DNA of 64,000 bases, from positions 1,154,391-1,218,390 of the forward strand of contig NC_016645.1 in the NCBI RefSeq assembly GCF_000234805.1, given 5' to 3'. Each line of letters starts with the position of its first letter. Position 1 is the first letter of the stretch. The stretch is from Pyrobaculum ferrireducens (GTDB taxonomy: Archaea; Thermoproteota; Thermoprotei; Thermoproteales; Thermoproteaceae). Below, piece by piece: positions 1 through 64,000 of this stretch. Both the position numbers and the translations under genes were made by a program. Below the pieces are notes generated by a model. That model did no database searches and had not been told where the DNA came from. It saw only the letters and a list, made by a program, of their open reading frames with translations.

Positions 1-435
1 ACCCGCGTGGAAAAGCCTCACCCCACCCCACTCCACGAGATAGGCAACCCTCCCGTCCTCCTTCGGGTGGAAAACCACCCCCCGCGCCGGGTCTCTAAAC
101 TTGTTGAGGTTGTAGGCAGGAAAGGCGGTGATCCTCACAGGACCCACCTCCCTCGACTCCCCCGGCGAAATCTCTAAAATATTCTTCGCCGCCTTTGAGA
201 CACAAGGCTTGGCAATTCTAGGCGCCACCACCACGGTAGACGGCTTGAGAACCCTCTGGATAGACGGCGGGTCGCAGTGGTCAAAATGTTCGTGCGTCAC
301 CAGGATAACATCAGCCCTGGGCTCCCCCACCTGGAGCTGGTAGGGATCGATATACAACACCGCCCCCTCACCCACCACCCTAAAGGAGTCGTGACCAAGC
401 CAAGATATGGAGAGGCCACGGTAGGTAAAAGGCAT
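1..435 (-). CDS. MBL-fold metal-dependent hydrolase, UPF0173-like (3' end outside window)
   Basis: Seen: the minus-strand frame from an ATG at 433-435 reads into a metallo-beta-lactamase fold, with WLGHDSFRV near the N-terminus and the zinc motif THEHFDH about residues 44-50. The C-terminal half lies beyond the left edge. Known: this N-terminal layout (LGHDSF, then HEHFDH) is typical of the UPF0173 hydrolases related to UlaG/YtnP, whose substrates are mostly unknown. Start choice: a TATA-like stretch (TATATAAAATA, around 450-464, minus strand) lies about 25 nt before the ATG, which fits a leaderless transcript. It is transcribed in the same direction as the CC1 gene next to it but has its own promoter. 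Substrate cannot be inferred. Confidence 0.85.
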   Translation of the reverse strand, partial: MPFTYRGLSISWLGHDSFRVVGEGAVLYIDPYQLQVGEPRADVILVTHEHFDHCDPPSIQRVLKPSTVVVAPRIAKPCVSKAAKNILEISPGESREVGPVRITAFPAYNLNKFRDPARGVVFHPKEDGRVAYLVEWGGVRLFHAG

Positions 436-476
436 GAAAAAAATTTTGAGTTATTTTATATAGTTTACCCCTCGCC

Positions 477-650
477 CTACTTCTTCTTGCCTAGTAGTCT
501 GTATACTTTGATGCCGGTGTATGGGGATTTGGCTACTGCAAACATCATCGGCCCCCTCGCTGTCTGCTTCTCCACAACCTCGTAGTTATCCGTCTCAAAC
601 GCCTGCTTCGCCTTAATGTCATAGAACTTCAACTTCTGCTTCTTGCTCAT
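477..650 (-). CDS. CC1-type crenarchaeal chromatin/DNA-binding protein
   Basis: A 57-residue, lysine-rich basic protein running from MSKKQKLKFYDIKAKQAF to a KKK C-terminus. I recognise it as the CC1 family described from Thermoproteus and Pyrobaculum, a small monomeric protein that binds single- and double-stranded DNA. Its likely role is coating or compacting the chromosome alongside Alba; Thermoproteales lack Sul7d. An in-frame ATG lies seven codons upstream, but the internal ATG at 650 is preferred: a TTTAAATA element centred near 676 sits 26 nt upstream, and the homologous N-terminus begins MxKKQKLKFYD. It is monocistronic, with HtpX divergent on the other side. Confidence 0.85.
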   Translation of the reverse strand: MSKKQKLKFYDIKAKQAFETDNYEVVEKQTARGPMMFAVAKSPYTGIKVYRLLGKKK

Positions 651-745
651 GAAACGGGGAAACGCCCACATATTTAAACGGAACGATTAAAATAACCGCC
701 ACCCAGCCGGGGAAAACATATATATATAACTAATACAATTATGAC

Positions 746-1762
746 ATGGAGCTGTGGCTGTTGGCGGCGCTGTATATAGCGTCGCTGGCGGCCTCTATAT
801 ACCTTGTCCCCCGCTTCGCCGGATCGCCCAGGTGGAGACACGTCTTCTACGGCTCCATGGCCTTGATAGTGGCCGCCATAGCGCTCGCCGGCTTAGCAGT
901 CGTGGCGCCTCTCTTGTTCCCAGTGGTGTGGCTCACGCAAGCGCTCCTCGGGATTAGGGACTACCTAGTGGCCTTCGCCGTGCTGGCGGTCGCCTCGGCC
1001 TTCGTCATGTACATGGCCTCCCCCCACCTCATCAACATGTTCTTCTCCCCACGCCCAGATCCAGAGCTCCAGAGAATAGTCGACGCGGTCTCCGCGAGGC
1101 TCGGCGGCAAGGTGAAGGCCAAGGCCGTGGTCGTCGAGGGGCCGCCCAACGCCTTCGCCTACGGCAACTTCCACACCAGCAGATACGTGGCGGTCACAAC
1201 CGGCCTCCTGGAGACAGCCAGCCGCGACGAGCTCGAGGCCGTGGTAGGCCACGAACTCGGCCACCACATAAACAAAGACACCCCCATAATGTCGGCAGTT
1301 GGAATACTGCCCTCCCTAGCCTACTACACCGGCATAGCCTCCATAATACTGGGCCTCGCCTACAGAGGAAGACACACGCCCTTAGCCCTAGCCTATGGCG
1401 TCGTCATGATAGTGGTGTCCTTCGTAGTGCAGCTACTAGTCCTCTCCTTCAGCAGGCTGAGGGAGTACTACGCAGACATGCACGGAGCCAAAGCCGCCGG
1501 CAAGGAGGCCATGATGCGCGCCCTAGCCAAGATACACAAATACTACAGCCAAAACCCAGACGCCCTCAAAAAATCCCTAAAAACCACCGGCTTCAAAGCA
1601 CTCTTCATATACGCCCTCGTAAACGCCGCCGCAAACCCACTAATAGACATAACCCCCGACGAGGTGAAACATCTAATGAAACAGCCAACCTCACTCCTAG
1701 AGGAAATACTATCGTCACACCCACCAATACCCAAGAGACTGAACGTACTCGAAAAAATCTAG
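746..1762 (+). CDS. htpX: Membrane zinc metalloprotease HtpX (M48 family)
   Basis: A 338-residue integral membrane protease. Two or three hydrophobic segments fill residues 1-90. The zinc-binding helix HELGHH lies near residue 169, with further hydrophobic segments at about 185-235. The third zinc ligand is expected in the REYYADMHGAK region (about 243-253), where E/D residues follow the M48 pattern. Known: HtpX/Ste24-type enzymes degrade damaged or misfolded membrane proteins. The promoter is an obvious TATATATATAA run around 720-730 just upstream of the ATG; an out-of-frame ATG at 740 is ignored. Length is close to archaeal HtpX. It stands alone, 60 bp before the RadA-family gene. Confidence 0.93.
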   Translation: MELWLLAALYIASLAASIYLVPRFAGSPRWRHVFYGSMALIVAAIALAGLAVVAPLLFPVVWLTQALLGIRDYLVAFAVLAVASAFVMYMASPHLINMFFSPRPDPELQRIVDAVSARLGGKVKAKAVVVEGPPNAFAYGNFHTSRYVAVTTGLLETASRDELEAVVGHELGHHINKDTPIMSAVGILPSLAYYTGIASIILGLAYRGRHTPLALAYGVVMIVVSFVVQLLVLSFSRLREYYADMHGAKAAGKEAMMRALAKIHKYYSQNPDALKKSLKTTGFKALFIYALVNAAANPLIDITPDEVKHLMKQPTSLLEEILSSHPPIPKRLNVLEKI

Positions 1763-1821
1763 CCCCCCCCCGCGTCCCTCCCCCCGGCCCAACGTTTATT
1801 AAGAAGTGGGGGAGGAGGGAT

Positions 1822-2757
1822 GTGTCTAAGAGGAGAGACGACCTCTCCGCGCTGGAGGGGGTCGGGCCCAAAACTCTGGAGAAGCTGAGGGAGCTGGGGG
1901 TGACGTCGGTGGAGCACCTCGCCGAGTTCACCGTAGAGGAGCTGGTGGAGGCTGGGATAGAGTACGACAGAGCCGTCAAAATACTGCAGCAAGCCCTCCA
2001 GAGGGTGGGCGGCGCCAGGCCCGTCACACTGAGAGAAATCAGGCAGAGACAGGTCAGGGCCTTCAAGACGGGGCTCTCCGACTTCGACGAGAAGACCCCC
2101 TGGCGCGGGGTCAGGGAGGCCTTTATATATGAATTCGCCGGGGAGTACGGCGCGGGGAAGAGCATGTTCGCCCACCAGCTCTCAGTCGCCGCGCTTAAGG
2201 AGGGCTTCACTGAGAAGGTGGTCTACATAGACACGGAGGGCACCTTCAACGACAGGCTGGTGGAGGCCGTGGCTAGGAGATTCGGCGTCGACGTGGAGAA
2301 GGTGGGGGACGCGCTGTATGTATACCAGCCGGCCAACGTCGTCCAGCTGGAGCAGATAGTGAAGTTCGACCTGCCGAGGCACATCAACGAGGGTTGCAGA
2401 CTCGTCGTAATAGACACAATAACCGCCCTCTACCGCGCCGAGTTCGTGGGCAGAGAGCACCTAGCCGCCAGGCAGCAGAGAATACACTACCTCGTCGACT
2501 GGTTGAGGAGACACGCCAGGACCTTCGGCTTGACGACAGTCCTCACAAACCAGGTGATGGACGTCCCCGAGATATTCGCCGCCGGCGCCAAGAGGCCGGC
2601 CGGCGGCAACGTGCTGGCGCACGCAGTAAACGCCAGGTTCATGATGTCGAGGCCGAACAAACAGAAGCCGGAGGGCCACATGTGGCCCCTAGACGTGCCC
2701 GGCATGCCCCCCGACGTCAGGATAGAGTACAGGCTGACAGACGCCGGGCTTGAATGA
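1822..2757 (+). CDS. radA: RadA/Rad51-family recombinase (divergent RadA)
   Basis: A 311-residue protein with the RadA architecture. Residues 8-60 form a helix-hairpin-helix domain (LEGVGPKTLEKL). The RecA-fold ATPase has Walker A GEYGAGKS at 107-114, a VYIDTEGTF strand-loop at 134-142, Walker B LVVIDT at 194-199, and an L2-like loop before GGNVLAHAVNARF at 261-273. It differs from textbook archaeal RadA: GEYGAGKS replaces GEFGSGKTQ, and the usual LLGGG segment is replaced by KTPWRG. It could therefore be the main RadA of this lineage or a RadA paralogue with a repair or mediator role. The start is GTG with GGAGG just upstream. The stop overlaps the next start as ATGA, so the serine hydrolase downstream is probably co-translated. 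Confidence 0.85.
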   Translation: MSKRRDDLSALEGVGPKTLEKLRELGVTSVEHLAEFTVEELVEAGIEYDRAVKILQQALQRVGGARPVTLREIRQRQVRAFKTGLSDFDEKTPWRGVREAFIYEFAGEYGAGKSMFAHQLSVAALKEGFTEKVVYIDTEGTFNDRLVEAVARRFGVDVEKVGDALYVYQPANVVQLEQIVKFDLPRHINEGCRLVVIDTITALYRAEFVGREHLAARQQRIHYLVDWLRRHARTFGLTTVLTNQVMDVPEIFAAGAKRPAGGNVLAHAVNARFMMSRPNKQKPEGHMWPLDVPGMPPDVRIEYRLTDAGLE

Positions 2758-4109
2758 AGAGCCTCGAGTCCTTTATACTCGACAAGATGGCAGCCACAAA
2801 ACTACCCAGCGTCGCCTTTGCCATCGTCAAAGGGGGCGAAGCCGCCTACATAAACGCCCTGGGGTTTAGAGACCTCGAGCGGGGCCTACCCGCAACGCCA
2901 GCCACGATATACGGCATAGGGTCCATAACCAAATCCTTCACAGCCCTCTGCATACTAAAACTCGCAGAGGAGGGCAGACTCAGCCTAGACGACGAGGTGG
3001 AGAAATACGTCCCGGTGAAGCTGAGGCCCCGAGGAGAGACAGTCCGCATACGCCACCTTCTCACCCACACCTCCGGACTCCCCGCGCTGGGATACGCCGA
3101 GGCCTATATCGACGGCCTCCTCTGCGCCGGTGGGGCGTGGATGCCCGCGGCGAAGCCCCAGGACATCATCCCCTTCCTAGAGGGGAGCGATGAGTGGACA
3201 GTGGCCAAGCCGGGGGAGAGGTTTTTCTACCTAAACGAGGGCTACGTCCTGCTAGGCATGGTGGTTGAGAAGGTCACCGGCTCGCCCTACTGGGACTGCG
3301 TGAAAAACAACATACTAAAGCCGCTGGGCATGACAAGGACCCGTCCAGCCACAGAGGAGGTGCTCAAAGACGCAGACGTGGCCAAGCCCTACTACCCAGA
3401 TCCAGAGAGGGGAGTCCCCACGCCTGGCAGAATACCCCTCGGCATAACCTCGGACGGCGGGTTGATGAGTAGCGCCGCGGACATGGCGAAGTACGTCTCA
3501 ATGCTGATAAACAGAGGCGTCTACAACGGCGTGGAGATCATAAGCAGAAGAGCAATAGAGGAGGCAGAGAAGGGCCGCGTAGACACGCCCTGGAAGTTGC
3601 TAGGAGACGAGAAATACGGCTACGGCCTCGTGACCAGCACAAACTTCCTAGGAAGGAGGCTGGTGGCCCACGGAGGCAACGTACTAGTCTACACAGCCTA
3701 CATGGCCTACCTGCCCGAGGAGAAGCTGGGAGTCGCCATCCTAGCGAACTCAAGCGGGTACCCCACGTCCTACATAGCCCTGTACGCCCTCGCCCAGGCC
3801 CTAGGCAGAGACCCAGAAAGAGAGCTGCCATTCCTCCTAAGAGAGAAGGTGATGAAGAAGCTGGAGGGCACTTACAGAGGCTACAGAGGCACAGTCACCT
3901 ACACCGTCAAGGCCAAGGGCGACTACCTAATAGTCAGAGGCAGGTGGGGAGAAGAGCTCTACCTACTCCCCGAGGAAGTCGGAGAGAACTACGCCAAGTT
4001 CCAAACCTACACACGCGGCTACAAGACCGCGGTGGAGTTCCACATAGAAAAAGACAAAGTAAAGATGCTCCTCGAGAGGTACCTACTCGTAAAAACAGAA
4101 GCCGCGTAG
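2754..4109 (+). CDS. Serine hydrolase, class C beta-lactamase/DD-peptidase fold
   Basis: A 451-residue protein of the beta-lactamase (PF00144) fold. The nucleophile motif SITK is at residues 57-60 (Ser57, Lys60), the Y-x-N motif is in FFYLNEGY at about 159, and the third motif is HGG near 308 in the VAHGGNV segment. A C-terminal beta-rich domain of about 100 residues follows, as in archaeal Pab87-like peptidases. Archaea lack murein, so penicillin-type activity is unlikely; known archaeal relatives are D-amino-acid peptidases or esterases. There is no signal peptide, so a cytoplasmic location is inferred. Its ATG overlaps the radA stop by four bases, a curious coupling with no clear functional link. 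Confidence 0.9.
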   Translation: MKSLESFILDKMAATKLPSVAFAIVKGGEAAYINALGFRDLERGLPATPATIYGIGSITKSFTALCILKLAEEGRLSLDDEVEKYVPVKLRPRGETVRIRHLLTHTSGLPALGYAEAYIDGLLCAGGAWMPAAKPQDIIPFLEGSDEWTVAKPGERFFYLNEGYVLLGMVVEKVTGSPYWDCVKNNILKPLGMTRTRPATEEVLKDADVAKPYYPDPERGVPTPGRIPLGITSDGGLMSSAADMAKYVSMLINRGVYNGVEIISRRAIEEAEKGRVDTPWKLLGDEKYGYGLVTSTNFLGRRLVAHGGNVLVYTAYMAYLPEEKLGVAILANSSGYPTSYIALYALAQALGRDPERELPFLLREKVMKKLEGTYRGYRGTVTYTVKAKGDYLIVRGRWGEELYLLPEEVGENYAKFQTYTRGYKTAVEFHIEKDKVKMLLERYLLVKTEAA

Positions 4110-4161
4110 CCCCCGGCGGCGGCAGGAAAACTTTAAAAACAAGAAAACACAAAGACACACC

Positions 4162-4251
4162 GGGGCCGTAGCTCAGCCAGGCAGAGCGGCGGGCTCCAGA
4201 CCCGTAGACCCCAAGGGGCGGAAGGCGGGGGTTCAAATCCCTCCGGCCCCA
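4162..4251 (+). tRNA. tRNA-Trp (CCA), with a probable intron in the variable region
   Basis: Acceptor GGGGCCG pairs with CGGCCCC. The D arm is GCTC/GAGC, the anticodon stem GCGGG/CCCGT closes the loop CTCCAGA (anticodon CCA), and the T arm is GGGGG TTCAAAT CCCTC with discriminator A. CCA is encoded at 4252-4254. Between the anticodon stem and T arm there are 21 nt where 5 are expected, so about 16 nt (CCCC..GGGG hairpin, around 4208-4223) must be removed. This suggests a noncanonical variable-loop intron, a feature known in Thermoproteales. Exact splice sites were not resolved. A CTTTAAAAAC promoter lies around 4130-4140. A class II tRNA was considered, but the CTCCAGA loop fits Trp only. Confidence 0.85.
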
Positions 4252-4389
4252 CCAATCCTCTCCACCAAAACCCACAGACAACTACGGCGACGCCTTAACA
4301 TCCACCACCCAGACGCCGCGGGGGCGCCACGCGTCCGATCTCCCGCACCGACCCACCGGCCATGGGCGGTGCAGAAGGCGGCGATTTTA

Positions 4390-4402
4390 CCCCCCCCCCC
4401 CC
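4390..4402 (+). repeat. Homopolymer tract C13
   Basis: An uninterrupted run of 13 C in the non-coding spacer between tRNA-Trp and tRNA-Arg. Runs of this size are rare by chance. In Pyrobaculum aerophilum, long G/C runs are known to be polymorphic in length. No gene would be affected here. Confidence 0.9.
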
Positions 4403-4486
4403 GCCGTTTTCAGTCCAGAGGGGGCCGCCGCACGGCTCCACGCGGCGCGGAGAAAACACTTAAAAACACACCAGGGATATGTAAAG

Positions 4487-4575
4487 GGGCCCGTAGCTCA
4501 GTCAGGACAGAGCGGCGGCCTCCGGAGCGCGGCGGAGAGAGCCGTAGGACGTGGGTTCAAATCCCACCGGGCCCG
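4487..4575 (+). tRNA. tRNA-Arg (CCG) with a 14-nt intron
   Basis: Acceptor GGGCCCG pairs with CGGGCCC, discriminator G, CCA encoded at 4576-4578. The D arm is GCTC/GAGC, the T arm GTGGG TTCAAAT CCCAC. The anticodon stem GCGGC pairs with GCCGT, and the loop CTCCGGA gives anticodon CCG. Fourteen extra bases sit at the canonical 37/38 position and contain a short hairpin, fitting a bulge-helix-bulge intron. The promoter is CACTTAAAAAC around 4457-4467. Confidence 0.9.
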
Positions 4576-4732
4576 CCAGTGAGGCGATTCTCACGGCGAA
4601 TTCCACGGCGGGGCAGACCTCCTCACGGCGCCGGTGTCGCACAAGCGAGGCCGCCTCGCCGCCGAGGACGCGCCTACGGTGCACCTCGGCGTGTATAAAG
4701 TAATATTTAAAAACACGAGCCAAAACAAGCAC

Positions 4733-4843
4733 ATGGCTGAGGAAATTAAGAACCAAAACAATCAACAACAAGACAAAAAAGGGCTGAAGGTAGTGAAGAC
4801 ATACGAAACAGTGAGAGTGGTAATGGCAATGGGGATTCTATAG
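4733..4843 (+). CDS. Small protein of 36 residues, unknown
   Basis: The frame begins MAEEIKNQNNQQQDKKG and ends VVKTYETVRVVMAMGIL: a polar, glutamine/asparagine-rich head and a beta-like hydrophobic tail. It is not a family I recognise. Support for it being real: a strong TATA stretch (TAATATTTAAAAAC, around 4701-4714) lies about 25 nt before this ATG, and the composition is unlike a random GC-rich frame. A longer reading frame extends upstream to 4634 but would cross the promoter. It could be a nucleic-acid-binding small protein, but that is speculation. Confidence 0.5.
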   Translation: MAEEIKNQNNQQQDKKGLKVVKTYETVRVVMAMGIL

Positions 4844-4899
4844 GCAGAGACACGTCGGCTGAGGCCCAGACGCCCCGACCCCTGCGGGGACGCGCCGCG

Positions 4900-5365
4900 C
4901 GTAGCGGGCCCTACCGCCCCAGCAAGCTGGCGAGCTCTTGTCTAAAGTAGTGGGCTAGGTGTTTCACACAGCCACTCCACCACACCTGCAGAAACCCCCT
5001 CGGTAGACGCCGCATAGAGCGCCCTTTTTAGCGCCTCCCTCAGCTCAGCGACGGCGCGGCTGGATAGACTTCGACGAGCCTAAGGCCGGCGTGGCGATCC
5101 CCATAGGCGGGAAGGTCAGCAACACGGGTTCGGTCCATGACCCTCGACGCAGGTGATAACAGCAACCCCGCGATGCCCCCCGAGTACATGGGGACAGTCG
5201 ACGTGGTCAAGAGGATCATAGACGTCTGGCGCGCCGACGCCAGGCCAGGCGAGAGGACAGGGGACTGGCTCCACAAGGGGTCGAGGAGTTCTACAGGAGG
5301 TTGAACATACCGATCACCAGATAGAACCAGCCGCCTAGAATAGACGGCGTAAGGCAGTTCTTCCA
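4900..5365. pseudogene. Two decayed gene remnants (one possibly sulfite-reductase-like)
   Basis: No intact gene is present. On the minus strand (about 4915-5050) the pieces LREALKRALYAASTEG, then VVEW and HYFRQELASLLG in another frame, look like the C-terminus of a helical protein broken by a frameshift. On the plus strand (about 5065-5335), interrupted frames read AGVAIPIGGKVSNTGS, then YMGTVDVVKRIIDVWRADA, RPGERTGDWLHKG and EFYRRLNIPIT. The last three resemble the C-terminal end of siroheme sulfite/nitrite reductases (a VVKRIIDxW...ER.G-type segment), a family Pyrobaculum is known to carry. That assignment is tentative. Both remnants sit immediately before the FmdA-type gene. Confidence 0.35.
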
Positions 5366-5407
5366 AAAAGCTTAGGCCAATTTTTAAATATGGAATTATT
5401 TAATTCT

Positions 5408-6508
5408 ATGGTAGTAAGGATCTCCATATCCAGGAATAGGAGGTGCTCCGATGAAGAAGATATCTGCCACAACAGATGGCACCCCGACATAAAGCCAGCA
5501 GCCGAGGTCGAGCCGGGCGAGGAAGTCGTGTTGGAGACCAGAGATGCATTCGACGGACAAATAACCGACGCCCCCAGCGTCGACGATGTGGTCAGAGCAG
5601 ATCTCGGCGTCGTACATCCACTGACAGGCCCCATATATGTAAAAGGCGCCGAGCCCGGCGATGTGTTGGCCGTCCACATATTGGACATAACGCCGGACGA
5701 GTTCGGCTTCACCGTCAACGTGCCCGGCTTCGGATTCCTCAGAGACGTCTTTAGGGATCCCTACAAGATAAGGTGGAGGATATCGGGCTTCTACGCCGAG
5801 TCCCCCGACCTGCCCAACGTGAGGGTGCCCGGGGCCCCCTTTATGGGCACCATCGGCGTGGCGCCGTCCCGCGAGCTCTTGACCAAATGGAGATCTAGAG
5901 AGGACGAGGTTGCGAAGAAGGGCGGCTACGTGTTGCCGCCAGACCCTAGGGGCGCGGTGCCGAGGAGGGAGCCCATAGCGTCAGAAGGCCTGCGGACGAT
6001 ACCGCCTAGGGAGAACGGCGGCAACCTAGACATCAAAGACCTAGCCCCTGGCTCTATCCTCTACCTGCCAGTATTCGTAAAAGGCGCCCTCTTCTCGGCC
6101 GGCGACGCCCACTTCGCACAGGGCAACGGCGAGGTGTGCGGCACGGCGATAGAAATGAGGGCCTCTCTCAGGGTCAAATTCGAGGTGGTGAAAGACGGCA
6201 TGAGGAGGCTGGGCGTGACACGCCCAGTCTTCAAGCCATCCCCCCTCGTGGAGAGATTCCGAAACTACTTCTGCCTAGGCGGCTTTAACTTCCACAACGC
6301 CGAAGACGCCACCCAGGCCGCCCGCGACGCAGTGCTCAACATGGTATCCGTGCTTGAAGGCGTCGGCTTAAATAGGTACCAGGCATATCTGCTGTTCAGC
6401 GTCGTGGGCGACTTGAAGCTCAGCCAAGTAGTCGACGTGCCCAACTACACAGTGTCGTCGTGCCTGCCCCTAGACGTGTTCACCAAGCCGATACAGCTAC
6501 CCGTGTAA
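5408..6508 (+). CDS. Acetamidase/formamidase family hydrolase (FmdA/AmdA)
   Basis: A 366-residue protein of the FmdA/AmdA family (PF03069), which hydrolyses short-chain amides to acid plus ammonia. Recognisable blocks are HNRWHPDIKP and VEPGEEVVLETRDAFDGQ near the N-terminus, GPIYVKGAEPGDVLAVHI, PGAPFMGTIGVAP, and the conserved ENGGNLDIKDL and GDAHFAQGNGEVCGTAIE segments that line the active site. An in-frame ATG at 5390 lies inside the TATA element (TTTTTAAATA, 5381-5390), so the ATG at 5408 is the better leaderless start. It is monocistronic. The actual amide substrate cannot be read from the sequence. Confidence 0.9.
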   Translation: MVVRISISRNRRCSDEEDICHNRWHPDIKPAAEVEPGEEVVLETRDAFDGQITDAPSVDDVVRADLGVVHPLTGPIYVKGAEPGDVLAVHILDITPDEFGFTVNVPGFGFLRDVFRDPYKIRWRISGFYAESPDLPNVRVPGAPFMGTIGVAPSRELLTKWRSREDEVAKKGGYVLPPDPRGAVPRREPIASEGLRTIPPRENGGNLDIKDLAPGSILYLPVFVKGALFSAGDAHFAQGNGEVCGTAIEMRASLRVKFEVVKDGMRRLGVTRPVFKPSPLVERFRNYFCLGGFNFHNAEDATQAARDAVLNMVSVLEGVGLNRYQAYLLFSVVGDLKLSQVVDVPNYTVSSCLPLDVFTKPIQLPV

Positions 6509-6584
6509 TCGACCCAACCAACTTAATACCTTTTCCCCACGAGATACATAGAGCGAGGCGTTTCCAGTAGCTTGGCTCCACTGC

Positions 6585-6738
6585 TACTGGGGCTATTCTC
6601 GGTCCAGGACTCGCCGAGTTCCTAAAATAGTTGAGGAAGGCACCCGACATACCACAACTCACGAGAGAAGCCCTATACACAAAGCTAGCCGCCGCCTGCC
6701 TGGAAGACGACGGGGGATGCAGGCTCCACCCCACCCTG
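6585..6738 (+). pseudogene. Fragment of a HerA-like ATPase gene (copy of part of 14841-16116)
   Basis: About 150 bp translate to LGPGLAEFLK, a stop, then APDIPQLTREALYTKLAAAC and DDGGCRLHPTL. The intact relative at about 15550-15686 gives GAGLAEFLKELREAPDIPQ followed by TREVLYTKLAAAC and DGGCRPHPAL. The nucleotides also match over most of the length. Only this internal piece exists here, with no Walker A region upstream, so it is a duplicated, decayed fragment. Its right end meets the C-terminus of the PaREP1 remnant on the other strand. Confidence 0.8.
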
Positions 6739-7217
6739 TACTTCACAGCCTCGACCCTCACCACAAGCTCCCTCAATAACAAAACCACATCCCTCGCCGC
6801 CTCACCTCTTGTGCGGTATTTTGAGAGAGCCATGTCGGGGTCGGGGCCGTGGTACTGGTAGTCGTGGAGGTTAAGAGCCAGGGCGGTGCCGAGAGCGATC
6901 CTGGCATGTCCAACCTCCTCAAGCATCTGCGACAGCGCCTTCATACGGCCCGTGGGCACGCGGGGCACGGCGACCGCCTCCAGCCACCTCTCCTCCTCCG
7001 TCTTGGCAACAGATTTCAACTTGTCTAGCTCCAGCCTGAGGAGAGCCGCCATGAGGGCCCTCCAGGCTTGAAAGGCCTTTCCCGCGGTGTTTCTAACGAG
7101 GCCGCGGCGGAGGAACTCCAGAGCCAGCGGCCTCCACAAGCGTCTCAAGCAGACACGCCGAGACGTAGTCCTCGGCGGATGGCTTTGGTAGAGGCCTCTC
7201 CAAGACCCGTCCACGTC
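6731..7217 (-). pseudogene. PaREP1-family protein, N-terminal frameshift
   Basis: The minus strand encodes most of a PaREP1-family protein, a Pyrobaculum paralogous family of short helical proteins. Diagnostic pieces are LVRNTAGKAFQAWRALMAAL, LDKLKSVAKTEEER, VPRVPTGRMKALSQMLEEVG and HDYQYHGPDPDMALSKYR. The N-terminal part (RPLPKPSAEDYVSACL) is present but in a different frame, so a frameshift lies near 7118-7130; no in-frame start precedes it. The C-terminus ends near YRVGW, where the frame runs into the antisense HerA fragment. PaREP1 function is unknown; similarity to HEPN-type helical proteins has been suggested for the family. Probably inactive. Confidence 0.75.
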
Positions 7218-7251
7218 CATATGGCTGGTTTAAAATCTTCTGAGGGTGTCC

Positions 7252-7947
7252 TTAAGTTATCAACACCACTTCTCTGTTGCACCAGAGCCGTGGGAGCATC
7301 TCCCCCACCCCCCGCGACACGTACATCACAGCCTCCCCCCTCCTGTATATGCCTTGGGTGTATCCGTAGTAGCTGTTTGTAATAAGCGGGACGCCCCCCG
7401 GGAGGCAGAACTGACCCCCGTGGGTGTGGCCAGCGAGGTAGAGGCCCCCCACAGCCTGCTGGAAGGCGTCTGGCGAGTGGACGAGCACCACGTCGGCGTC
7501 TCTCACCGCGGGGTAGGTCCTCGGGTCATCCCGCCAGTCTAGGCCGTGTACCCTCAGCGGCCCCACCTGCACCCAGTCGTCTCTAAGGACGTGGACCCCC
7601 GCCTCCTCCAGCGCCCTCAGCCCCTCCCCCAGCGGGACGCGCCGCCTATCCCAGTACTCGTGGTTGCCCAGCACCGCTATCTTCGGCCCCCTCAGCGGCG
7701 CCAGCGCCTCCACCACAGCCCACGCCCCAGGCGTGTTGCGGTCGTAGATGTCGCCGCCGATTAGAAGAACGTCGTACTCCGGAAGCTCCAGCCTAGACAC
7801 GCCGTGGATATGGAGGTCAGACACGAAGACAACCCGGCGCCCAAGGCCGAGGTCAAGCCGCCTCAGCTCCACACCCACCGAAGCCGCCCCCACAGCCCCC
7901 AGCAACCCAACACCAACCACAGACCCCAGAAAAACCCTCCTATACAC
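7252..7947 (-). CDS. Metallophosphoesterase with twin-arginine signal (YkuE/LpxG-like)
   Basis: Calcineurin-type phosphoesterase with all five metal-binding blocks in order: SDLHIHG, GGDIYDR, LGNHEYWD, VHSP and AGHTHGGQ. The N-terminus YRRVFLGSVVGVGLLG is a compact twin-arginine-like signal or membrane anchor, suggesting export to the outer face of the membrane. The longest frame begins with a GTG at 7965, but that codon lies inside the TATA element (around 7966-7977). The GTG at 7947, 25 nt downstream and directly before YRR, is the better leaderless start. Related YkuE/YaeI proteins are membrane-bound phosphodiesterases. The substrate here is unknown. Confidence 0.88.
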   Translation of the reverse strand: MYRRVFLGSVVGVGLLGAVGAASVGVELRRLDLGLGRRVVFVSDLHIHGVSRLELPEYDVLLIGGDIYDRNTPGAWAVVEALAPLRGPKIAVLGNHEYWDRRRVPLGEGLRALEEAGVHVLRDDWVQVGPLRVHGLDWRDDPRTYPAVRDADVVLVHSPDAFQQAVGGLYLAGHTHGGQFCLPGGVPLITNSYYGYTQGIYRRGEAVMYVSRGVGEMLPRLWCNREVVLIT

Positions 7948-8110
7948 CCCATCCACACCCCCCACAATTTAAAAATTATGCATATTGAGCCCCTCGCAAC
8001 AACGCCAAGACACAGCCAACAAAGGGCCAGGGGCGGCCAGAACCCACAAGGCGGCGAGGAGTATACTATTCAACAACAGCGCCGCAGACGGCGCATTCAA
8101 TGGACAAACC

Positions 8111-8126
8111 GGGGAGGGCCCTCCCC
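8111..8126. repeat. Perfect 16-bp palindrome GGGGAGGGCCCTCCCC
   Basis: The two 8-base halves are exact reverse complements with no loop. It lies in intergenic DNA near the DUF3782 scrap. It could be a protein-binding site or a GC-rich leftover; nothing else supports a function. Confidence 0.6.
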
Positions 8127-8278
8127 CGGCCGTAAAAAGCCGAGGGGCGCTGGGCGCCCTGCCGCGTAAGAAAGCAGCGGCGATGGTTAGAGGAGACGTA
8201 ATACAAACGCTCCGCGAGTGCAACAGTCGAGAAGGCTGGCGGGGCGCCTCCACTCTCTATAAAAACTTGGCAACAAAG

Positions 8279-8298
8279 CGGAGATGTACGCATCTCCG
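8279..8298. repeat. 8-bp hairpin with TACG loop
   Basis: CGGAGATG and CATCTCCG flank TACG. It begins about 20 nt after a TATA-like CTATAAAAAC, so it could form the 5' end of a small RNA starting near 8285. No guide boxes or reading frame were recognised. Confidence 0.5.
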
Positions 8299-8673
8299 CT
8301 CGACCTGCGGCACGGCTCCGGGGAGATGCGCCGCCTCTTCAGCCGAGAGGCCGTCATTTAGAAGTGGAGAGGACCCTTGCGTGCGCCGCAGGTGCGGCGA
8401 ATAGACTCGCCTAAATGAATACGGCCCGCGTCGCGTCAATAACATCACTGGACGCGGCGCCGCACTGCACACATCTGCCGGATTCAAGACGCCGCCGCGA
8501 GCTAAGCAACCCGCCATTAACACCACCCAGTCCACACGCCCCGCGCCACAGCCACCCCATCTATACGGCGGCACCCCAACGCGCAACTCTCCAACCCACC
8601 TCAACCACCACCAGAAGAACAAGCTACACAGCACCAAACACCTCCGAAGCTAAAACCGGCAAGGCCGGGCGTA

Positions 8674-8683
8674 AGATATAAAG
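8674..8683 (+). promoter_or_regulatory. TATA box of the 8705-9489 operon
   Basis: AGATATAAAG is centred 26 nt before the ATG at 8705. This spacing places transcription start at or next to the start codon and is the main reason for accepting the small upstream gene. Confidence 0.65.
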
Positions 8684-8704
8684 TTTGTTTTCACATCTAG
8701 ATCT

Positions 8705-8836
8705 ATGAGGCCTTCGTGTTCTCAGCTAATGTCTGGAGGGATCCCGCACATCGTTGGAGTGGTATCTATATTGGCCGCCCAATGGGAGGCACCTTATACA
8801 TACGCTGCGCAAAACACGCTTGTCGTGAGGCGATGA
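8705..8836 (+). CDS. Small protein of 43 residues, first gene of a two-gene operon, unknown
   Basis: The frame starts MRPSCSQLMSGGIPHIVG and ends QNTLVVRR. It is not recognised. Two facts support it: its ATG is exactly where a leaderless transcript from the TATA box at 8674-8683 should begin, and its TGA overlaps the ATG of the membrane-protein gene as ATGA, the usual sign of translational coupling. It contains one moderately hydrophobic stretch (IVGVVSILAAQW), perhaps a short membrane helix. It may be a small partner or simply a leader peptide. Confidence 0.45.
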   Translation: MRPSCSQLMSGGIPHIVGVVSILAAQWEAPYTYAAQNTLVVRR

Positions 8837-9489
8837 AGCAGAGAAAGCACGTAGTTATTAAAATTCTTTCTATTCTCGCACTTATATATCTCTCAATCTT
8901 CATTCCATGGACTATATTGCTATATACCTTTACATCGTATTTTATACACGAATACGCGAAGTCAGACCCCGTCTCTACGGTATGGCTGACTAACAGATCT
9001 AGTTATGAACATGTAGCAGAGATACTTACACAACAGGGCTATAGGTTTGAGCCGTGGGACAACAAAACATTCGCCGGGACTCTTTTGATATTCGGCGACG
9101 TGAGGCCCGTCTATCCATATATCAAGGAGTACGCCTCCAGCCCCGTGGTGTATACATCAGCCTTTGACTGTATTATATGCCTGGGCGCCACCGTACACAG
9201 CCTAGCAAATACCCTGCTGTTACTAGCCGTCTACAGCACAGCGCTCGCAGTGATATCAGCAGTAGCAGTTAGAAGAGGCGTTCTGAGCTGGCGGGGTGCG
9301 GCTCTAGCCAGCGCGGCGCCCCCACTAGTCCTGTACCTATCCGAGGTGCTGTACATCTTAGCCACATCCTTTATTCTTCCACACAGCTCATTAGACTACA
9401 GAGGCGTTCTGCCATTCCTAACAGCACCATTTACGCCCATACTCATCGTCACACTCACTAGGTGGTCTTTAGCTAAATGGAGGCGCTGA
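8833..9489 (+). CDS. Membrane protein of unknown function, about 4 TM segments
   Basis: 218 residues from MKQRKHVVIKILSI. Hydrophobic helices are visible at about 8-33 (ILSILALIYLSIFIPWTILL), 125-145, 155-180 and 190-210. Between the first and second helices lies a soluble loop of about 90 residues that ends with a C-x-x-C pair (FDCIICLG); orientation is unknown. No family is recognised. A longer frame opens at 8716, but that start would give a cysteine- and arginine-rich head with no support, whereas the ATG at 8833 overlaps the stop of the upstream small gene. Likely co-expressed with it. Confidence 0.7.
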   Translation: MKQRKHVVIKILSILALIYLSIFIPWTILLYTFTSYFIHEYAKSDPVSTVWLTNRSSYEHVAEILTQQGYRFEPWDNKTFAGTLLIFGDVRPVYPYIKEYASSPVVYTSAFDCIICLGATVHSLANTLLLLAVYSTALAVISAVAVRRGVLSWRGAALASAAPPLVLYLSEVLYILATSFILPHSSLDYRGVLPFLTAPFTPILIVTLTRWSLAKWRR

Positions 9490-9585
9490 CCTCACAAGCC
9501 CCGAGCTACGGGGCGCGGCGCCGCGGGCAGTCTGGCGTAGAAACCCAACCCGGCGCTAACACTGAGAAAACACCCCCACAACCCC

Positions 9586-10200
9586 CTACTCAATAACAGC
9601 GCCGTAGACGGCGTCTATCCCCAGCTGGGCGGCTCTTTCCAGCGCCTCTTTGTCTATATTCACCGCCACGATTATTAGGCGGTCCGCCCTACGGCCGAGA
9701 ATCTTCTCCACCGCCTCCGCCTTCTCGGCAAACCACTCCACATCTTCAAGCTCGGCGTGGGACTTGACCTCCAAGAGATAAGTCCTCCCGTCGTGGATAT
9801 AGACGTCGACCTCGATGCGGGTCCCCGGCCTCATGAAGCGGCCGTCTACGTCGGTGTAGACAAACTTATCGACGCGGCCGGGCTCCACGCCCCTCTTCTC
9901 AAGAGCGTCTCGGTAGATCTCAAGAACTGTACGCTCCAAGTCGCGGCCCCATCTGCGGCCAAGAGAGCCCATAGCCACCTTAAGCTCAGCGACAGCCTTT
10001 GTCAGCTTTTCCAGCCTCTCGCTGTGCTCTGCTAGAAGCTTCTCCTGCGACTCCAGCCTCTTGTTTACCTCTTGGAACCCCGTCTTCATATACTCGGCTA
10101 GGGCCCTTACGGCGTCGGCCACCTCCCTCAGCTCATCAGACCTAGCCCTCCTAACAGCCCTCTCCACAACCTCCTCAAGCCTACCCCAGTCGAGACTCAC
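9586..10200 (-). CDS. DUF3782-type coiled-coil plus PD-(D/E)XK nuclease-like protein
   Basis: 204 residues. Residues 1-80 are a charged heptad-type coiled coil (EEVVERAVRRARSDELREV onward). Residues 85-204 form a restriction-endonuclease-like fold with the core pattern EVDVYIHDGRTYLLEVKSH, giving the D...E-x-K catalytic residues. This matches the crenarchaeal DUF3782 family, abundant in Thermoproteales and of unproven function. The start is GTG at 10200; AATTAATAA centred 25 nt upstream supports it. A scrap of a similar gene lies at 8066-8105. Catalytic residues look intact, so it may be an active nuclease. Confidence 0.8.
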   Translation of the reverse strand: MSLDWGRLEEVVERAVRRARSDELREVADAVRALAEYMKTGFQEVNKRLESQEKLLAEHSERLEKLTKAVAELKVAMGSLGRRWGRDLERTVLEIYRDALEKRGVEPGRVDKFVYTDVDGRFMRPGTRIEVDVYIHDGRTYLLEVKSHAELEDVEWFAEKAEAVEKILGRRADRLIIVAVNIDKEALERAAQLGIDAVYGAVIE

Positions 10201-10362
10201 AAGAAAACCGGTAGCCCAATTAATAATCTTTCCACGGGCTCCAGATCCTTTTTACGGCCCTCTTCCCTTAGTGCATTTTGGGCTATTCGAGCCTGGCGGG
10301 CCCTTCGGCCGCCTTTAAAACAAGGTTCTGGAGGCGCGGGAGCAGAGCGGCCCTCCACAATT

Positions 10363-11025
10363 CTATGATCTGCGCGAAGCGTATCTGCAGATATCTGCTA
10401 GGGGGCAGACGCCGCACTTAGGCGACGCGGCTCTGCACACTCTCCGGGCGAGGTCCAGCACGCCGTAGTTAAACTCCCGGGCTACCTCGGGATCCTTGGG
10501 AACCAGCGACCTAGCGAACTTCCACATCTCGGGATCTGTATGCGGCCTTTTTCTTGCCGACTTTATGCCAAACACCCTCTCTAAAACCCTTATCATGTTC
10601 CTGTCCAGAAGCGGCTCTGGCAAGCCGCAGGAGACCAGAAGCACCTCGGACGCTATGTAGGGCCCCACACCCGGCAGACCCATCAGCGCCTCCCGATCAC
10701 ACGGAACTCGGCCGCCATAGCGGGCCACGAGCTCCCGAGCCAGCTCGATAAAGAGGCGCGACCTCACATGCTCCATCCCCAGAGGCTCTATGATCTTCTT
10801 CACCTCATCCTCACCAGCGCTGGCCAAGGCATGGGGGGTGGGAAATCTCTCCAGAAACTCAGTATACACTCGCAGAGCCTGCTTGGCAGTTGTCTTCCTC
10901 AGCATCACGGCGGCCACAAGCACAGCCCAGCCGCCGCGCGGAGACCTCCACGGCAGGTCGCGATCGCCATGCGCACGGTACCACTCGACAACACGCCTCA
11001 CAAAAACCTCGGCCACGCCTCCCAC
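10363..11025 (-). CDS. MIG-type T/U:G mismatch DNA glycosylase (EndoIII/MutY superfamily), copy 1
   Basis: 220 residues. HhH motif LPGVGPY at 117-123, with Tyr123 where EndoIII has its lysine nucleophile; catalytic Asp141 in LLDRNMIRV; [4Fe-4S] cluster C197-x6-C204-x2-C207-x5-C213. Tyr in place of Lys is the hallmark of the MIG thymine-DNA glycosylases (Methanothermobacter Mig.Mth, P. aerophilum Pa-MIG), which remove T or U opposite G. Context fits: an m5C methyltransferase lies 1.1 kb away, and deamination of 5-methylcytosine at high temperature makes exactly these mismatches. The start is a GTG with a TATTAAAA promoter 26 nt upstream. It is divergent from the putative endonuclease gene. About two thirds identical by eye to the copy at 36851. 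Confidence 0.9.
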   Translation of the reverse strand: MGGVAEVFVRRVVEWYRAHGDRDLPWRSPRGGWAVLVAAVMLRKTTAKQALRVYTEFLERFPTPHALASAGEDEVKKIIEPLGMEHVRSRLFIELARELVARYGGRVPCDREALMGLPGVGPYIASEVLLVSCGLPEPLLDRNMIRVLERVFGIKSARKRPHTDPEMWKFARSLVPKDPEVAREFNYGVLDLARRVCRAASPKCGVCPLADICRYASRRS

Positions 11026-11159
11026 ATAACACCACAGCTACCGGGCATATTAAAACTCTGGCTACACACAGAAAGCGCGGTAGCGCCCCATCAATATCCA
11101 GCGGCCCGCGCATCTGCCGCCAATGCAGAGTATAAAAATCTGCACGCTTTCATCAAGCT

Positions 11160-12176
11160 GTGAAGAATAAGATCGACGTATGCAGAAAGGCAATTATGAG
11201 CGCAGTTGACACGCGCCACCTCCACGAAATTTTCGGCAGATTTTCAAAGGAGCTCTGTGAAGGCGCCGTAAGAGGCGGCGATATCGACGCATTCCGCTCT
11301 GTCTCCGAATGGGTCAGCTGGCTGAGCTGGAGCAGTGTGGTGCTTGATGAGCAGGATTACCTAACCACCGCTGTTTACGCCCTCAGATTAGCTCCCAGGC
11401 TCGCCCCCACGGACTACGGCAGGTCAAGACAGCGCGACCTCGGCCAGCTGTGGACAGACGCCATAAGAGGCCACCTGGGAGAAGCCGCCTTCGTCAAGTG
11501 GCTGAGTCAGCGGTTCCGAAAGGCGGTGAAGACAGGCATCGAGGCCGTGGGCCCCCTAGACGAATTCCTCCCCACCGACATAGTAGAAGTAGACGGAAGG
11601 CGCCCAGAAGTTAAGGTAAGCATAAAGACCACAAAGCTGAACGGGATATGGCTCGACATTCCCTACAAGCAGATTAAGCACAGCGACGTGTTCGTGCTGG
11701 TAAGAGTCGGAGCCACGAGAGAGCACTTCGTGGCGTTCTTAAAGGCAATCAGCGTAATCAGAGATAAATTGCTGGAACCGGCGCTGAGAAGCGGAATAAT
11801 AACCCAAGACGTGTACAGAGAGCTGTGGGAGAGCCTGCCAAACTTCACACCGGTGCCCGCATACGTAGCCGGATACTTTGACAAACGGGAGTACTCCAGC
11901 AGAATAGACGCAGAAAAAATCTTGGAAGCAGACGGCGTAGCAAAAGCCAAGAGAATCGTAATCAACAGATACATGGGCTACTGGAATCCTAAAAATGAAG
12001 AGCTGAGGAGGCTCCTCAGCGAAAAGCTCAGCCAGAAAATCGGCAGAGATATAGCAGGCTTAAAAATAGCGTTTGAAGGCATAGGAGAGTTCAGCGAAGC
12101 GGATCACTTCATAGTGAGCTCAGGACTGCTGAAACGCGCAGAGGACGACTGGGCCAGGCTTGTGGCTCAGCTCTGA
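11160..12176 (+). CDS. Putative restriction endonuclease partner of the m5C methyltransferase
   Basis: 338 residues. No family is recognised with certainty. The region at about 125-180 carries a plausible PD-(D/E)XK core: EAAFVKWLS, then PTDIVEVDGRRPEVKVSIKT (D...E-V-K), followed by KLNGIWLDIPYKQIKHSDVF, a layout seen in several Type II enzymes. Position is the strongest argument: it lies between a MIG glycosylase and a cytosine methyltransferase and converges on the latter with a 10-bp 3' overlap. That gene set matches the Methanothermobacter MthTI-type R-M locus that carries Mig. Start is GTG at 11160; GAGTATAAAAATC is centred 25 nt upstream. Confidence 0.65.
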   Translation: MKNKIDVCRKAIMSAVDTRHLHEIFGRFSKELCEGAVRGGDIDAFRSVSEWVSWLSWSSVVLDEQDYLTTAVYALRLAPRLAPTDYGRSRQRDLGQLWTDAIRGHLGEAAFVKWLSQRFRKAVKTGIEAVGPLDEFLPTDIVEVDGRRPEVKVSIKTTKLNGIWLDIPYKQIKHSDVFVLVRVGATREHFVAFLKAISVIRDKLLEPALRSGIITQDVYRELWESLPNFTPVPAYVAGYFDKREYSSRIDAEKILEADGVAKAKRIVINRYMGYWNPKNEELRRLLSEKLSQKIGRDIAGLKIAFEGIGEFSEADHFIVSSGLLKRAEDDWARLVAQL

Positions 12177-13573
12177 AGAGCCGAGAGAACCCCCGCCAGC
12201 GCCTCGGCTATCCGCCTAGCCATCAGCGGGGGAACCGCCTCACCTATCTGCGCCCGAATCTCCGACCTGCCCCCCCTGAAGCGGAACGCGTCTAGAAACG
12301 TCTGAAGCCTCGCCCTCTCCCTAAGGGTGAGAGTAGCCCGGTCCCTTGCGTAGTGGTAGCCGTGCGTCCCGCCGCCCCCATAAGCTACGACGGTGTAGGC
12401 AGGCCTCAGCGGGTGGAGCCTGCGGTAAACCAAGCTGATCCCCCTCCCCTCCACCTCCCACTTGGTGCCCCTCACAAACTCGTGATTCTCGCCGGGCGGA
12501 ATCCTCCGCATCCGCTCAACAACCGCGGGATCTTCATGAGGCAGATCTGTGGTGCCGTCTGGAAGCTTGAGGGAAGACACGGGAATGCCTAGATACCCCA
12601 GCTCCCTAAGCACCGCTGTGTGCTCCTCCCAGACCCGCTCCAGCTCCTCTTCCCCGGCGCGTGGGACGCCGTTCGCCGCGAGGTAGTCCCTCACCACGTC
12701 GAATGTAAGCCTGTCCCACACCTCCCTCTTCCAGCGCAGAGCCCTCTCAGTCCCCACCTCCTCCCACACGCCGCGCCACTCCTCCATAACCTCCACATAC
12801 TTGTCCTGGAGCTCCGGCAGAGGCCTCCCCTCGAAGACCTCCAGCGGCGTGAGGGGGTACTTGGCGAAGTGAAACCTCCTCCCCCGAAGCTCGGCCTCGA
12901 TCAGCGACCGCGCCTCCCACACCTCGTCAAGCCGCCTAAACAAATCCCGCCTAACACCCACGATGATGAGCCTCTCCCTCCGCTGAGGCACCCCCAAAGC
13001 GCTGGCATCCACCACCCCGCTGAATAGGATTTCGTACCCCACCGCCCCGTTGCCCCCGCCGCCGAGAGGCGCGCCGCCCCCGACCTCCGCCCACCTAGCG
13101 CCCAGGCGGGAGAAGTCCTCAAGAATCGTCTTGTAAGCCAGACCCCTATTCGCGCTCAGAAGCCCCGGCACATTCTCAAACACAAACGCCAGAGGCTGGA
13201 GGACGGCAAGCGCCCGCACAAAGTGGACGTAGAGCCTCCCCCTCTTAACCTCGATACCCCTCCTATCCCACTCAGGACCCCGCACAATAGAGAAGTCCTG
13301 ACACGGAGGGCCTCCCACCACCACGTCGGCGGCGCCCCTGAGCCCAGAGAAGTCCACCCGCTCCACGTCGCAGAGAAGGACAGTGCCAGGCTCCGCCTCA
13401 TACACCCCAACCCCACACCTCCTGATCTTCAAATCAAAATTCGCCGCGTAGGTCTCCACAGCGTGCTCCAAAACGTCGTTAGCGAACACGATGTCGTACA
13501 GACCAGACAGCCTAAACCCGAGATCCATCCCCCCAGCCCCAGAAAACAGAGAAACCACCCTAAACCTGGACAT
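12167..13573 (-). CDS. DNA (cytosine-5-)-methyltransferase, copy 1
   Basis: About 468 residues from MSRFRVV. Motif I is LFSGAGGMDLGF, motif IV GGPPCQDFS (catalytic Cys), motif VI ENVPGLLS, motif VIII GVPQRRERLIIVG, and motif X lies in QIGEAVPPLMARRIAEAL. The target-recognition region is long. Motif IX reads RLQTFLDAF, whereas the usual form and the copy at 37598 have RLQTFPD, a Pro-to-Leu change of unknown effect. A frame runs upstream to a GTG at 13669, but that part looks unlike the family. ATG 13573 has GGTGG before it and begins just before motif I; a leaderless start near 13636 is possible. It modifies the host's own sites against the convergent endonuclease. Confidence 0.9.
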   Translation of the reverse strand: MSRFRVVSLFSGAGGMDLGFRLSGLYDIVFANDVLEHAVETYAANFDLKIRRCGVGVYEAEPGTVLLCDVERVDFSGLRGAADVVVGGPPCQDFSIVRGPEWDRRGIEVKRGRLYVHFVRALAVLQPLAFVFENVPGLLSANRGLAYKTILEDFSRLGARWAEVGGGAPLGGGGNGAVGYEILFSGVVDASALGVPQRRERLIIVGVRRDLFRRLDEVWEARSLIEAELRGRRFHFAKYPLTPLEVFEGRPLPELQDKYVEVMEEWRGVWEEVGTERALRWKREVWDRLTFDVVRDYLAANGVPRAGEEELERVWEEHTAVLRELGYLGIPVSSLKLPDGTTDLPHEDPAVVERMRRIPPGENHEFVRGTKWEVEGRGISLVYRRLHPLRPAYTVVAYGGGGTHGYHYARDRATLTLRERARLQTFLDAFRFRGGRSEIRAQIGEAVPPLMARRIAEALAGVLSALQS

Positions 13574-13855
13574 CCCCACCACCCAGTCCCCCATCCAGCC
13601 GCCCGCAAGCCGCCGTGCAGACACCCAGCGCAACACAGCACCTCCAAGCCATCTATTAAAATAAGCCACCTATTTAAACAGCTTAACGGCGCACACCACA
13701 TATTACCCAAGTACTCCACGGCAGGGGCACAGCCAGCCAAAAACACGAAGCACACACTATACGATGCGACAATACATACAAAACAAAAACTTCTAGAAAA
13801 CCCACACATACAACCAATATGTACAGGACATAAAACGTAGGGAGATACGTGGCGT

Positions 13856-14854
13856 ATGGGTTGCTTCGCCGCGCTCGGCATCGACGTCAACAAGAGCTAC
13901 GTGGCGTTCAGCTGGGTCACCAACGACCCCGACCTAGCCGCCTCGGCGCTGGGCGCCTGGGGGGCGCACCCCATTACCAGCTGGCTCTTCGAGGAGCACA
14001 TAGCCCTCGATACCCCGCTGAAGCTGTCGGAGGCTGTGTCTGTGCCAGAGGCCCACGTGGAGGCCGTGCTCATGTGGCTACCCGGCAGGCGCAACAACCG
14101 CCAGAAGAGGTGGAGGAGGATGGCCACCGCCAAGCTATTCGCCACCCTCACCCCGTGGCTCAGACACCTAGCCGATCAAGGCACCCCCGCGGTCATAGGC
14201 GTGGAAGACCTCAGAGGCATGGCCAGGAGGCGCGGCATATCCGAGGTGGAGTACGCCAAGATATGGAAAAAGATAATAGGCGCCTTCGGCACCCCCCTCA
14301 GAGAAGGCCCCGGATACCGGGCCTACATAGGCAGAGGACGCTCCGTTGTAATAGCCCTAGACCCCAGAGGCACCTCAGCCACATGCGCCCTATGCGCCGC
14401 CCAGGGCAGAACCACCCCCGTCCAGGAGCGCGGCGGCCGCACCGTCCACTGCCCCATCCACGGCCCCATAAACCGCGACATAAACGCCGCCATAAACATC
14501 GCCATAAAAGCCGTGAGGATATACGCGGGGGACACGCCGGGGGGCGCCCGCGGGGGACAACAACCCCAGCCGCGGACGCCTTCCGCGGGTCACCCAAATG
14601 AAGAGAAAGGCGCCCAACGACCGCGCGGAGATGAAACCGCAGAAACCTGGCAGGGCTACATCGCCGCTTCACTGACGGCGCCCCCCGGCGCCTTAGATGC
14701 GTATATGGAGGAGGTATTCAAGCACTTCGCCGGTGCTGAGGGACGCTGTCTACCGCTGGAAGGAGGCCAGACGCAGGGAGAAGGGGAGGAGGAGGGCGGG
14801 GCCCTGAATAAGGGCGCGCGCACGCCCCCTTTTTCCCACCATGTGGGGCCATAA
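13856..14854 (+). CDS. TnpB-like RuvC nuclease lacking the N-terminal half
   Basis: 332 residues. RuvC-I GIDVNKS (Asp10), RuvC-II VIGVEDLRG (Glu117), zinc ribbon C177-x2-C180...C199-x2-H202 and RuvC-III NRDINAAINIA (Asp208) follow the TnpB/IS605-OrfB order and spacing. In full TnpB about 180 residues (WED/REC, RNA-binding) precede RuvC-I; here the protein starts nine residues before it. The start is not an obvious truncation, because ACATAAAACG centred 24 nt upstream marks a leaderless promoter. Residues after about 225 are low-complexity, and another frame (RDAVYRWKEARRRE) looks protein-like near 14750, so the true C-terminus may be frameshifted. It overlaps the HerA-like gene start by 14 nt. 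Not an obvious transposon: no TnpA or end repeats were seen. Confidence 0.72.
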   Translation: MGCFAALGIDVNKSYVAFSWVTNDPDLAASALGAWGAHPITSWLFEEHIALDTPLKLSEAVSVPEAHVEAVLMWLPGRRNNRQKRWRRMATAKLFATLTPWLRHLADQGTPAVIGVEDLRGMARRRGISEVEYAKIWKKIIGAFGTPLREGPGYRAYIGRGRSVVIALDPRGTSATCALCAAQGRTTPVQERGGRTVHCPIHGPINRDINAAINIAIKAVRIYAGDTPGGARGGQQPQPRTPSAGHPNEEKGAQRPRGDETAETWQGYIAASLTAPPGALDAYMEEVFKHFAGAEGRCLPLEGGQTQGEGEEEGGALNKGARTPPFSHHVGP

Positions 14855-16116
14855 GCTAGCCGCGAACACCCGGGAGGAGCTCCTCGCCGCACTCCTCTCT
14901 CTGAAGTTCTTCGGCCTCGACACGGTGAGGGGCCTCGTCCTTGTTGAGAAGCCCCGCGGGCCCCCCTTCGTGCCCGTGGAGAAGGTGGGCTGGGGGAAGG
15001 TCTGCACCTCCCCGCCCCCTCTCCCAGCCGCCGCGTGGAGGCAGGGTCGGGGCGAGAGGCCCGTCACGTACAGGTCTGCGCTCGGCCGCGGAGTCTACTG
15101 GTTCGAGCAACTGGGCATCTTCAGGAGGGGCAGGGAGTGGGCAGTGGCGGCGGGCTGCCGGGGGAGGCCCCCCTTCTTCGGCTGGGAGAAAGTCGCCGGG
15201 TGGGCCGTGGCCGAGCTACTGGGCGAGGCCCCGTACTGGAGGTTCTGGCCCCCGCTGACGGCCCCCGTCGAGGGCCACCTGCTGATCGCTGGCGGTAGCG
15301 GGGCGGGCAAGACCACCTTCCTCAAGCGGTACCTCTCCCAGGTCCCCAGGTGGTACGTCATAGACCTCACGGAGGAGGGCGAATACGCCGGGCTCGCCGA
15401 GACGGTGGAGGGGTCGGTGGACCTAGCCGCCATGGACCCCGACGACCAAGCGCTGCTCTACAGCCTGGGCATAGCCGCCGCAGTGGGGGCCAGGGAGCCC
15501 GCCGTGTCCGCCGTGCAACTAGGCGCCTTGAGGCTCGTCGCCAGGCGCGGCGCTGGGCTGGCGGAGTTCCTAAAAGAGCTGAGAGAGGCCCCCGACATAC
15601 CCCAGCCCACTAGAGAAGTCCTGTACACAAAGCTGGCCGCCGCCTGCGTGGATCACGACGGGGGTTGCAGACCCCACCCAGCCCTGGGGCGCGACGCCGA
15701 GATGTCCCCGCCCCCCCGCCGTCATTTGGATAAGGCCCGACAACCCGCTGGCCGCCGCAATAGCTGCCCACGGCACCATCCTCAAAATACTGAGAAGGGC
15801 CAAGGGCCCCCTGGTCCTCGCCGTCGACGAGTACCACAAAATCGCCCCCCGCCTCCCCGTCGAGGATCCGGTGGAGAAGGCCATAAGGGAGGGCAGGCAC
15901 CGCGGCGTCTACATAGCCATCGCCACCCAGAACCCCCAAGACCTCAAACAGAGCCCCCTCTCCATAATCGGCAACTACGTCTACTTCCACCTATCGCCCC
16001 CAGCCGCCGACCTCGCCGCCCAGACCCTAAACGTCCCCACCTGGGCCGTCACCACTCTCAAGCCGGGGCAGTACCTAGCCAGGACCCGCCATGGCCCCGC
16101 AGCCGGCGCTCTATAG
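14841..16116 (+). pseudogene. HerA/FtsK-like P-loop ATPase, frameshifted in a C7 run
   Basis: The first frame runs from ATG 14841 with Walker A GGSGAGKT at residues 151-158 and continues to about 15700 (DGGCRPHPALGRDAEM). Downstream coding continues in the next frame: VIWIRPDNPLAAA, Walker B LVLAVDEYHKIAP, then GVYIAIATQNPQDL, a typical HerA-type ATQxP sensor, and ends at 16116. Deleting one C from the run at 15711-15717 restores a single frame of about 424 codons. HerA-type ATPases are hexameric DNA translocases that work with a nuclease (NurA or others). Here the adjacent nuclease is TnpB-like. The frameshift could be a real mutation, a variable tract or a base-call error. Confidence 0.75.
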
Positions 16117-16732
16117 GATAGTTACGCCCGAGGGCTGGGCCGTCCTCCCCCCGGGAGCCGAGGCGACGCTCTGGCCCCCAGTCGACCTCCCCAAGGCGAG
16201 GGTCCTAGACACCGCGGGCCACAGAGCCCTCATCCCCATATCGATAACCGTCGTGAAGGTCTTGGCCGAGCCCAGCAGAGGCATGTACGAGCTCAAGGCG
16301 CGGAGGCGCTACCAAGTCGCCGCCGCCAGGACAGACAGAGCCTCCCAGCCCCCCAGAGGCGTCTCCCACGAACTCAGGATATACTGCGGAGGCGGGCCCT
16401 GCGACCTCTCCCCCCTCTACATGCTGGCCCTACCCCGAGGGGCCACCGCAGTCGTCCGCGGGTACATAGACACCCAGCCCACAGCCAGGTGGGCCCCCGC
16501 CCCGCCCCCCGAAGGAGACCCAAAAGCCGGCCTAGACATACTAGCCGATCCCCGCAGAGTCCAGCTCCTAATAACACTCGTATACGACAAGTCCAGAGCC
16601 ACGAGGCAGAAGGCCTGCACCCACGAGCTCTGGACCCCCTGCCCAGGCGAGGCGCCGGGGCGCTACACCACAGCCGCCCTCCACGCCCTCAGACTAATAG
16701 CACACTTCCTCCCAAACACATACGAGGAGTAA
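16091..16732 (+). CDS. Conserved-looking protein, unknown function
   Basis: 213 residues, beginning MAPQPALYRIVTPEGWAVLP. It overlaps the end of the HerA-like gene by 26 nt, so it belongs to the same transcript as the TnpB-like and HerA-like genes. It looks like a mainly beta, proline-rich globular protein with two cysteine pairs (YCGGGPC near 98-104 and KACTHELWTPC near 177-187) that could bind a metal. No known domain, signal or membrane segment was recognised. It may be the third component of the HerA-like unit. Confidence 0.6.
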   Translation: MAPQPALYRIVTPEGWAVLPPGAEATLWPPVDLPKARVLDTAGHRALIPISITVVKVLAEPSRGMYELKARRRYQVAAARTDRASQPPRGVSHELRIYCGGGPCDLSPLYMLALPRGATAVVRGYIDTQPTARWAPAPPPEGDPKAGLDILADPRRVQLLITLVYDKSRATRQKACTHELWTPCPGEAPGRYTTAALHALRLIAHFLPNTYEE

Positions 16733-16752
16733 AAGGAGGAAGAGACCGGTGG

Positions 16753-16843
16753 TGCGGCGGCCGGGATTTGAACCCGGGATCAACGGCTTTCCACGGACCA
16801 CCGTGGCAGGCCGCCATCCTAAACCAGGCTAGACTACCGCCGC
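16753..16843 (-). tRNA. tRNA-Gly (GCC) with a ~15-nt intron
   Basis: On the minus strand, acceptor GCGGCGG pairs with CCGCCGC, discriminator A, CCA encoded at 16750-16752. The T arm is CCGGG TTCAAAT CCCGG. The anticodon stem GCGGC/GCCGT holds loop CTGCCA plus one base (anticodon GCC). About 15 extra bases after position 37 form a CCACGG/CCGTGG hairpin, a canonical-site intron. Promoter CTTTTAAATC lies near 16866. The defence-type island begins just beyond this gene, but no repeated tRNA 3' end was found to suggest integration. Confidence 0.88.
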
Positions 16844-17033
16844 CGAGACTGCAAAGTCCGGGATTTAAAAGTTTTATGTATTGATACTGGCGGTTAAGTA
16901 CAGAGAGCGGCGGGATGGCGGTGCAAGTTCTCGGCCGAGGTGGTGGAGTTTCGGTTGGTATGTAGTTGAGCTTAGTAGGGCTGGCTTCGGGTTATTGCAG
17001 TTCTCCAAAGCCATGTTACACTTCTCGTCTACC

Positions 17034-18092
17034 TTATGCCCACTCCTTGGTGTTTTGGCTCGGTTTTTGGAGAGGTTGTAAGACTTTGGTAATGTTCTCA
17101 AAGTCGCTTTTCTTATCGAGAGTTAGTCGTATTGCGACCACGTTATCGTCGCAGATGTGGACTGGCCTGGGGGCGATGTAGGCCAACACGGGCAGCGCGT
17201 CGCATATCTTGGCATAGTAGCTGGCTTGCCTCGCCCCTTCCTTTATGTAGTCGGGGTAGTCTGACGCCTTTACCTCTATTATGTGGGTGATTGCCCCCTT
17301 CTCGTTGCTTACCGCCACGTCGGCGAAGTCGCAAGCTGGACTCTTCCCGCATCTAGACAGGTCTAGCTGATAGTGTACAGACAGGCCGCCCCCCGACGCC
17401 TTTAGTTTACTCAGACGCTCTACCTCTACGTCCATGGCGCCAACGGCCTCGGCAACTAGGGCGAAGACGTAGATTTCGGCAAGTCTGTATAGGTACTCCA
17501 CACCGATCGCGCCCACATCTGCAGTCCCCACGAGCTTAAACAAGTGACGGTATTCGGGGCGTAGGTGCGGGAGCCGCGCCACAGCTTCTCCTATAGTTAC
17601 CTCGTCCCTTTCTAGTCTCACGGCGGCGAGCCATGTGTGGTGTAGCGCCGTCCTCAGCTCTCCACATAACCTCTGTCCTCTACAGCACCTCTCTGCGGCG
17701 TTTAACAAAAACTTCAGAAGTCTATTTTCCGGCGCGTTTAGCTCCGCGCTGTATACGACGTTCTCATAAAGACCGTATGGCAGGAGCCACAGGGCTCTGT
17801 CCCAGACGATTCCAAAGGCCTCAGCCCCTACGCGCCTTGTGGGTCTGCTGACGGCTGTCAGCGTGATGAGCCTCTTAAATATGCCCAAGACGTAGGCCCC
17901 TGTTAAGAGGAAGTGGGGACACAGCTCTGGGTAGAACCTACATACGCCGCCTCTACACGCGAAGGACAGAGCCCCGCGGAAGCCGGGCCCAGACTCCAAC
18001 TCAGAGAGCCCTAAAAGGCTCAGGGCTTGCAGCGCCACGTCGCTACTAGCCACGGCCTCGGCTAGGGTATCAGCCCAACCGCGGGCGGCCAT
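17034..18092 (-). CDS. McrC-like PD-(D/E)XK nuclease subunit
   Basis: 352 residues. The C-terminal third carries the nuclease core: CDFADVAVS (Asp), ITHIIEVKASDYPDYIKEGA (Glu-x-Lys), then QASYYAKI, which is the McrC/RecB arrangement D...E-x-K...Q-x-x-Y. The N-terminal 200 residues are helical with several cysteines (CRGGVCRFYPELCPH, CCRGQRLCG). It starts 12 nt after the stop of the McrB-like AAA+ gene and is clearly in the same operon, in the McrB-then-McrC order. Known: McrC is the nuclease that the McrB GTPase ring activates on modified DNA. Overall similarity to E. coli McrC is low, so the label rests on motif and context. Confidence 0.7.
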   Translation of the reverse strand: MAARGWADTLAEAVASSDVALQALSLLGLSELESGPGFRGALSFACRGGVCRFYPELCPHFLLTGAYVLGIFKRLITLTAVSRPTRRVGAEAFGIVWDRALWLLPYGLYENVVYSAELNAPENRLLKFLLNAAERCCRGQRLCGELRTALHHTWLAAVRLERDEVTIGEAVARLPHLRPEYRHLFKLVGTADVGAIGVEYLYRLAEIYVFALVAEAVGAMDVEVERLSKLKASGGGLSVHYQLDLSRCGKSPACDFADVAVSNEKGAITHIIEVKASDYPDYIKEGARQASYYAKICDALPVLAYIAPRPVHICDDNVVAIRLTLDKKSDFENITKVLQPLQKPSQNTKEWA

Positions 18093-18104
18093 GCCGTCGC
18101 CCTA

Positions 18105-19385
18105 TCAAGATTGGCGTTCACAGACGTTGCAGCCAAACCTCTCATCATATATGCCAAAGACGTTGCGGCAGGCCTCAGCCCGTTCAAACCCCTCGCGACG
18201 TAGCCTGGCGTAGTCGACAAAGTAGGCCCAACCAGGTAGGTAGTCCTCAGGCCTTATTGTCGAGCTGTTCCTTATACAGTCCTCTATGCGTTGCCACAAC
18301 TCCACCGCCTCGGTGAGAAGCTCATCGCCGAAGCGGAAGTACCTGAGGGCCTTCTCCACATGTTCTTTTCTTGGCGTTAGCACAACCCGCTTAAACCTCC
18401 TCTGTAGCGCAAAGCCTAGCCCTCCTAGGACGCCGATGTCGGCTGTATTTGCTGTGGCTACGAAGTAGACGTTGTTTAGATCTACAGTCCCAGCCTCGTG
18501 GCCAAGCTCAATCTTCTTGTCAGGCGTTGACAGCGCGGTAAAGACCTCTGCAAGAAAACGCTCTGGCTCTCCTCTGTTTATTTCATCAAGGAGAATTAAC
18601 ACCGGTGCGCGGCCCTCCACCTTCTGAAAACCCAGCCTTAAGATCTCTAAGGCTTTCCCTCTATCCTTGATTTGACCTAGGTAACCCGTCAAACTGATAC
18701 ATACTTTCTCCTCGACTTCTCTGGTCGTTACCTCACGCGTAAACAGCGTATACCCCTCAAGTTCAACGACGTAATACTTATTTTTATTGAGGATCCCACT
18801 GTAATATTCCTGAGGGCTTCCTAACTTTTTCAGGCATTCTTTCAGATCCTCTCCCTCCCAAACTTTATAGGAATTTTTGACGCGGGAGATCCCTACTAGA
18901 ACTTTCTCTGTTCTTCGGGATCTCTCTACCTTCTTCTCGACAGCGTGGATTACGCAGTCGCCCTGCTTTACTTCTGTCATGTATTTATAATGTAGTTTTG
19001 CCGGGCTCCATAAGATGCGGCCTACGTGCTTCTCGTCTCTTGTAACCTCGATAAAGAACTTGGGACAGGAGTAGTACTGTGATAATGCGGCGGTTTCCGC
19101 ACGCCTCACCGCCTCCAGCACCACGCCGTCTTTCCATACCGTTTCGCCGCCCTGCAACACGTAGCCCCCTATCAAGTCCATTCTACTAAACCAGCCGTGT
19201 ACGGAGACTTCGCGTAACATAGCGTTAAGCCTCTCCGCCAGGCAGCGCCCGAGGACCGTCTTTCCAGTGCCTGGAGGACCTAGAAGCAGAACTGCCTGGA
19301 ATTCCTTTAGTAGCTTCGAAGCATTTTCTATTAAATCATCTCCATATATTTCTGCCAGAAGTTGGCAACTGTCTACAGAGCTCAC
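18105..19385 (-). CDS. McrB-like AAA+ ATPase/GTPase with an inserted EVE-like domain
   Basis: 426 residues. Walker A GPPGTGKT 36-43; a GYVLQGGETVWKDGVVLEAV segment (74-93) typical of McrB/MoxR rings; Walker B LILLDEINRG 263-272; an McrB-type signature ATANTADIG 310-318 (usual MNTADRS); Arg-finger region ALQRRFKR 326-333. In ordinary McrB the helix at 93 leads directly into Walker B. Here about 140 residues (105-245) intervene and resemble an EVE/YTH-type modified-base reader: KFFIEVTRDEKHVGRILWSP, VKQGDCVIHAV, VLVGISRV, YYVVELEGYTLF. So the base-reading domain appears to sit inside the motor rather than at its N-terminus. Start GTG; TTTTTTAAGG lies 26 nt upstream. Operon with the McrC-like gene. 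Confidence 0.78.
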   Translation of the reverse strand: MSSVDSCQLLAEIYGDDLIENASKLLKEFQAVLLLGPPGTGKTVLGRCLAERLNAMLREVSVHGWFSRMDLIGGYVLQGGETVWKDGVVLEAVRRAETAALSQYYSCPKFFIEVTRDEKHVGRILWSPAKLHYKYMTEVKQGDCVIHAVEKKVERSRRTEKVLVGISRVKNSYKVWEGEDLKECLKKLGSPQEYYSGILNKNKYYVVELEGYTLFTREVTTREVEEKVCISLTGYLGQIKDRGKALEILRLGFQKVEGRAPVLILLDEINRGEPERFLAEVFTALSTPDKKIELGHEAGTVDLNNVYFVATANTADIGVLGGLGFALQRRFKRVVLTPRKEHVEKALRYFRFGDELLTEAVELWQRIEDCIRNSSTIRPEDYLPGWAYFVDYARLRREGFERAEACRNVFGIYDERFGCNVCERQS

Positions 19386-19572
19386 AAAACTTGAATAAAG
19401 ACACCTTAAAAAACCCTTGCCTCTCCTCGCCCTTACCTGGCTTCACGGTCAGCGCCTCATGGAAATATGGTGGTGTTCCAGAAGGGTTAATGTAGGGCTC
19501 GGCGCTTTACGTAACTGACGGTGTTTTACAGCGTCGCAGCCACAGGGAGACATTAAAAGATGGGATTTCCGT

Positions 19573-20877
19573 ATGGTAATGCTTGATTTGGAGGTGGCGT
19601 CCGCCGCCTCTCTGGAGAAGTACCTAGACGCTCTGTCCGTGAAGCTAACAGCCGCTGTTAGAAAGGCGAGCAGGTCCCTAGGCCTCAAGCCGCCTAGGAG
19701 AGTCGTGCTGTCTCTGAGGGGCTTTAGGGAACGCGACGTCGACGGTTTCTACTACGAGGACTACCCGCGGGAGCTCCCCCGGGGCGCCCGCGGAGACGTA
19801 TGCGGCTTCTACGACTGCGCGAGGCAGGAGATAGTCGTGTCCCTAGCCTGCGTAGGTAGAGAGGGGAACCGAAAGGGGGCTCTGATTAGGACTCTCGCCC
19901 ACGAGCTAGTCCACCACTGCCAGCACGTCGGGGGGCCGTTGTGTTCGCTACACTACACCTGTGAAGATCTCCGCAGAGTTAACCTAGAGCTACCGTACTG
20001 GCTGAGGCCTCACGAGGTGGAGGCCTACAGCAGAGAGGAGCCTGTGGAGCAGAGGTTGGCACACCTCCTCGCCCAAGCAGTCGAGAGGGTGCTAGCCGCT
20101 TTAGACATTAAGCTGGAGATCCACAACCCCCCGCCCCTCAGGGCAAACCTGCTGTTCGTAGAGCCGGGCGGGAAGGCGGAGCTGAGGGGGCCCGGCCACG
20201 TCGCTGAGTTACGGGGCCAGGTGAAGCTCGAGGCGCCGGTCCTCGTACACTGGCCCAATGACGTGGCCCCGAGCCATGGGGAGATCGTCAAGTTTAACTC
20301 ATTAAAGGGAGTATCGATTATCGAGATCGATCTAGTAAAGGGTATTCCTAGCGATGTAGAGGTGGTGTTCGGCGACCTAGCCGCTGAGCTGTACCACGTG
20401 CTTAAAGAAAAATACCGACTAGATATGCGGGGTGAGGTAATAGACAAATCGTGGGAATTTAATTGGGTGCTGTATAAAGAGTCTGATGAGATAAGTGTAT
20501 ACAACGATTATGTCGAGGTCGAGGAGTCATACCCCAGCACCCTATCTGATAAAGACTTCAATACCATGTACCCTATTAGGGTACTCATAGGGAGAAAAAC
20601 GAACACGAGTGACGAGCTGATAGCGAGAAAGGAAAAGAAGACGGCTTCGGAGTACGCGGCTTGGTACGAAGAAAGAAAGAGATTAATCTCCAAACTTCTG
20701 GAAGAGCTCGAACGTTCTAAAAGGAGATCAGTAGAGCTAACACTTAAACTAAATACTCCGTCTAGTGAGGGCAGAGTAGAGACAACACAACAAGAGACAC
20801 CGTCTGTTTCGTCAAGTGGTGGTCAAGAGACAAGCCAAGAATCGGATACCTCGTCAGATAAAAAGGCAAGTGGTTAA
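19573..20877 (+). CDS. Zincin-type metalloprotease-like protein (HELVHH)
   Basis: 434 residues. The zinc motif HELVHH is at 110-115 (RTLAHELVHHCQHVG), and a likely third ligand is in RPHEVEAYS near 150. The middle (200-300) is beta-rich, and the last 60 residues are a Ser/Thr/Glu-rich disordered tail (TTQQETPSVSSSGG). No family name is assigned. It is divergent from the McrB-like gene, sharing a 190-bp spacer, and so is probably part of the same island. A leaderless start would favour the ATG at 19579 (two codons in), given CATTAAAAGA at 19551-19560. It may process or regulate a defence component, which is inference from position only. Confidence 0.7.
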   Translation: MVMLDLEVASAASLEKYLDALSVKLTAAVRKASRSLGLKPPRRVVLSLRGFRERDVDGFYYEDYPRELPRGARGDVCGFYDCARQEIVVSLACVGREGNRKGALIRTLAHELVHHCQHVGGPLCSLHYTCEDLRRVNLELPYWLRPHEVEAYSREEPVEQRLAHLLAQAVERVLAALDIKLEIHNPPPLRANLLFVEPGGKAELRGPGHVAELRGQVKLEAPVLVHWPNDVAPSHGEIVKFNSLKGVSIIEIDLVKGIPSDVEVVFGDLAAELYHVLKEKYRLDMRGEVIDKSWEFNWVLYKESDEISVYNDYVEVEESYPSTLSDKDFNTMYPIRVLIGRKTNTSDELIARKEKKTASEYAAWYEERKRLISKLLEELERSKRRSVELTLKLNTPSSEGRVETTQQETPSVSSSGGQETSQESDTSSDKKASG

Positions 20878-20879
20878 AA

Positions 20880-21330
20880 TCGCCTATGATGAAGTAAATG
20901 AGCGTTGCCCTATTACGTGGCTCGGGGTGAGGCATAGTGGGTAGCATTCGGCATAACTCCACGTTAGGAGAGACCAGGACTGTTTTCCACAGTGCTATAG
21001 GCTTTTCTCTCGCCCTCACTAGGCGGTATGGCCTTGTTGACGTGGCCCGCGCCGTTCTGTCCTACGCAACTGACAGCCTAGTGTCTAGACACGGGGTATA
21101 TGAAGAGGCGCTGGCGGAGGCGGTGAAGGGGGCACACACCTGCCCCACGTTAAGGAGCTAGCCGGCTGGGCAGATGTGAGGCCCAACAAAGCGGTGTTCA
21201 AGTCGAGGTTCGAGTTCAAACCAAAACGCGTAGCAGAGGGAGTCGTCGCGTCGCTCTTTACGGGAGCCTACGGCAACGATCTTTGAGGTGTTGAGGGCAT
21301 TAGGGGTGGCGCATCTGGTGTTGATTCCAT
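20880..21330 (+). pseudogene. Decayed gene, family not recognised
   Basis: Coding-like pieces appear in shifting frames: ITWLGVRHSG, then HNSTLGETRTVFHSAIGF, YGLVDVARAVLSYAT, LAEAVKGAH; after a frameshift near 21133, HVKELAGWADVRPNKAVFKS and RVAEGVVASLFTGAYGNDL; and finally VFEVLRALGVAHLVLIP. Together they look like one protein of about 150 residues broken at three points. The rest to 21462 shows nothing recognisable. It lies between the zincin and the AT-rich gene block. Confidence 0.45.
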
Positions 21331-21462
21331 AGAACTGCCTCAAGGAGGTATTTGAGCACTAAGATGAGGGTGCGGTGGGGGCTACGGAGCTGGTGAGGTT
21401 TGCCGCCTTGCTTATGTTGGCTGATAAAAATGGTGGAACGCTGATTTTAGCGTCCTTGGGGG

Positions 21463-22554
21463 TTATATGATTCTAAGTAAGTCACTTAGTGCTATTTCAT
21501 CCGCAGACTTTTCGGCAGTGTTTATTAGTAAGAAGGCTAAGACTGCGTCTCTGACGCCGTCGGCGGGTTCATAGTGGTTGTGGAGTTCTCTCATGCTTAG
21601 TTTTTGTGATTTTTTGATAGTGCCAGTTATGCGTACGGTTAGAGAGTTGTGTCTGACTAACGCCTCTTGTACTATGTTTGCTATTTTTTCTTGGGCTACT
21701 GCGAGGCTCCACATCTCGGCAAGGAGGCAGTTGCCTATTAGGGTTGAAATGAAGAAACCGGGTATGTATAGGTTGGTTTTACTGGCGATGCCGTGCAGCA
21801 AGGCCTTGGAGAAAGATGCGCCGATGCCTGTTTGCACTGTGACCTTTGCCCTCAAGCCTCCGCTTACCACAATTTTACCAAGCACCGGGTAGCTAGAGAT
21901 CTTTTCGTCTATTACGCTCGAAATTAGGTTTAGTGCGGATAGGATTGAGTATATGGCTGGTGCGACTTTCTTTGTGATCATGTTTTCGTGGAATTTATCG
22001 AAGTCCTCCCCAGCGTCTTTCATCTTTTCGCTAGCTTCTATCATCTGTTTTCTGAACCTCGAGGATCCGTAGAGATAGATGTGGGCAACTGTTGACCTGC
22101 TTAGGACGTGTTGCAGAATTATAGACTCGGCTAGATCTAGGAATGTGAGTTGCACAAGCGGCTCGTCTTTTATCTTGTACATCTCATGGAGCAAACTTTT
22201 CCAGTCATGCGCTGGAGATAGTGATAGTAGAAATGTCATTTGGCGTGCCACAATATTTCTAAACCACGTCTCGTATTCGGGGCCTACTTTGGAGACTTCC
22301 GAGATGGCTATATTCCACAATTCTTGGTACAGCGGGTCGTGTTCTAGGAATTTTTGCAATATGTAGCCAATGGTTGATGATTTTGCGATGATGTCGCTGA
22401 CCGCATGGACCTGACCGTCGAGAGAGAGGTAGCAACACCGGATAGTGGACTCTGTCCGTTTTTTTAGTCTGTCCCAATTATTCACTACTTCTGTCAGAAT
22501 TCGCTTGACTTCCTCCCTCGCTTCATGAATTAACTTGGTGTCAGCGAGCACCAC
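21463..22554 (-). CDS. Helical protein of unknown function, second gene of a pair
   Basis: 363 residues, mostly alpha-helical by composition. It has no P-loop, nuclease or cysteine motif that I can recognise. A segment of moderate hydrophobicity occurs near 265-285 (LYIPGFFISTLIGNCLLAEM). Its GTG start overlaps the stop of the 70-residue upstream gene by 14 nt, so the two are co-translated. The AT-rich base composition matches the neighbouring ATPase/proteasome-like pair and differs from the flanking GC-rich chromosome, suggesting shared foreign origin. Possible sensor or effector of the adjacent system, but this is a guess from position. Confidence 0.6.
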   Translation of the reverse strand: MVLADTKLIHEAREEVKRILTEVVNNWDRLKKRTESTIRCCYLSLDGQVHAVSDIIAKSSTIGYILQKFLEHDPLYQELWNIAISEVSKVGPEYETWFRNIVARQMTFLLSLSPAHDWKSLLHEMYKIKDEPLVQLTFLDLAESIILQHVLSRSTVAHIYLYGSSRFRKQMIEASEKMKDAGEDFDKFHENMITKKVAPAIYSILSALNLISSVIDEKISSYPVLGKIVVSGGLRAKVTVQTGIGASFSKALLHGIASKTNLYIPGFFISTLIGNCLLAEMWSLAVAQEKIANIVQEALVRHNSLTVRITGTIKKSQKLSMRELHNHYEPADGVRDAVLAFLLINTAEKSADEIALSDLLRII

Positions 22555-22753
22555 AGCGACTTCTCACTTCACTACTTACTCTGCTTACGACCATTTCCTT
22601 GATTTCGCTGTAAAAATCCTCAAGACCTTTTAGGATGGTTTCTCTATTTGAGAAGGTGGCTAAGAAGTGACCAGTTTCTACTAATTCTTCTCCAGCACCT
22701 AATGTGAGTATTCCGCCCTCGTTGGCTAGTTCAATGTCGCAGTCCACCTCCAC
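22541..22753 (-). CDS. Small acidic protein of 70 residues, unknown, first gene of a pair
   Basis: The frame runs from GTG 22753 (EVDCDIELANEGGILTLG) to RSRCGAR. A TATGTATAGATTTTAG element lies about 26 nt upstream, matching the leaderless pattern, and the stop overlaps the next gene. The N-terminal half looks beta, the C-terminal half helical. No homologous family is recognised. Confidence 0.5.
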   Translation of the reverse strand: MEVDCDIELANEGGILTLGAGEELVETGHFLATFSNRETILKGLEDFYSEIKEMVVSRVSSEVRSRCGAR

Positions 22754-22836
22754 ACTCTTTGTTTTTTTAGATCTAAAATCTATACATAACGTAATAGATT
22801 TACTATTACATTTAACCTTATAAATATATAACTTAC

Positions 22837-23838
22837 TTATTTTACTAGGTATTTTTTATAACTTCCTAGCTTTAGGGATTTGAGAAAGTTTTGAACGATT
22901 ATGCTTAACTCTTTGTTTTTTGGCACTTTGAGGTATAGTTCTTCACGAGTGTCGCTAAGTAGACTTTCTAGGTTTTCCTTGAGTTGGCTGAGGTCTGTGG
23001 ATCTATTGATTAGCTCGAATACGATACGTGGTGGCAATATTTCTAGCTTTTCCAGCAATTTCTTATCGGCATCTTCATCTGAATCATATAAATTTCTTAA
23101 GATTTTTTGATAATCTTCAGTTTTGTATCCAGTTAATTTATAAGTATTTGATATGCCTCGCGCTGGATGATCCTTTGGACACTCAGGTACACTAGTTCGA
23201 AGTTCTTTCACAACTTTAGCTCTCTGCATGAGGAGTAAAAGATATACATATTTTCCAGCATCATGTAGTTGTCGCATTTCTGTACATATCTCCTCAATTG
23301 ATCGCCTTAAATCTGTTGTGACACCCTCAAGTTGATCAATGATTATGTAAAGCGGTTCTTTAGACACTTCGCTGAATAACTCGTTAAATATTTTGACTAT
23401 ATTGCTATTTTCATAATCTATTTTTGTTAGTAATTCTAATCGATTAGGTAGATTTTCAATGTTTGTATCTATCTTGTACTCTTTATGGAGTCTCTCATGT
23501 GGTACGCCGGACTCATTAAATACATAGTGGAGATAATAGATTACATCACGTAAGCTAAGTAATTGCAAATCTGGTTTTCCCACAGTGTTTACTAATTCAT
23601 TAATATCAATATAGATATATTTTTTACCTTGTTCTCTTAATTTGCAAATAATATAAGCACCTACTCCGAATGTTTTTCCATAGCCATAGTATCCAACTAC
23701 GAAGTATAGCCTAGGCATTTGAGCATAGACTTTTTTTCCTACTGTGGTTTCGTATATGTGTTTGCCAAAGACTTCACATGTACTTATTTTATCTGACTTA
23801 ATGTGTAGAGCATCGCCAATTTTAGTTGGTGATGTCAT
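22837..23838 (-). CDS. P-loop ATPase (STAND/ORC-like) coupled to the proteasome-like gene
   Basis: 333 residues from ATG 23838 (MTSPTKIGDALHIKS). Walker A GYYGYGKTFG is near residues 48-57, Walker B LYIIIDQLEG near 160-169, followed by sensor-like LLLLMQRAKVV and a helical C-terminal region. It resembles the ORC/STAND group more than ring unfoldases such as PAN: no hexameric AAA second-region-of-homology signature was seen. A longer frame starts at 23919, but that would overlap the upstream gene by 98 nt; the chosen start overlaps it by 17 nt. Very AT-rich, like its partner. It may deliver substrates to, or be controlled by, the proteasome-like protein. Confidence 0.7.
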   Translation of the reverse strand: MTSPTKIGDALHIKSDKISTCEVFGKHIYETTVGKKVYAQMPRLYFVVGYYGYGKTFGVGAYIICKLREQGKKYIYIDINELVNTVGKPDLQLLSLRDVIYYLHYVFNESGVPHERLHKEYKIDTNIENLPNRLELLTKIDYENSNIVKIFNELFSEVSKEPLYIIIDQLEGVTTDLRRSIEEICTEMRQLHDAGKYVYLLLLMQRAKVVKELRTSVPECPKDHPARGISNTYKLTGYKTEDYQKILRNLYDSDEDADKKLLEKLEILPPRIVFELINRSTDLSQLKENLESLLSDTREELYLKVPKNKELSIIVQNFLKSLKLGSYKKYLVK

Positions 23839-24592
23839 TAGGATAGTTAAATAACTGACTATTAAGTTTTGTTGCAAGGGTGTTAAGCGTAGAGGCAATG
23901 TTCTGAAAAATCTCTTCATATTTAGTTAATATTTCTTTATTTTTATCTATAAAATTCTCTAACAAATAATATGATGTATTTTTGTAAATAAGGACATCAA
24001 ATGATCTTGATATGGACGTATTTGACTTATGGGCTACGTAGAAGATAAAGCCAAGGTTAACAATTGCGTCTGATATTGACGCGCATGGATCCTTAAGCTG
24101 TTCGCGTAGAATGTTGAGGAGATCGTTTGCTAGATTGCTGGCTGATCCAATTGCTATATAATCTTTGTAACCTTCACAAATTATATCAAATCTTGCTCTT
24201 TTCATTTCAGATGGTGAACATAGTATTATCTGTTTTATTTCTGTATTATCTTTTATATAGGCTATTAGAAATAGGAGCTCTACATATTCCTCAATTCCAA
24301 GTTCTATGAATATATTTCTAATATATCCACTGAGATGGACAGCTATTTCTGATTCGCCAACTCTTCGGAGCCTTTCAACTATATCAGAAAGTTTTTTGGT
24401 AATTATCTCACGTAGCTTTGCTATAGTGTTAACGTCACCGGCTGCAGTCATCACTCCGAGAAGTCCTCTTTTATCGCCTAGTGGATATATTTTCACCGCA
24501 ACATCACGGTATCTGCCGCTCGGCGTGCTCTCCCTCTTGTCTGCCAGCATGACGGCTCCATCTCTTGTGAGACATGCCACGGCTAGCATCAT
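23822..24592 (-). CDS. Proteasome beta-like (Ntn-fold) protein without the catalytic threonine
   Basis: About 256 residues. The N-terminus MLAVACLTRDGAVMLADKR, then VAVKIYPL and GVMTAAGDVNTI, aligns without gaps to proteasome beta/HslV-type subunits. Counting the second Met as position 1 puts Asp at 17, Arg at 19 and Lys at 33, the conserved active-site positions, but position 1 is Met, not Thr, with no propeptide cleavage site. It therefore looks non-proteolytic (alpha-like or regulatory) or uses another nucleophile. The C-terminal half is divergent and helical. Start: ATG 24592 is about 25 nt from the palindromic TATA element at 24612-24621; ATG 24604 and TTG 24631 are too close to or inside it. 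Followed by an overlapping ATPase gene. Confidence 0.7.
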   Translation of the reverse strand: MMLAVACLTRDGAVMLADKRESTPSGRYRDVAVKIYPLGDKRGLLGVMTAAGDVNTIAKLREIITKKLSDIVERLRRVGESEIAVHLSGYIRNIFIELGIEEYVELLFLIAYIKDNTEIKQIILCSPSEMKRARFDIICEGYKDYIAIGSASNLANDLLNILREQLKDPCASISDAIVNLGFIFYVAHKSNTSISRSFDVLIYKNTSYYLLENFIDKNKEILTKYEEIFQNIASTLNTLATKLNSQLFNYPNDITN

Positions 24593-24611
24593 GTTGTTTG
24601 GCATAACGTTT

Positions 24612-24621
24612 TTATTAATAA
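24612..24621. promoter_or_regulatory. Palindromic TATA element shared by divergent genes
   Basis: TTATTAATAA is its own reverse complement. It lies about 22 nt before ATG 24639 (nuclease, plus) and about 25 nt before ATG 24592 (proteasome-like, minus). One TBP site could serve both directions and co-regulate the two operons. Confidence 0.6.
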
Positions 24622-24638
24622 TTTTAGGCAACTATTGC

Positions 24639-26288
24639 ATGTATACGAATGGTGGCGAAGGTGAGGAATTGGTTGAGCTGAATAGATGTACAAGCAAGTT
24701 TGGAGAGCGCCCTCTTTTGATGCCGGTGAAGACAGTGGCTTTGGGGACTTCGTTTTGTCTTAAGAAGGCGTATTTTATGCTTATGGCTGATAACCTGCCT
24801 GGTAGCCATACGCCGTACAGACTTACAGCCACCAGCCAGAGTTTGCATGACCTGCTGGCGTATGTGGTTGTGCCCTTTACATTTAGGCTTCTTAGTGAAT
24901 ACTCGCCGCGGGTTGGTGGTGGAGTTGATGTAGATAGGTTGGTGGATGAGGTGTGGTCTGAGGTGAGAGGCGATGTTGAAAGGTATAGTAATGTTAATAT
25001 CAATTACCGGGATCTTAGGAAGACTCTTGTGTCTATGATGAGGGGATACGCTGCGGTGGTTATGTGGCTTGTGAAGTATGGGGGGTTTAGCGGTGATGGT
25101 ATTTTGGTATTTCCGGAGCGTATGATTGTGAGCAGACCTGTTTCTGACGTCTTGGCGGCGGAGGAGTTGGGTGACTTTCTCCCTGTGATTGGTGTACCAG
25201 ATGTGGTGCTTGTTGACAGGTCTAGCCGCCGTGCGGCTGTGATAGACTGGAAAATGGCCGGGGCCGGGTCTGGTAACGAGCTTCACTATGTCCAGTTATT
25301 GCTCTATCAACACATCCTAGGTAGGCTGTTCGGGGATGTGTATGCGTTCTTGGTTTACACAACAGAGAGGAGGGGCACCACTAAGGTTGTGTCGATTGGT
25401 AGGAATGTTAACTTGAAGGAGTTCGGCGTGAGTTACGACTATCGTGAGGTCTCCGACAGGCTGGAGAGGGCGAGGTACGTGGCTCAGCTTCTGTATGGCC
25501 TTGCTTTTTGTAAAGGTATGTTGAGGGTGGCTGTTGGGTTGAACAAGTCGCGTGGGTTGGGTATTCGTGTTTTTAACCCGGAGCGGGGTGTGGGGAAGAG
25601 GAATTACCCATGTAATTACTGTCCCTATAAAACGCTGTGCCGGTATAGGTTTTCTAGGAAGGGGGAGTTGGATGAGGAAATTGCTAGGCTGAGGCGTGGC
25701 TTTAATAAGATGTATAGGATAGCTGTTGAGAAGAAGAGTGAGGAGTATAAGAATCTAATCGATTTTGGTGCTTGTGTAGATTTTGACCAGATGGTGTTTA
25801 AGAGCCCTAGGGTTGTGGAGCTGGTAAAGTGGTTTGGGAGGGAGCCTAGGCCGCTGTCTGACGATGTGATGCGCTATTCTCTGGGTCGTACTACGGTATA
25901 TGTGTTTGGCGGCGACGACCCTCTTAGAGGTTCTCAGCAACGGGGTGTGTTTTCGCCTATCTTGTTTGGTAGGTATGAGGACGACGAGGTGGAGTTGAGG
26001 AGTGTCGGCGGCAGATCGCAGCTGACGGCGTATGTTAGGATGGTGTCGCCTGTATTTTCTGTGAGGTGGCTTCCTCTGTATATGTATTACAGAATTAGGC
26101 CTGGAGATAGGTTGTTTCAAAATGTTAAGGTGTGTAAGGGGGAGGTGCCGATGAATATCGAGTTGAGGGCGATAGCTGCTGTGGAGAATAGTTTGGTTAA
26201 GATGGTAGAGAAAGGCGAGGATTTGCATAGGTGGTGGAGTAGCTTCATAAAGGATCTGGTGCTTACCGCAGTTGATGAGTATGGCTAG
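24639..26288 (+). CDS. Cas4/RecB-like Fe-S nuclease (Dna2-type nuclease part)
   Basis: 549 residues. The RecB-family core is GVPDVVLVD (Asp188), VIDWKMAG (Asp203, Lys205) and YVQLLLYQ, the Q-x-x-x-Y motif (219-223). An N-terminal cysteine in SFCLKKAYF (Cys40) and a C-terminal cluster CNYCPYKTLC complete the four-cysteine pattern of Cas4/AddB iron-sulfur nucleases. A further 200-residue C-terminal region is not recognised. An upstream extension of the frame to 24306 overlaps the divergent gene and its promoter, so ATG 24639 is chosen. The helicase gene downstream overlaps the end, so the pair resembles a split Dna2 nuclease-helicase. Confidence 0.8.
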   Translation: MYTNGGEGEELVELNRCTSKFGERPLLMPVKTVALGTSFCLKKAYFMLMADNLPGSHTPYRLTATSQSLHDLLAYVVVPFTFRLLSEYSPRVGGGVDVDRLVDEVWSEVRGDVERYSNVNINYRDLRKTLVSMMRGYAAVVMWLVKYGGFSGDGILVFPERMIVSRPVSDVLAAEELGDFLPVIGVPDVVLVDRSSRRAAVIDWKMAGAGSGNELHYVQLLLYQHILGRLFGDVYAFLVYTTERRGTTKVVSIGRNVNLKEFGVSYDYREVSDRLERARYVAQLLYGLAFCKGMLRVAVGLNKSRGLGIRVFNPERGVGKRNYPCNYCPYKTLCRYRFSRKGELDEEIARLRRGFNKMYRIAVEKKSEEYKNLIDFGACVDFDQMVFKSPRVVELVKWFGREPRPLSDDVMRYSLGRTTVYVFGGDDPLRGSQQRGVFSPILFGRYEDDEVELRSVGGRSQLTAYVRMVSPVFSVRWLPLYMYYRIRPGDRLFQNVKVCKGEVPMNIELRAIAAVENSLVKMVEKGEDLHRWWSSFIKDLVLTAVDEYG

Positions 26289-27720
26289 TTTCTACAACGT
26301 TGATCGCCTATTGGAACAAAGATCTCTCGACGCTAGTTGGCGTTTGAAGGTGAACATGTATTCTATGGGTCCATACGCTGAGATCGGGAGGTATATAGAC
26401 GATCTCCTTGCTGGTAATCCATCAATTGTAGGTGTGCCAGGGGTGCCAGGTGCTGGGAAGACTACTTTCTACGCATATACGATGGCGAATTACCTGAGAG
26501 ATATTATTTGTGGAGGTGGGAGGTTAAAGACTTTGTATGTTTATTTGGCGCCGACTAATGATTTGCTTATAGACTTTCTCGAGAAGTTTCTTGGCTTTCT
26601 TAGAGGGGCTTTCCAAGTGGATTGTAGTCCGGAGGAGCTGGCTAGGAGAATTAGGGTGTATGGATCGAAAATAGAGGCTGACAAATATCCTCAGGTATTT
26701 AAGGCTGTAGACGACGATGTTCTTTTGGTCATATCGACTGAATGGCAGAGGGTGTCCGCGAGGGTTCTGAGCCCCCGTAATCAAGTCTATCTGATCGACG
26801 AGGCTAGTAGGTTGACGATGTCCCACTTCTTTATACCAATTGCCGACGGCATCGCTAAGGGGAGGCAGGACGAGGATATTCTTGGGTTTGCAGTAATAGG
26901 TGATGTGAACCAAGCGGTTGGCCTTAGTGAGGGCGAGCGACAACTATTACTGCTGGAACATGTGAAGCGGCTGTCTAAGGGGAGTGGCAGGGTGCACCTC
27001 GTAGATCTAAATATAAGTTGGCGGCTTCCAAGAGGCACAGAGGAGCCTATTAAAGAGGGGTATTATGATGGGAATCTCGAAGCTAAGGGCAATCCCTTTT
27101 TGTTAAAGGCACCTCATGAGGAGCTTAAGAGGATTCTCAGCGATGAGCACTGCAGAAGGTACGAGAAAGTTATAAATGAGTTTATCGTACTCGCCTCTAG
27201 GTATCCTCATGTGCATATTGAACTGGATACGCATTTCGTACAGGGTGAGAGGTATGACGAGCGTAGGGCTAGGCTTGCCTGGTGTCTTGCGCGTGTCATC
27301 TCTGCTCTTTCTAAAAAGAGGGTGTCTGTGGTCGTGCCTTATAACCAGATGGCATTTGCCGTGAGGATGCTGGGTAGACTAGAGAATGTGCATACCGCTA
27401 CGGTGGCGAGCTATCTGGGGAGGGAGGATGATATTATTATATCTGTGTTTGGGAAGGAACAAGTGGGTGGTTGTAATACCTACTATCTGCAGGATCCCTA
27501 CATTCCCAATGTTCAGCATAGTAGGCAGAAGAATGCCCTGTATTCTATAGGCTCTAGCGAGATTCTGCTGTCAAGCGTTGACGCTTGCAAAAAGCAGTTG
27601 GGGGGTAGTCCGAATAAGCGTTACAGTGAAGATGTGTATGAAGGTCTTGAGAAGCTTCACAAGATGATTGAAGAGTTGCAGAGGCTTGAGAAGAGGGTGG
27701 TCAGGGCGCGGGGCTTATGA
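26275..27720 (+). CDS. SF1 helicase (Dna2/UPF1-like)
   Basis: 481 residues. Motif I GVPGAGKTT (near 54-62), motif II YLIDEASRL (DEAx), motif III VIGDVNQAVGL, a Q/arginine motif LNISWRLPRG, motif V-like TATVASYLGREDDIIIS and motif VI NVQHSRQKNALYSIGS. This is the SF1B layout of 5'-3' helicases such as Dna2. The start (ATG 26275 or 26281) lies inside the last codons of the Cas4-like gene, so the two proteins are co-translated and probably form a complex that unwinds and cuts DNA. A defence or recombination role is inferred from the island context. Confidence 0.8.
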   Translation: MSMASFYNVDRLLEQRSLDASWRLKVNMYSMGPYAEIGRYIDDLLAGNPSIVGVPGVPGAGKTTFYAYTMANYLRDIICGGGRLKTLYVYLAPTNDLLIDFLEKFLGFLRGAFQVDCSPEELARRIRVYGSKIEADKYPQVFKAVDDDVLLVISTEWQRVSARVLSPRNQVYLIDEASRLTMSHFFIPIADGIAKGRQDEDILGFAVIGDVNQAVGLSEGERQLLLLEHVKRLSKGSGRVHLVDLNISWRLPRGTEEPIKEGYYDGNLEAKGNPFLLKAPHEELKRILSDEHCRRYEKVINEFIVLASRYPHVHIELDTHFVQGERYDERRARLAWCLARVISALSKKRVSVVVPYNQMAFAVRMLGRLENVHTATVASYLGREDDIIISVFGKEQVGGCNTYYLQDPYIPNVQHSRQKNALYSIGSSEILLSSVDACKKQLGGSPNKRYSEDVYEGLEKLHKMIEELQRLEKRVVRARGL

Positions 27721-28207
27721 CGAAGTTTTGCATATCTCTACGCACGTTTCGTCTTACTATTTTCCACTTTGCCAGCTGTGTAATCAGCTCGTCTACGCCG
27801 TAGTCTAGGGCTAGTGGGTGCTTGACTTTGTAGGTCTCCACGACAATGTGGCTTCTTGCGACTCTCGCCGCCTCTTCAAGCGCCACCGGCCAATGGATCT
27901 TGTCTTCTAGGAACATTAAGATGTGGGTTAGGAGCACAGCGTCGAATGATCTGTCGCGGAATGGCATGTGTGTTGGGTACGCTACTACGTCGGGTTTTGT
28001 GTCTGGTATTGAGTCCATCCGCACGGCCCATGCGCCCATTTTTTCTAGGTAGGTGGAATTGCGCCAGTTGCTACAGCCGAAGTCCAGCACTCTTTTAGGC
28101 GGGTTTTTTGTCGCTTCGAGGAGCATCTTGACTCCCGTGCTTCTGGGGCTTCTCTTGACTATGGGGCACTTGGCGCAGTAGTGTTGTCTAAGGACTCTTA
28201 TTCTCAC
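27701..28207 (-). CDS. SAM-dependent methyltransferase, class I, small
   Basis: 168 residues. Motif I RVLDFGCSNWRNSTYLEKMG binds SAM; an acidic post-I residue follows in VRMDSIPDTKPDVV, and FDAVLLTHILMFLED is the motif IV region. N-terminal cysteines (HYCAKCPIV) suggest metal binding. The GTG start shares GTGA with the stop of the upstream methyltransferase gene, so translation is coupled; the longer frame to 28270 is ignored. Substrate unknown: neither the DNA motif (N/D)PP(Y/F) nor PCQ is present, so it is not an ordinary DNA base methylase. The 3' end overlaps the convergent helicase gene by 20 bp. Confidence 0.75.
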   Translation of the reverse strand: MRIRVLRQHYCAKCPIVKRSPRSTGVKMLLEATKNPPKRVLDFGCSNWRNSTYLEKMGAWAVRMDSIPDTKPDVVAYPTHMPFRDRSFDAVLLTHILMFLEDKIHWPVALEEAARVARSHIVVETYKVKHPLALDYGVDELITQLAKWKIVRRNVRRDMQNFVISPAP

Positions 28208-29415
28208 AGCTCCACCACGGCTTGGTACTGGCTGTCTCCAAGCCTTCTTACAGCCTTTACGCGGCCCCACTTACTAGCAGTGTCTAGGAATTGGCGGTAG
28301 GCGACGTAGCGGCCGCTTAGCGCGTTGTACACCGAGAAGGCGACGGCCCTCTTTGCCACTCTCTTGATTTCTGCCACGGCCTCTTCTGGTCTGTGGAGGA
28401 AGTTGTAGACGTTCCAGAAGATGGCGACGTCAACGCCGCGGCTTCTTATTGGCAACATATGTGCGTCCCCCACGATTCGGTCTATCAGCAGTCCGTTTCC
28501 TCTCGCGCGCAGTATTGTCTCGTCTATGTCTAGTAGTATTACGTGCCGGGCGCCCCATCTTATCGTCGCCGCGCCCTTGGTGCCGAAGCCGCTTCCCACG
28601 TCTAGCACCACGGCGTCTCTGTAGTCTATCGCGGCTAGTATCGGCGGTATTGAGTACTTCGCCGCTCTGGATCTAACCACGGTGGGTCTGCCGCCTTTGA
28701 TAAGCGCCGGGTTTGGTGCTACGATGCCTCTCTCTGCAAGTTTCGTGATTTCATCCCACAGCTCTCTAGCCGGTAGCTTTGCCCCTACTCCGTATTGAGC
28801 TAATACGCTGTCTGCCGAGTATCCGCCGAATATCTCAAGCGTTGCTGGAAAGAGTACACGGAGTAGAGACACGACAAATGCTGTTTTCGCAACGTCCATC
28901 CCGGTGCACTCAGCCACCTTTTTGACAGGCGTGGGCCGTGTGGAGAGGCATGATATGGTTTTCGTCACGGCTCCTCCCAGGGGCGTTGCTGTCACAGCAT
29001 CCCTCCTCACTACTAAGACGTCGTTGCGTATCTCGGCAAGGCCCATGTCCACATATCGTCTCAATGGAGGCATCCTCCTAACATCCACGGCGCAGGGTAC
29101 CTCATACCTCCTCAGGTTCCCCACCTTCGCTCTTACAACGGCCACGATGTCCTCAACCCAGAAATTTACAGTCAGCATTTCTCCGTTGCCTACAAGGCGT
29201 GATACTAAGTCGCAGCTTACTTCATTGCTATGTGTTATCAATGGTGTCAACAAAAGCCGAGAGGCTGATGTAACGTTAATAATATCATTCCTAAGGTTTC
29301 CTAAAAGTTCTTGAACTCTGAGACATCTGTCACGCAAAAAGTATTGTGTATAAATACCGGTTGGTACCAACTGACGTGTCTCAGCTACTGGGCTTCTCCT
29401 TCTTAGAAGAGCCAT
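28204..29415 (-). CDS. Two-domain methyltransferase with unknown N-terminal region
   Basis: 403 residues. The last 150 form a class I methyltransferase: VVLDVGSGFGTKGAATIRWG (motif I), VILLDIDETILRARG (post-I), VDVAIFWNVYNFLHRPEEAV (motif IV). The first 250 residues include a possible winged helix (KKVAECTGMDVAKTAFVVSL) and otherwise match nothing I know. ATG 29415 has a TTTAAATAAG element 26 nt upstream on its strand, so the gene starts inside the 5' end of the divergent DndC-like gene, overlapping by 40-70 nt. Coupled to the small methyltransferase after it. Their joint substrate is unknown; given the DndC-like neighbour, nucleic acid is possible. Confidence 0.7.
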   Translation of the reverse strand: MALLRRRSPVAETRQLVPTGIYTQYFLRDRCLRVQELLGNLRNDIINVTSASRLLLTPLITHSNEVSCDLVSRLVGNGEMLTVNFWVEDIVAVVRAKVGNLRRYEVPCAVDVRRMPPLRRYVDMGLAEIRNDVLVVRRDAVTATPLGGAVTKTISCLSTRPTPVKKVAECTGMDVAKTAFVVSLLRVLFPATLEIFGGYSADSVLAQYGVGAKLPARELWDEITKLAERGIVAPNPALIKGGRPTVVRSRAAKYSIPPILAAIDYRDAVVLDVGSGFGTKGAATIRWGARHVILLDIDETILRARGNGLLIDRIVGDAHMLPIRSRGVDVAIFWNVYNFLHRPEEAVAEIKRVAKRAVAFSVYNALSGRYVAYRQFLDTASKWGRVKAVRRLGDSQYQAVVEL

Positions 29416-30560
29416 TCAGGGCGTTTGACGAGGCTTATTTAAAGTATCGTACTTTTGTGTTGGCGTTTTCGGGGGGCAAGGACTCAACAGCCGTTGCTGT
29501 TCTATTTTACAAGTGGCTAAAGGAGAGGGGGGTAAGGGATGTTGAGGTGGTGCTTCTCCACAACGACACGCTGAGCGAGATTCCAGACATGGAGACGTGG
29601 GCTAGGTACTTCATGGATCAGTTTGAAGAGAAGATGAAGAGTATCGGCATCGCCGTGAGGAGGATTGTGGCGGCTCCGTCGCCCCTCAACACCTGGTACT
29701 GGAGGGTGTATGTGAGGGGGTACCCCGCCTCGACGTTTAATTTTAGGTGGTGTGTTGATCTTCTCAAGGTGGAGCCTACTATGAGGGCGCTGAAGGAGTT
29801 GAGGGATTATATCCTGGTAGTGGGCTCACGCGACGAAGAGAGCGCGGCGAGGGCCAAGTCTATGCAAGTGAGGTTCGGCAAATGCATGAGGGAGGGGTCT
29901 TGTCTCGGAGCCTACTTCGCAGTAAATAACGACATTCCCAAGGTGGCTCCTATTAGGTTCTGGAGTCTGGAGGACGTGTGGCGGTTTTTAAAAACTCAGA
30001 GAGATTTTGATGTAAAGCCTCTGTTAAGGCTGTACCTCTTTAACGGGAATATGGGGGTGAGATACGGCTGTTGGCACTGTACCTTGGTAAAGAGGCAGTG
30101 GGGCAACTACATAGATGACAGATTTCTGTATGCAGAGGCTGTGAGGGTCTTGTACCGCGTGGTGTCTGATATGGAGACGTTGAGGACGCCGAAGTCGGGC
30201 GGCTATAGCAGGCTGGGCCCTATAAACGCCTTGGGCCGATCCATAATTTTCAATGCGGTGAGGAGGGCCGAGGAGCTAGGCGGCGAGATGTTCTACGGCC
30301 TCAACATAGAGGTCCAGCTACATAAACTGCATTACACGCTCCGTGTAATCTTTTATGAACTGAGCGAGAAATTAGCCGACGACATAATCTCGGCTTTAGA
30401 TCCCACGGATAGGAGGGTCTCTATCCACAATCTTCGGGATTTGAAGTCCAACGACGGGTGGAGGGAAGCTCTTGATGCTATTGAGTCCAGGGTGGTGAAG
30501 AGAGATGTGGATAATAGGGTTAGGGAGAGGCTTTTGGAGCTACTGAGACGCCTCTATTGA
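29346..30560 (+). CDS. DndC-like ATP-pyrophosphatase (PAPS-reductase fold)
   Basis: 404 residues. The PP-loop is AFSGGKDSTAVAV (42-48 SGGKDST). Blocks follow the DndC pattern: LHNDTLSEIPDM, FRWCVDLLKVEP (Cys136), ILVVGSRDEESAARAK, IRFWSLEDVWRFL, and RYGCWHCTLVKR (Cys242, Cys245), which with Cys136/180/186 could bind an Fe-S cluster. Known: DndC/SspD activates DNA for phosphorothioation. DndA, DndB, DndD and DndE are absent in this window, so this is a solitary relative; tRNA thiolation or another sulfur transfer remains possible. Two starts fit: GTG 29346, or GTG 29376, which lies 24 nt after TATAAATA (29349-29356). Confidence 0.78.
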   Translation: MYKYRLVPTDVSQLLGFSFLEEPFRAFDEAYLKYRTFVLAFSGGKDSTAVAVLFYKWLKERGVRDVEVVLLHNDTLSEIPDMETWARYFMDQFEEKMKSIGIAVRRIVAAPSPLNTWYWRVYVRGYPASTFNFRWCVDLLKVEPTMRALKELRDYILVVGSRDEESAARAKSMQVRFGKCMREGSCLGAYFAVNNDIPKVAPIRFWSLEDVWRFLKTQRDFDVKPLLRLYLFNGNMGVRYGCWHCTLVKRQWGNYIDDRFLYAEAVRVLYRVVSDMETLRTPKSGGYSRLGPINALGRSIIFNAVRRAEELGGEMFYGLNIEVQLHKLHYTLRVIFYELSEKLADDIISALDPTDRRVSIHNLRDLKSNDGWREALDAIESRVVKRDVDNRVRERLLELLRRLY

Positions 30561-30883
30561 TGCTACTGTAATACCTTGACTGGCGCTACAAGGCTCCTTG
30601 CAACGCTGTTGCTGTGGGGTGCGCATTTGCGGTGGCGAGGGCGCTGAGTTGCCGGTGGGTTAGGGAGCTACGTTGAAGGGGCTATTCATTACGGGATGCT
30701 GTTTATCGCCATGACGTTTCCCGCCATAGGATGTAAAATTACTGGCGAGTGGGCGGGCACGGGATATATCTGGAGACGAGTGATATGCACATCAACAACA
30801 TATAAACATCTGTGATTTTTGTTAAAAATAAAGTGTGCAGTCTTTGGGCAAGGAAGTTTTTATATTTCCTATTTATTGATGTT
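30561..30883. other. Intergenic spacer before the helicase operon
   Basis: No gene is recognised. Scattered coding-like debris is too short to name. An AT-rich stretch occupies about 30790-30880 and ends with the helicase operon promoter. Confidence 0.5.
30851..30868 (+). promoter_or_regulatory. TATA region of the helicase operon
   Basis: GTTTTTATATTTCC is centred about 24 nt before the ATG of the 29-codon gene at 30884, so transcription should start at that ATG rather than at the helicase start 86 nt further on. Confidence 0.55.
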
Positions 30884-30973
30884 ATGGCTTGCTATCCGGA
30901 GAGAGTGTTGCTTACGGACTGTCTGCGCAGTGTTGACAGTATTAGGAGGTTGCACCACGCTGGGTGCTTATGA
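30884..30973 (+). CDS. Leader mini-gene of 29 codons, coupled to the helicase
   Basis: It encodes MACYPERVLLTDCLRSVD and ends HHAGCL. It has three cysteines and no recognised family. It occupies the leaderless start position after the TATA region at 30851-30868, and its TGA overlaps the helicase ATG as ATGA. It may be a leader that sets helicase translation, or a tiny protein. The pattern repeats the 8705-8836 case. Confidence 0.4.
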   Translation: MACYPERVLLTDCLRSVDSIRRLHHAGCL

Positions 30974-33900
30974 GGCCCGCTCGGGAGGAGGCCAGAAAGT
31001 ACCGTAGCCTTGTCTTGTGTCCGCTGTTTAGAGAAGTCGTGGTGGATGAGCGGGCTGTTAAAAAGAGGACGGAAGCCCACGATGATTTCGTCAAGAAGGC
31101 TGTTTTACTTCTAAGCGAGATGGAGGGTGGTTGCCGCGAGCTGAGGCTGGATCTCGAGCGTGCGCAGCCTGACGCGGTTCTGGAGTGCGGCGATAAGATT
31201 TATGTCGTTGAGGTTAAGAGCTATCCGTTTGCTATCACAGATGAAGAGCACTACTGCTCTAGTGGCTACTTGAGACCTTACCCCGCCGATTTTGAACAAG
31301 CCGTCTCGTACAAAGAGAGGGCGCAGGCGCGTACAAGTAGGGAGATAGTACCCGTCTTGGTGTATAGGGGAATTCCGCTGGGAGGTCTGCGTGACGCGCC
31401 CTTTTTTATATTCATTAAAGAGGAGGAAGGAGAGTACCTGTCTGGTGGACATGTTGTAAGGGGCCGCGTTGCTTCTGAGGGGCAGATGCGCGGGGTGGAG
31501 CACGGCGTCTATAAACCGGGACCTGAGTGCTGTGTATGCGCGTCGGCGGACTGTCCCGTAGGGAGAAAAATGCGGAGCTATCTTGGTTGCGCTGGCGGCA
31601 GGAGTGGCGGCGGTGGGGTGTTGCAGTTGCCGACTGATGTTATATCGGCATATCAGAGGTTGCTGGTGACTGAGTGGTGTCTGGCTCGCCACGGCACTAG
31701 GTGCGTGAAGTGCGGTCCGATCTACTTGGCTCTGTCGCAGACAACTCTTCACAGGGACGATCTGCCTCTGACGAGGGAGCACGTACTGCGTGCTGTCGGT
31801 CAGCAACTTCTCCAGCAACTAGAGTCCAATAGGCTTTTAGTAGAGAAGTCCTGTGACGTCTATAAGGAGTCACTGAACAAAATAAAGATTAGGAACGGCT
31901 ATGTAGTTGCTGAGGGTGTAACGCGCAGAGACTTCTTAGTAATGCTTGAATACATATCGCTTCTCTACTCACTCGGGTATGGCGCCAGCGGTGGGGTGCA
32001 GAGCCTTCCTGTTCCGGATAAGTGCTACAGGACGTACCACGGAGAGGTTGCGAGGCTTGTGCGGAACACGTCGGCGTTGCCTGACGACGGAAGGGTTTTT
32101 GAAGCATACTACCTGCCAGCTATAGTTGACTACCTAGGCAAGAGAAATATCGACGTAGCAAGCGCTGTTACGAGTTCGTTCGGAGCTCTTTTAGGCGGGG
32201 ATGTCCTAAAAAAATTATCTGAAAGTTTGCGTAGCGAAGGCGGCCAAGCTGTTAGCAAGGTATCCCAGTTCCAAAATGAAGCTCTTATGGAGATTGGGAA
32301 GAGACTTAGCGCGTGGCTGACTGGTAGCGAAAAGAAGCCTCCTTTTGTGCTTATGACGGCGCCTCCCGGATCTGGGAAGACTCTTGTGTTTCTGGTTGCC
32401 GCGCTGGCCGTTGTTCTTGCTGGGGGGAAAGTCGTGATTATGTACCCAAGCAAAAAGCTTGCACTGCAACAAGTACAGCAAATCTACTACACACTGGAGG
32501 AGCTTAATAGCCAGCCTGGTAGTCGTATTTCCCTAGCTATACTAGATGGCGACAGCACCAGGTGTAGCCGAAGAAGACAAGGCCCAGTGCGCTCGCTGAA
32601 GTGCCGGCAGGGGCGGCACAGCTTAGAGTTCCAGAACGGTCAGTACCTCTGTGATGGGCAGTCAGTCGATTGGTTCACCGACTGTGAAGACGGCGCATTG
32701 AGCAGAGACATTATCGTGACGAATCCGTACAAGCTGTCTTCTATGCTTATGAGGAGTCAGAACGTCGCAACGATGCTGGCAGATAGGCTGAGACTGATCG
32801 TAATAGATGAAGCCCACACTATTCTCGAACCGCGGGAGCTCGATTTTCTGACGGCTCTTATTCACCGCCTGTTTATCCTTGGCGGAATTGATCGCGTTGA
32901 AAAGTATCCGGCCTTTATACTCTCCAGCGCTACTATAACTAGCTCGGGGCTTCCCTTTGCGGAAGAAGCCCGCGAGAGACTTATAACGTTCAGATCGATA
33001 GGTGCGCTTGAGCGTGTTGAGAGCGCCAGTCCAGCGGAGGTAAATGCTTTTACCAAACAAATCTCTGAGCTACTGCTTGGCGGAAATCTTGCGAATTATT
33101 ATGAAACCGCTGTTATAGACTACTACAGCATAGGTAGGCAGAGCTCAGGCAAGTCTAAAGTCACAGCCCCCATGGTGATTTTTACAAATCCGATGGAATC
33201 TCCCAGCGGCACTGTTCAAGAGGCATCGGTTTCGCTAATGCTGGCCGCCGCAACCAGGTTATATTCAGGTGGTCAGTATAATAATTTCTCTTCGGTTGTA
33301 TTTTTCGACAGCAAGGAGACACTGGCTGAGGTTGCATCATACGTAAGAGCGAGACTTGTGTCTATAGAGGGATCGCCGGCTGATAAAACTCTGACAAAGC
33401 CCTTCTTCCTAAATTGCACCCCCGGCTCTCTGTGTATTAAGGGCGGCTGGAACGGCCTTAAGGTAATAAAAAACATCCTAATGTCAGGTAGCTACGGAGA
33501 GCTAGAGGACTTCAGCCACCTATCTCTGTTCTGCACCAGACTTAGCGAGCTGAACGCGGCATACAAATACGCATCAATGATGTATTCTGGACAGCGTGCG
33601 GCCTCGGCGCAACCTCCTAAGTGCTATGATACGGCAAGACAAGCCGCGGAGCAAATATTAAGAGATCTTATCCAGAACGTCAGTAATCTGAGCCAGAGGA
33701 GCACTCTCCTGGTGCACCACGCGGACTTGGAAGATTCTATAAGATACGCGGTAGAGAGGAAGCTGGAGATGCCGGGGTCATGGTACACTGTCCTGTCCAC
33801 ATCTACTCTTGAGCTTGGTGTGAACCTCAGCGGCGTTGGAGCCGTGGGCCAGTTCGGCCTGCCGTGGCTTGCTGAGAACGTGATTCAGCGCTTCGGTCGC

Positions 33901-34737
33901 GGCGGGAGAGATGAAAGCGTTTTGTACTCCACAGTTGGATTTCTGTTTGCGAAGAATACAGGCGAAGACGTAGCGCTCATAGATGAAGATTATGCAGTAG
34001 CAAGGCTATTTGCATTCAAGAGAACCGTCCTTCCGCCGCGTAACATTGATAGGCTAATGAGCATCGAAGAGCTTATAGCATATACAGTGTTCCGTGCTAC
34101 AGGTGGTAACGAGCAACAAGTTCTCCATGCAGTACAGAACTCTATAAACTACTTAGGAATTCCTAATAATACTGCTCCTGAGATTTTCAATAGAATCAAT
34201 ATAATCTTTCCAGTTATGGTGCAAATAGCATCCCAGCAGATTTCTTCACAGCGATCAACATCCCTAAACAATTACAAGTCACAGATTAGCTTTATGTTGG
34301 GGACATTATGTAGTCAGTTAGGCAATTATGGCGGTGTCCAGCTTCAGCAAATGTTGGTAAATGTTTGCAAACAGTATAAGGATCATCTGTTAAAGTTTGC
34401 CTGGGAGATCTACTACACAATTACACAAGTTATAAATAATGATCAAGCGTGGATGCAGGCTGGATCTATGCAACGTACACTCCTGAAACTCCAGGACAAA
34501 ATATTAGGGATGATTCTTCAATATTATCCGAGTAGTAGTACACGAAGAGATATCGGTAGGCTTCTTCAACTGTCGCTAATTCCGCCGATGCCCGATCCCC
34601 GCATTATAGATGTTACCCTAAATAAATACAGTATTTCAGCTAGATATCGACAGGGATATAAAGTTTCGAATTCATCACTAAGGGAGGCGTATGCTAGGTC
34701 AATTCCTCTTAAAGTAGACAGATACGAAGAACTATGA
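30970..34737 (+). CDS. Large nuclease-helicase: PD-(D/E)XK domain plus SF2 DExH helicase (DrmA/Lhr-like)
   Basis: About 1,255 residues. The N-terminal nuclease core is AQPDAVLE (Asp near 68) and IYVVEVKSYPF (Glu81, Lys83), followed by a cysteine cluster PECCVCASADC at about 180-190, as in Fe-S nucleases. The SF2 motor has motif I APPGSGKT (~465), DEAH in VIDEAHTIL (~613), SAT in FILSSATI (~655), a C-terminal TSTLELGVN block and motif VI QRFGRGGR (~973). Size and order recall DISARM DrmA-type or Lhr-type helicases, but the fused nuclease is unusual. ATG 30970 overlaps the mini-gene stop; GTG 30964 is the alternative. The DUF1998/DrmB-like gene follows with an ATGA overlap. Confidence 0.8.
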   Translation: MRPAREEARKYRSLVLCPLFREVVVDERAVKKRTEAHDDFVKKAVLLLSEMEGGCRELRLDLERAQPDAVLECGDKIYVVEVKSYPFAITDEEHYCSSGYLRPYPADFEQAVSYKERAQARTSREIVPVLVYRGIPLGGLRDAPFFIFIKEEEGEYLSGGHVVRGRVASEGQMRGVEHGVYKPGPECCVCASADCPVGRKMRSYLGCAGGRSGGGGVLQLPTDVISAYQRLLVTEWCLARHGTRCVKCGPIYLALSQTTLHRDDLPLTREHVLRAVGQQLLQQLESNRLLVEKSCDVYKESLNKIKIRNGYVVAEGVTRRDFLVMLEYISLLYSLGYGASGGVQSLPVPDKCYRTYHGEVARLVRNTSALPDDGRVFEAYYLPAIVDYLGKRNIDVASAVTSSFGALLGGDVLKKLSESLRSEGGQAVSKVSQFQNEALMEIGKRLSAWLTGSEKKPPFVLMTAPPGSGKTLVFLVAALAVVLAGGKVVIMYPSKKLALQQVQQIYYTLEELNSQPGSRISLAILDGDSTRCSRRRQGPVRSLKCRQGRHSLEFQNGQYLCDGQSVDWFTDCEDGALSRDIIVTNPYKLSSMLMRSQNVATMLADRLRLIVIDEAHTILEPRELDFLTALIHRLFILGGIDRVEKYPAFILSSATITSSGLPFAEEARERLITFRSIGALERVESASPAEVNAFTKQISELLLGGNLANYYETAVIDYYSIGRQSSGKSKVTAPMVIFTNPMESPSGTVQEASVSLMLAAATRLYSGGQYNNFSSVVFFDSKETLAEVASYVRARLVSIEGSPADKTLTKPFFLNCTPGSLCIKGGWNGLKVIKNILMSGSYGELEDFSHLSLFCTRLSELNAAYKYASMMYSGQRAASAQPPKCYDTARQAAEQILRDLIQNVSNLSQRSTLLVHHADLEDSIRYAVERKLEMPGSWYTVLSTSTLELGVNLSGVGAVGQFGLPWLAENVIQRFGRGGRDESVLYSTVGFLFAKNTGEDVALIDEDYAVARLFAFKRTVLPPRNIDRLMSIEELIAYTVFRATGGNEQQVLHAVQNSINYLGIPNNTAPEIFNRINIIFPVMVQIASQQISSQRSTSLNNYKSQISFMLGTLCSQLGNYGGVQLQQMLVNVCKQYKDHLLKFAWEIYYTITQVINNDQAWMQAGSMQRTLLKLQDKILGMILQYYPSSSTRRDIGRLLQLSLIPPMPDPRIIDVTLNKYSISARYRQGYKVSNSSLREAYARSIPLKVDRYEEL

Positions 34738-36785
34738 AGATATATTTACCAGCCTACAGGTATAGACACTTTTATATTTTATCAGGTTTCGTCACCAGTA
34801 ACAGTACTAGTTTGACTATAGATATGAATTTACGTAATATCGAGCAGGGATCTATTAGCGACCTAACGGCAGGATTGCAGAGATCTATAGAGAGATCTAT
34901 AGATAGCTCGCCTGTTAAGGAACTGGACTATGTGGTAGCGTTTGACATGAGCTACCTTGTCAGCAAGCTGTGCAAAATGTGTGCTGGCACAAAGAGAGGA
35001 TCCCCCTCAGGCTCTGGTGTGCCAGTCTGTGGGTATTACGTAGAGAGAAGGCGTCTTAATGAACGCTGGCGCAACTATGGAATACTAATCTTGGCGAAAT
35101 GTGATGTCGGGGAGGGAGTTAGAGATATCTATGCATTTGTGAAGAAATTCTCCTCAGGTTCGGATAAGCCCTGGATAGCAGGCATTCTGTATGGTATAAA
35201 CATCGGCGCACAGGGTCGCGATATGAATATGCGCATTAGGATAGATGGCTTAGGTATAGATGACAGTTTCGTAGCTGTAGTGAGCAGTGTGAATTATCTC
35301 AGCTCTTATCCGAGAACATATACCGACGAGGTCACATTCAGCTCTGAGAGTAGCACATCTATTGGCGGTATAGACATGGAAGACGGTACCGCCGTGGTGG
35401 AATTGTTTTATCTAGGATCTATACTGTCGGTAAAAAGCAGGAGTACTGGTGCCTTTATGCCGGTAGTCGTGCATTACGATGTAGAAGGTAGCTCTTTTCC
35501 CAGATCTTTGCACCCGGTTGCGCGTGCGTATAAATTGCGGCGGAGCGTCAGCGCCGACGAGCTTTACAGCTATGTTAAAAAGGCGCTCACTTCTGGCATG
35601 CCTGCAGTAAAGTTGCTAATGCAGAATCTAGTTGCGGGGAGGGCGCTCTCTGCATTGGGCTGTAGAGGCTGGGTTACTGAGAGAGAAATAGTTGCAAGTG
35701 TTTATGGCAATGAGACGGTAATCACGACGCCGATATTAGGCAGGATACTTTGCATCTACAGAAGGCTTTACACGCCACGAGCAAGCTACAGAGGCTATAA
35801 TGGGCTGAATAGCCTTCTGAAGAGATGGCTAGAGGCAGTGAAAGAGTGTAAATGCAAAAGTAGCGATTTTAGCAGTTCGCAAGGTTGGGTAGATCGCTTT
35901 GTGAACTGTCTCGAGACATCAGGGAAATTATCGGAGTTCAGACAGTGTTTACTACAGAACTATAGTGGTAATATTAGACGCCTAGAGTGTAGTTTAATGA
36001 GATCCAATCCTGAGCTATTTACAGCGCTTGTGTTTGTGGAGCTGTTAATGCTTTCGGCCTTGATTATAGGCGCCCACGGCGCATCTCACCTCATGGCTAA
36101 GGCCGCGGGCATCAGTTCGCGTGACTTTGCTGAAATGATTGAAATAGAGATCTGCGCTAACGACTTCCCCCTTGTTAAGTGTGTTTGGCATCAGTTAGAA
36201 GATGTCGGGGACGTGAGCTTTGATGGGGTAATTAAACTAAAATATGACGAAGGCTGTAAGGGCGTTAAGGTTCAAATCTCTACGTACGATCTGAGCGGCG
36301 CCACACATACAAAATTTGGCGAGAGGCTTCTCAAGCTAGTTATGGAGCTAGGCGGATGTGGTTCTGCGAGGGATATTTGCAATTATGCTTGGATTGAGGA
36401 GAAGAGGAGGCTCGACAGAGCATTCAGCATCTTAGTTGCGAACAATACATTACTTGGAGAGCTCGATAGACATCTCGGCTCTATGCCTCAGGAAGTAGCA
36501 CCCCCGCGGGACCTCTTCAGATTTATGCTTGGCGGCATTGTGGGCGAAGTTAGGAGAAGGCTTGGCCAGACTGCGCAACAACAGAGGCTACCGCGTAAGC
36601 TTTATCAGTATGTGTGGCCTCGTCATGTTCCTAGCTGTGCTGATGGATGTCACCTCTGCGTCCAGGTACCGAGGATGATGTGCGTCTACAGTCCTCTGCA
36701 TGAGGAGCTTAGGGTGTCGAAGAGCGCCTCGCTGTGGTTGCTGGAGCCACTCTGTTCCATGGTGCAGAGTGCCGCAGAGACATAG
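34734..36785 (+). CDS. DUF1998/DrmB-like protein
   Basis: 683 residues. The clearest sign is at the C-terminus: PSCADGCHLCVQVPRMMC, the C-x3-G-C-x2-C...C pattern that ends DUF1998 proteins. A helical block ALIIGAHGASHLMAKAAG about 200 residues earlier stands where DUF1998 has its HxxAH-type helix. An N-terminal cysteine group (CKMCAGTKRG...VCGYY) may bind a second metal. Known: DrmB (DUF1998) is an obligate partner of the DrmA helicase in DISARM. The ATGA overlap with the nuclease-helicase shows they are made together. Similarity is remote, so the family call is moderate. The function would be DNA loading or recognition for the helicase. Confidence 0.58.
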   Translation: MKIYLPAYRYRHFYILSGFVTSNSTSLTIDMNLRNIEQGSISDLTAGLQRSIERSIDSSPVKELDYVVAFDMSYLVSKLCKMCAGTKRGSPSGSGVPVCGYYVERRRLNERWRNYGILILAKCDVGEGVRDIYAFVKKFSSGSDKPWIAGILYGINIGAQGRDMNMRIRIDGLGIDDSFVAVVSSVNYLSSYPRTYTDEVTFSSESSTSIGGIDMEDGTAVVELFYLGSILSVKSRSTGAFMPVVVHYDVEGSSFPRSLHPVARAYKLRRSVSADELYSYVKKALTSGMPAVKLLMQNLVAGRALSALGCRGWVTEREIVASVYGNETVITTPILGRILCIYRRLYTPRASYRGYNGLNSLLKRWLEAVKECKCKSSDFSSSQGWVDRFVNCLETSGKLSEFRQCLLQNYSGNIRRLECSLMRSNPELFTALVFVELLMLSALIIGAHGASHLMAKAAGISSRDFAEMIEIEICANDFPLVKCVWHQLEDVGDVSFDGVIKLKYDEGCKGVKVQISTYDLSGATHTKFGERLLKLVMELGGCGSARDICNYAWIEEKRRLDRAFSILVANNTLLGELDRHLGSMPQEVAPPRDLFRFMLGGIVGEVRRRLGQTAQQQRLPRKLYQYVWPRHVPSCADGCHLCVQVPRMMCVYSPLHEELRVSKSASLWLLEPLCSMVQSAAET

Positions 36786-36850
36786 CCGTTATAGCCAAGG
36801 ATAGATGGTGTGTTTTTGCTTTTCCACTGAGGTGTTGCTCTGAAGGGCTA

Positions 36851-37546
36851 TTAGGTGCGTCCCTTGGTGTTGCGTGTGTGGAGGTATGTGCACATGTCTG
36901 CTAGTGGACACTCTCCGCATTTTGGCGCTCTGGCTGTGCAGACCTTTCTCGCGAAGTCGAGTACTGCGAAGTTGAACTCCTTGGCTAGCTCGGGATTGTC
37001 TGGCACTATGGATCTTGCGAGTTCCCAGAGTTCTCTATCTGTGTGGGGCCTCTTCTTTTTTGATTTGGCTCCGAAGACTCTCTCTAGTACTCTTATCATG
37101 TTTCTGTCGAGCAGGGGGCGCGGCGTGTTGCAAGCGATTAGCAGTACCTCTGATGCGGCGTATTCTCCTACTCCTGGGAGGGATTTTAGGGCTTTTTCGT
37201 CGCAGGGCACGGAGCCTCCGAATCTCTCGACCAGTTCTTCTGCAAGCCTCTTGAGCAGGGTGGCGCGTATGTGCTCAATCCCCAGGGGCCTTATTACTGA
37301 TTTTACCTCGTCGATGTGGGCTGCGGCCAGCTCTTTGGGGGTGGGGAACCGCTTTATGAATTCTTCGTAGACTTCTAGAACCTGCTTTACCGTTGTCTTT
37401 CTGAGGAGGAGAGCGGCGGTTAGGATGTGCCAGGCGTCTCTGGTATTTCGCCAGGGGAGTCCTCTGTCTCCATTTGCTCGGTACCACTCTATTATTCTTC
37501 TGCGGAATGTTTCTGCATCACGGAGCCGCGGTGGGGTCTCAGTCAT
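36851..37546 (-). CDS. MIG-type T/U:G mismatch DNA glycosylase, copy 2
   Basis: 231 residues. HhH LPGVGEY at 123-129, Tyr129 in the position of the EndoIII lysine; Asp147 in LLDRNMIRVLERVFG; Fe-S cysteines 203, 210, 213, 219. Sequence and length closely follow the copy at 10363. It follows the second m5C methyltransferase on the same strand after 50 bp. It probably also has its own promoter (GTAAAAAAC near 37571), and AAAGGAG lies shortly upstream of the ATG. Role: repair of the T:G mismatches left when 5-methylcytosine deaminates at high temperature. It converges on the DUF1998-like gene. Confidence 0.9.
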   Translation of the reverse strand: MTETPPRLRDAETFRRRIIEWYRANGDRGLPWRNTRDAWHILTAALLLRKTTVKQVLEVYEEFIKRFPTPKELAAAHIDEVKSVIRPLGIEHIRATLLKRLAEELVERFGGSVPCDEKALKSLPGVGEYAASEVLLIACNTPRPLLDRNMIRVLERVFGAKSKKKRPHTDRELWELARSIVPDNPELAKEFNFAVLDFARKVCTARAPKCGECPLADMCTYLHTRNTKGRT

Positions 37547-37597
37547 TGTGTTGCACTCCTTTCGTGTTTTTTACTTTGAATTTGGCAACCCCGCCGC

Positions 37598-39031
37598 TTA
37601 GGCCTTGGGTATGGGGCTCAGCGGCTCTAGTTTTTCGAGAATTGTTAAGAGGGCTTTGGCTATTTCTGCGGCTGCGAGTGGGGGAACGGCCTCTCCTATC
37701 TGTGCTCTTATCTGGGCTTTTGATCCGTAAAAGAGGAAGGAGTCGGGAAACGTCTGCAGTCTGGCTTTTTCCCTCAGAGTGAGGGCGGCTCTGTCTCTGT
37801 CATAGTGGTAGCCGTAAGTCCCTCCGCCGCCGTATGCTACCACTGTGTACGCTGGCTGTAGCGGATGGAGTCTTCTGTACACGAGACTTATGCCTTTGCC
37901 CTCTACCTCCCACGGCGTTCCATAGACGAATTCGTGATTTTCTCCGGGCGGGATTCTCCTCACCCTCTCGACGGTGTTCCTGCCGTTTTTGGGCAGATCT
38001 GTAGTGCCGTCGGGGAGCCTCAGCTCAGCAACGGGCACCCCGTAGTAGCCTAGTTGCTTCAGTGTCCTTTCGTGGAGCTTCATGGCTTCTTCAAACTCCG
38101 CCTCGTCTGCTCTCTCGATGCCGTTCAGCCGCAGGTAGTCCTCAACGACGTCTAGCGTGAGCTTGTCCCAGACTTCGCGCTTCCACCGCTTAGCTCTTTC
38201 GGTGCCCACTTCTCTCCAGATCCCTTTCCACTTCTCCATTATCTCGACGTAGCTGTCTTGCAACTGTGTCAGGGTTCTGCCTTCGAACACCTCTAGCGGC
38301 GTAAGAGGGTATTTTTTAAAGAGGGAGTCATCGCCGCTGATTGCCCTTTCGAGTAGCGTCCTGGCTTCTCTTATCTGCTGAGGTGAGCTGAATAAATCGC
38401 GCCTTATTCCGACAATAATGAGCCGCTTGCGCCTCTGGGGGACTCCCAGCGCCGAGAAGTCGGATACTCCGCTGTAGATTATCTCGTAGCCACTATTAAC
38501 CACTCTGCCGTTCACCTCGAGCGGTAGCATCTTTTTGATGTCTTCCCACCTAATATTGAGCCTTGCGAGATCTTCGATGATTGTCTGAAAGGCGTAGCCG
38601 TCATTAGCGCTCAACAGCCCGGGCACATTCTCAAAGACAAATGCCTTTGGCTGAAGCACAGCTAGAGCTCTTACAAAGTGCGCGTAGAGCTTTCCCCTCT
38701 TGACCTTTATTCCATTTCTATCCCACGGGGGCCCTCTAATTATTGAAAAATCTTGGCAGGGAGGTCCTCCGATAAGTATGTCGACTTTATCTGCCAGCGG
38801 CGAGAAGATGATCTTCTCGACGTCGCAAGCCATTACAGCCCGGGGCACAGCCTCGACAACGTCCTCTCCGCATTCTATCAGCTTCATCCCAAAATTCCTA
38901 GAGTAGGTGCGCGTAGCGGCGTAGAGCACGTCATTAGCAAAAACTATGTCGTAAGTGCCGACCATTTTAAATCCCCAGTCGAGACCGCCTGCGCCGGAAA
39001 ACAGCGACGCTATCCTAAGCATAGCGGCCAA
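37598..39031 (-). CDS. DNA (cytosine-5-)-methyltransferase, copy 2
   Basis: 477 residues. Motif I LFSGAGGLDWGF, motif IV GGPPCQDFS, motif VI ENVPGLLS, motif VIII GVPQRRKRLIIVG, motif IX RLQTFPDSF, and motif X in QIGEAVPPLAAAEIAKAL. It is nearly colinear with copy 1 at 12167, including the presumed target-recognition part (LEVFEGRTLTQLQDSYVE against LEVFEGRPLPELQDKYVE), so both probably methylate the same sequence. No endonuclease lies beside it. It may be an orphan, a backup for the first locus, or the self-protection enzyme of the nuclease-helicase/DUF1998 unit, as DrmMII is in class 2 DISARM. The second Met (39022) is an equally good start. Confidence 0.92.
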   Translation of the reverse strand: MAAMLRIASLFSGAGGLDWGFKMVGTYDIVFANDVLYAATRTYSRNFGMKLIECGEDVVEAVPRAVMACDVEKIIFSPLADKVDILIGGPPCQDFSIIRGPPWDRNGIKVKRGKLYAHFVRALAVLQPKAFVFENVPGLLSANDGYAFQTIIEDLARLNIRWEDIKKMLPLEVNGRVVNSGYEIIYSGVSDFSALGVPQRRKRLIIVGIRRDLFSSPQQIREARTLLERAISGDDSLFKKYPLTPLEVFEGRTLTQLQDSYVEIMEKWKGIWREVGTERAKRWKREVWDKLTLDVVEDYLRLNGIERADEAEFEEAMKLHERTLKQLGYYGVPVAELRLPDGTTDLPKNGRNTVERVRRIPPGENHEFVYGTPWEVEGKGISLVYRRLHPLQPAYTVVAYGGGGTYGYHYDRDRAALTLREKARLQTFPDSFLFYGSKAQIRAQIGEAVPPLAAAEIAKALLTILEKLEPLSPIPKA

Positions 39032-39312
39032 TCCTTTTCACTATTATGCGTTACTAGGCTACTAATAATTTTGCCTTTATGTAGTTGGAGGGTTTCAGAT
39101 GCGTGCCGCCTCACTAGCTTTCTCGGCGCTGAAACGGCGCGATCCAGTTCTAAAACATCCACGACGCCAGCACTTTCCATAAAATAGGCCTTAAACTTAA
39201 TTTGGCGAACGTAAACGGCATTACTTGCGACTTTCACAACCAGCGCATTCGTTGAAAGCAACTTAACAGAATTTGTAACGGCATCTTCATGTCTTCTGTA
39301 GCTCAAGCTCAA
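39010..39312 (-). CDS. Possible small protein upstream of methyltransferase copy 2, unknown
   Basis: A 100-codon frame from a TTG (YRRHEDAVTNSVKLL...) to LCLG, overlapping the methyltransferase start by 22 nt. The middle, NALVVKVASNAVYVRQIKF, looks like beta strands of a real protein. No ATG/GTG start and no family were found. It could be the last part of a lost upstream gene, for example a missing restriction partner, but there is no motif to show that. Confidence 0.3.
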   Translation of the reverse strand: MSLSYRRHEDAVTNSVKLLSTNALVVKVASNAVYVRQIKFKAYFMESAGVVDVLELDRAVSAPRKLVRRHASETLQLHKGKIISSLVTHNSEKDWPLCLG

Positions 39313-39338
39313 GGCTATCTCTATTCATGGGTCTGTAG

Positions 39339-40008
39339 CTAGTACGTATCTACGTACCACGTCTGTTGGCTTTGTATTTCTCTGTCTACTAGCCTGTGTA
39401 GTTGATCTGCTATGTCGGCTATGTGGAGGGTGACCCACTTGACTCTTTTTTCTTCTACTAGGCGTTTGATTGCTTGTTGTTTTTCGGTTAGTCTCGTGGT
39501 TTTGCCTGAGTTGACTTCGATGAAGAGGATTTCCTGGGGGTTGTCTTGGCTTAGTCCTTTGAAGGCTATGTAGTCTACGGGTGTTCCGAGGAATCTCAGG
39601 TCGCGTGGGTCTACTCCCAGTGTCTGGGTCATGAGGAGGGGTGCGAGCTGTTCGCCGATGCGTCCGAGGAGGGTGGAGATGGAGCGTCTTATGGCGTCTT
39701 CTCTGATTTCGGCTTCTTTTTCTAGGCGCCACCGCTCGAGCTCTGTCTTGTAGCGCTCTTCTATGTCTCCAGCTCGGCTCTCAGCCTCTCCTCTTCTCGT
39801 CTTCTCCACTTGTCGAAGAGTCTTCTGGCTTCTTCTGCGGCTTTTGTGCCGGCTTCTCTCTGTATCTCTAGGCGTCTCTGTAGCGCCGCGTATTCCGTCT
39901 GGAGGGTGTTGTACTGGGTCTGGAGGGTCTTGAGCCGCTTGTTTGTCTCTGTGTGTAGGGGGCGGCGGCGACTGCGAGGAGTACTGCGGCTGTGATCCGC
40001 TCCAGCAT
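39339..40008 (-). pseudogene. Hjr-related endonuclease (COG4741-like), two frameshifts
   Basis: ATG 40008 opens a hydrophobic anchor (MLERITAAVLLAVAAA). After a shift in the G5 run at about 39958-39962 comes a coiled coil (ETNKRLKTLQTQYNTLQTEY). After a second shift near 39771 comes DIEERYKTELERWRLEKEAE and the nuclease-like end FLGTPVDYIAFKGLSQ, EILFIEVNSGKTTRLTEKQQ. The order anchor, coiled coil and Hjr-like domain is that of the archaeal COG4741 nucleases. The usual E-V-K reads E-V-N, so the catalytic lysine is gone, consistent with decay. The promoter AAATATTTACC near 40038 is still present. Confidence 0.7.
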
Positions 40009-40339
40009 GGGGGGGGCCTCCGCGTCCTGGGTAAATATTTGTTGGTTTTTTAGAGTGGCCTCTTCCGTGTCTGCGGATTGTCGGGTTTTTCAATGTGGGG
40101 GGGGGGGGTTTGCTGAACTGTGTGGTGGTGGATGAGAGGTGTGTGTAGGGGGTGTCTCGGTGTGGGCGGGACTGTGGAGAGGGTTGCCTGTGCGGTTTTG
40201 CTGTGGCGGGTTTCTGAGGGGGTGGAGGGGGCGGCTGTGGTCTTCGGCCGCGGCGGCTTCGATAGGGCTGTCTTGGCTTCGCTTGTTGTGCCCGTGCTGT
40301 ATATTGACGTAGAGCTTAAATTGGTGTGTCAGTACGTGG
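40009..40339. other. Spacer between broken Hjr-like gene and ParA gene
   Basis: It contains the G12 run and no convincing gene. A frame ending FDRAVLASLVVPVLYIDVEL (about 40250-40320) is protein-like and could be a remnant, but it has no recognised start or family. Confidence 0.4.
40097..40108 (+). repeat. Homopolymer tract G12
   Basis: Twelve consecutive G in non-coding DNA about 90 bp upstream of the start of the broken Hjr-like gene (minus strand), too far away to affect its TATA element directly. Confidence 0.9.
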
Positions 40340-41152
40340 GTGGTGGGGGTTCTTGCCTTTCTTTCGGCCAGCGGCGGGGTTGGGAAGACCACGGTGGCTC
40401 TGCACCTGGCTCACAGGTTTCTGGGCGAGGGGAGGAGGGTGCTTTTGGTGGATTTGGACCCGAGCGCCGGCTTGACGGCGGCTCTGCTGGGGGAGAGGGG
40501 GGCGGCTGAGCTTGAGGAGGAGAGGAGGACTGTGGGGGATGCCTTGCTGAGGTTTATGAGGGGGGAGGCTGTTGACTTGGAGGACTACGTGGTGCCGGCT
40601 AAGCTGGGGGCTTTTAGGGTTGACGTGGTGCCGAGCGGCGACTCTCTGAGTGACGCCATGGGTCTGGCGTGGTTTTCTGGGAGCAGGCCGAGTCCGGAGC
40701 GGCTTCTTGGGCAGTTTTTGGAGAGGTCGGGGGTCTCGAGGTGGGACGTGGTTCTGCTGGATACTCTGCCTTTCTACGAGAGGCGCTACACGCTCTCGGC
40801 CTTCTACGCCGCCGACAAGGTCATCGTCGTTACCCACCCCTACGGGGCTGAGCCGGTTAGGGTGAGGAGGATGTACGGGAAGCTTATGGAGGTGGTGGAG
40901 AGTGGTATCGACATAAAGGCGAGGGTTTTGATCAACAGGGTGGACAGGGGCACGAGGGAGGGGCGCGAGGCCTTTAGCATAGTGGAGCGGAGCCTCAACC
41001 TGCCTAGGTTTCAGACTGTTCTGCACATGAGGGTGGACTACACGAGGGTTCCGGAGATGCGCTACGAGAAGAACCGCGACGCGAGGCGGGAGGTGGAGTC
41101 TCTGTATAGAGAGGTGAGGGAGTGGCTCAGCGTGGAGCTGTCTATATACTAG
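40340..41152 (+). CDS. ParA/MinD-family ATPase
   Basis: 270 residues. The deviant Walker A is SASGGVGKTT at 9-18, with switch I DLDPSAGLTAAL and Walker B VVLLDTLP; the last 60 residues are helical and basic. ParA/Soj-type ATPases position DNA or protein complexes. No ParB-like or CdvB-like partner lies beside it, so it is an orphan of unknown cargo; MinD-like roles are possible, but no membrane-targeting C-terminal helix is evident. Start GTG 40340; GCTTAAATTG lies about 24 nt upstream. Confidence 0.87.
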   Translation: MVGVLAFLSASGGVGKTTVALHLAHRFLGEGRRVLLVDLDPSAGLTAALLGERGAAELEEERRTVGDALLRFMRGEAVDLEDYVVPAKLGAFRVDVVPSGDSLSDAMGLAWFSGSRPSPERLLGQFLERSGVSRWDVVLLDTLPFYERRYTLSAFYAADKVIVVTHPYGAEPVRVRRMYGKLMEVVESGIDIKARVLINRVDRGTREGREAFSIVERSLNLPRFQTVLHMRVDYTRVPEMRYEKNRDARREVESLYREVREWLSVELSIY

Positions 41153-41295
41153 TCAGCGTGATAACCGCGAAGTCACCGCTCGGCTGCTCCCCGAGACTTC
41201 ATCACGGGGGGTGTCGGTGTCCGGGTTTTTATCCATGTGTGTTTTGTTGGCTGGTGATGAGCCTCACGGTAGGCCCTTTATGGGCGGAACGCCCT

Positions 41296-41520
41296 TCACT
41301 GAGCGGCGCCTAGCTGGCGTTTTAGGTGCTGGAGGAGCTCCCATGCCTCCTCCTCTGTGAGCACGCCGACGCCGAGCCGCCTGGCGAGCTCCTCGTCGCC
41401 TACCACTAGGGCGAATCTGCCTTCTATGGTGTCTAGCTCGTCTGCCTTCACGGCTTTTATGCCTGGTATCTGCCTCCACTCGGGGGGCGGCTCCCCTCTG
41501 AATATGATGTAGATTTCCAT
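41296..41520 (-). CDS. Small protein of 74 residues, unknown
   Basis: From MEIYIIFRGEPPPEWRQIPG to HLKRQLGAAQ. It looks like a small alpha/beta protein: a first strand (EIYIIF), a middle strand (FALVVGDEEL) and a C-terminal helix (EEEAWELLQHLKRQ). ATG 41520 is preferred over 41535 because TTTAAAAAATT lies exactly 26 nt before it. The family is not recognised. It is probably real, given the promoter and clean codon pattern. Confidence 0.6.
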   Translation of the reverse strand: MEIYIIFRGEPPPEWRQIPGIKAVKADELDTIEGRFALVVGDEELARRLGVGVLTEEEAWELLQHLKRQLGAAQ

Positions 41521-41560
41521 GTGTGTGGGTTGCATCCACTTTAAAAAATTCTGCGTAGTT

Positions 41561-42112
41561 CTATAGGCCTATGTAGGGTTTGTAGCAGGTCTCGCGCCAG
41601 AGGGTCTCCACTTCTGGGGTGTGTCTGGCGGCTTCTGTGGGGTGGGCTCCTTTTATGAGGAGGATGTCGTCGTCGTATCCGCAGGTGGCTTTTAGGAGGG
41701 TTTCCCTGGCGTGTCTGGGTATTTCGCTCCACTGGTAGGGGGTGTACCCTAGCTTGGTGAAGAGGGCTGTGGCGGCTTGGTTGTCTAGCGTCGTGGTGGC
41801 CATGTGGACGGGGGTGCCGCACAGCTGCTCCACCGTCTTCACGAGCTGGGTGGCTATGCCTCTTCTGCGGTGGTGGGGGGCGACGGCTATGTAGTAGTGG
41901 ACGCAGGTGGGCTTGGCGAGCTCTAATAGGTAGTATATCTCGGCGGCGGCCGGCTGGCCTTCTGCGATGGCGACTATGGCGTGGGCGCGCGGCCACCTCT
42001 CCAGCACGGCCTTGGCGTACTTCAGGGGGCCTCTGTAGCTGGCGGCTATTATCTCCAGGGCTGCCTCCCTATCCTCGGCGTATCTGAGCGGCGATGTTGG
42101 CGTAGTCGTCAT
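41561..42112 (-). CDS. GNAT-family N-acetyltransferase
   Basis: 183 residues. Motif A for acetyl-CoA binding is YYIAVAPHHRRRGIATQLV (about 74-92), followed by the motif B region NQAATALFTKLGYTPY. GNATs acetylate amino groups of proteins, amino acids or small molecules; the substrate here is unknown. It overlaps the upstream aldo/keto reductase gene by 44 nt in another frame, so the two are transcribed together. Confidence 0.82.
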   Translation of the reverse strand: MTTTPTSPLRYAEDREAALEIIAASYRGPLKYAKAVLERWPRAHAIVAIAEGQPAAAEIYYLLELAKPTCVHYYIAVAPHHRRRGIATQLVKTVEQLCGTPVHMATTTLDNQAATALFTKLGYTPYQWSEIPRHARETLLKATCGYDDDILLIKGAHPTEAARHTPEVETLWRETCYKPYIGL

Positions 42113-42890
42113 CGCTGAGCTCCACCGCGTAGGCGCCGGCGATTTCGTCGATGTGCTCCCTCCTCTCTGCCTTGGGTATGGGGACGACTCCGTGTTTGAT
42201 GTACCACGCCAGGGCGGTCTGGACCGGTGTCGCGCCGTATCGCCTTCCTACCTCGGCGAGTAGGGGGTCGCGGGCGACGGCTCCCTTCTCCAGGGGGGTG
42301 TAGGCGATGTACATTATGCCGCTGGCCTTGGCGTAGGGGATTAGGTCGTCGTCGTCGCGGCGGTTGTAGAGGGAGTAGTGGTTCTCCACGGCGGCCAGCT
42401 CGTACTTCTTGGCGCAGGCCTCGGCTTGGCGTAGCTGGACCAGGGTGAAGTTGCTGACTCCGAAGTGTCTAATGACGCCTCTGTCCACCAGCTCCTCGAA
42501 GGCTCTCACCGTCTCGCAGATGGGCACTGCGTCGGAGGGCCAGTGGAGGAGGTAGAGGTCGATGTGGGTGCCGAGCCTCGCGGCGCTGGCCTGCGCCGCC
42601 TTGATGACGTCGTCGTGTCTGGCGTGGCTGGGCCAGACCTTGGTGACGATGAACACCTCGTCTCTGGGGTAGCCCCTCAGCGCGGCGCCGACGAGCTCCT
42701 CAGCGTGCCCCGCGCCGTACATCTCGGCTGTGTCTATAAGCCTGAGCCCCCTCTCCACTGCGTATTTAATGGCCTCTATCCACTGGGGGTCTCTGGAGGT
42801 GTCTGCGCTCCAGTAGCCGCCGCCTATGCCCCAGGTGCCGAGGCCTATGGCGGGGACGCAGCCCACCCTTCTGTAGCAGGTCTTTTTCAT
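42069..42890 (-). CDS. Aldo/keto reductase
   Basis: 273 residues. The catalytic tetrad is Asp53 (RLIDTAEMYG), Tyr58, Lys84 (FIVTKVWP) and His116 (DLYLLHWPSD). The NADPH site includes HFGVSNFTLVQL and the C-terminal PIPKAERREHIDE segment, all standard for the family. It reduces aldehydes or ketones in the cytoplasm; the substrate is unknown. Length is near the usual 270-280. Start ATG 42890, with CTTTATATAC centred about 24 nt upstream. First gene of a two-gene unit with the GNAT. Confidence 0.92.
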   Translation of the reverse strand: MKKTCYRRVGCVPAIGLGTWGIGGGYWSADTSRDPQWIEAIKYAVERGLRLIDTAEMYGAGHAEELVGAALRGYPRDEVFIVTKVWPSHARHDDVIKAAQASAARLGTHIDLYLLHWPSDAVPICETVRAFEELVDRGVIRHFGVSNFTLVQLRQAEACAKKYELAAVENHYSLYNRRDDDDLIPYAKASGIMYIAYTPLEKGAVARDPLLAEVGRRYGATPVQTALAWYIKHGVVPIPKAERREHIDEIAGAYAVELSDDDYANIAAQIRRG

Positions 42891-42918
42891 GTCTGCGCCT
42901 CCGCGCGTCTTTATATAC

Positions 42919-43617
42919 TTACGCCACGGCGAGGATGAACCTGGCGTCTACCACGTAGGCGCCCTTGCCCTCCTCTAGGGCGATCACGGGGTTGAGGTCC
43001 GCCTCTCTTATCTCTGGGTTTTCCTGGACTAGTCTGGAGAATTTGATGAGGACGTCGACGACGGCGGCGACGTCGCGTGGGGGCATGCCTCTGTAGCCGG
43101 TGAGGAGGCGGTAGGCCTTGACTTCGCGGATCATGTCCCAGGCGTCCTCCGGCTCTAGGGGGGCTAGGCGCATGGATACGTCTCTGTAGAGCTCTGTGTA
43201 TATCCCGCCGAGGCCGAAGAGGACGACGTGGCCGAATATCTCGTCGTACACCGCGCCGACTATTAGCTCGACGCCTTTGGGCACCATGCGCTGTATCAAG
43301 ACGCCCTCCAGCTCTGCGTAGGGGACTCTCTTAACCACCTCCCTCAGCTTCCTGCAGGACTCTCTCACGGCCTGGGGGTCGCCGATGCCCAGCACCACGC
43401 CGCCGACGTCTGTCTTGTGGACTATCTGGGGGGATATTATCTTAGCCGCAACGGGGTAGCCCACCTGCTCAGCCGCCTTGACGGCCTCCTCCTCGTCGCG
43501 GGCGACGGCGTAGTCGGGTACCGGTATGCCGTACGCCCTCAGCAACGCCAGGGCCTCGTCTTCCCTGAGCTTCCCCCGGCCCTCCGCCAGCGCCTTTGCT
43601 ACGATGGGGTGGGTCAT
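42919..43617 (-). CDS. acdB: Acyl-CoA synthetase (ADP-forming) beta subunit, ATP-grasp
   Basis: 232 residues. ATP-grasp core: LLRAYGIPVPDYAVARDEEE, YPVAAKIISPQIVHKTDVGG (the loop with the His-Lys pair used in phosphate relay), GVLIQRMVPKGVELIVGAVY, and the metal site EADLNPVIALEEG. Known: the beta subunit works with the alpha CoA-binding subunit in ADP-forming acetyl/acyl-CoA synthetase, making ATP from acyl-CoA. ATGA overlap with the alpha gene upstream confirms the pair. Confidence 0.92.
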   Translation of the reverse strand: MTHPIVAKALAEGRGKLREDEALALLRAYGIPVPDYAVARDEEEAVKAAEQVGYPVAAKIISPQIVHKTDVGGVVLGIGDPQAVRESCRKLREVVKRVPYAELEGVLIQRMVPKGVELIVGAVYDEIFGHVVLFGLGGIYTELYRDVSMRLAPLEPEDAWDMIREVKAYRLLTGYRGMPPRDVAAVVDVLIKFSRLVQENPEIREADLNPVIALEEGKGAYVVDARFILAVA

Positions 43618-45001
43618 GGCCTCCCCCTCTTGACTTCGCTGTATTTGTAGAGGGCCCAGAGGGCCTTTGCGGCTCTGTCTGGGGTTGGGTAGACGGGCAC
43701 CCCGCTGTCTTCCAGCGCCTCTTCGAACTTCTGCACAAGCTCGCTCCCGCCGAAGTTGACGACTGCGATGGGCTTGCCGTACCTCCTGGCGTCTATTATA
43801 TACTCGGCGAGGTTTTTGGTGAGGCCGGGCACCTGCATGAGGGTGACCACAAGCGCCATGTCGAAGAAGGCGGTTGGGAGCAGGGCGTCTAGGGCTATTT
43901 TGTAGTGCTCGTCTGTGGCGCTGCCTGTTACGTCTATGGGGTTGGAGACGGCGGCGAAGGGGAGTAGCTCTCTTTTGAGCTCCCGGGCTATGCTCTCGGG
44001 CACCTCGGGGACCTCCAGCCCGAGGGCCTCCAAGGCGTCCACGGCCTGTATCCCCATGCCGCCGCTGTCTGTGACCACCAGCACCCTCCCGCCGCGGGGG
44101 GTGGGCTGGGTGGCGAGGGCCTTCGCCATGTCGAACATCTCCCTCACTGAGGAGGCCTCTATGGCCCCCGCCTGTTTGAAGAGGCCGTGGTACATCTCGT
44201 AGGTGCCGGCCATGGCGGCTGTGTGGCTCTTCACGGCTCTCTGCGCCGCCTTTCCCCTCCCGGCCTTGTAGACCACCACAGGCTTCTTAGGCGCTATCTT
44301 CCTCACCGCGTCTAGGAAGCGCTTGGCCTCGCCGGGGTATTTAAACCCCTCGACGTACACCGTTATGACCTTCACCCTGTCGTCGGCGGCGAAGGCCTCC
44401 ATCAGCTCCACCTCGGTTACGTCTGCCTTGTTGCCGTAGTTGGCCATGAAGCCCAGGCCTATCCTCCTCCTGGCGGCCCAGTCCATGATGGCGGCCGCTA
44501 CGGCGCCGCTCTGGCTAATCAAGGCGAGGGGGCCTGGGGGCGGCCTGCCGGCGCGTTCAGCCGGGAGGAAGACGGTGTCGAAGTTGGTGTAGGCGTTGTA
44601 TATGCCTATGCAGTTGGGGCCGAGGACCCTGACGCCGTACTGCTTCGCCACTGCCTTGACCCAGTTTTCGAGCTCTGTGTTCCCCGCCTCGGCGAACCCG
44701 CTGCTGATTATCACCGCCGCCGCCACGCCCCTCCTACCAGCCTCCTCTAGTATCTTGGGCACGGTGGGGCGGGGGTGGCTATCACCGCGACGTCTACGGG
44801 GTCGGGTATCTCCTCCACGGACTTGTAGAACTTCAGCCGCCGCCCCCAGAGCTCCACCTCGTCGTATTTGGGGTTTACTGGGTAGACCGAGCCCTTGAAC
44901 CTGGTGGCTAGGTTTTCCAGGATGACGTAGCCTACGGAGCCTTGTTTGGGGGAGGCGCCGACCACCGCGACGCTCTGTGGGTCGATTAATTTTGTGAGCA
45001 C
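43614..45001 (-). pseudogene. acdA: Acyl-CoA synthetase (ADP-forming) alpha subunit, one frameshift
   Basis: The N-terminal part (GTG 45001: LTKLIDPQSVAVVGASPKQG...DPVDVAVIATPAP) is the CoA-binding Rossmann domain. The rest (PKILEEAGRRGVAAAVIISS, GPNCIGIYN, LALISQSGAVAAAIMDWAAR, KSHTAAMAGTYEMYHGLFKQ with the catalytic His) is in the next frame. One missing base in the GC-rich stretch near 44763-44775 (GCCCC-A, probably GCCCCC-A or GCCCCAA) breaks the gene. Both parts are otherwise fully conserved, so the change is recent, a variable C run or a base-call error. The promoter TATATTTATATATC and a GGAGGTG before the start remain intact. Confidence 0.85.
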
Positions 45002-45086
45002 ACCTCCTGTTTTAGAGATATATAAATATATATAGGCGGCGGCACGTTAAACGTTGGGTTGATAAATGGAGGGGGCGGTCTAGGCG

Positions 45087-45809
45087 TTGATCAGGGTGAA
45101 TGTGCTCAAGGCGCTGGGGGCGGAGGTTGGGTATCTGGGGGAGAGGGTTTTCGCTGGGGCGTTTCCGCAGGCGGCTAGGGGGGAGGCCGTGGCGGTTCTG
45201 CTAGAGGGGCTGTACTCCGCCGGGAGGGTGGCGCCGCGGGGGAACTCGCTCCCCCGGGAGAGGGGGGACGGGGTGTATTCGAGGCACGTCTCAACGGCGT
45301 GGCCTGTGCACAAGTCTTGGTACGTGCCGGTGGTGGACTGGGGCGAGCCGGCCGTCTACATCGACCCACCCAGGGGGCTTGTCAAGTACGTGGGGAGGGA
45401 TCTGGATGGGAGCTACGCCTACCTCCTAGAGATCGGCCTGGGGGAGCTTAGGAAGTATGTCATGGACGGGGCCCCGCCGACTTATCTAAGGGGGCTGGAG
45501 GGCTTTTCCATGTCGGAGGTGGAGGCGGCCTCCGTCCTGTACCGCAGGCTGGAGGGCGGAGGCGGCGAGTTTGTGGCGGAGGTTGTGGAGACGCTTAGGG
45601 AGGTGGATTTCCTGGTGGTGGAGGGGGAGGAGGTGTACCACGTGGAGGTTAAGACCACGGCGTCTCCCCACGAAAATAAGCTGAGGAAGAAGAGGTTGCT
45701 TCTGCAGAAGAGGCAGCGGGTGCTTGGGAGGCTTGGGCTTAGGCCTGCGCTGGCTGTGGTTGTGCCGAGGGATAACTGGGAGGTTGAGATCTGGATAGAG
45801 AGAGGCTGA
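45087..45809 (+). CDS. PD-(D/E)XK nuclease-like protein, unknown
   Basis: 240 residues. The C-terminal 80 residues have the core VDFLVVEGEEVYHVEVKTTA (Asp, then Glu-x-Lys), followed by a basic helix (NKLRKKRLLLQKRQ) and LRPALAVVVP, typical of a restriction-endonuclease fold. The N-terminal part contains SWYVPVVDWGEPAVYIDPP and no known motif. Start TTG 45087; TTGATAAATG is centred about 26 nt before it. It stands alone between divergent acdA and convergent mscS. Function unknown; a DNA repair or defence role is possible. Confidence 0.65.
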   Translation: MIRVNVLKALGAEVGYLGERVFAGAFPQAARGEAVAVLLEGLYSAGRVAPRGNSLPRERGDGVYSRHVSTAWPVHKSWYVPVVDWGEPAVYIDPPRGLVKYVGRDLDGSYAYLLEIGLGELRKYVMDGAPPTYLRGLEGFSMSEVEAASVLYRRLEGGGGEFVAEVVETLREVDFLVVEGEEVYHVEVKTTASPHENKLRKKRLLLQKRQRVLGRLGLRPALAVVVPRDNWEVEIWIERG

Positions 45810-45818
45810 AAAAGGGAT

Positions 45819-46448
45819 TTACGACTTCTTTATTTTTAGTATGTCGCCGACCAGTTTGTTGTTGGGGACTAGTATCTTGTTGCCCTCGGCGTCTCTGATG
45901 ACTGTAAACATGGCGTTTATGTCATCGACTACGCCCTCCTGGCCCGCGCCGACTATCTTATCGCCTATCTTAAAGGGCCTGGCGAGTAGGAGGAAGGTGC
46001 CCGCCACAGCCTGGCCCAAGACCTGCTGGGTGGCGAAGCCGATGACTAGGCCTATGAAGCCTCCGAGGGCCGCCGCCGCCGGCCCGCCGGAGACGGCGCC
46101 GGCTATCGCGGCGACCAGGGCGCCTATCCCTATCAGCTTAATGAGGTTGGAGACGGCCTTGGCCGCGGTCTCCCCCTGCCTCTTGGCAACTGGGAGGGCG
46201 ATTATGTCTGCAAAGGCTTTTACAATCTGCCAGCCGAAGAACAGCGATAAGAGTATGTCGACGTAGGGCTTGTAGTCCATCGCAGGTGGGTAGATCCCGG
46301 CGGCGTAGCTAAAGGCGAACTGCACAGCCGCAATTACTACTACGAACAGCACTATCCACACCGCCAGCGCTCCTACCGGGTTCATGCGGGGGGGGGGGGG
46401 CGGATGCGGCGGTTTTTTAAATATAACGGTGAAGTTTAACTTAGACAT
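45819..46448 (-). CDS. MscS-family small mechanosensitive channel
   Basis: About 209 residues from ATG 46448, or 188 from ATG 46385. Three hydrophobic helices (GALAVWIVLFVVVIAAVQF; VDILLSLFFGWQIVKAFADI; the pore helix region GGFIGLVIGFATQQVLGQAV) are followed by the MscS beta domain (ARPFKIGDKIVGAGQEGVVD, ILVPNNKLVGDILK). It releases solutes under membrane tension. Two starts compete: 46448 (MSKLNFTVIF) is 26 nt from the shared TATA at 46469-46480 but reads through the G13 tract as a proline run, while 46385 (MNPVG) lies just past the tract, with TTTTTTAAATATA 34 nt upstream. From the first start, expression would depend on tract length. Confidence 0.85.
   Translation of the reverse strand: MSKLNFTVIFKKPPHPPPPPRMNPVGALAVWIVLFVVVIAAVQFAFSYAAGIYPPAMDYKPYVDILLSLFFGWQIVKAFADIIALPVAKRQGETAAKAVSNLIKLIGIGALVAAIAGAVSGGPAAAALGGFIGLVIGFATQQVLGQAVAGTFLLLARPFKIGDKIVGAGQEGVVDDINAMFTVIRDAEGNKILVPNNKLVGDILKIKKS
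46388..46400 (+). repeat. Homopolymer tract G13 at the 5' end of the MscS-like gene
   Basis: Thirteen consecutive G (C on the coding strand), ending three bases before ATG 46385. It is either in the 5' leader or inside the coding region as a proline run, depending on the start used. A length change by one would shift the frame of the longer form or alter promoter-to-start spacing of the shorter. Confidence 0.9.
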
Positions 46449-46468
46449 TGCCCCTCGTATTATTCTAT

Positions 46469-46480
46469 ACATTTATAACG
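46469..46480. promoter_or_regulatory. TATA element between divergent MscS and GTPase genes
   Basis: ACATTTATAACG contains a near-symmetric TTATAA. It is about 25 nt from GTG 46499 (plus) and about 26 nt from ATG 46448 (minus), so it could promote both genes. Confidence 0.55.
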
Positions 46481-46498
46481 GTGGGTCGGTCTCATGCC

Positions 46499-46975
46499 GT
46501 GGCTCGTCACATAGTTGTGCTACTTGGGGTTGGTGGGGTGGGGAAGACGACGTTTGCGTATAGGCTGATGGGGCTCTCTATTAGGCCTACGGTGACGCTT
46601 AGGCCCGGGATTTACAGAATCTACGTCGCCGACAAGGAGATTAACCTTATAGACGTGCCGGGGCAGTACGTCTTTGAGGTGGTTCAAAACTTTGCCCGTA
46701 TGTGGAGCTTCTACGTGGACAAGGCGGTGTACATGTACGACGTGTTGGATTACCAAACCCTCAGATCTCTGGTGGAGATCCACAGCGGCCTGCTGGACAG
46801 GGGGATTAAGCCGTTTAAGAGGCTGGCCATAGTTGGGAATAAGATGGACCTCGCCCGCGAGTTTGGGATCCAGGTGGAGGCTGACGAGATCGCGGGATCG
46901 CTTGGGGCCCAGGAGATTTACTATATATCGGCGCTGAAGGACGACCCGAGGCAGTTGCTGAAGATTATTCTATAG
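46499..46975 (+). CDS. Small Ras/Arf-like GTPase
   Basis: 158 residues from GTG 46499 (ARHIVVLLGVGGVGKTT). G1 GVGGVGKT at 10-17, a conserved Thr in switch I (RPTVTLRPG), G3 IDVPGQ (DxxGQ, with the catalytic Gln), G4 NKMD near 118, G5 SAL near 145. This is the compact archaeal Ras-like type related to MglA/Arf, thought to control polarity, motility or trafficking-like processes. The alternative start at 46448 crosses the promoter, so GTG 46499 is used. No GAP-like (roadblock) gene is adjacent. It converges on the STAND-like ATPase gene with a 6-bp overlap. Confidence 0.87.
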   Translation: MARHIVVLLGVGGVGKTTFAYRLMGLSIRPTVTLRPGIYRIYVADKEINLIDVPGQYVFEVVQNFARMWSFYVDKAVYMYDVLDYQTLRSLVEIHSGLLDRGIKPFKRLAIVGNKMDLAREFGIQVEADEIAGSLGAQEIYYISALKDDPRQLLKIIL

Positions 46976-48901
46976 GAGGGTTTCGAGAGACGCTTGTTTG
47001 TAGAGTAGCTCTATCTGCCTTGTGAACTGCGGCGTGTATTCGTACCTTGGGTCTCGTCTTTCTAACTCGTCCAGGGCGAGGTTTAGCAGGTTGAGAGCCT
47101 CCTGGCTCCTTCCGACCTCCGCCATTTTTTTCGCGACGTGGTAGAGCGCGGATATCCTTAGGTAGGGGCAGTCGCAGTTCGGCACGAGTCTGGCCGCGGC
47201 CTCTGGGTCGAGCGCCGCGGCGGCCGCGATGGCGGCTTCTGCAGTTTTGTAGTCGCCGAATTCCAGCGCTGTGTCGACGATCCTGGCTAGTATGGGTATT
47301 GAGTCTCTAGGCGGGGTTCCGAGGAGGTGCGCCATGGCTAGCTTCCTAAGTGTGTGCGGCGTGCCTCTCTCAGCGGCTACTTCTATGTAGTCTCTGTAGA
47401 GTTTGTAGAAGATCTCCACGCCGTCTTTTCGCCGTGGCGCATGGGTGTAGAATAGGTCGACGAATTTCTCTAGGCAGGCCGCGGGCACCCTCCGTGCGTC
47501 TGTTAGGGCCAGCTTCGCCAAGATGTCTGTGTCCTCGTCGTCGCATCGGACGGTTTGGATTGCTGGGAGCTCCAGCGTTATCCTCCTCCCGGGGTCTGTG
47601 CCGATGGCTTCTATAACTACGCGGGGCGTGGCGCCGTTGTAGCACAGATAGGGCCCGGCCTCTCCGCGGCAGTGCTCTCCGGTGCCCAGGGCTATCGACG
47701 CGATTGCTCTCGCTATTTGTAAAATAAGATCTGGGTGCAGGACGAGGAGGCCTCTGTAGACCGTCCTGAGCTTCTGGACTGGGTTTCCGGTAGGCGTCAT
47801 GCACGGATCTGCTCCTGCCGCCTGCTTGAGTGCTTCTCTCACCACGCTTTCCTTGGGGGCAACGGACCACCTAACTGCGTGGATGACCTCCTCCCTGGGG
47901 CTGTACAGATCTCTGAGTTCTTCTAATATCTCCTCTCTCAGCAAGGCGTCTGCCGCTGGCCCCATCTTGCCCAGTATTGAGAGCCTCCTCGCTATGTGGT
48001 CAACGTTTGCGAGGGGGTAGGCCACTTCGACGGGGAGGTGTTCGTTTTCCAAACTCAGCATGAGCGGCACCGCCAGAGCCCTCGCCTCTCTGCAGGTGGG
48101 GAAAAACAGCTCGCGGTACAGCCCGTAGTACACCTTTGAGAGCTCTTCAATCGCTTTTCTGTAAAGCGCCTCTGGCTGGTAGGGTGCGCACCTCTGCCGC
48201 GCGTAGAGCCTCCCGCCGTATGCGGCCAGGGCGTAGACGCCGCTTAAGTCGCCGTGCCTCCTCAGTATATAATCCACGTAAGGGCGGGCATCTGCCTTTC
48301 TGCAACCAAGTGCCGACGAATGCGATAGGAATACCTCCTCCAGCGCACGTCTCAGCTCGACGTGTTTGAGGTACTCGGCGATGTCCAGGACTCTCATGCT
48401 TTTCTCCACTAGGTCTCTGCATGGCGAGAAGTGGAGGACGTCGCGGGGCAGGACGAGCAGGGTGGGGATGTCTCTCGTGTTTAGATACATCGCCCGGTCC
48501 ACCACGTATCTACATCTGTGTATCCACTGAGTGGCCAGCTCCCCCCTGGGCACTAGGGGGTTGTCGTAGAAAGATATGCCGAGGGGGTCGTAGAAGCCCA
48601 GGGCGTTGGGGACCTCGTGGAGCATCTCCAGCAAGCTGTCGAAGGTCACCACGTCTACGCCTAGGTCGATCACCGCGTAGTACTCGCCCACGAAGCGGGC
48701 TGCGATGTACCTAGCCAGCACAGATTTGCCGGTGCCGTGGGGCCCCACAAGCGCTACGGAGTTCCCCGCCTTCAAGCTGGCGGCTATGCGGTTCTCCAGA
48801 TCGCCGAACCAGCGCACAAGCCTGGCCTTGTAGTTCTCCGTTATGTTGATTACGAAAAAATCCTCGCCCTCCTTGGCGATGCCCAGGAGAGAGGTAGACA
48901 C
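46970..48901 (-). CDS. STAND-like P-loop ATPase with C-terminal TPR-like repeats
   Basis: 643 residues. Walker A GPHGTGKS at 53-60; Walker B is probably in DIPTLLVLPRDVLHF near 145. The middle is helical with many cysteines (CRKADARPY, RCAPYQPE, ADPCMTPTG, CNCDCPY-like pair near the end). The last 150 residues show helix pairs such as DYKTAEAAIAAAAALDPEAA and VGRSQEALNLLNLALDEL, typical of TPR. Such proteins act as signalling or scaffold ATPases in the cytoplasm; the specific role is unknown. Start GTG 48901 with TATAAATATAT 25 nt upstream. Confidence 0.72.
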   Translation of the reverse strand: MSTSLLGIAKEGEDFFVINITENYKARLVRWFGDLENRIAASLKAGNSVALVGPHGTGKSVLARYIAARFVGEYYAVIDLGVDVVTFDSLLEMLHEVPNALGFYDPLGISFYDNPLVPRGELATQWIHRCRYVVDRAMYLNTRDIPTLLVLPRDVLHFSPCRDLVEKSMRVLDIAEYLKHVELRRALEEVFLSHSSALGCRKADARPYVDYILRRHGDLSGVYALAAYGGRLYARQRCAPYQPEALYRKAIEELSKVYYGLYRELFFPTCREARALAVPLMLSLENEHLPVEVAYPLANVDHIARRLSILGKMGPAADALLREEILEELRDLYSPREEVIHAVRWSVAPKESVVREALKQAAGADPCMTPTGNPVQKLRTVYRGLLVLHPDLILQIARAIASIALGTGEHCRGEAGPYLCYNGATPRVVIEAIGTDPGRRITLELPAIQTVRCDDEDTDILAKLALTDARRVPAACLEKFVDLFYTHAPRRKDGVEIFYKLYRDYIEVAAERGTPHTLRKLAMAHLLGTPPRDSIPILARIVDTALEFGDYKTAEAAIAAAAALDPEAAARLVPNCDCPYLRISALYHVAKKMAEVGRSQEALNLLNLALDELERRDPRYEYTPQFTRQIELLYKQASLETLL

Positions 48902-49019
48902 ATGCGAGCCCCCCTGTAGCTATAAATATATGTCACCTAAAGACACGCAACCGCCCCGCGGCGTCTCGTAGCGAGGCGGCGCCGACTTTCTGGAGGTTGT
49001 GGGGACGCGGAGATGTCGC

Positions 49020-52000
49020 TCAGATACACAGCCGCAGCGCTCTGCACACCGGCTCCAATCTCATCAACGGATCTAGGGCGCCTCCTGTGAGCTGTATCTG
49101 ACTTTCCTTTCTGTTCCACTTCTTCAAGCCGAGGGCCTTCAGCACAGCCGCTGTCCTCAGATAGTCCGCCTCGCGTCCGCCCTCCGCGTCTGCGTGTATG
49201 TTGACGTAGCCCTTAATCTCGCCGCGGCTGGTTTTGAAAAACCTCGCCTCCTTCTCCACCGCCGCTTCGCGTCCTCCTTCTATTATCTTTGCCCTTATTT
49301 TCACTAGTAGGTGTTCTTTCCGTTCACCGCGCTCCACGCTGGCTTCCACCGCCTCGATGTGGATCTTCAGCCGCCTGCCCTCTACCTCCACCTCGCTTTC
49401 GAAAGGCGGCTTCACAGAGCCCCACATCTCGCCTTCGCGGAAGTACTCCTCCAGCCGCCGGCGCACCTCCTCTCCCTTCGCCTCCGCCTCCTTCAAAAGC
49501 GCCTCCTTCAGCCGCTGGGCCTTCTCCTTCGCATCACCCTCTCCGTGTAGGGCAAGCCAGCCGATGTACCTAAGGCCGTCCGCCGTTATCCGGACAAAGC
49601 CCCTCTCGCCCCCTCTCGGCTCTCTGGCGGTGAAGTGCACAACGCACCAGTCGCCTTCGCATGTATCCCTCATACCCAGCCCCCGCAGAAGCTCCACAGC
49701 CTTGCTGAAGGACTGGGGGTCGTTGGGTTGGTACTTTACTTCTACAGCGCCGTTTTTTCTCAGCCATACGGAGAACTTGATATCGCCCCAATCAGGCACG
49801 CCCCCCTCGAACTTCTTGACTAGGCGTCTGTAGGCGTCTTCCTTCAACGCACCCACCTCTCTGCACTGTTTGAGGAACTCCGCCACAGCCTTTCTAACCT
49901 CCTCGTGGACGGAGTCGGCGGCCAGCGCATTGGTGGTTACGACTATGCGCCACTCGTCGCGGTTGCGAGATTTGTGGTGACGCTTATCCACCTCGGCCTT
50001 AACGCCCACAGCCCTAAGCACCGCCGCCCTCCTCTCGGCCTCGGCGCGGTCGGTTGTGTCGAAGCGGAGCTCCACGGCGTTGTCTTTATCAAGACGTATT
50101 GAGTACTCAGCCGTTGCGCCGTCGGCCTCGACAACTAGCCTAGCCCTCGGCCTCTTGCCCTCCGTAGTGAAGTCCTTAATCCACGCCTTGACCCTCTCCG
50201 CCCTGGCCATGTCAATCAGCTTCGCCACCTTTGAATAAATCTGTTCGTCGCCCTTCACCACCTCAAGCATACGCTCGAGAGCCGCCAGATAAGGCAGAGC
50301 ATCCCGGGCGAACCTTTTGGCCTCCCCGCCGTACAGCTTTATGTGGACCGCTCTCTCGGTTTTGTACATCTTCGGCTGGTACCCCAATCCCCTCAGCAGT
50401 GCGTAGTATAGAGCCGCCTTGACCTCCGCCGGCACCTCGTCCCCCCTTCCGCCGCCGACGGCCAGCCTAACCTCGTTTTGATACACCGAGCCGTCTCCCA
50501 GCACTGCGTGTAGGTACATCCCCACGGCGCGCCTCCTCGCAACCCCGCGCTTCCCAGCATCCTCTTCGCTCTGCGCCAGCTCTCTCAAGGAGTTCACAAG
50601 GGTGTGGAACACCCGGTGCTCCTTGAGATCCGGAGCCTTTGCAAGCCACTCGCCGATCCACCTCTCCAGCTTCTGCCTAAACGCCTCGCGGTCTACGCCA
50701 GAGCCCTCCAGATGTCTAACTACGAAATCGATGAACCTCTTCCTCTCATCCTCCGGCATGCTACGCGCCGCCGACAGCCTCTCCCACGCCTCCCTGGCAT
50801 ATTCGTCGTACAGCTCTACGCGGTACATAGGCCTCAGACCCTCGCTGGTTATGCTGAAGCGCTTGACGTCTATCTTGACAGGCTTTCCTCCACTCTCGCC
50901 GCCTCCCCAGTGTATCTCCTCCGCCCCTACGCCGAAGGTCGAGAGGAACGTCACCACCTGTTCCAAGGAGGTGGTCGCCATAATAATCATATCCTCATCT
51001 ACATACACATCGCTCAACAGCCACCCGTCCTGAGCCTCGCGGCTGGGCGGAGGCGCCTTGCCCTTCTTCAACATCTCCTCGTACTTTAACACAGCCTTCC
51101 TCGCCTCCTCCAGCTTCCTCTCCGCCAGCGGGCGGGTCAACTCGCCGACATATAGCCAAGCGCCGCCGCCCTCCATAAGCTCCAGCTTAGCCTTCATGCC
51201 GCCGGCGTATATGACGTACTCCCCCTCCTTCTCTGTCCTCTCCACCCTCGCCTCGCCCCTCTCAAAAGCCTCCGCCAGGTGCTTCAGCTCTTCGCGCTCC
51301 TTGGCGTATCTCAACACTCTGCCCAGCATCACCGCCAATCTCTCTTCAAGCGGAAGCTCGCCTATCCGTCCGCGTTTAACGCTTTGTGCCTTCTCCAGCA
51401 ACTTGAGATACGCACTAACCGGCGTGTTAGCCGCAAGCGAAGCCAAATCCTCCGCGGCGAGGGCCCTCAACGCAGTCAAGCCCACCGCATTGTCGTCTAC
51501 AGATGCTCTGAGATACGCCACGGCCCTAGTGCCGTAGCTGGCGCCGGAGAATCTAGACAGCCTATAGGCAGTCGCCTCAGCCAGCTCCCTCGCCTCCAAC
51601 GCGTCCACCTCTACCCACTTCGCCACCTCCTCCAACGCCTTCACGCCTTTCCTCTCAGCCGCGGCCTTTAGGTTCACGGCGATTGTGTTAAGCTCGCGTT
51701 CCGCTTCCTCCGCGATTCTCAGCACCCTACCCTCGGCCTCCTCCAGCCTCTTCACCAAGCCGTAGAACTCCCTCCACTTCTCTCTGTCGCCCTCCAGCGC
51801 CTGCTTCAAAACCTCGGCGGCTTTTTTCCTCGCCTCCCACATCTCAGTCAACTTGTCGTACACATCATGGGCGCGGCGCTGGAGAACAGCCCAAACGATT
51901 AGAAAAGCCGCCTTGGCGTATTCGTTCTTCTCCTCCTCGCTACGCTTTGGGCTATACCAATTTCTCAAAGCCTCGGCCACAGGCCCCAGCCAAGGCACCC

Positions 52001-55000
52001 TAACGCCCCCAGCCGCCTCCAGCAGATTAGCAAGCCTCAACAGCCTCTTCTCGTCCACGTCCGCCGCACCTCTGGAGAGCTTGTCCACAACGCTAAACAG
52101 CTCCTCAAGCGCATTGCCCACCGCCTCATTTCTCTTCTTCACAGCCTCCACCAGCTCCTCGGCGGCGGGAGGCTTCTCCAACCCGCCGTACTTAATCAGC
52201 CCGGAGGCCAGCGCCAGCTTGCCGAGTTGAATAGAGCCGAAGACGTCGTTGGCGAAGGCCCACGTGATGATGCCAGCCGCCGCGGCCGCCGCCAAAAACA
52301 GCCAAGCCCGGTGCTCGTCAACCCATGCGATTATGCGGGCAACAGCCTCGACAAACAGCTCATACAGCCTCTCCAACGCCACCTTAGCCTTCTCCAGCCA
52401 CTCCCGCAGAGCCTCGTAGGCCGCCTCCGCCGCCCTCTTGACGTACTCAACAGCCCTCTCGAAGCGGCCCTCCTCGACAAGCGCCAGCGCGCCGGCAACC
52501 GCAGACACCACGGCCTCGCTGTACAGCCCGTGGTGGAGGGCGACTATGGACTCGGCAGTAGCTCCGGTGAATATGGTCAGCCTCAGGGCCTGCTCAACAG
52601 TGGCAACGGCTCTGAGAGAGCCCTCATGCACCGAGATCAGCGCCCTCAGCACCTCCCTACCCACGGCGTAGGCGTAGCGCCACGCCGCCTCCGCCATTTC
52701 TTCGCCCAGCTCCGCCCTGATCCTCTCAAGCCTCTCCCTCACCTCAGCGAAGACCCTAGCCGCGTCGGCCTCCACGGGGCTCCTCGGCTCCAGGCCGTGT
52801 ACCACGTCCTCGGCCCTTTCGAGGAGGATTGCTAAGTAGTGGAGGGCCTCCGGGGAGTCGGCGGCGTGCCATATCAAGCTGTAGACGTCTCTCGCCAGAG
52901 ACTCGGCCGCCTCGACGAGCGCCGCGCCGCCCCTCCTCACCAGCCTCTCCAAGTACCTAGCCCTCACCCTCTCCACAGCCCTCTTCACAGCCTTGTTAAC
53001 AGCCTCAGCCGCCTCCCCATCCAGCTCCACCCTCCCCTTCACAGAGGCAAGCCAGGACACGGCAGAGGAACCCCTCAAGTGAGGAGGTATGAAGCCGAGA
53101 GGCGGCTTCTCCTTAACCTCTTCAGACGGCTTCTGGACGGGCTTCTCGCCCTCCGCCGCCTTCTCCACGGCCTCCTCGGCCGTCTTCAGAGCGGCTTTTT
53201 CAGCCGGCTTCTCCGCCTGTTTCATGGCTTTCTCAAGCTCCTCGGCGGCTGTCTTGGCCTCGTCTCTCAGTATTGAGCGTAGCCTCTCCAGCGCGTACCT
53301 CTCCACCTCTCTCACGTCGACGCCCCTGACCTCGGAGTACAGCTTGGCCGCGGCGTAGAAGGCGACGTCCACGCCGCCCGGCGGCGCCAGCCTATCCGCC
53401 AGAAGCCACTCAAGCCACTTCTTCACCCTATCCACAACAATAGGCGCGTCCTCAAGCTCCCTCAGCGCAACCAACCGCCCAGCCCTCTCAGCCAGGTGGA
53501 GAAGTATGCCCTCCCCCCAGCTCCCCGGCATCCAGCTCCAAAGCGCCTCGTATCTGCCTTTCCTCGCCTCCTCCACCAGCCGGCTGAACATAACGGCGGC
53601 CGCCCTCGACGCCAGATACGCCCTCAGCGCCCTCTGGTAGTCGCCGTACATCGCCCACAGCCTTCTGTAGTCTCTATCCAAGGCCTTTAGATAGGCGTGG
53701 AGAGCCGGGCCGTGGTCTTTCACTACTCTGTCCACGTGCTGGCCCCAGACCGACATCCCCTTGTCAGCCACACTCTTCAACACGCCGAAGACGGCGTCCA
53801 CCCAGCGGTTGGGGTACGCAAAGACCCCTCCCTCCCCTACGTGAGCCACCAGCGCCTTGTTTACAAAGACGTATTCGGGAGGCGCCACGCCGAGGCGCAC
53901 CTCCACGGGATCTCTCGACTTTGCTACCTCCCTTACAAGCAGATCCATCACTCCGTCGAGCACCTCCCTCAGCGCGGGGTGGTAGAGGAAGTAGTAGACG
54001 TGGCCTCTCTTCAAGACGTCTGGCTTGTACTCGCCAACCTCAACGGCGAGGCGCTTGGCGAGGAAGTCTGCAATCTTTTTACTCCTCGTCACGTAGGCCT
54101 GCACAAGGCCGCGGGGGACGGGGAACTCGCCGCGCGCCAGATACTGGCGGTACGCCTCGAGAGCCTCCTCAACGTCTTTGTCCATCGCCCTATACAGCGC
54201 CTCTAGGAGGAGCTCTTTAGAAGGCGCTATGCGCTTAACAGCCTCCGCGGCGGCCTTCAGAAGCTCTGCGGCGCCGTAGCCGAGGCCGAGGGCGCTTGTC
54301 CTCACCAAATAAGCCGCGGCGTCAGCCACGGCGTCGCCCGCCTTGACAGCCCTCTCGTAGAGAGCCGGATCGTCTAGAGACGTTGCAACCAGCTGTCTCA
54401 AGGCTGAAACCGCCTTCTCCGCCACTTCGTCAGGCAGGTCGCCTCTACCTGCCAACGCCTCGATCCTGGCAATAAGCCTCTCGGCGTACTCCCTCGGATC
54501 TTCGCCCTCCCTCCCCCTCAGCCACAGAGCCCTCCACACAGGCCTCAGCGCAGAGTCGTAGAAGCCCTCTTTGACGAGGGCTCTCTCCACATTCTCCACC
54601 TCGGCCTCCGCCATCCTCCTCAGCTCCTCCGGCAGTTGCCTATACAGCGCGGCCTCCCTCGCACGCGCCGGCTCCACTTTAGCCAACTCCTGCAGTGCGA
54701 CTACAGCTACGTAGCGCCTAAGGCCTCCCTCCCCGTACCACTCCCTCGCCACCCTCTCAACCTCGTGCTTAGCGCCTGGGGAGAACTTGGCCACGGCCCT
54801 GAGCTCCTCAACAACGCCCCTCACCGCGTCTCTGTACTGCCTATACACCTCCTCGGAGGGTTGAACCTCCCTCAGCAACCTGCCGAGGTCGTAGTAGCCC
54901 CTCTCAGCCAGCCACTGCGCCACTGCGCTTGGCAACTCGACTCTGCCCTCTGCGTGGTGTCTAGCTAGGTGGGATGCTATTCTGCCCACCTCCTCCTCAA

Positions 55001-58000
55001 GCCTCTTGACGCGTCCATGAGCCCACTTACCGACGCTTCTAACCACGGCGTCCTCAAGCCTAGACGGCTGATATTTCGCCTCTACGTCAAGAGCCTTTGC
55101 CACGGAGATGACACCGCCCTCCCTCACGAAGGTGCGCCTCGGCTCCATCCACCTCTCAAACCTCCTGTAGACGCGGTAGGCCTCTACCGCTTTGGCGACT
55201 ATATCAGCCGCGCCCTCCAGCTTCAAGTCGATCAGCCACGCCAAGGCCCTCTCCGGCGTAGACCACTTGACCAGCCTAGCGACAGCCTCCTCCGGATTCA
55301 ACCTAGTCAAAGACAAGGCACCAGGGCCGAACCACCTCCGCAACTCCTCTGCCTTCTCCCTGTCTATCTGCGCCAGGGCCTCTCTCAGCTGTTTTACGTA
55401 TCTGCTGTACTTCTTCGCCGCGCTCTCGGCCACCACCCTCGCCCTGTCTCTGTCTACCTTCTCGGCGGCTTTTGCAAGAGCCGCCTCCTCCCTAGCCGCC
55501 CTGGCAAGCAGAGCTGTAACTACGACATCCGGCGCCTTTCCCTTTAATGCGTAAGCCGCCTCTTCAAGAGCCAGCGCCACCCCGCCCCTGGCCAGAAGCT
55601 CGGCCAGAGCTCTGTGCCTCCTGCCCTCGGTAGTACGCATATAGCGCTGGATGCCTTCGCGCACGCCGCCCCAGTCCCACCTGGCCACGAAGCGGGCTAC
55701 TCTGTCTGGGTACTGCCTGCCGCTGACCTCCTCCTCTACCAGCCTAATCCTCGGCCGTCTGATTATGTACGTCGGCATGCCCACCTTCAGCGGGACGTCC
55801 GCCAGCACAGCCACGTCCCCCACCACGTCCCTAAGCTCGGCGAAGACCGGGTAGCGGACGAATACCCGGCCGGCGAACTCCCCCAGCCTATTCACCACGT
55901 AGACGGCCGGCGGGGCCCTAAGCAAAGCCCTCTCAGGCTCCCACCCCAGATACGGCAGGAGCTGGTCGTAAAGCGTGTTATACAGCCTCCCCCGGCCGTA
56001 GGCGTCGAAAAGCTCATAGGCCCTTCCAAGGGCTCTAAGCATCTCCGACGCGGTTCTGAGGCCAAGCCTCTCGGCGGCCCATATCACGTAGGCCAGCTCC
56101 CTCTCCCCCAACACGGGAGACCTCAGGAATTCGACCAGGCGCGGATAGGCCTCAAGAGCCTTGACGTACTCCCTCAGCACAGCCCTAGCCCTCTCAACGT
56201 CCTTGGCGCCGCCTACAACCTCCCTCGCTGAGTATAGAGCCAGAGCCGCCTCAGCCGCTGAGGGCGCAATCGAGGCTATTTTAATCAACAGCCTCGCAGA
56301 GTCTGGGTCTAGGTACTTCTCAAGCTCCGCGCGCAGTCTAGACAGCTCTGCAGAAGCGGCCTCGACGGCCTCCCTCCTAAACGTCTCAACAAGCCTAACA
56401 GCCTCCTCCCCAGGCCCGGCGCCGGCCTTCTGCAGAAGAGAAATCGCCGCCGGCGCCTCTTGGTAAAGCCTCTTCAGCTCCTCCTCTCTAGCCCTGTCCT
56501 GCGTCTTTCTAAATTCTTCTAAAGTCTTAAAGTACTTGACAACGGCCTCGGCGGCCCCTGGCCTTGTAAGCTCGAGAGCCGCCTCCACGGCCCTCGTCTT
56601 TACGCCCAGCCTCCCCGCCGCCTCAAGGACAGCCTCGGCCGCCTTTCTGAGGGCCAAGATGTCGGCGTCTCCCGCCGCCAGCCTCGCAAAGGGAGGCTGG
56701 AGGGCCTCCCTAGCCTCCTTTATGGCCCTGCCCCAGATGCGCTTAGCCTCCCCTACGCCGGCACGTAGGCTAAGCTCCTCCAGGGCGTTTATGGCGATGG
56801 CCTTAATTCTCTGCCCCACGTGCTCCGCCACGCTCTTCTCGCGCCTAGCCAGCTCAGCCAGCACCACCACGGCGAGAGCCCTCTCGAAGACCTCCGCCGG
56901 CGCTGTGGGTTGCCTGAAGAGGGGAACCTCAACCTCTCTGCCCAACAGCCTCACCGTGGTGAAGTACGGCTCGTACTGCCGCTTGACGGCGGCCACCGCC
57001 TCCGCCAGCTCCCGCCCTCTTCCCCTGTACAGCTCTCTAAATGCGTTAGACAACGCCCTCCTCTCCACCTCTGTATACAGCAGAGAGGCCGCCGTTGATA
57101 GCCTAACCGCGGCCCACGCGTCTAGATACAGCGAGACGTCGCTAGGCGCCTCTATCTTCGTAAGCCTAGCCCCAACCGCCTTCTCAACCCTTTTTAGAGC
57201 TTCGGCGAGCGATTTAGCTTGCTTCAAAAGCCCCTCAGCCTCCGCGTACCTCCCGGCTCTAGCAAGCGCCTCCGCCTCCTCGACCAACTTCGACACCCTC
57301 TCCAGGGCCTCTCTGTAGCCGGGCAGTCTAACCTCAACGCGCCTCAGAGGCTCAAGCTCTCTAGAGACATCTCTCTTGACCTTCTCCAGCGCCGCCGCCC
57401 TCTCAGCGGTCTGCCACAGGCGGAGAGCCACGTCGTACTGCGCCTCTCTCACCGCCACATACGGCTCTCTGCCCTGGTACACCGCCTTGAACACCTCAGC
57501 CACCTCCCTCGCTGAGGCATGTCTATGGGCCAGCTCGACGAGGGCGGATAGCTCAGCGGCTATCCGCTTTACAGCCTCCGTGCCGCCAGCCGCCTTTGCG
57601 GCTTTTAGTTCTTCAACAAGTCTTCTGTGCTCCACGGCGATTGTATACAGAAGCGGGTCGGGAATCCAGAACTCGGCCAGGGGCCTGGGCGAGTAGGCCC
57701 TCCTCAGCTCCTCTCCGATCTGCGCCGCCGTCCTCTGCCTCTCCTCTCTATCGACAACCCTCATGCGGTACAGCTGTATGTAAGCCTCGGCGAGTTTTAC
57801 ATAAAACTCGGGCGGGGGCTCGGCGACGCTCAGCCGCTCAGACACGGCCCCAACCCTCTTCCTCAGCGCCTCCGCTGTCTGCACCAGCGCAGACTCCAGC
57901 CTCCCCCTCTCAGCGGGGGAGGCCTCCAGGTATCTGTGGAGTAGTTGCCTCAGGTTTTCATACTGCCTAACCACCTCCCGCGCCTCAGAAGCCGCCTCCA

Positions 58001-61000
58001 CCACGGCTCTGTGCCTACTAGCGGCCTCCTCCACCCTCCCCACCAGCTCTCTATACAGCAGAGACAGCCCAGCGGCGCCGACGCCGCCCTCTCTGAACAG
58101 CTCCCAGCCCTCCCTCGCAGACCTCGCGTCAGAAAGCTTTTCGAGGACAGCCCTCAGCCTCTGGGCCTCCCTGGCGGTGCGCTCAACGGGGGCGAGGTCT
58201 CTCAACACCTCCGGCCTCACCTTCTCCAACAGCTTGAGGTACTCCCGTTCAAGCCTCTCGATGGTCCTCACGGCTGATTCGCCACCCCTGGCTGTGTAGA
58301 ACTCCTTCAGCCTCTCCACCTCAGCCCGGAACTGCCTAACAGCCTCCTCCCTATCGCCGGAGAGCGCCGTCTTGACGGCCCTCTCAAATGCCCTTAAGAC
58401 CTCAACAGCCTCCGGCTTCTCCACGGCGTAGACCCGCCTCATGTGGGCCAGCCATGAGTGCTCCATTCCGAATCTGCGGAAGTATTCGAAAGACTCCCTA
58501 AGCACCTCCCTCCTAGCCTTTTCATCGCCTTCTTTCACAGCCTTCACCGCCTTCTCCAACAGCCTAATCGCCCACGGCTCAGCGGCCATGGGCGCCAGAG
58601 CCGAGACGACGTAGACGTCTCTATACGCCGACTCCGCCATTCTCTCGGCCTTCAGCAGAGCCAGCCTCTCGGCCAAGCCCTCTCTCGACACGTACGGCTT
58701 GACAGACACGCCCCTCTCAAGAGGCGTGTGCCTCCCTACATACTCCTCGGCGCCGAGGGTGAGCTCCTTCACTGGAGGCCTCAGCATCCTCTCAACCTCC
58801 TCAGGCCTAACGGCGCCTATGGCCACCGCCCTGGCGACAGCCACCGCCCTCAGAGTGGGGAGCGAAGCCCTAATCTCGTCCACAGCCACAGCCCTGGCGT
58901 ATCTACGGGCGTCGTATGGCACCGGCATAGAAAGCCAGTACTCCTCCCACAGAGCCCAGAACTGCTCGGCAGAATGCAGAAACCTCACCCTTACGGAGGG
59001 GTCGACAACAACCCTCTCCCCCTCGACGCGGGCGCCAACCAACAGCTCAGCCGCCTCTCTAGCGGTTTTAGGCTCCACCCCCGTGATTTGCCTAAAGAAG
59101 GCGGAGAATTTGGAGAAGGCCCCCATGTGTAGCTCGAGGAGGGGCTCGTATACCCCCCTAACAAGCCTCTCCACGTCTCCAACCACCTCGGAGACGGCCC
59201 TCCTCACAGCCTCCTCTCTCGGCGCGCCGGCCTTCACAAGCTCCTCCACGCGCTTCTCAATCTCCCTCTCCCAGTCCTTGACGGCTAGCTTTCTTAGAAG
59301 CTCCATATACGCTTGTCTAGCGCGCTGGACAGCCTCGCGCTCTATCTCCCTCATCTTCTGAGCCACAGCGAATTCCTCAACACGCTCGGCGACGGCCCTC
59401 GCCTTAGCCGCCGCCCTTCTGGCCAAGAGATATTCACGCACAGCCATAAACTGCTCATACTTCTCCCTGGTGATTCTGCCCTCCAGATACAGCCTCCGAA
59501 TGTAGGCTGGGTTGATAAGGGCAAGCCACCTCGGCTTGTCGTCTAGAGGCCAAAGCAGTGTGAAGTAGAGCAGTGGGTACCTCCTCGCAATTTCATCCAA
59601 AGCAACGTCAAGAGCGTAGTCCACCTTCGGGAAAACCCTCCTAAGCAGGTGTATCAAATCGCCGCGGGTGTACTCATGCACCGTCTTGGCTACTCTATAC
59701 CCCACCTTAGCCGCCTTGTAGGTGGCCTTCGCCGCCTCTTTGGCAACCTCGGCGGCTTTCCTGCCTCCCTTCACAAGAGCCTCCTCGGCCTGCCTCAGCC
59801 TCTGCCACACAGCCTCCTCGATGCGCCTCCTCACCTGCTCATTCACCGCCTCCGGGTGTACGCCGAATCTCCTCTCCACGTACTCCCTCGCCGAGTCCCT
59901 ATACCGCTTGGCGATTACGGCCCCCTTCAACGCCAGCCTCCTAACGAGGCGTATAGAGGCCCTCTTCACAGGAGAGCCCATAAACCTCGCCAGACGGGTG
60001 AACCACTTCGACTTTAGCAGTAGGCGGATTTGGAACCAGAAGGCGAGCTCCTGCACCACGTGTATAGCCAGCCTCATTAGGTACTGCCCAAACGACGGAA
60101 AGCCGAAGACCGCGGAGAGCACCTCCAGCACCACCACCGGCGCGAACACCGCCACGAAAAGCGCCACGAAAAGACGGCCCCAAATCTCAGAGACGGCCCA
60201 CCGCAGATTCAACGTAAAGCCGACATCCCAAATCGACGCACCCCACCTCTTGTCGGGCTTGGGCATGGGTGGGGTCTGCGCCGGCACGTACGGAAGCGCT
60301 ACTGTGTTATTCCACGGGATTGGCCAGTAAGCCGCCAGCTCCCTCGGCGGCGGGGGCGGCGGGTTGTTCATAATCCACCTCCACCTCTGAATCCACACCC
60401 CGATTATCCTGCGCGTGGTGTTGGAATCGCCGACGGGGTAGTGCACAAGCCACGTGGCGTTTCCGGGGTAGAGGACTACAAGTCCGTAGGCTTTCTTGAC
60501 GTTGTCCACGCCTACAGGCCTCCAGTCGAAACGGACGCACGCGGCGTAGAAGTTGTAAGGCGTGTACCCCCTCGGCGTAACCTCTGGCATTGGGTGGAGG
60601 GGCCTCGGCTTTACTGCGCCGTAGTAGTAGCGCCAGACGGAGGCCGCCGGCTCTATGTCGCTGACGTTTGGAGCCAGCCACTTTAGGAAGTTCAGATACG
60701 ACCTGCTGTAGTTGCCCGCGGCAAGAAGGGCGAAGAATAGCTCCCTATTTACACGGGTCATGTTCTCAGCCGCCCTGGGCACAAGCCGCCACTTGGGCTC
60801 GTCGGCGGACATTACGAAGGTGGAGCATTCCTGGTCGTACTCTGCGCCTCTCAGAAGGTTTATCAGCTCGACGCCGTCTTCGCTCGTCGGCGCCTCGTCG
60901 TAGGTGTCTGGTAGCTGTACGCTCTGGGGGTTTACGGAAAGCACCACTCCGCCGAGCCACGCGAAGCCGTAGACGTAGGCGAAGTTTCGCTGGACGTCCC

Positions 61001-62846
61001 AGAAGACGATGCGTTTGTAGACGTGTTTGTTCTCAATCCGGCACGTGGCGCCGGCGGGGGGCGGCCCGTTGCTCCAGTTGCCGTACTTCTCCTCAGCCCA
61101 AACCCTCCAGTCCCTATAGGTGAATGGAATCGACAGCACGGCGTCGCTTCGGTTCTCCGGCACCCAAGGCCTTCTGTAAGACAACGCAGTTAGGGAGGCC
61201 GCCGAGGGCTTCAGCACCTTTTCGTATCTCGGCTCCTCCCACTCCTCCCGCGAAGTGGAGCACCACTCGTCACACCAGCAGTAGCCAGTGGGGTCACACG
61301 TCCACCCGCAGCACCACTCGCAGACCCTAGTCCACTTGTAGAAGTCCTGCGAGCCGCCCTTCTGAGGCTTACCGGCGTTTGGCACAAGGATGGTGAAGTT
61401 GGAGTAGGTGGGCTTCGTCGCGGGCTTTGTGTAGTTCGTCGCGTTGAGGCCTACGTCGTACCTCAAAACGCCCCTCTTCACAGTGGCGTTTCCGCCCTTG
61501 TAGACCTCCGAGGCGGGCGGCACCAGCCAGCCCCATACGCCTACATAGCCAGACCTCGTCTCGTTGACGAGGGTTTTGTTGTTGTAGGTCACGGTGACGT
61601 TTACGTCTGCGGTGAGCATCCGCCAGAAGTCTTGTGGGCCGGCGTATATCCTGGCCCAGGGGAAGAGCTTCTTGTAGAATTGACACTCGGCCTCCTTCAT
61701 CCGATCCATCCACTCCTGCGCCGACACGTTTCCTATTGTGGCGTTCCCCACAGCCGCTCTGAAATACGGCTCGATCATGGAGTAGTCCGGACACCAGTAC
61801 AGCGGCTCGACGGGCCGCGGCACGTCTAGCCACGTGTGGACTACGTAGGGGCGGCTCTGCCCGAGGCCGGTCCAGTTCTTAACGCCCACCAGCGTGGGCG
61901 CCCACCACCCCGCCGCCACCCAGTCGCTTCCATTCTTTGCCAGCGATGAGAAGAACTGCAACGCGTATTCCAACGTCGTGTTGTTTACCAGAGGGATGGG
62001 GTATGCCGATCTGTTTAGCTCCAAAATTGCCTCTCTCACCTGTGAGAGGCGCACCGTGGCGTTGTAGCGCAGAAGCGCGATTCCGTCACCCTCCACCGCC
62101 AGCGCCGTGTATATCTGGGGCTCGGGCTTCGGCGCCTTGTTAGCCCAGTGGCTTGTGGCGTTCAGCCACTGCAGAAGGGGGATGCCCTGCGCCGTCGTGT
62201 AGGCGCCGGCGATGGTGGCGACGTATAGGAAGAGGCCGACTCCGAAAAGCAGAGCCCCCAGACCCCGCACGCGGGGTAGCAACATGAGGAGCATGCCGAG
62301 GAAGAACAACGTCGGAACCCACGTCTTTGCTATTTCGCCGAGCCAGTGCAAGATGTGGTACGTCATCATGGCGCCGGTGGCTACGTTGTAGCCGGTGGCG
62401 GCTACGTGGTATATTGCATCTGCTATTTCGTATATCCGCATGGCGGCGGCTGTTATGGCCACAGAGCCTCCTCCGGTGAGAGGCGCGAGGACAACCCCGA
62501 GGACTATGGCGGCGAGGGCGGCGGTCATGGCAAAAGCCGCCCCCTCAATGGCATAGGCGAAGGTCAGTGCAGTACTGTAGGCCAGGTCGAAAGCCTCCTT
62601 CATACGCTTTACGCTCTCCTTGAGGACATGCTCCACGTCGTAGTAGCCGTAGAGGTAAACCGGCGTCGGCGCGAAGGGAGCCACCAGCCTAAAGGCGAAG
62701 TCCACCACAAAGGGCGTGAGCAGAACCAGCCCAAGGGCGAATATGGGGAAGTACCACTCCTCGTCTCCCTTAACGAACAAGAGGTATAGGGCGGAGAGGA
62801 CTCCTGCGATAATTAGGGCCTCCGTCGTGGGTATGGCCACGGGCAC
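49020..62846 (-). CDS. Giant membrane protein (~4,600 aa) with PaRep2b-like C-terminus
   Basis: A single uninterrupted frame of 4,608 codons. Residues 1-225 contain about five TM helices. Residues 230-880 form a probably extracellular region with many N-x-S/T sequons, a tryptophan/cysteine-rich patch near 510-530 (CEWCCGWTCD, CWCDEWC) and a proline run near 832. A TM helix at about 885-915 follows. Then about 2,600 residues are almost entirely charged amphipathic helix (E, R, A, L), with another TM near 3,510-3,535 (WLFLAAAAAAGIITWAF). From about 3,740 to the end the sequence matches the PaRep2b family of Pyrobaculum (ERRAAVLRAVGVKAEV, KSRNRDEWRIVV). Function unknown. A TTTAAATATTTAA promoter precedes it; GTG 62846 or GTG 62840 is the start. 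Related genes are known only from Thermoproteales. Confidence 0.85.
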   Translation of the reverse strand: MPVAIPTTEALIIAGVLSALYLLFVKGDEEWYFPIFALGLVLLTPFVVDFAFRLVAPFAPTPVYLYGYYDVEHVLKESVKRMKEAFDLAYSTALTFAYAIEGAAFAMTAALAAIVLGVVLAPLTGGGSVAITAAAMRIYEIADAIYHVAATGYNVATGAMMTYHILHWLGEIAKTWVPTLFFLGMLLMLLPRVRGLGALLFGVGLFLYVATIAGAYTTAQGIPLLQWLNATSHWANKAPKPEPQIYTALAVEGDGIALLRYNATVRLSQVREAILELNRSAYPIPLVNNTTLEYALQFFSSLAKNGSDWVAAGWWAPTLVGVKNWTGLGQSRPYVVHTWLDVPRPVEPLYWCPDYSMIEPYFRAAVGNATIGNVSAQEWMDRMKEAECQFYKKLFPWARIYAGPQDFWRMLTADVNVTVTYNNKTLVNETRSGYVGVWGWLVPPASEVYKGGNATVKRGVLRYDVGLNATNYTKPATKPTYSNFTILVPNAGKPQKGGSQDFYKWTRVCEWCCGWTCDPTGYCWCDEWCSTSREEWEEPRYEKVLKPSAASLTALSYRRPWVPENRSDAVLSIPFTYRDWRVWAEEKYGNWSNGPPPAGATCRIENKHVYKRIVFWDVQRNFAYVYGFAWLGGVVLSVNPQSVQLPDTYDEAPTSEDGVELINLLRGAEYDQECSTFVMSADEPKWRLVPRAAENMTRVNRELFFALLAAGNYSRSYLNFLKWLAPNVSDIEPAASVWRYYYGAVKPRPLHPMPEVTPRGYTPYNFYAACVRFDWRPVGVDNVKKAYGLVVLYPGNATWLVHYPVGDSNTTRRIIGVWIQRWRWIMNNPPPPPPRELAAYWPIPWNNTVALPYVPAQTPPMPKPDKRWGASIWDVGFTLNLRWAVSEIWGRLFVALFVAVFAPVVVLEVLSAVFGFPSFGQYLMRLAIHVVQELAFWFQIRLLLKSKWFTRLARFMGSPVKRASIRLVRRLALKGAVIAKRYRDSAREYVERRFGVHPEAVNEQVRRRIEEAVWQRLRQAEEALVKGGRKAAEVAKEAAKATYKAAKVGYRVAKTVHEYTRGDLIHLLRRVFPKVDYALDVALDEIARRYPLLYFTLLWPLDDKPRWLALINPAYIRRLYLEGRITREKYEQFMAVREYLLARRAAAKARAVAERVEEFAVAQKMREIEREAVQRARQAYMELLRKLAVKDWEREIEKRVEELVKAGAPREEAVRRAVSEVVGDVERLVRGVYEPLLELHMGAFSKFSAFFRQITGVEPKTAREAAELLVGARVEGERVVVDPSVRVRFLHSAEQFWALWEEYWLSMPVPYDARRYARAVAVDEIRASLPTLRAVAVARAVAIGAVRPEEVERMLRPPVKELTLGAEEYVGRHTPLERGVSVKPYVSREGLAERLALLKAERMAESAYRDVYVVSALAPMAAEPWAIRLLEKAVKAVKEGDEKARREVLRESFEYFRRFGMEHSWLAHMRRVYAVEKPEAVEVLRAFERAVKTALSGDREEAVRQFRAEVERLKEFYTARGGESAVRTIERLEREYLKLLEKVRPEVLRDLAPVERTAREAQRLRAVLEKLSDARSAREGWELFREGGVGAAGLSLLYRELVGRVEEAASRHRAVVEAASEAREVVRQYENLRQLLHRYLEASPAERGRLESALVQTAEALRKRVGAVSERLSVAEPPPEFYVKLAEAYIQLYRMRVVDREERQRTAAQIGEELRRAYSPRPLAEFWIPDPLLYTIAVEHRRLVEELKAAKAAGGTEAVKRIAAELSALVELAHRHASAREVAEVFKAVYQGREPYVAVREAQYDVALRLWQTAERAAALEKVKRDVSRELEPLRRVEVRLPGYREALERVSKLVEEAEALARAGRYAEAEGLLKQAKSLAEALKRVEKAVGARLTKIEAPSDVSLYLDAWAAVRLSTAASLLYTEVERRALSNAFRELYRGRGRELAEAVAAVKRQYEPYFTTVRLLGREVEVPLFRQPTAPAEVFERALAVVVLAELARREKSVAEHVGQRIKAIAINALEELSLRAGVGEAKRIWGRAIKEAREALQPPFARLAAGDADILALRKAAEAVLEAAGRLGVKTRAVEAALELTRPGAAEAVVKYFKTLEEFRKTQDRAREEELKRLYQEAPAAISLLQKAGAGPGEEAVRLVETFRREAVEAASAELSRLRAELEKYLDPDSARLLIKIASIAPSAAEAALALYSAREVVGGAKDVERARAVLREYVKALEAYPRLVEFLRSPVLGERELAYVIWAAERLGLRTASEMLRALGRAYELFDAYGRGRLYNTLYDQLLPYLGWEPERALLRAPPAVYVVNRLGEFAGRVFVRYPVFAELRDVVGDVAVLADVPLKVGMPTYIIRRPRIRLVEEEVSGRQYPDRVARFVARWDWGGVREGIQRYMRTTEGRRHRALAELLARGGVALALEEAAYALKGKAPDVVVTALLARAAREEAALAKAAEKVDRDRARVVAESAAKKYSRYVKQLREALAQIDREKAEELRRWFGPGALSLTRLNPEEAVARLVKWSTPERALAWLIDLKLEGAADIVAKAVEAYRVYRRFERWMEPRRTFVREGGVISVAKALDVEAKYQPSRLEDAVVRSVGKWAHGRVKRLEEEVGRIASHLARHHAEGRVELPSAVAQWLAERGYYDLGRLLREVQPSEEVYRQYRDAVRGVVEELRAVAKFSPGAKHEVERVAREWYGEGGLRRYVAVVALQELAKVEPARAREAALYRQLPEELRRMAEAEVENVERALVKEGFYDSALRPVWRALWLRGREGEDPREYAERLIARIEALAGRGDLPDEVAEKAVSALRQLVATSLDDPALYERAVKAGDAVADAAAYLVRTSALGLGYGAAELLKAAAEAVKRIAPSKELLLEALYRAMDKDVEEALEAYRQYLARGEFPVPRGLVQAYVTRSKKIADFLAKRLAVEVGEYKPDVLKRGHVYYFLYHPALREVLDGVMDLLVREVAKSRDPVEVRLGVAPPEYVFVNKALVAHVGEGGVFAYPNRWVDAVFGVLKSVADKGMSVWGQHVDRVVKDHGPALHAYLKALDRDYRRLWAMYGDYQRALRAYLASRAAAVMFSRLVEEARKGRYEALWSWMPGSWGEGILLHLAERAGRLVALRELEDAPIVVDRVKKWLEWLLADRLAPPGGVDVAFYAAAKLYSEVRGVDVREVERYALERLRSILRDEAKTAAEELEKAMKQAEKPAEKAALKTAEEAVEKAAEGEKPVQKPSEEVKEKPPLGFIPPHLRGSSAVSWLASVKGRVELDGEAAEAVNKAVKRAVERVRARYLERLVRRGGAALVEAAESLARDVYSLIWHAADSPEALHYLAILLERAEDVVHGLEPRSPVEADAARVFAEVRERLERIRAELGEEMAEAAWRYAYAVGREVLRALISVHEGSLRAVATVEQALRLTIFTGATAESIVALHHGLYSEAVVSAVAGALALVEEGRFERAVEYVKRAAEAAYEALREWLEKAKVALERLYELFVEAVARIIAWVDEHRAWLFLAAAAAAGIITWAFANDVFGSIQLGKLALASGLIKYGGLEKPPAAEELVEAVKKRNEAVGNALEELFSVVDKLSRGAADVDEKRLLRLANLLEAAGGVRVPWLGPVAEALRNWYSPKRSEEEKNEYAKAAFLIVWAVLQRRAHDVYDKLTEMWEARKKAAEVLKQALEGDREKWREFYGLVKRLEEAEGRVLRIAEEAERELNTIAVNLKAAAERKGVKALEEVAKWVEVDALEARELAEATAYRLSRFSGASYGTRAVAYLRASVDDNAVGLTALRALAAEDLASLAANTPVSAYLKLLEKAQSVKRGRIGELPLEERLAVMLGRVLRYAKEREELKHLAEAFERGEARVERTEKEGEYVIYAGGMKAKLELMEGGGAWLYVGELTRPLAERKLEEARKAVLKYEEMLKKGKAPPPSREAQDGWLLSDVYVDEDMIIMATTSLEQVVTFLSTFGVGAEEIHWGGGESGGKPVKIDVKRFSITSEGLRPMYRVELYDEYAREAWERLSAARSMPEDERKRFIDFVVRHLEGSGVDREAFRQKLERWIGEWLAKAPDLKEHRVFHTLVNSLRELAQSEEDAGKRGVARRRAVGMYLHAVLGDGSVYQNEVRLAVGGGRGDEVPAEVKAALYYALLRGLGYQPKMYKTERAVHIKLYGGEAKRFARDALPYLAALERMLEVVKGDEQIYSKVAKLIDMARAERVKAWIKDFTTEGKRPRARLVVEADGATAEYSIRLDKDNAVELRFDTTDRAEAERRAAVLRAVGVKAEVDKRHHKSRNRDEWRIVVTTNALAADSVHEEVRKAVAEFLKQCREVGALKEDAYRRLVKKFEGGVPDWGDIKFSVWLRKNGAVEVKYQPNDPQSFSKAVELLRGLGMRDTCEGDWCVVHFTAREPRGGERGFVRITADGLRYIGWLALHGEGDAKEKAQRLKEALLKEAEAKGEEVRRRLEEYFREGEMWGSVKPPFESEVEVEGRRLKIHIEAVEASVERGERKEHLLVKIRAKIIEGGREAAVEKEARFFKTSRGEIKGYVNIHADAEGGREADYLRTAAVLKALGLKKWNRKESQIQLTGGALDPLMRLEPVCRALRLCI

Positions 62847-63315
62847 TCCCCATGTTAAATATTTAAAGATTTTTGCATATAACCCATGGGTTTTATTATG
62901 TCTATGTATAATTCCTCTTATTCAAACTAATATTTTGTATATGGCTTCGTGGCGTATCGACGGGGGGCTGTGTATTACATTTATAACGTTTGTTGAAAAA
63001 TTCTATATATCGAAAGAGGGGATTATATAGACTTTATTAAAAGTTTTAGTGAAGTCTCCCCCGATACATAAAGTATATATTGACGCAGTTTACACATGCC
63101 GGAGAGGCGGCGGGAAACACGCCGGATGTAAACAGCGCGCCGAAGTCTGTAAACTGGCTCTCGCACAACACCCATAACTCAAAAACGGTACCTCTACATA
63201 CGGAAAACATAAAAATATAACACTCCAGAAAACTCCCCTACAAAGATGTGTAGCGGCGTGTAGAAGGCGGCGGGGGCTGGGGAAAGCTATATAAACTTGT
63301 CCTTTTCCCCCTACC
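62847..63315. other. AT-rich intergenic region
   Basis: No gene or RNA is recognised in 470 bp. The left part holds the giant gene's promoter, and several other TATA-like stretches occur (for example around 63005-63035 and 63205-63225) without a convincing frame after them. The right end contains the eL40 promoter. Confidence 0.5.
63286..63297 (+). promoter_or_regulatory. TATA box of the eL40 gene
   Basis: GCTATATAAAC is centred about 25 nt before ATG 63316, giving a leaderless ribosomal-protein transcript. Confidence 0.6.
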
Positions 63316-63477
63316 ATGCCTATTACCCTGGATCCCGAGAAGCTGGCCATAGTGATGAAGCACCGCTTCCAGTACAAAATCTGTAGAGAGTGCGGGGCGA
63401 GGAATCCTCCCGACGCGGAGAAGTGCCGCCGCTGCCGCTCCCGCAACCTGCGGCCAAAGAAGTTTAAGAAGAAGTAG
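63316..63477 (+). CDS. rpl40e: 50S ribosomal protein eL40
   Basis: 53 residues: [18 protein letters not shown], then the zinc ribbon C-x2-C (ICRECGARN) and C-x2-C (KCRRCRSRN), and a basic end RPKKFKKK. This is the archaeal L40e protein, the counterpart of the ubiquitin-fused eukaryotic eL40, and a structural part of the large subunit near the GTPase centre. Complete and of normal length. It converges on the HTH/zinc-ribbon gene with no spacer. Confidence 0.93.
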
Positions 63478-63777
63478 CTATAGGGGCTCGACGTAGAACC
63501 TGGGGGGCTCTATCCTCTCGCTTTTGCAACGGGGGCACCTGCCCGGCTTCTTGAGCCTCTCTCTGTCTCTAAATTCGTATCCGCAGTTTCTGCAGATCGC
63601 CGGCACCACCTCCAGCCGATAGCCCAACCTCTTCAGCGTCTTTTTGACGTGCTCGAGTTCGTCGTAGAGCTCGCTGGGCTTCAGCTCTGTGTTGACTATG
63701 ATCTGAAGCTGGTTTACTGTCAGCGGCTCTCTGCTCTCGATGAGGGCCTTGATCAGCCTCTCCCTGACTGTTTCCAT
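63478..63777 (-). CDS. HTH plus zinc-ribbon predicted transcription regulator (COG3357-like)
   Basis: 99 residues. The first 60 form a winged-helix-type segment (RLIKALIESREPLTVNQLQI, then ELYDELEHVKKTLKRLG). A zinc ribbon follows (AICRNCGYEF...GRCPRCKSE). This fusion matches archaeal COG3357 proteins, predicted DNA-binding regulators with unknown targets. Its ATG shares a base with the TAA of the upstream gene (TAATG), so the two are coupled. Confidence 0.82.
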   Translation of the reverse strand: METVRERLIKALIESREPLTVNQLQIIVNTELKPSELYDELEHVKKTLKRLGYRLEVVPAICRNCGYEFRDRERLKKPGRCPRCKSERIEPPRFYVEPL

Positions 63778-64000
63778 TACTTTTCAATAACGGCGGACTG
63801 GAGCCAGAGGGCTTTATACACCCCGCCAGGCTTCAAGACGGCGAAGGTGAAGACGTGGGTGTTTCTGTCGCCCGCCCGCTGGGCCTCTATTCTTATGAAC
63901 CTAGCGTACTCCGGCTTCTCGGCCGGGTCGACGTTGGCGTCCAGTAGCTGGGTGGCTGTGGGGGCGTAGCCCGCGGCCTTGAGCTGGGCCTCTATACATT
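63777..64000 (-). CDS. Unknown protein, C-terminal 73 residues only (5' end outside window)
   Basis: The minus-strand frame enters at the right edge and ends in AVIEK-stop at 63777-63779, overlapping the next ATG. Visible parts are IEAQLKAAGYAPTATQLLD and THVFTFAVLKPGGVYKALWL, a compact alpha/beta pattern. I do not recognise the family. Its coupling to the HTH/zinc-ribbon gene suggests a shared process. Confidence 0.6.
   Translation of the reverse strand, partial: CIEAQLKAAGYAPTATQLLDANVDPAEKPEYARFIRIEAQRAGDRNTHVFTFAVLKPGGVYKALWLQSAVIEK

Follow-up and report, generated by a model that had tools for sequence, protein, structure and literature searches.

Twenty-two new proteasome homologues were described by Fuchs et al. 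(PMC8665760), who found them through weak matches inspected for kept active-site residues and reported neither an informative gene context nor an AAA+ partner for them. In crenarchaea the beta rings of the 20S proteasome are hetero-oligomeric and contain an inert structural beta subunit, and one beta subunit of Sulfolobus acidocaldarius seems to be catalytically inert and to have a structural role (PMC4569737). In DndCDEA-PbeABCD and other Dnd phosphorothioate systems, a DndC-like sulfurtransferase is encoded beside helicase, nuclease, and ATPase genes (PMC6459918, PMC10853773). Crenarchaea are mentioned in neither of these two papers, and the proteasome is not mentioned in PMC10853773. A search of the literature for proteasome-like proteins in archaeal antiviral defence found nothing fitting.

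The window, that is, the whole stretch of 64,000 nucleotides that was analyzed, contained a cassette (21463-30560) of genes for a DndC-like sulfurtransferase, two SAM methyltransferases, a helicase, a PD-(D/E)XK nuclease, an ATPase, and a protein X, together with a gene for a proteasome-like protein, P0001:

21463-22554, minus strand: cassette protein X, 363 aa, no known domain, conserved in the cassette
22541-22878, minus strand: C-terminal part of the ATPase P0002, read in a different frame; the full-length relative in L022 has a homologous C-terminus
22837-23838, minus strand: ORC/STAND-like P-loop ATPase P0002, core frame, with Walker A GYYGYGKT and Walker B YIIIDQLE; the frame ends early
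22852-22857, minus strand: A6 run at or near the switch of frame in the ATPase gene, which may reflect a sequencing error, -1 slippage, or a true lesion
23822-24592, minus strand: proteasome-like protein P0001, 256 aa from the ATG at 24592, with Met at the Thr1 position, Gly47 replaced by Ala, and a C-terminal helical tail
24612-24621, no strand: palindromic TATA-like box TTATTAATAA, a perfect palindrome, 27-29 nt upstream of the P0001 gene (minus strand) and the nuclease gene (plus strand)
24639-26288, plus strand: PD-(D/E)XK nuclease with a cysteine cluster (Cas4/AddB-like)
26272-27720, plus strand: SF1-type helicase
27701-28270, minus strand: small SAM-dependent methyltransferase
28204-29415, minus strand: large SAM-dependent methyltransferase
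29346-30560, plus strand: DndC-like PAPS-reductase/sulfurtransferase

The reading of P0001 that we favor, and to which we give about an even chance, is that it has the proteasome fold, has lost catalysis, and acts with the cassette ATPase as a regulator or scaffold.

The cassette differs from the Dnd systems in its two SAM methyltransferases and protein X, and its DndC-like protein missed the DndC equivalog level (TIGR03183, 99.4 vs 290.4 bits). PbeC is SMC-like, whereas the window ATPase is not; PbeC had been considered as the family of this ATPase after a weak PADLOC match (E 0.003) and was rejected because it is described as SMC-like and the homologues of the window ATPase had no PbeC match. 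PADLOC neither labelled the cassette as a system nor gave a match for P0001, in agreement with an earlier note on this DNA, which knew of no standard defence system with a proteasome-like and ATPase gene pair; the defence-type surroundings that it described were likewise supported. The cassette is a candidate new modification-linked defence system, and it may deserve more attention than the proteasome-like gene.

In genome G030 a relative of the ATPase (E=1.5e-35 to P0002) adjoined relatives of X, the nuclease, the helicase, both methyltransferases, and the DndC-like protein, and all seven cassette genes were also present, in other orders, in G032 and G025. Complete cassettes were those of four Thermoproteales genomes (the window and loci L022, L023, and L032). 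Fragments were found in G021 and G040, and when 398 genomes of the phylum were searched with the large methyltransferase there was no further strong match. CRISPR-like repeats, with YYLLISG repeating in translation, lie beside the G030 cassette (L022 881-1441).

The proteasome-like gene was absent from all three other complete cassettes, and in G030 nothing intervenes between the ATPase and nuclease genes, whose starts are 71 bp apart. The proteasome-like and ATPase genes had been taken for a free-standing pair, a view that does not hold, since the ATPase belongs to the conserved seven-gene cassette, which elsewhere lacks the proteasome-like gene; the same pair was searched for in other Thermoproteales and none was found. 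Homologues covering P0001 numbered zero in the order (45 genomes), the phylum (398 genomes), genome contigs, viral contigs, and phage records. Viral scans with ATPase, nuclease, beta, and divergent-family queries found no relatives, and the helicase alignment, scanned against genome contigs, matched nothing but a Pedobacter sequence, and that weakly. By these searches P0001 appears to be a singleton, so there is no conservation that would show selection on the protein or on its pairing with the ATPase, and its function is inferred. GC content was 0.37 in the P0001 gene and 0.34 in the ATPase gene, compared with 0.46-0.53 in the other cassette genes, which suggests that the P0001-ATPase block was acquired separately or replaced. 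The P0001 gene itself looks like a recent AT-rich addition to the cassette.

The P0001 frame extends from 23822 to 24631 (minus strand), starts with TTG, and contains in-frame ATGs at 24604, 24592, and 24589, the second of which is Met14 of the TTG-started frame. It is intact over 257 codons at 37% GC, an occurrence whose probability by chance we estimate from base composition at about 1e-8. The TATA-like box begins ~29 nt upstream of the ATG at 24592 and is only ~17 nt from that at 24604; in this genome the corresponding distance is 27-28 nt for alpha, beta1, beta2, and the large methyltransferase. Because of this spacing, as the earlier note had argued, the best start is probably the ATG at 24592, without a leader; leaderless transcripts are reported to be the majority in Pyrobaculum aerophilum (PMC3160421). 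The protein from this start is MMLAVACLTRDGAVMLADKRESTPSGRYRDVAVKIYPL, and the possible upstream extension, LPKIINKNVMPNNM, contains no Thr, Ser, or Cys. On the opposite strand, the TATA-like box also stands ~27 nt ahead of the nuclease start codon, the ATG at 24639, so the divergent operons of P0001 and the nuclease probably share one symmetric promoter.

Read from the ATG at 24592, P0001 begins M(0) M(1) L A V A C L T R D G A V M L A D17 K R19 ... V K33 I Y P L. Alignment confirmed the claim that it matches the start of beta subunits without gaps (over the first ~35 residues), keeping Asp17, Arg19, and Lys33 (proteasome numbering) with Met at position 1. By eye, YIAIGSAS and SFDVLI in P0001 resemble YIATGSGS and GIDVVVI in beta2. 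The proteasome family model PF00227 matched residues 17-170 (E=0.00098, 19.2 bits), under its gathering cut-off of 22.4, as was likewise the case for the Thr1-bearing relative L065 (20.2 bits). PF00227, scanned against the order, brought up additional divergent proteins of about the length of P0001 in G040 and G041, and a profile of these found further members in the phylum. Compared with this divergent archaeal family by hhalign, P0001 scored 33.7 (E 3.6e-4) and the maximum of 60 shuffles was 19.0; with three alpha/beta profiles it scored 19.7-25.2, and the shuffle maxima were 18.6-22.8. The HMM of the divergent family gave P0001 11.4 bits, level with true alpha/beta subunits, and gave the top unrelated ORF of 929 4.8. 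With a superfamily HMM built from alpha/beta and divergent relatives, P0001 had E=1.3e-4 and the best unrelated ORF among the 929 had E=1.5.

It is very unlikely that P0001 is no proteasome relative and that its N-terminal stretch resembles one by chance. Most of the similarity sits in residues 14-90, and chance would be consistent with the missed gathering cut-off, with the C-terminal 199 residues, which alone matched no proteasome model, and with single-sequence AlphaFold models of pLDDT 40 (pTM 0.27 and 0.40), for which Foldseek found nothing significant. It is at odds with the three profile tests and their shuffle or decoy controls, and with a blind P0001 search of the 398 genomes, whose weak matches included the canonical beta subunits L010, which adjoins an alpha gene, and L011. 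The low-confidence model is weak evidence in the same direction: the Ntn fold that the earlier note had proposed to look for was not confirmed at this pLDDT, but the order of strands and helices is compatible with it, and a helical tail is predicted at residues 217-262. The profile tests separate P0001 from all unrelated ORFs and support a proteasome-like ancestry, as the note had supposed.

The nearest relatives of P0001 are archaeal proteasome homologues of ~270 aa (L064, L065, L069, L070, L071), which resemble it in length, in a Met-x-Leu/Phe start, in D17, K33, and the GxGD region, and in a helical C-terminal tail, and which gave the best hhalign score. They differ in that all have Thr1 and Gly47 and none is in the window cassette, and the similarity of P0001 to them is very low beyond the first 90 residues. 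They may correspond to the ACC group or the WPH group in the work of Fuchs, Alva and Lupas 2021 (PMC8665760). The neighborhoods of the Thr1-bearing relatives had no genes in common with the window cassette. At two loci (L111 2944-7960 and L112 5457-9734) a Thr1-bearing homologue lies behind a similarly arranged gene pair, whose products of 359-386 aa and 613-658 aa matched no Pfam model, and at a third (L110 3998-9265) a 954-aa STAND-like NTPase gene lies upstream of such a homologue with a transposase gene between.

All five relatives with an intact N-terminus start Met-Thr and have Gly at the oxyanion-hole position 47, whereas P0001 has Met instead of Thr1 and Ala at position 47 (VMTAAGD vs VAAGAGD in relatives). 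The equivalents of Asp166 and Ser169 are Asn and Ile in a manual alignment to beta2. The loss of the nucleophile together with the second active-site change at Gly47 argues for a pseudoenzyme, and the active site of P0001 is probably dead. A sequencing error at the Thr1 position, for which a single ACG to ATG change would do, was considered and set aside, because the second change makes a simple error unlikely. The earlier note had also raised a different nucleophile, and P0001 might be active by another nucleophile or mechanism, for example with Cys6, the Met1 alpha-amino group, or a residue contributed by the ATPase. Retention of Asp17, Arg19, and Lys33 would fit such activity, but non-catalytic subunits also mostly retain Lys33 and a charge at residue 17, Cys6 is five residues into the first strand, and with the oxyanion-hole Gly47 replaced as well as position 1 we regard this as very unlikely.

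Crenarchaeal 20S beta subunits, both catalytic beta2 and inert beta1, share with P0001 the superfamily and the gap-free N-terminus. In the same genome, catalytic beta2 starts MTTTVG, with no propeptide, and beta1 reads GATAVG, with Ala in the Thr1 column and Glu at 17. Thus the lack of a propeptide in P0001, to which the note had drawn attention, is real but ordinary, since relatives and the host catalytic beta also start Met-Thr; nor is the loss of Thr1 unique in kind, given beta1 and the apparently inert subunit of S. acidocaldarius (PMC4569737). P0001 is unlike these subunits in having no Thr1 or, by the manual alignment, Ser169 and Asp166 equivalents, in its long C-terminal tail, in its defence context, and in its weaker profile score. 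P0001 could be a variant beta-like subunit, inert or poisoning, that enters the host 20S proteasome and tunes or blocks proteolysis during infection. Hetero-oligomeric crenarchaeal rings with an inert structural beta (PMC4569737), the beta1 of this genome, and the leaderless, beta2-like start of P0001 are consistent with this, but the idea is improbable: in profile comparison P0001 resembles the divergent ~270-aa family more than it does alpha/beta (33.7 vs 18-25), the gene lies within a DNA-handling cassette, and the tail is absent from the alpha and beta subunits of the genome.

The Walker A and Walker B motifs of P0002 were conserved in four homologues, and no STAND or AAA Pfam model reached its cut-off (best nSTAND_NTPase5, 17.1 vs 34 bits). 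The overlap of the ATPase and P0001 genes that had been noticed is real, but the likely ATPase start is the ATG at 23838, which gives an overlap of 17 bp, and not 23919, which would give 98 bp. Similarly, the P-loop ATPase is closely coupled to P0001 as claimed, but the ORF as given ends early by a frameshift, and the C-terminus runs on in the other frame to 22541. The homologous ATPases are longer (432-543 aa), and the product of 22541-22878 matched the C-terminus of the L022 relative with a Smith-Waterman score of 68 (best of 1000 shuffles 57) and a BLAST E of 7e-06. The P0002 ORF and a 70-aa ORF are probably one gene.

The broken frame bears on the main rival explanation, which is possible, on the unlikely side: an AT-rich block (the P0001 gene and most of the ATPase gene), obtained by horizontal transfer or recombination, is being lost, with the replacement of Thr1 by Met and the ATPase frameshift as early damage, and neither gene of the pair now has a function. 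The break at the A6 run with the remainder in another frame, the absence of the P0001 gene from every other genome searched, and the single base change that turns Thr to Met would all be in keeping with decay. However, the frameshift lies in a homopolymer, so it may be a sequencing error or programmed slippage; the P0001 frame is intact, with a normal leaderless promoter and Asp17, Arg19, and Lys33 kept; and the frames of the X, nuclease, helicase, methyltransferase, and DndC-like genes are also intact.

For P0001 as a dead regulator or scaffold, the short overlap with the ATPase gene and the promoter-like box in common with the nuclease would represent coupling, and the apparently inert beta of S. 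acidocaldarius (PMC4569737) and the beta1 of the same genome may serve as precedents. Against it, the broken neighboring frame could mean decay, the three other cassettes presumably work without a proteasome-like gene, and P0001 is a singleton whose similarity is confined mostly to residues 14-90 and whose low-confidence models had no significant Foldseek match. As such a regulator, P0001 would not cut but would retain its fold along with the surfaces used for interaction (in rings or dimers, and at the C-terminal helix), and would bind the cassette ATPase as a regulatory or scaffold subunit. The ATPase would sense foreign DNA or protein, and its ATP-driven rearrangement would be passed on to the co-expressed nuclease and helicase of what may be a nuclease-helicase cassette linked to sulfur or methyl modification. 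A nucleophile-less homologue that overlaps an ATPase gene and has its promoter in common with a nuclease would give a protein of this kind a testable role, and P0001, if so coupled, would show that the proteasome fold can be used for something besides cutting. More tentatively, and with considerable doubt on our part, the sulfur/methyl-modification-linked nuclease-helicase cassette may be an undescribed defence system of Thermoproteales in which P0001, a pseudoprotease with the proteasome fold, has been recruited as a sensor or switch subunit under the control of the ATPase. P0001 would then be the first homologue of the proteasome to combine a DNA-directed role with a non-unfoldase ATPase that is dedicated and genetically coupled to it.

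Elsewhere in the window, within 17034-20877, an McrB-like AAA gene (18105-19385) has a partner in the McrC position (17034-18092), and the gene at 19573-20877 encodes 434 aa that include an HELVH motif like that of zinc peptidases. At 30964-36785, a DEAD helicase of 1257 aa, which matched the NERD nuclease weakly and gave SngC/BrxH-like PADLOC matches, is followed by a 683-aa protein with no domain match. A single ORF of 4608 aa occupies 49020-62846 on the minus strand.

Follow-up and report, generated by a model that had tools for sequence, protein, structure and literature searches.

Two adjacent genes, P1 and P2, lie on the forward strand of the 64,000-nucleotide stretch of Pyrobaculum ferrireducens DNA analysed here (the window). 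Beside them stand a glycosylase and a DNA methyltransferase gene, and the window also holds a paralogous restriction-modification locus. The features are as follows.

30970 to 34737, forward strand: P1, 1255 residues from the ATG at 30970, predicted fusion of a Cas4-like PD-(D/E)XK nuclease and an SF2 helicase
30982 to 31617, forward strand: nuclease segment of P1, with one N-terminal Cys, a His, D-ExK, Q-x3-Y and a C-terminal CxxCx4C
34734 to 34737, forward strand: ATGA in which the stop codon of P1 overlaps the start codon of P2, coupling the two genes
34734 to 36785, forward strand: P2, 683 residues from its ATG, a putative divergent DUF1998-type protein with an HGxSHL motif and a C-terminal CxDGCxxC...C
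36851 to 37546, reverse strand: Mig2, HhH-GPD glycosylase whose best match of known structure is 1kea, a possible G-T mismatch repair enzyme
37598 to 39031, reverse strand: MT2, 5-methylcytosine (5mC) DNA methyltransferase, the predicted modification partner
10363 to 11025, reverse strand: Mig1, glycosylase belonging to the paralogous restriction-modification locus and sharing 64% identity with Mig2
11160 to 12176, forward strand: REase1, restriction enzyme of type II (PDLC03411, E=4e-119), with none like it seen beside MT2
12167 to 13669, reverse strand: MT1, 5mC methyltransferase paralogous to MT2 (65% identity)

The P1 open reading frame runs from a GTG start at 30964 to 34737 (1257 residues), and translation from the in-frame ATG at 30970 yields the 1255 residues given in the preliminary description. 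The N-terminal PD-(D/E)XK core proposed there is borne out by an alignment of the P1 N-terminus with six homologues, wherein 14 columns of a Cas4-type nuclease core are invariant in all seven sequences and the D, ExK, QxxxY and four Cys of the Cas4 family are all kept (in P1 segment numbering, the invariant residues are C13, H33, D64, E77, K79, Q106, Y110, C183, C186 and C191). The Cys cluster claimed for this end is present, with the small correction that its make-up is Cas4-like: a single N-terminal Cys together with CxxCx4C. Pfam returns only a sub-threshold NERD match (E=0.0016 for the nuclease segment, 0.011 for the whole protein), PDDEXK_1 is matched by three of the seven nuclease-family members (best 2.2e-9), and the top match among PDB profiles is a weak one to Cas4 4r5q (E=0.01). 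The SF2 helicase likewise proposed is clearly recognised, with DEAD at E=2.5e-17 and Helicase_C at E=1.6e-8, each above the Pfam cut-off, and motifs I, II, III, V and VI are intact in all six proteins aligned. PADLOC, Pfam and NCBIfam gave no specific name for P1 or P2. Matches of P1 to the SngC, DrmA, DpdJ, BrxHI and TIGR04121 models reflect the shared SF2 core and were not taken to indicate a family. AlphaFold2 models from three-row alignments were unusable for P1 (residues 1-1194, mean pLDDT 35.6) and for P2 (36.6).

The proposed ATGA coupling of P2 to P1 can be read directly in the sequence at 34734-34737. P2 carries the pattern C635-x3-C639-x2-C642...C650, one of the four Cys being missing from the copy in genome G058. 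No DrmB or DUF1998 model matches P2 directly: PADLOC gave no DrmB match, the Pfam MZB match (E=0.1, residues 353-375) falls outside the Cys region, and the P2 profile returned no sensible match among PDB sequences. The assignment was instead reached by a profile relay through a set of more distant relatives, termed here the wide clade. The C-terminal part of P2 connects to the wide family (96.6%, E=5.2e-10), the wide family to DrmB (95.8%, E=7.4e-9) and DrmB to MrfA (95.7%, E=9.7e-9), while four control alignments, all unrelated, scored 0.1% when the C-terminal part was used and no more than 0.2% over the full length. Direct profile-profile comparison of P2 gave only 57% with DrmB (E=1.1e-4) and 12% with MrfA. 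One wide relative (L053:7883-10237) scores 27.4 bits with Pfam MZB against a cut-off of 24.2 and also contains PLDc_2. Because the relay holds and its controls are clean, P2 is classed as a divergent DUF1998 subunit, its four-Cys DUF1998/MZB module being recognised by way of the relay. The DUF1998-type ending earlier ascribed to P2 thus stands on the Cys pattern and the relay, although every model library is silent.

The pair is rare. The P2 profile matches 11 of 398 genomes of the phylum, at full length in six, and a seventh full-length P1-P2 locus came from a genome collection. At all seven loci full-length homologues of the helicase and P2 occur in the same order, overlapping by four bases in five and lying within one base of touching in the other two, so that their pairing is not a matter of chance. 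A Cas4-like nuclease completes a core kept at 7/7 loci; it is fused to the helicase in two Pyrobaculum genomes and separately encoded at five loci. Two genomes retain only remnants of the module, beside modification genes. A single-sequence P2 scan of the genome contig collection found no relative, and a four-row P2 alignment recovered three loci there, all from Thermoproteota. Neither the viral contigs searched for the P2 family nor the plasmids searched with the P2 homologue L025 yielded a match; P1 had none among phages, and among plasmids only short helicase-core matches in three records. Seven weak P1 matches were fetched. One, L035, turned out to belong to the wide clade, and L032, L033, L034, L036, L037 and L038 lie outside the family count because later matches covered the helicase core only or were absent. 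G189 was not counted as P2 (profile E=1.3e-6, but a 276-residue reading frame on a 4.2-kb contig similar to the wide type), and G072, G244 and a second G133 locus were classed as wide relatives.

The suggestion that a nuclease could replace DrmC here is supported. The P1 clade has the Cas4-like enzyme throughout, whereas a DrmC-like PLD domain lies C-terminally on the DUF1998-type protein in the three wide-clade proteins scanned (3/3). These distributions suggest that nucleases have been exchanged on a common helicase/DUF1998 platform, PLD in the sister clade and Cas4-like in the P1 clade. Among the neighbouring window genes that were scanned, no PLD nuclease DrmC was seen; in G058 a PLD/NgoFVII-type gene runs convergently to P2.

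A DNA methyltransferase occurs in the fetched neighbourhood at six of the seven loci (5mC at two, N4/N6 type at three, Eco57I/N6 type at one); at the remaining one, G165, none was recognisable among the reading frames scanned, which cover part of its 20-kb stretch. Within Pyrobaculum, a methyltransferase of at least 57% identity is found in 4 of 11 genomes, and the same four hold P2 or a P2 remnant nearby, these 11 being related genomes of one genus rather than independent events. P1 and P2 have GC contents of 0.50 and 0.48, against 0.57 in the left and 0.61 in the right part of the window. In the same genus, genome G129 has a canonical DISARM (DrmA-DrmB-DrmC) that likewise carries a 5mC-type methyltransferase and a Mig-like glycosylase, and its right flank gene recurs at the G058 locus and at the window's first restriction-modification locus. 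The island also carries further defence-like genes. MT2 and Mig2 face P1-P2 convergently and do not form a single operon with them, and a joint function is therefore argued from adjacency. This arrangement would also suit an independent P1-P2 defence element in a defence hot spot with an unrelated restriction-modification locus beside it, as would the other defence-like genes and the pairing of the MT2 family elsewhere with a type II enzyme. That reading is nevertheless unlikely, since the neighbours are unchanged in all four genomes of the genus with P2 or its remnants, and in other genera methyltransferases of other types adjoin the module.

The preliminary description left open whether the pair is a divergent branch of DISARM or a separate system. 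In a helicase tree that comprised two DrmA sequences and one Haloferax pair, was without bacterial DrmA, ARMADA, TALON or Druantia references, and omitted Hel308 (its motif I was missed by the script), a clade of P1 with the two DrmA sequences was rejected (p-AU 4.1e-5), and one of P1, wide clade and DrmA marginally so (p-AU 0.031). A grouping with SngC was also rejected (p-AU 0.003). Those of P1 and the wide clade with MrfA (p-AU 0.174) or with the Haloferax pair, taken as BRIGADE-like from its layout (p-AU 0.167), were not rejected, nor was the one with DpdJ. Lhr, which the earlier description had named as an example of a refuting match if P2 gave no DUF1998 signal, was considered and discarded (P1, wide clade and Lhr, p-AU 0.0029), and a DUF1998 signal is present in P2 by relay. 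The P1 helicase, as placed by this tree, groups with the DUF1998-linked (YprA-like) helicases, apart from Lhr, and is not sister to DrmA; P1-P2 is for this reason classed as DISARM-like and not as a member of DISARM.

A fast-diverged true DISARM, with P1 as DrmA, P2 as DrmB and DrmC lost and replaced, is improbable. Split helicase and DUF1998 genes are, in the part of the survey available, consistent only in DISARM among the YprA branches (PMC12458937), the adjoining methyltransferase matches DrmMII (E=9.2e-42), and the Mig-like glycosylase is shared with the DISARM of G129. Besides the tree, however, the proposed DrmB profile search matched neither P2 nor anything else in its own genome, and its three matches among 300 phylum genomes fall in none with P1-P2; the top PADLOC profile of MT2, moreover, is a type II model (E=9.5e-204), far above DrmMII. 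Plasmids searched with the G129 DrmB gave no match. A DNA repair helicase-nuclease comparable to MrfAB is the least probable reading: the MrfA grouping was not rejected and MrfA is described as a repair helicase in the same partial source (PMC12458937), but presence is very patchy, the module has decayed in close relatives, methyltransferases of differing types are linked to it, and P. ferrireducens encodes a separate MrfA-like helicase with MZB.

P1-P2 probably serves as the restriction module in a Thermoproteota defence system that resembles DISARM and is linked to methylation. Judged from its sequences, it is a distinct branch with a Cas4-type nuclease in place of the PLD-type DrmC. A helicase, a separately encoded DUF1998-type subunit and a link to a DNA methyltransferase are supported, whereas a place within DISARM itself is not; of the two options in the earlier description, the separate system is the better fit. 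P2 would lie over the helicase core of P1 in the way that DrmB caps DrmA, the complex forming one ATP-driven single-strand translocase, and the Cas4-like domain would degrade the strand fed to it by the helicase, the role of DrmC in DISARM. MT2 may mark host DNA with 5mC, which would then be spared, self being told from non-self by methylation, and Mig2 may repair the T:G mispairs left by methylcytosine deamination at high growth temperature. A broader formulation is put forward tentatively: the family may form a separate class of methylation-licensed Thermoproteota defence, with a split YprA-type helicase and a Cas4-family nuclease free or, in Pyrobaculum, fused, in which an AddAB-like DNA-shredding engine was recruited to restriction-modification in parallel to DISARM, with which it has a hot spot, a methyltransferase type and a mismatch glycosylase in common.

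In DISARM, DrmC appears dispensable and the manner of DNA destruction is unsettled, according to the available part of PMC9142583. With helicase and nuclease physically tied in P1, that step becomes testable in a compact, heat-stable protein pair that would be a natural relative of DISARM. The pairing with Mig suggests, too, how 5mC self-marking is tolerable near 100 C.

Like P1-P2, DISARM has one gene for its helicase and a neighbouring one for its DUF1998-type subunit, and adds a methyltransferase and a nuclease. Its nuclease is a separate PLD protein, whereas that of P1 is Cas4-like and lies at the helicase N-terminus, and its DrmA and DrmB differ in that P1 is not the sister of the one and P2 is unmatched by the model of the other. 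UvrD-Cas4 fusions and AddAB/RecB also couple a helicase to a Cas4/RecB-type nuclease, as in P1; their helicases belong to superfamily 1 and are unrelated to it. Some UvrD-Cas4 loci contain Dcm and Vsr, a functional likeness to the 5mC methyltransferase and Mig beside P1-P2 (PMC5704561, in part). No BrxHII-like helicase, PglX-like methylase, 7-deazaguanine genes or TPR-CSD/TBP were seen among the window neighbours scanned. ARMADA, BRIGADE, TALON, Druantia and Dpd share with P1-P2 a YprA-like helicase, a nuclease domain or gene and a DUF1998 canopy; as far as the available account goes, nuclease fusions in YprA-family systems are C-terminal (Vsr, PLD, RNase H-like) and the DUF1998 part lies mostly within the helicase protein, whereas in P1-P2 the fusion is N-terminal and the DUF1998 part is split off (PMC12458937). 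No report of an N-terminal Cas4-like/helicase fusion with a split DUF1998 partner was found in the literature searched. The nearest likeness in the accessible portion of PMC5704561 is the linkage of Cas4-like (pfam12705) genes to COG1205 YprA helicases, a predicted defence reported from several bacteria and from mesophilic archaea, in which DUF1998 forms the C-terminal part of the helicase; P1-P2 differs from these pairs in its thermophilic Thermoproteota hosts, its split DUF1998 and, in two Pyrobaculum, its N-terminal nuclease fusion.

P1, a fusion of a Cas4-like nuclease with an SF2 helicase (1255 aa), and its partner P2 (683 aa) form a real, conserved and rare module in the window (G000:C1:1154391-1218390 of a 2.47-Mb genome). 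Both genes are intact and overlap at ATGA, bearing out the coupling that the preliminary description had noted. The features of concern are these:

30970-34737, plus strand: P1, intact
34734-36785, plus strand: P2, intact, with an ATGA overlap with P1
36851-37546, minus strand: Mig2, an HhH-GPD glycosylase, just downstream of P1-P2 on the opposite strand
37598-39031, minus strand: MT2, a 5mC DNA methyltransferase, downstream of P1-P2 on the opposite strand
10363-13669: the paralogous locus (Mig1, the type II restriction enzyme REase1, MT1), without P1-P2

Directly upstream of P1, 29346-30560 (plus strand) encodes a DndC-like PAPS-reductase-type protein (PADLOC DndC E=1.7e-32), with no further Dnd matches among the neighbours scanned. 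A second Cas4-like nuclease (PDDEXK_1 E=6.5e-7), then an IGHMBP2-like SF1 helicase, occupy 24306-27720 (plus strand) with 22837-23919 (minus strand); the first ORF probably begins a good way in from the listed 24306. Pyrobaculum sp. WP30 carries an array (L026:3-6038) related to the 24306-27720 set, with the same restriction-modification genes close by. One open frame of 4608 aa, an unusual length for an archaeon, spans 49020-62846 (minus strand).

The claimed nuclease-helicase fusion is upheld by DEAD and Helicase_C matches, both above the Pfam cut-offs, and by the first 200 residues of P1, which are, as read from sequence, a Cas4-like nuclease. Every catalytic position and four cysteines are invariant in an alignment with six homologues, PDDEXK_1 is matched by three of the seven nuclease members, and the profile search of the PDB ranks Cas4 first (4r5q, E=0.01). 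The nuclease is fused to the helicase in the window and in another Pyrobaculum genome, G058, and is encoded on its own (185-221 aa) in five loci. Its gene stands directly upstream of the helicase in L028, L029 and L056, whereas in L023 and L025 it lies at the opposite end of the cluster, convergent with the methyltransferase gene. Run over the scanned ORFs of every locus, the nuclease profile matched seven in full, a single one in each P1 locus, and also hit a scar in L027 and, weakly, L062 (E=0.0011); there were no matches in the loci of the related "wide" clade, in which a helicase accompanies a DUF1998-type protein.

The claim of a DUF1998-type partner stands by profile relay through the wide family, but not by direct match: P2 is named by none of the libraries searched, and its direct score with DrmB is 57% at best, on the cut region, and 10.7-18.6% at full length. 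Two blocks are conserved across the P2 family: HGxSHLL, and CxDGCxxC then PL and SK. Similar blocks occur in the wider family (G133, G135, G072), of which one member exceeds the Pfam MZB cut-off and 3/3 end in a PLD domain. The chain runs from P2 to the wide family (96.6%; 91.4% and 94.4% in two full-length comparisons), thence to DrmB (95.8%) and from DrmB to MrfA (95.7%). Against four unrelated control alignments the C-terminal part scored 0.1% and the full length no more than 0.2%. It is on these high chain scores and near-zero controls that P2 is called, from its profiles, a divergent DUF1998 subunit. Wide relatives at L053:5485-11728, L035:6259-12223 and L051:1481-14422 combine a helicase, a DUF1998-PLD fusion and a methyltransferase, L051 having additionally a DUF499 ATPase and an HmaB-like methyltransferase.

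In a tree of 22 helicases (346 columns, with long branches), the seven P1 proteins group together (98/97) and join the wide set in a larger clade (100/99) placed among DUF1998-linked helicases. Six groupings of P1 plus the wide set were compared by constraint tests with uncorrected p-AU values, and those with MrfA (p-AU 0.174), the Haloferax pair (0.167) and DpdJ (0.053) were not rejected. The proposal that P1-P2 is a branch of DISARM lost ground: joining P1 and the wide set with DrmA was marginally rejected (p-AU 0.031), and P1 with DrmA, leaving out the wide set, was rejected (p-AU 4.1e-5). It was concluded that the other option offered, a separate system, fits best, the module being DISARM-like in build and falling outside DISARM in such tests as could be applied. 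Joining with SngC was rejected (p-AU 0.0030), as was an Lhr-type helicase, the case named as refuting (p-AU 0.0029).

Of 398 genomes of the phylum, 11 had a match to the P2 profile (6 full length, 2 remnants, 3 distant), with an additional distant place, the second in that genome, in G133; a single-sequence search matched 6 of the 398. The locus of Sulfolobales archaeon Acd1 came from the genome collection, which was scanned as well. From these scans the family, as tested, is therefore confined to Thermoproteota, though scans with short seeds or of one phylum could miss distant members. In Pyrobaculum G034 a 117-aa ORF (L027:9251-9604), in which the start of the Cas4-like nuclease runs into P2's C-terminal Cys block, is the scar of a deletion running through the module, and adjoins methyltransferase, restriction enzyme and glycosylase genes. 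Pyrobaculum G065 retains the P2 end only, with two stops.

A methyltransferase lies near the module in six of the seven loci, of 5mC type in the window and G058, N4/N6 type in G042, G265 and G133, and Eco57I/N6 type in Acd1; none was recognised among the ORFs scanned in G165. MT2 found some match in 11/11 genomes of the genus, with at least 57% identity over most of its length in only four (G000, G058, G034 and, in two pieces, G065), the same four that hold P2 or its remnants; by hand calculation so perfect a 4-in-11 match is 1 in 330 if genomes are independent, which they are not. The paralogous locus has a type II enzyme and lacks P1-P2, whereas at the MT2 locus P1-P2 is present and no type II enzyme was seen, which suggests, short of proof, that restriction there falls to P1-P2. 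Both are present in G058. Its PLD/NgoFVII-type nuclease gene, convergent with P2 (L021:11253-12254), is a possible extra DrmC-like partner. Mig2 has a Tyr in its LPGVGxY motif, as MIG and MutY typically do, in contrast to endonuclease III. Among solved structures Mig2 comes closest to 1kea (E=4.6e-40), which is possibly an enzyme of G-T mismatch repair, and repair of deaminated 5mC would be the natural reading of its role.

We infer a defence function and the following mechanism. By analogy with the DrmAB model (in the accessible part of PMC9142583) and the MrfA canopy (likewise PMC12458937), P2 would clamp the single strand that P1 moves, and the Cas4-like domain would be positioned to cut the clamped strand; the linked methyltransferases suggest that methylation would be the self mark. 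In the portion of PMC12458937 available, which maps YprA-family defence systems, nuclease fusions are C-terminal, and DISARM is the one system in which the DUF1998 part is split off consistently, the others showing this sporadically. COG1205 helicases with linked Cas4-like genes are recorded in bacteria and mesophilic archaea (PMC5704561, in part), and nothing on the P1-P2 system was found in the accessible part of PMC4158269. A literature search over main texts, mostly outside subscription journals, turned up no paper describing, in the passages covered, a Cas4-like nuclease fused to the N-terminus of a helicase whose DUF1998 partner is split off.

Canonical DISARM occurs in the same genus: in Pyrobaculum G129 one row (L061:3567-10922) comprises, in this order, a 5mC-type methyltransferase, a Mig-like glycosylase, DrmA (1095 aa), DrmB (460 aa) and a PLD protein. 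Beyond this row the flank gene of the G058 locus and of the window's first restriction-modification locus recurs in two pieces. It would therefore appear that DISARM shares with the P1-P2 system both a hot spot and a kind of modification partner.
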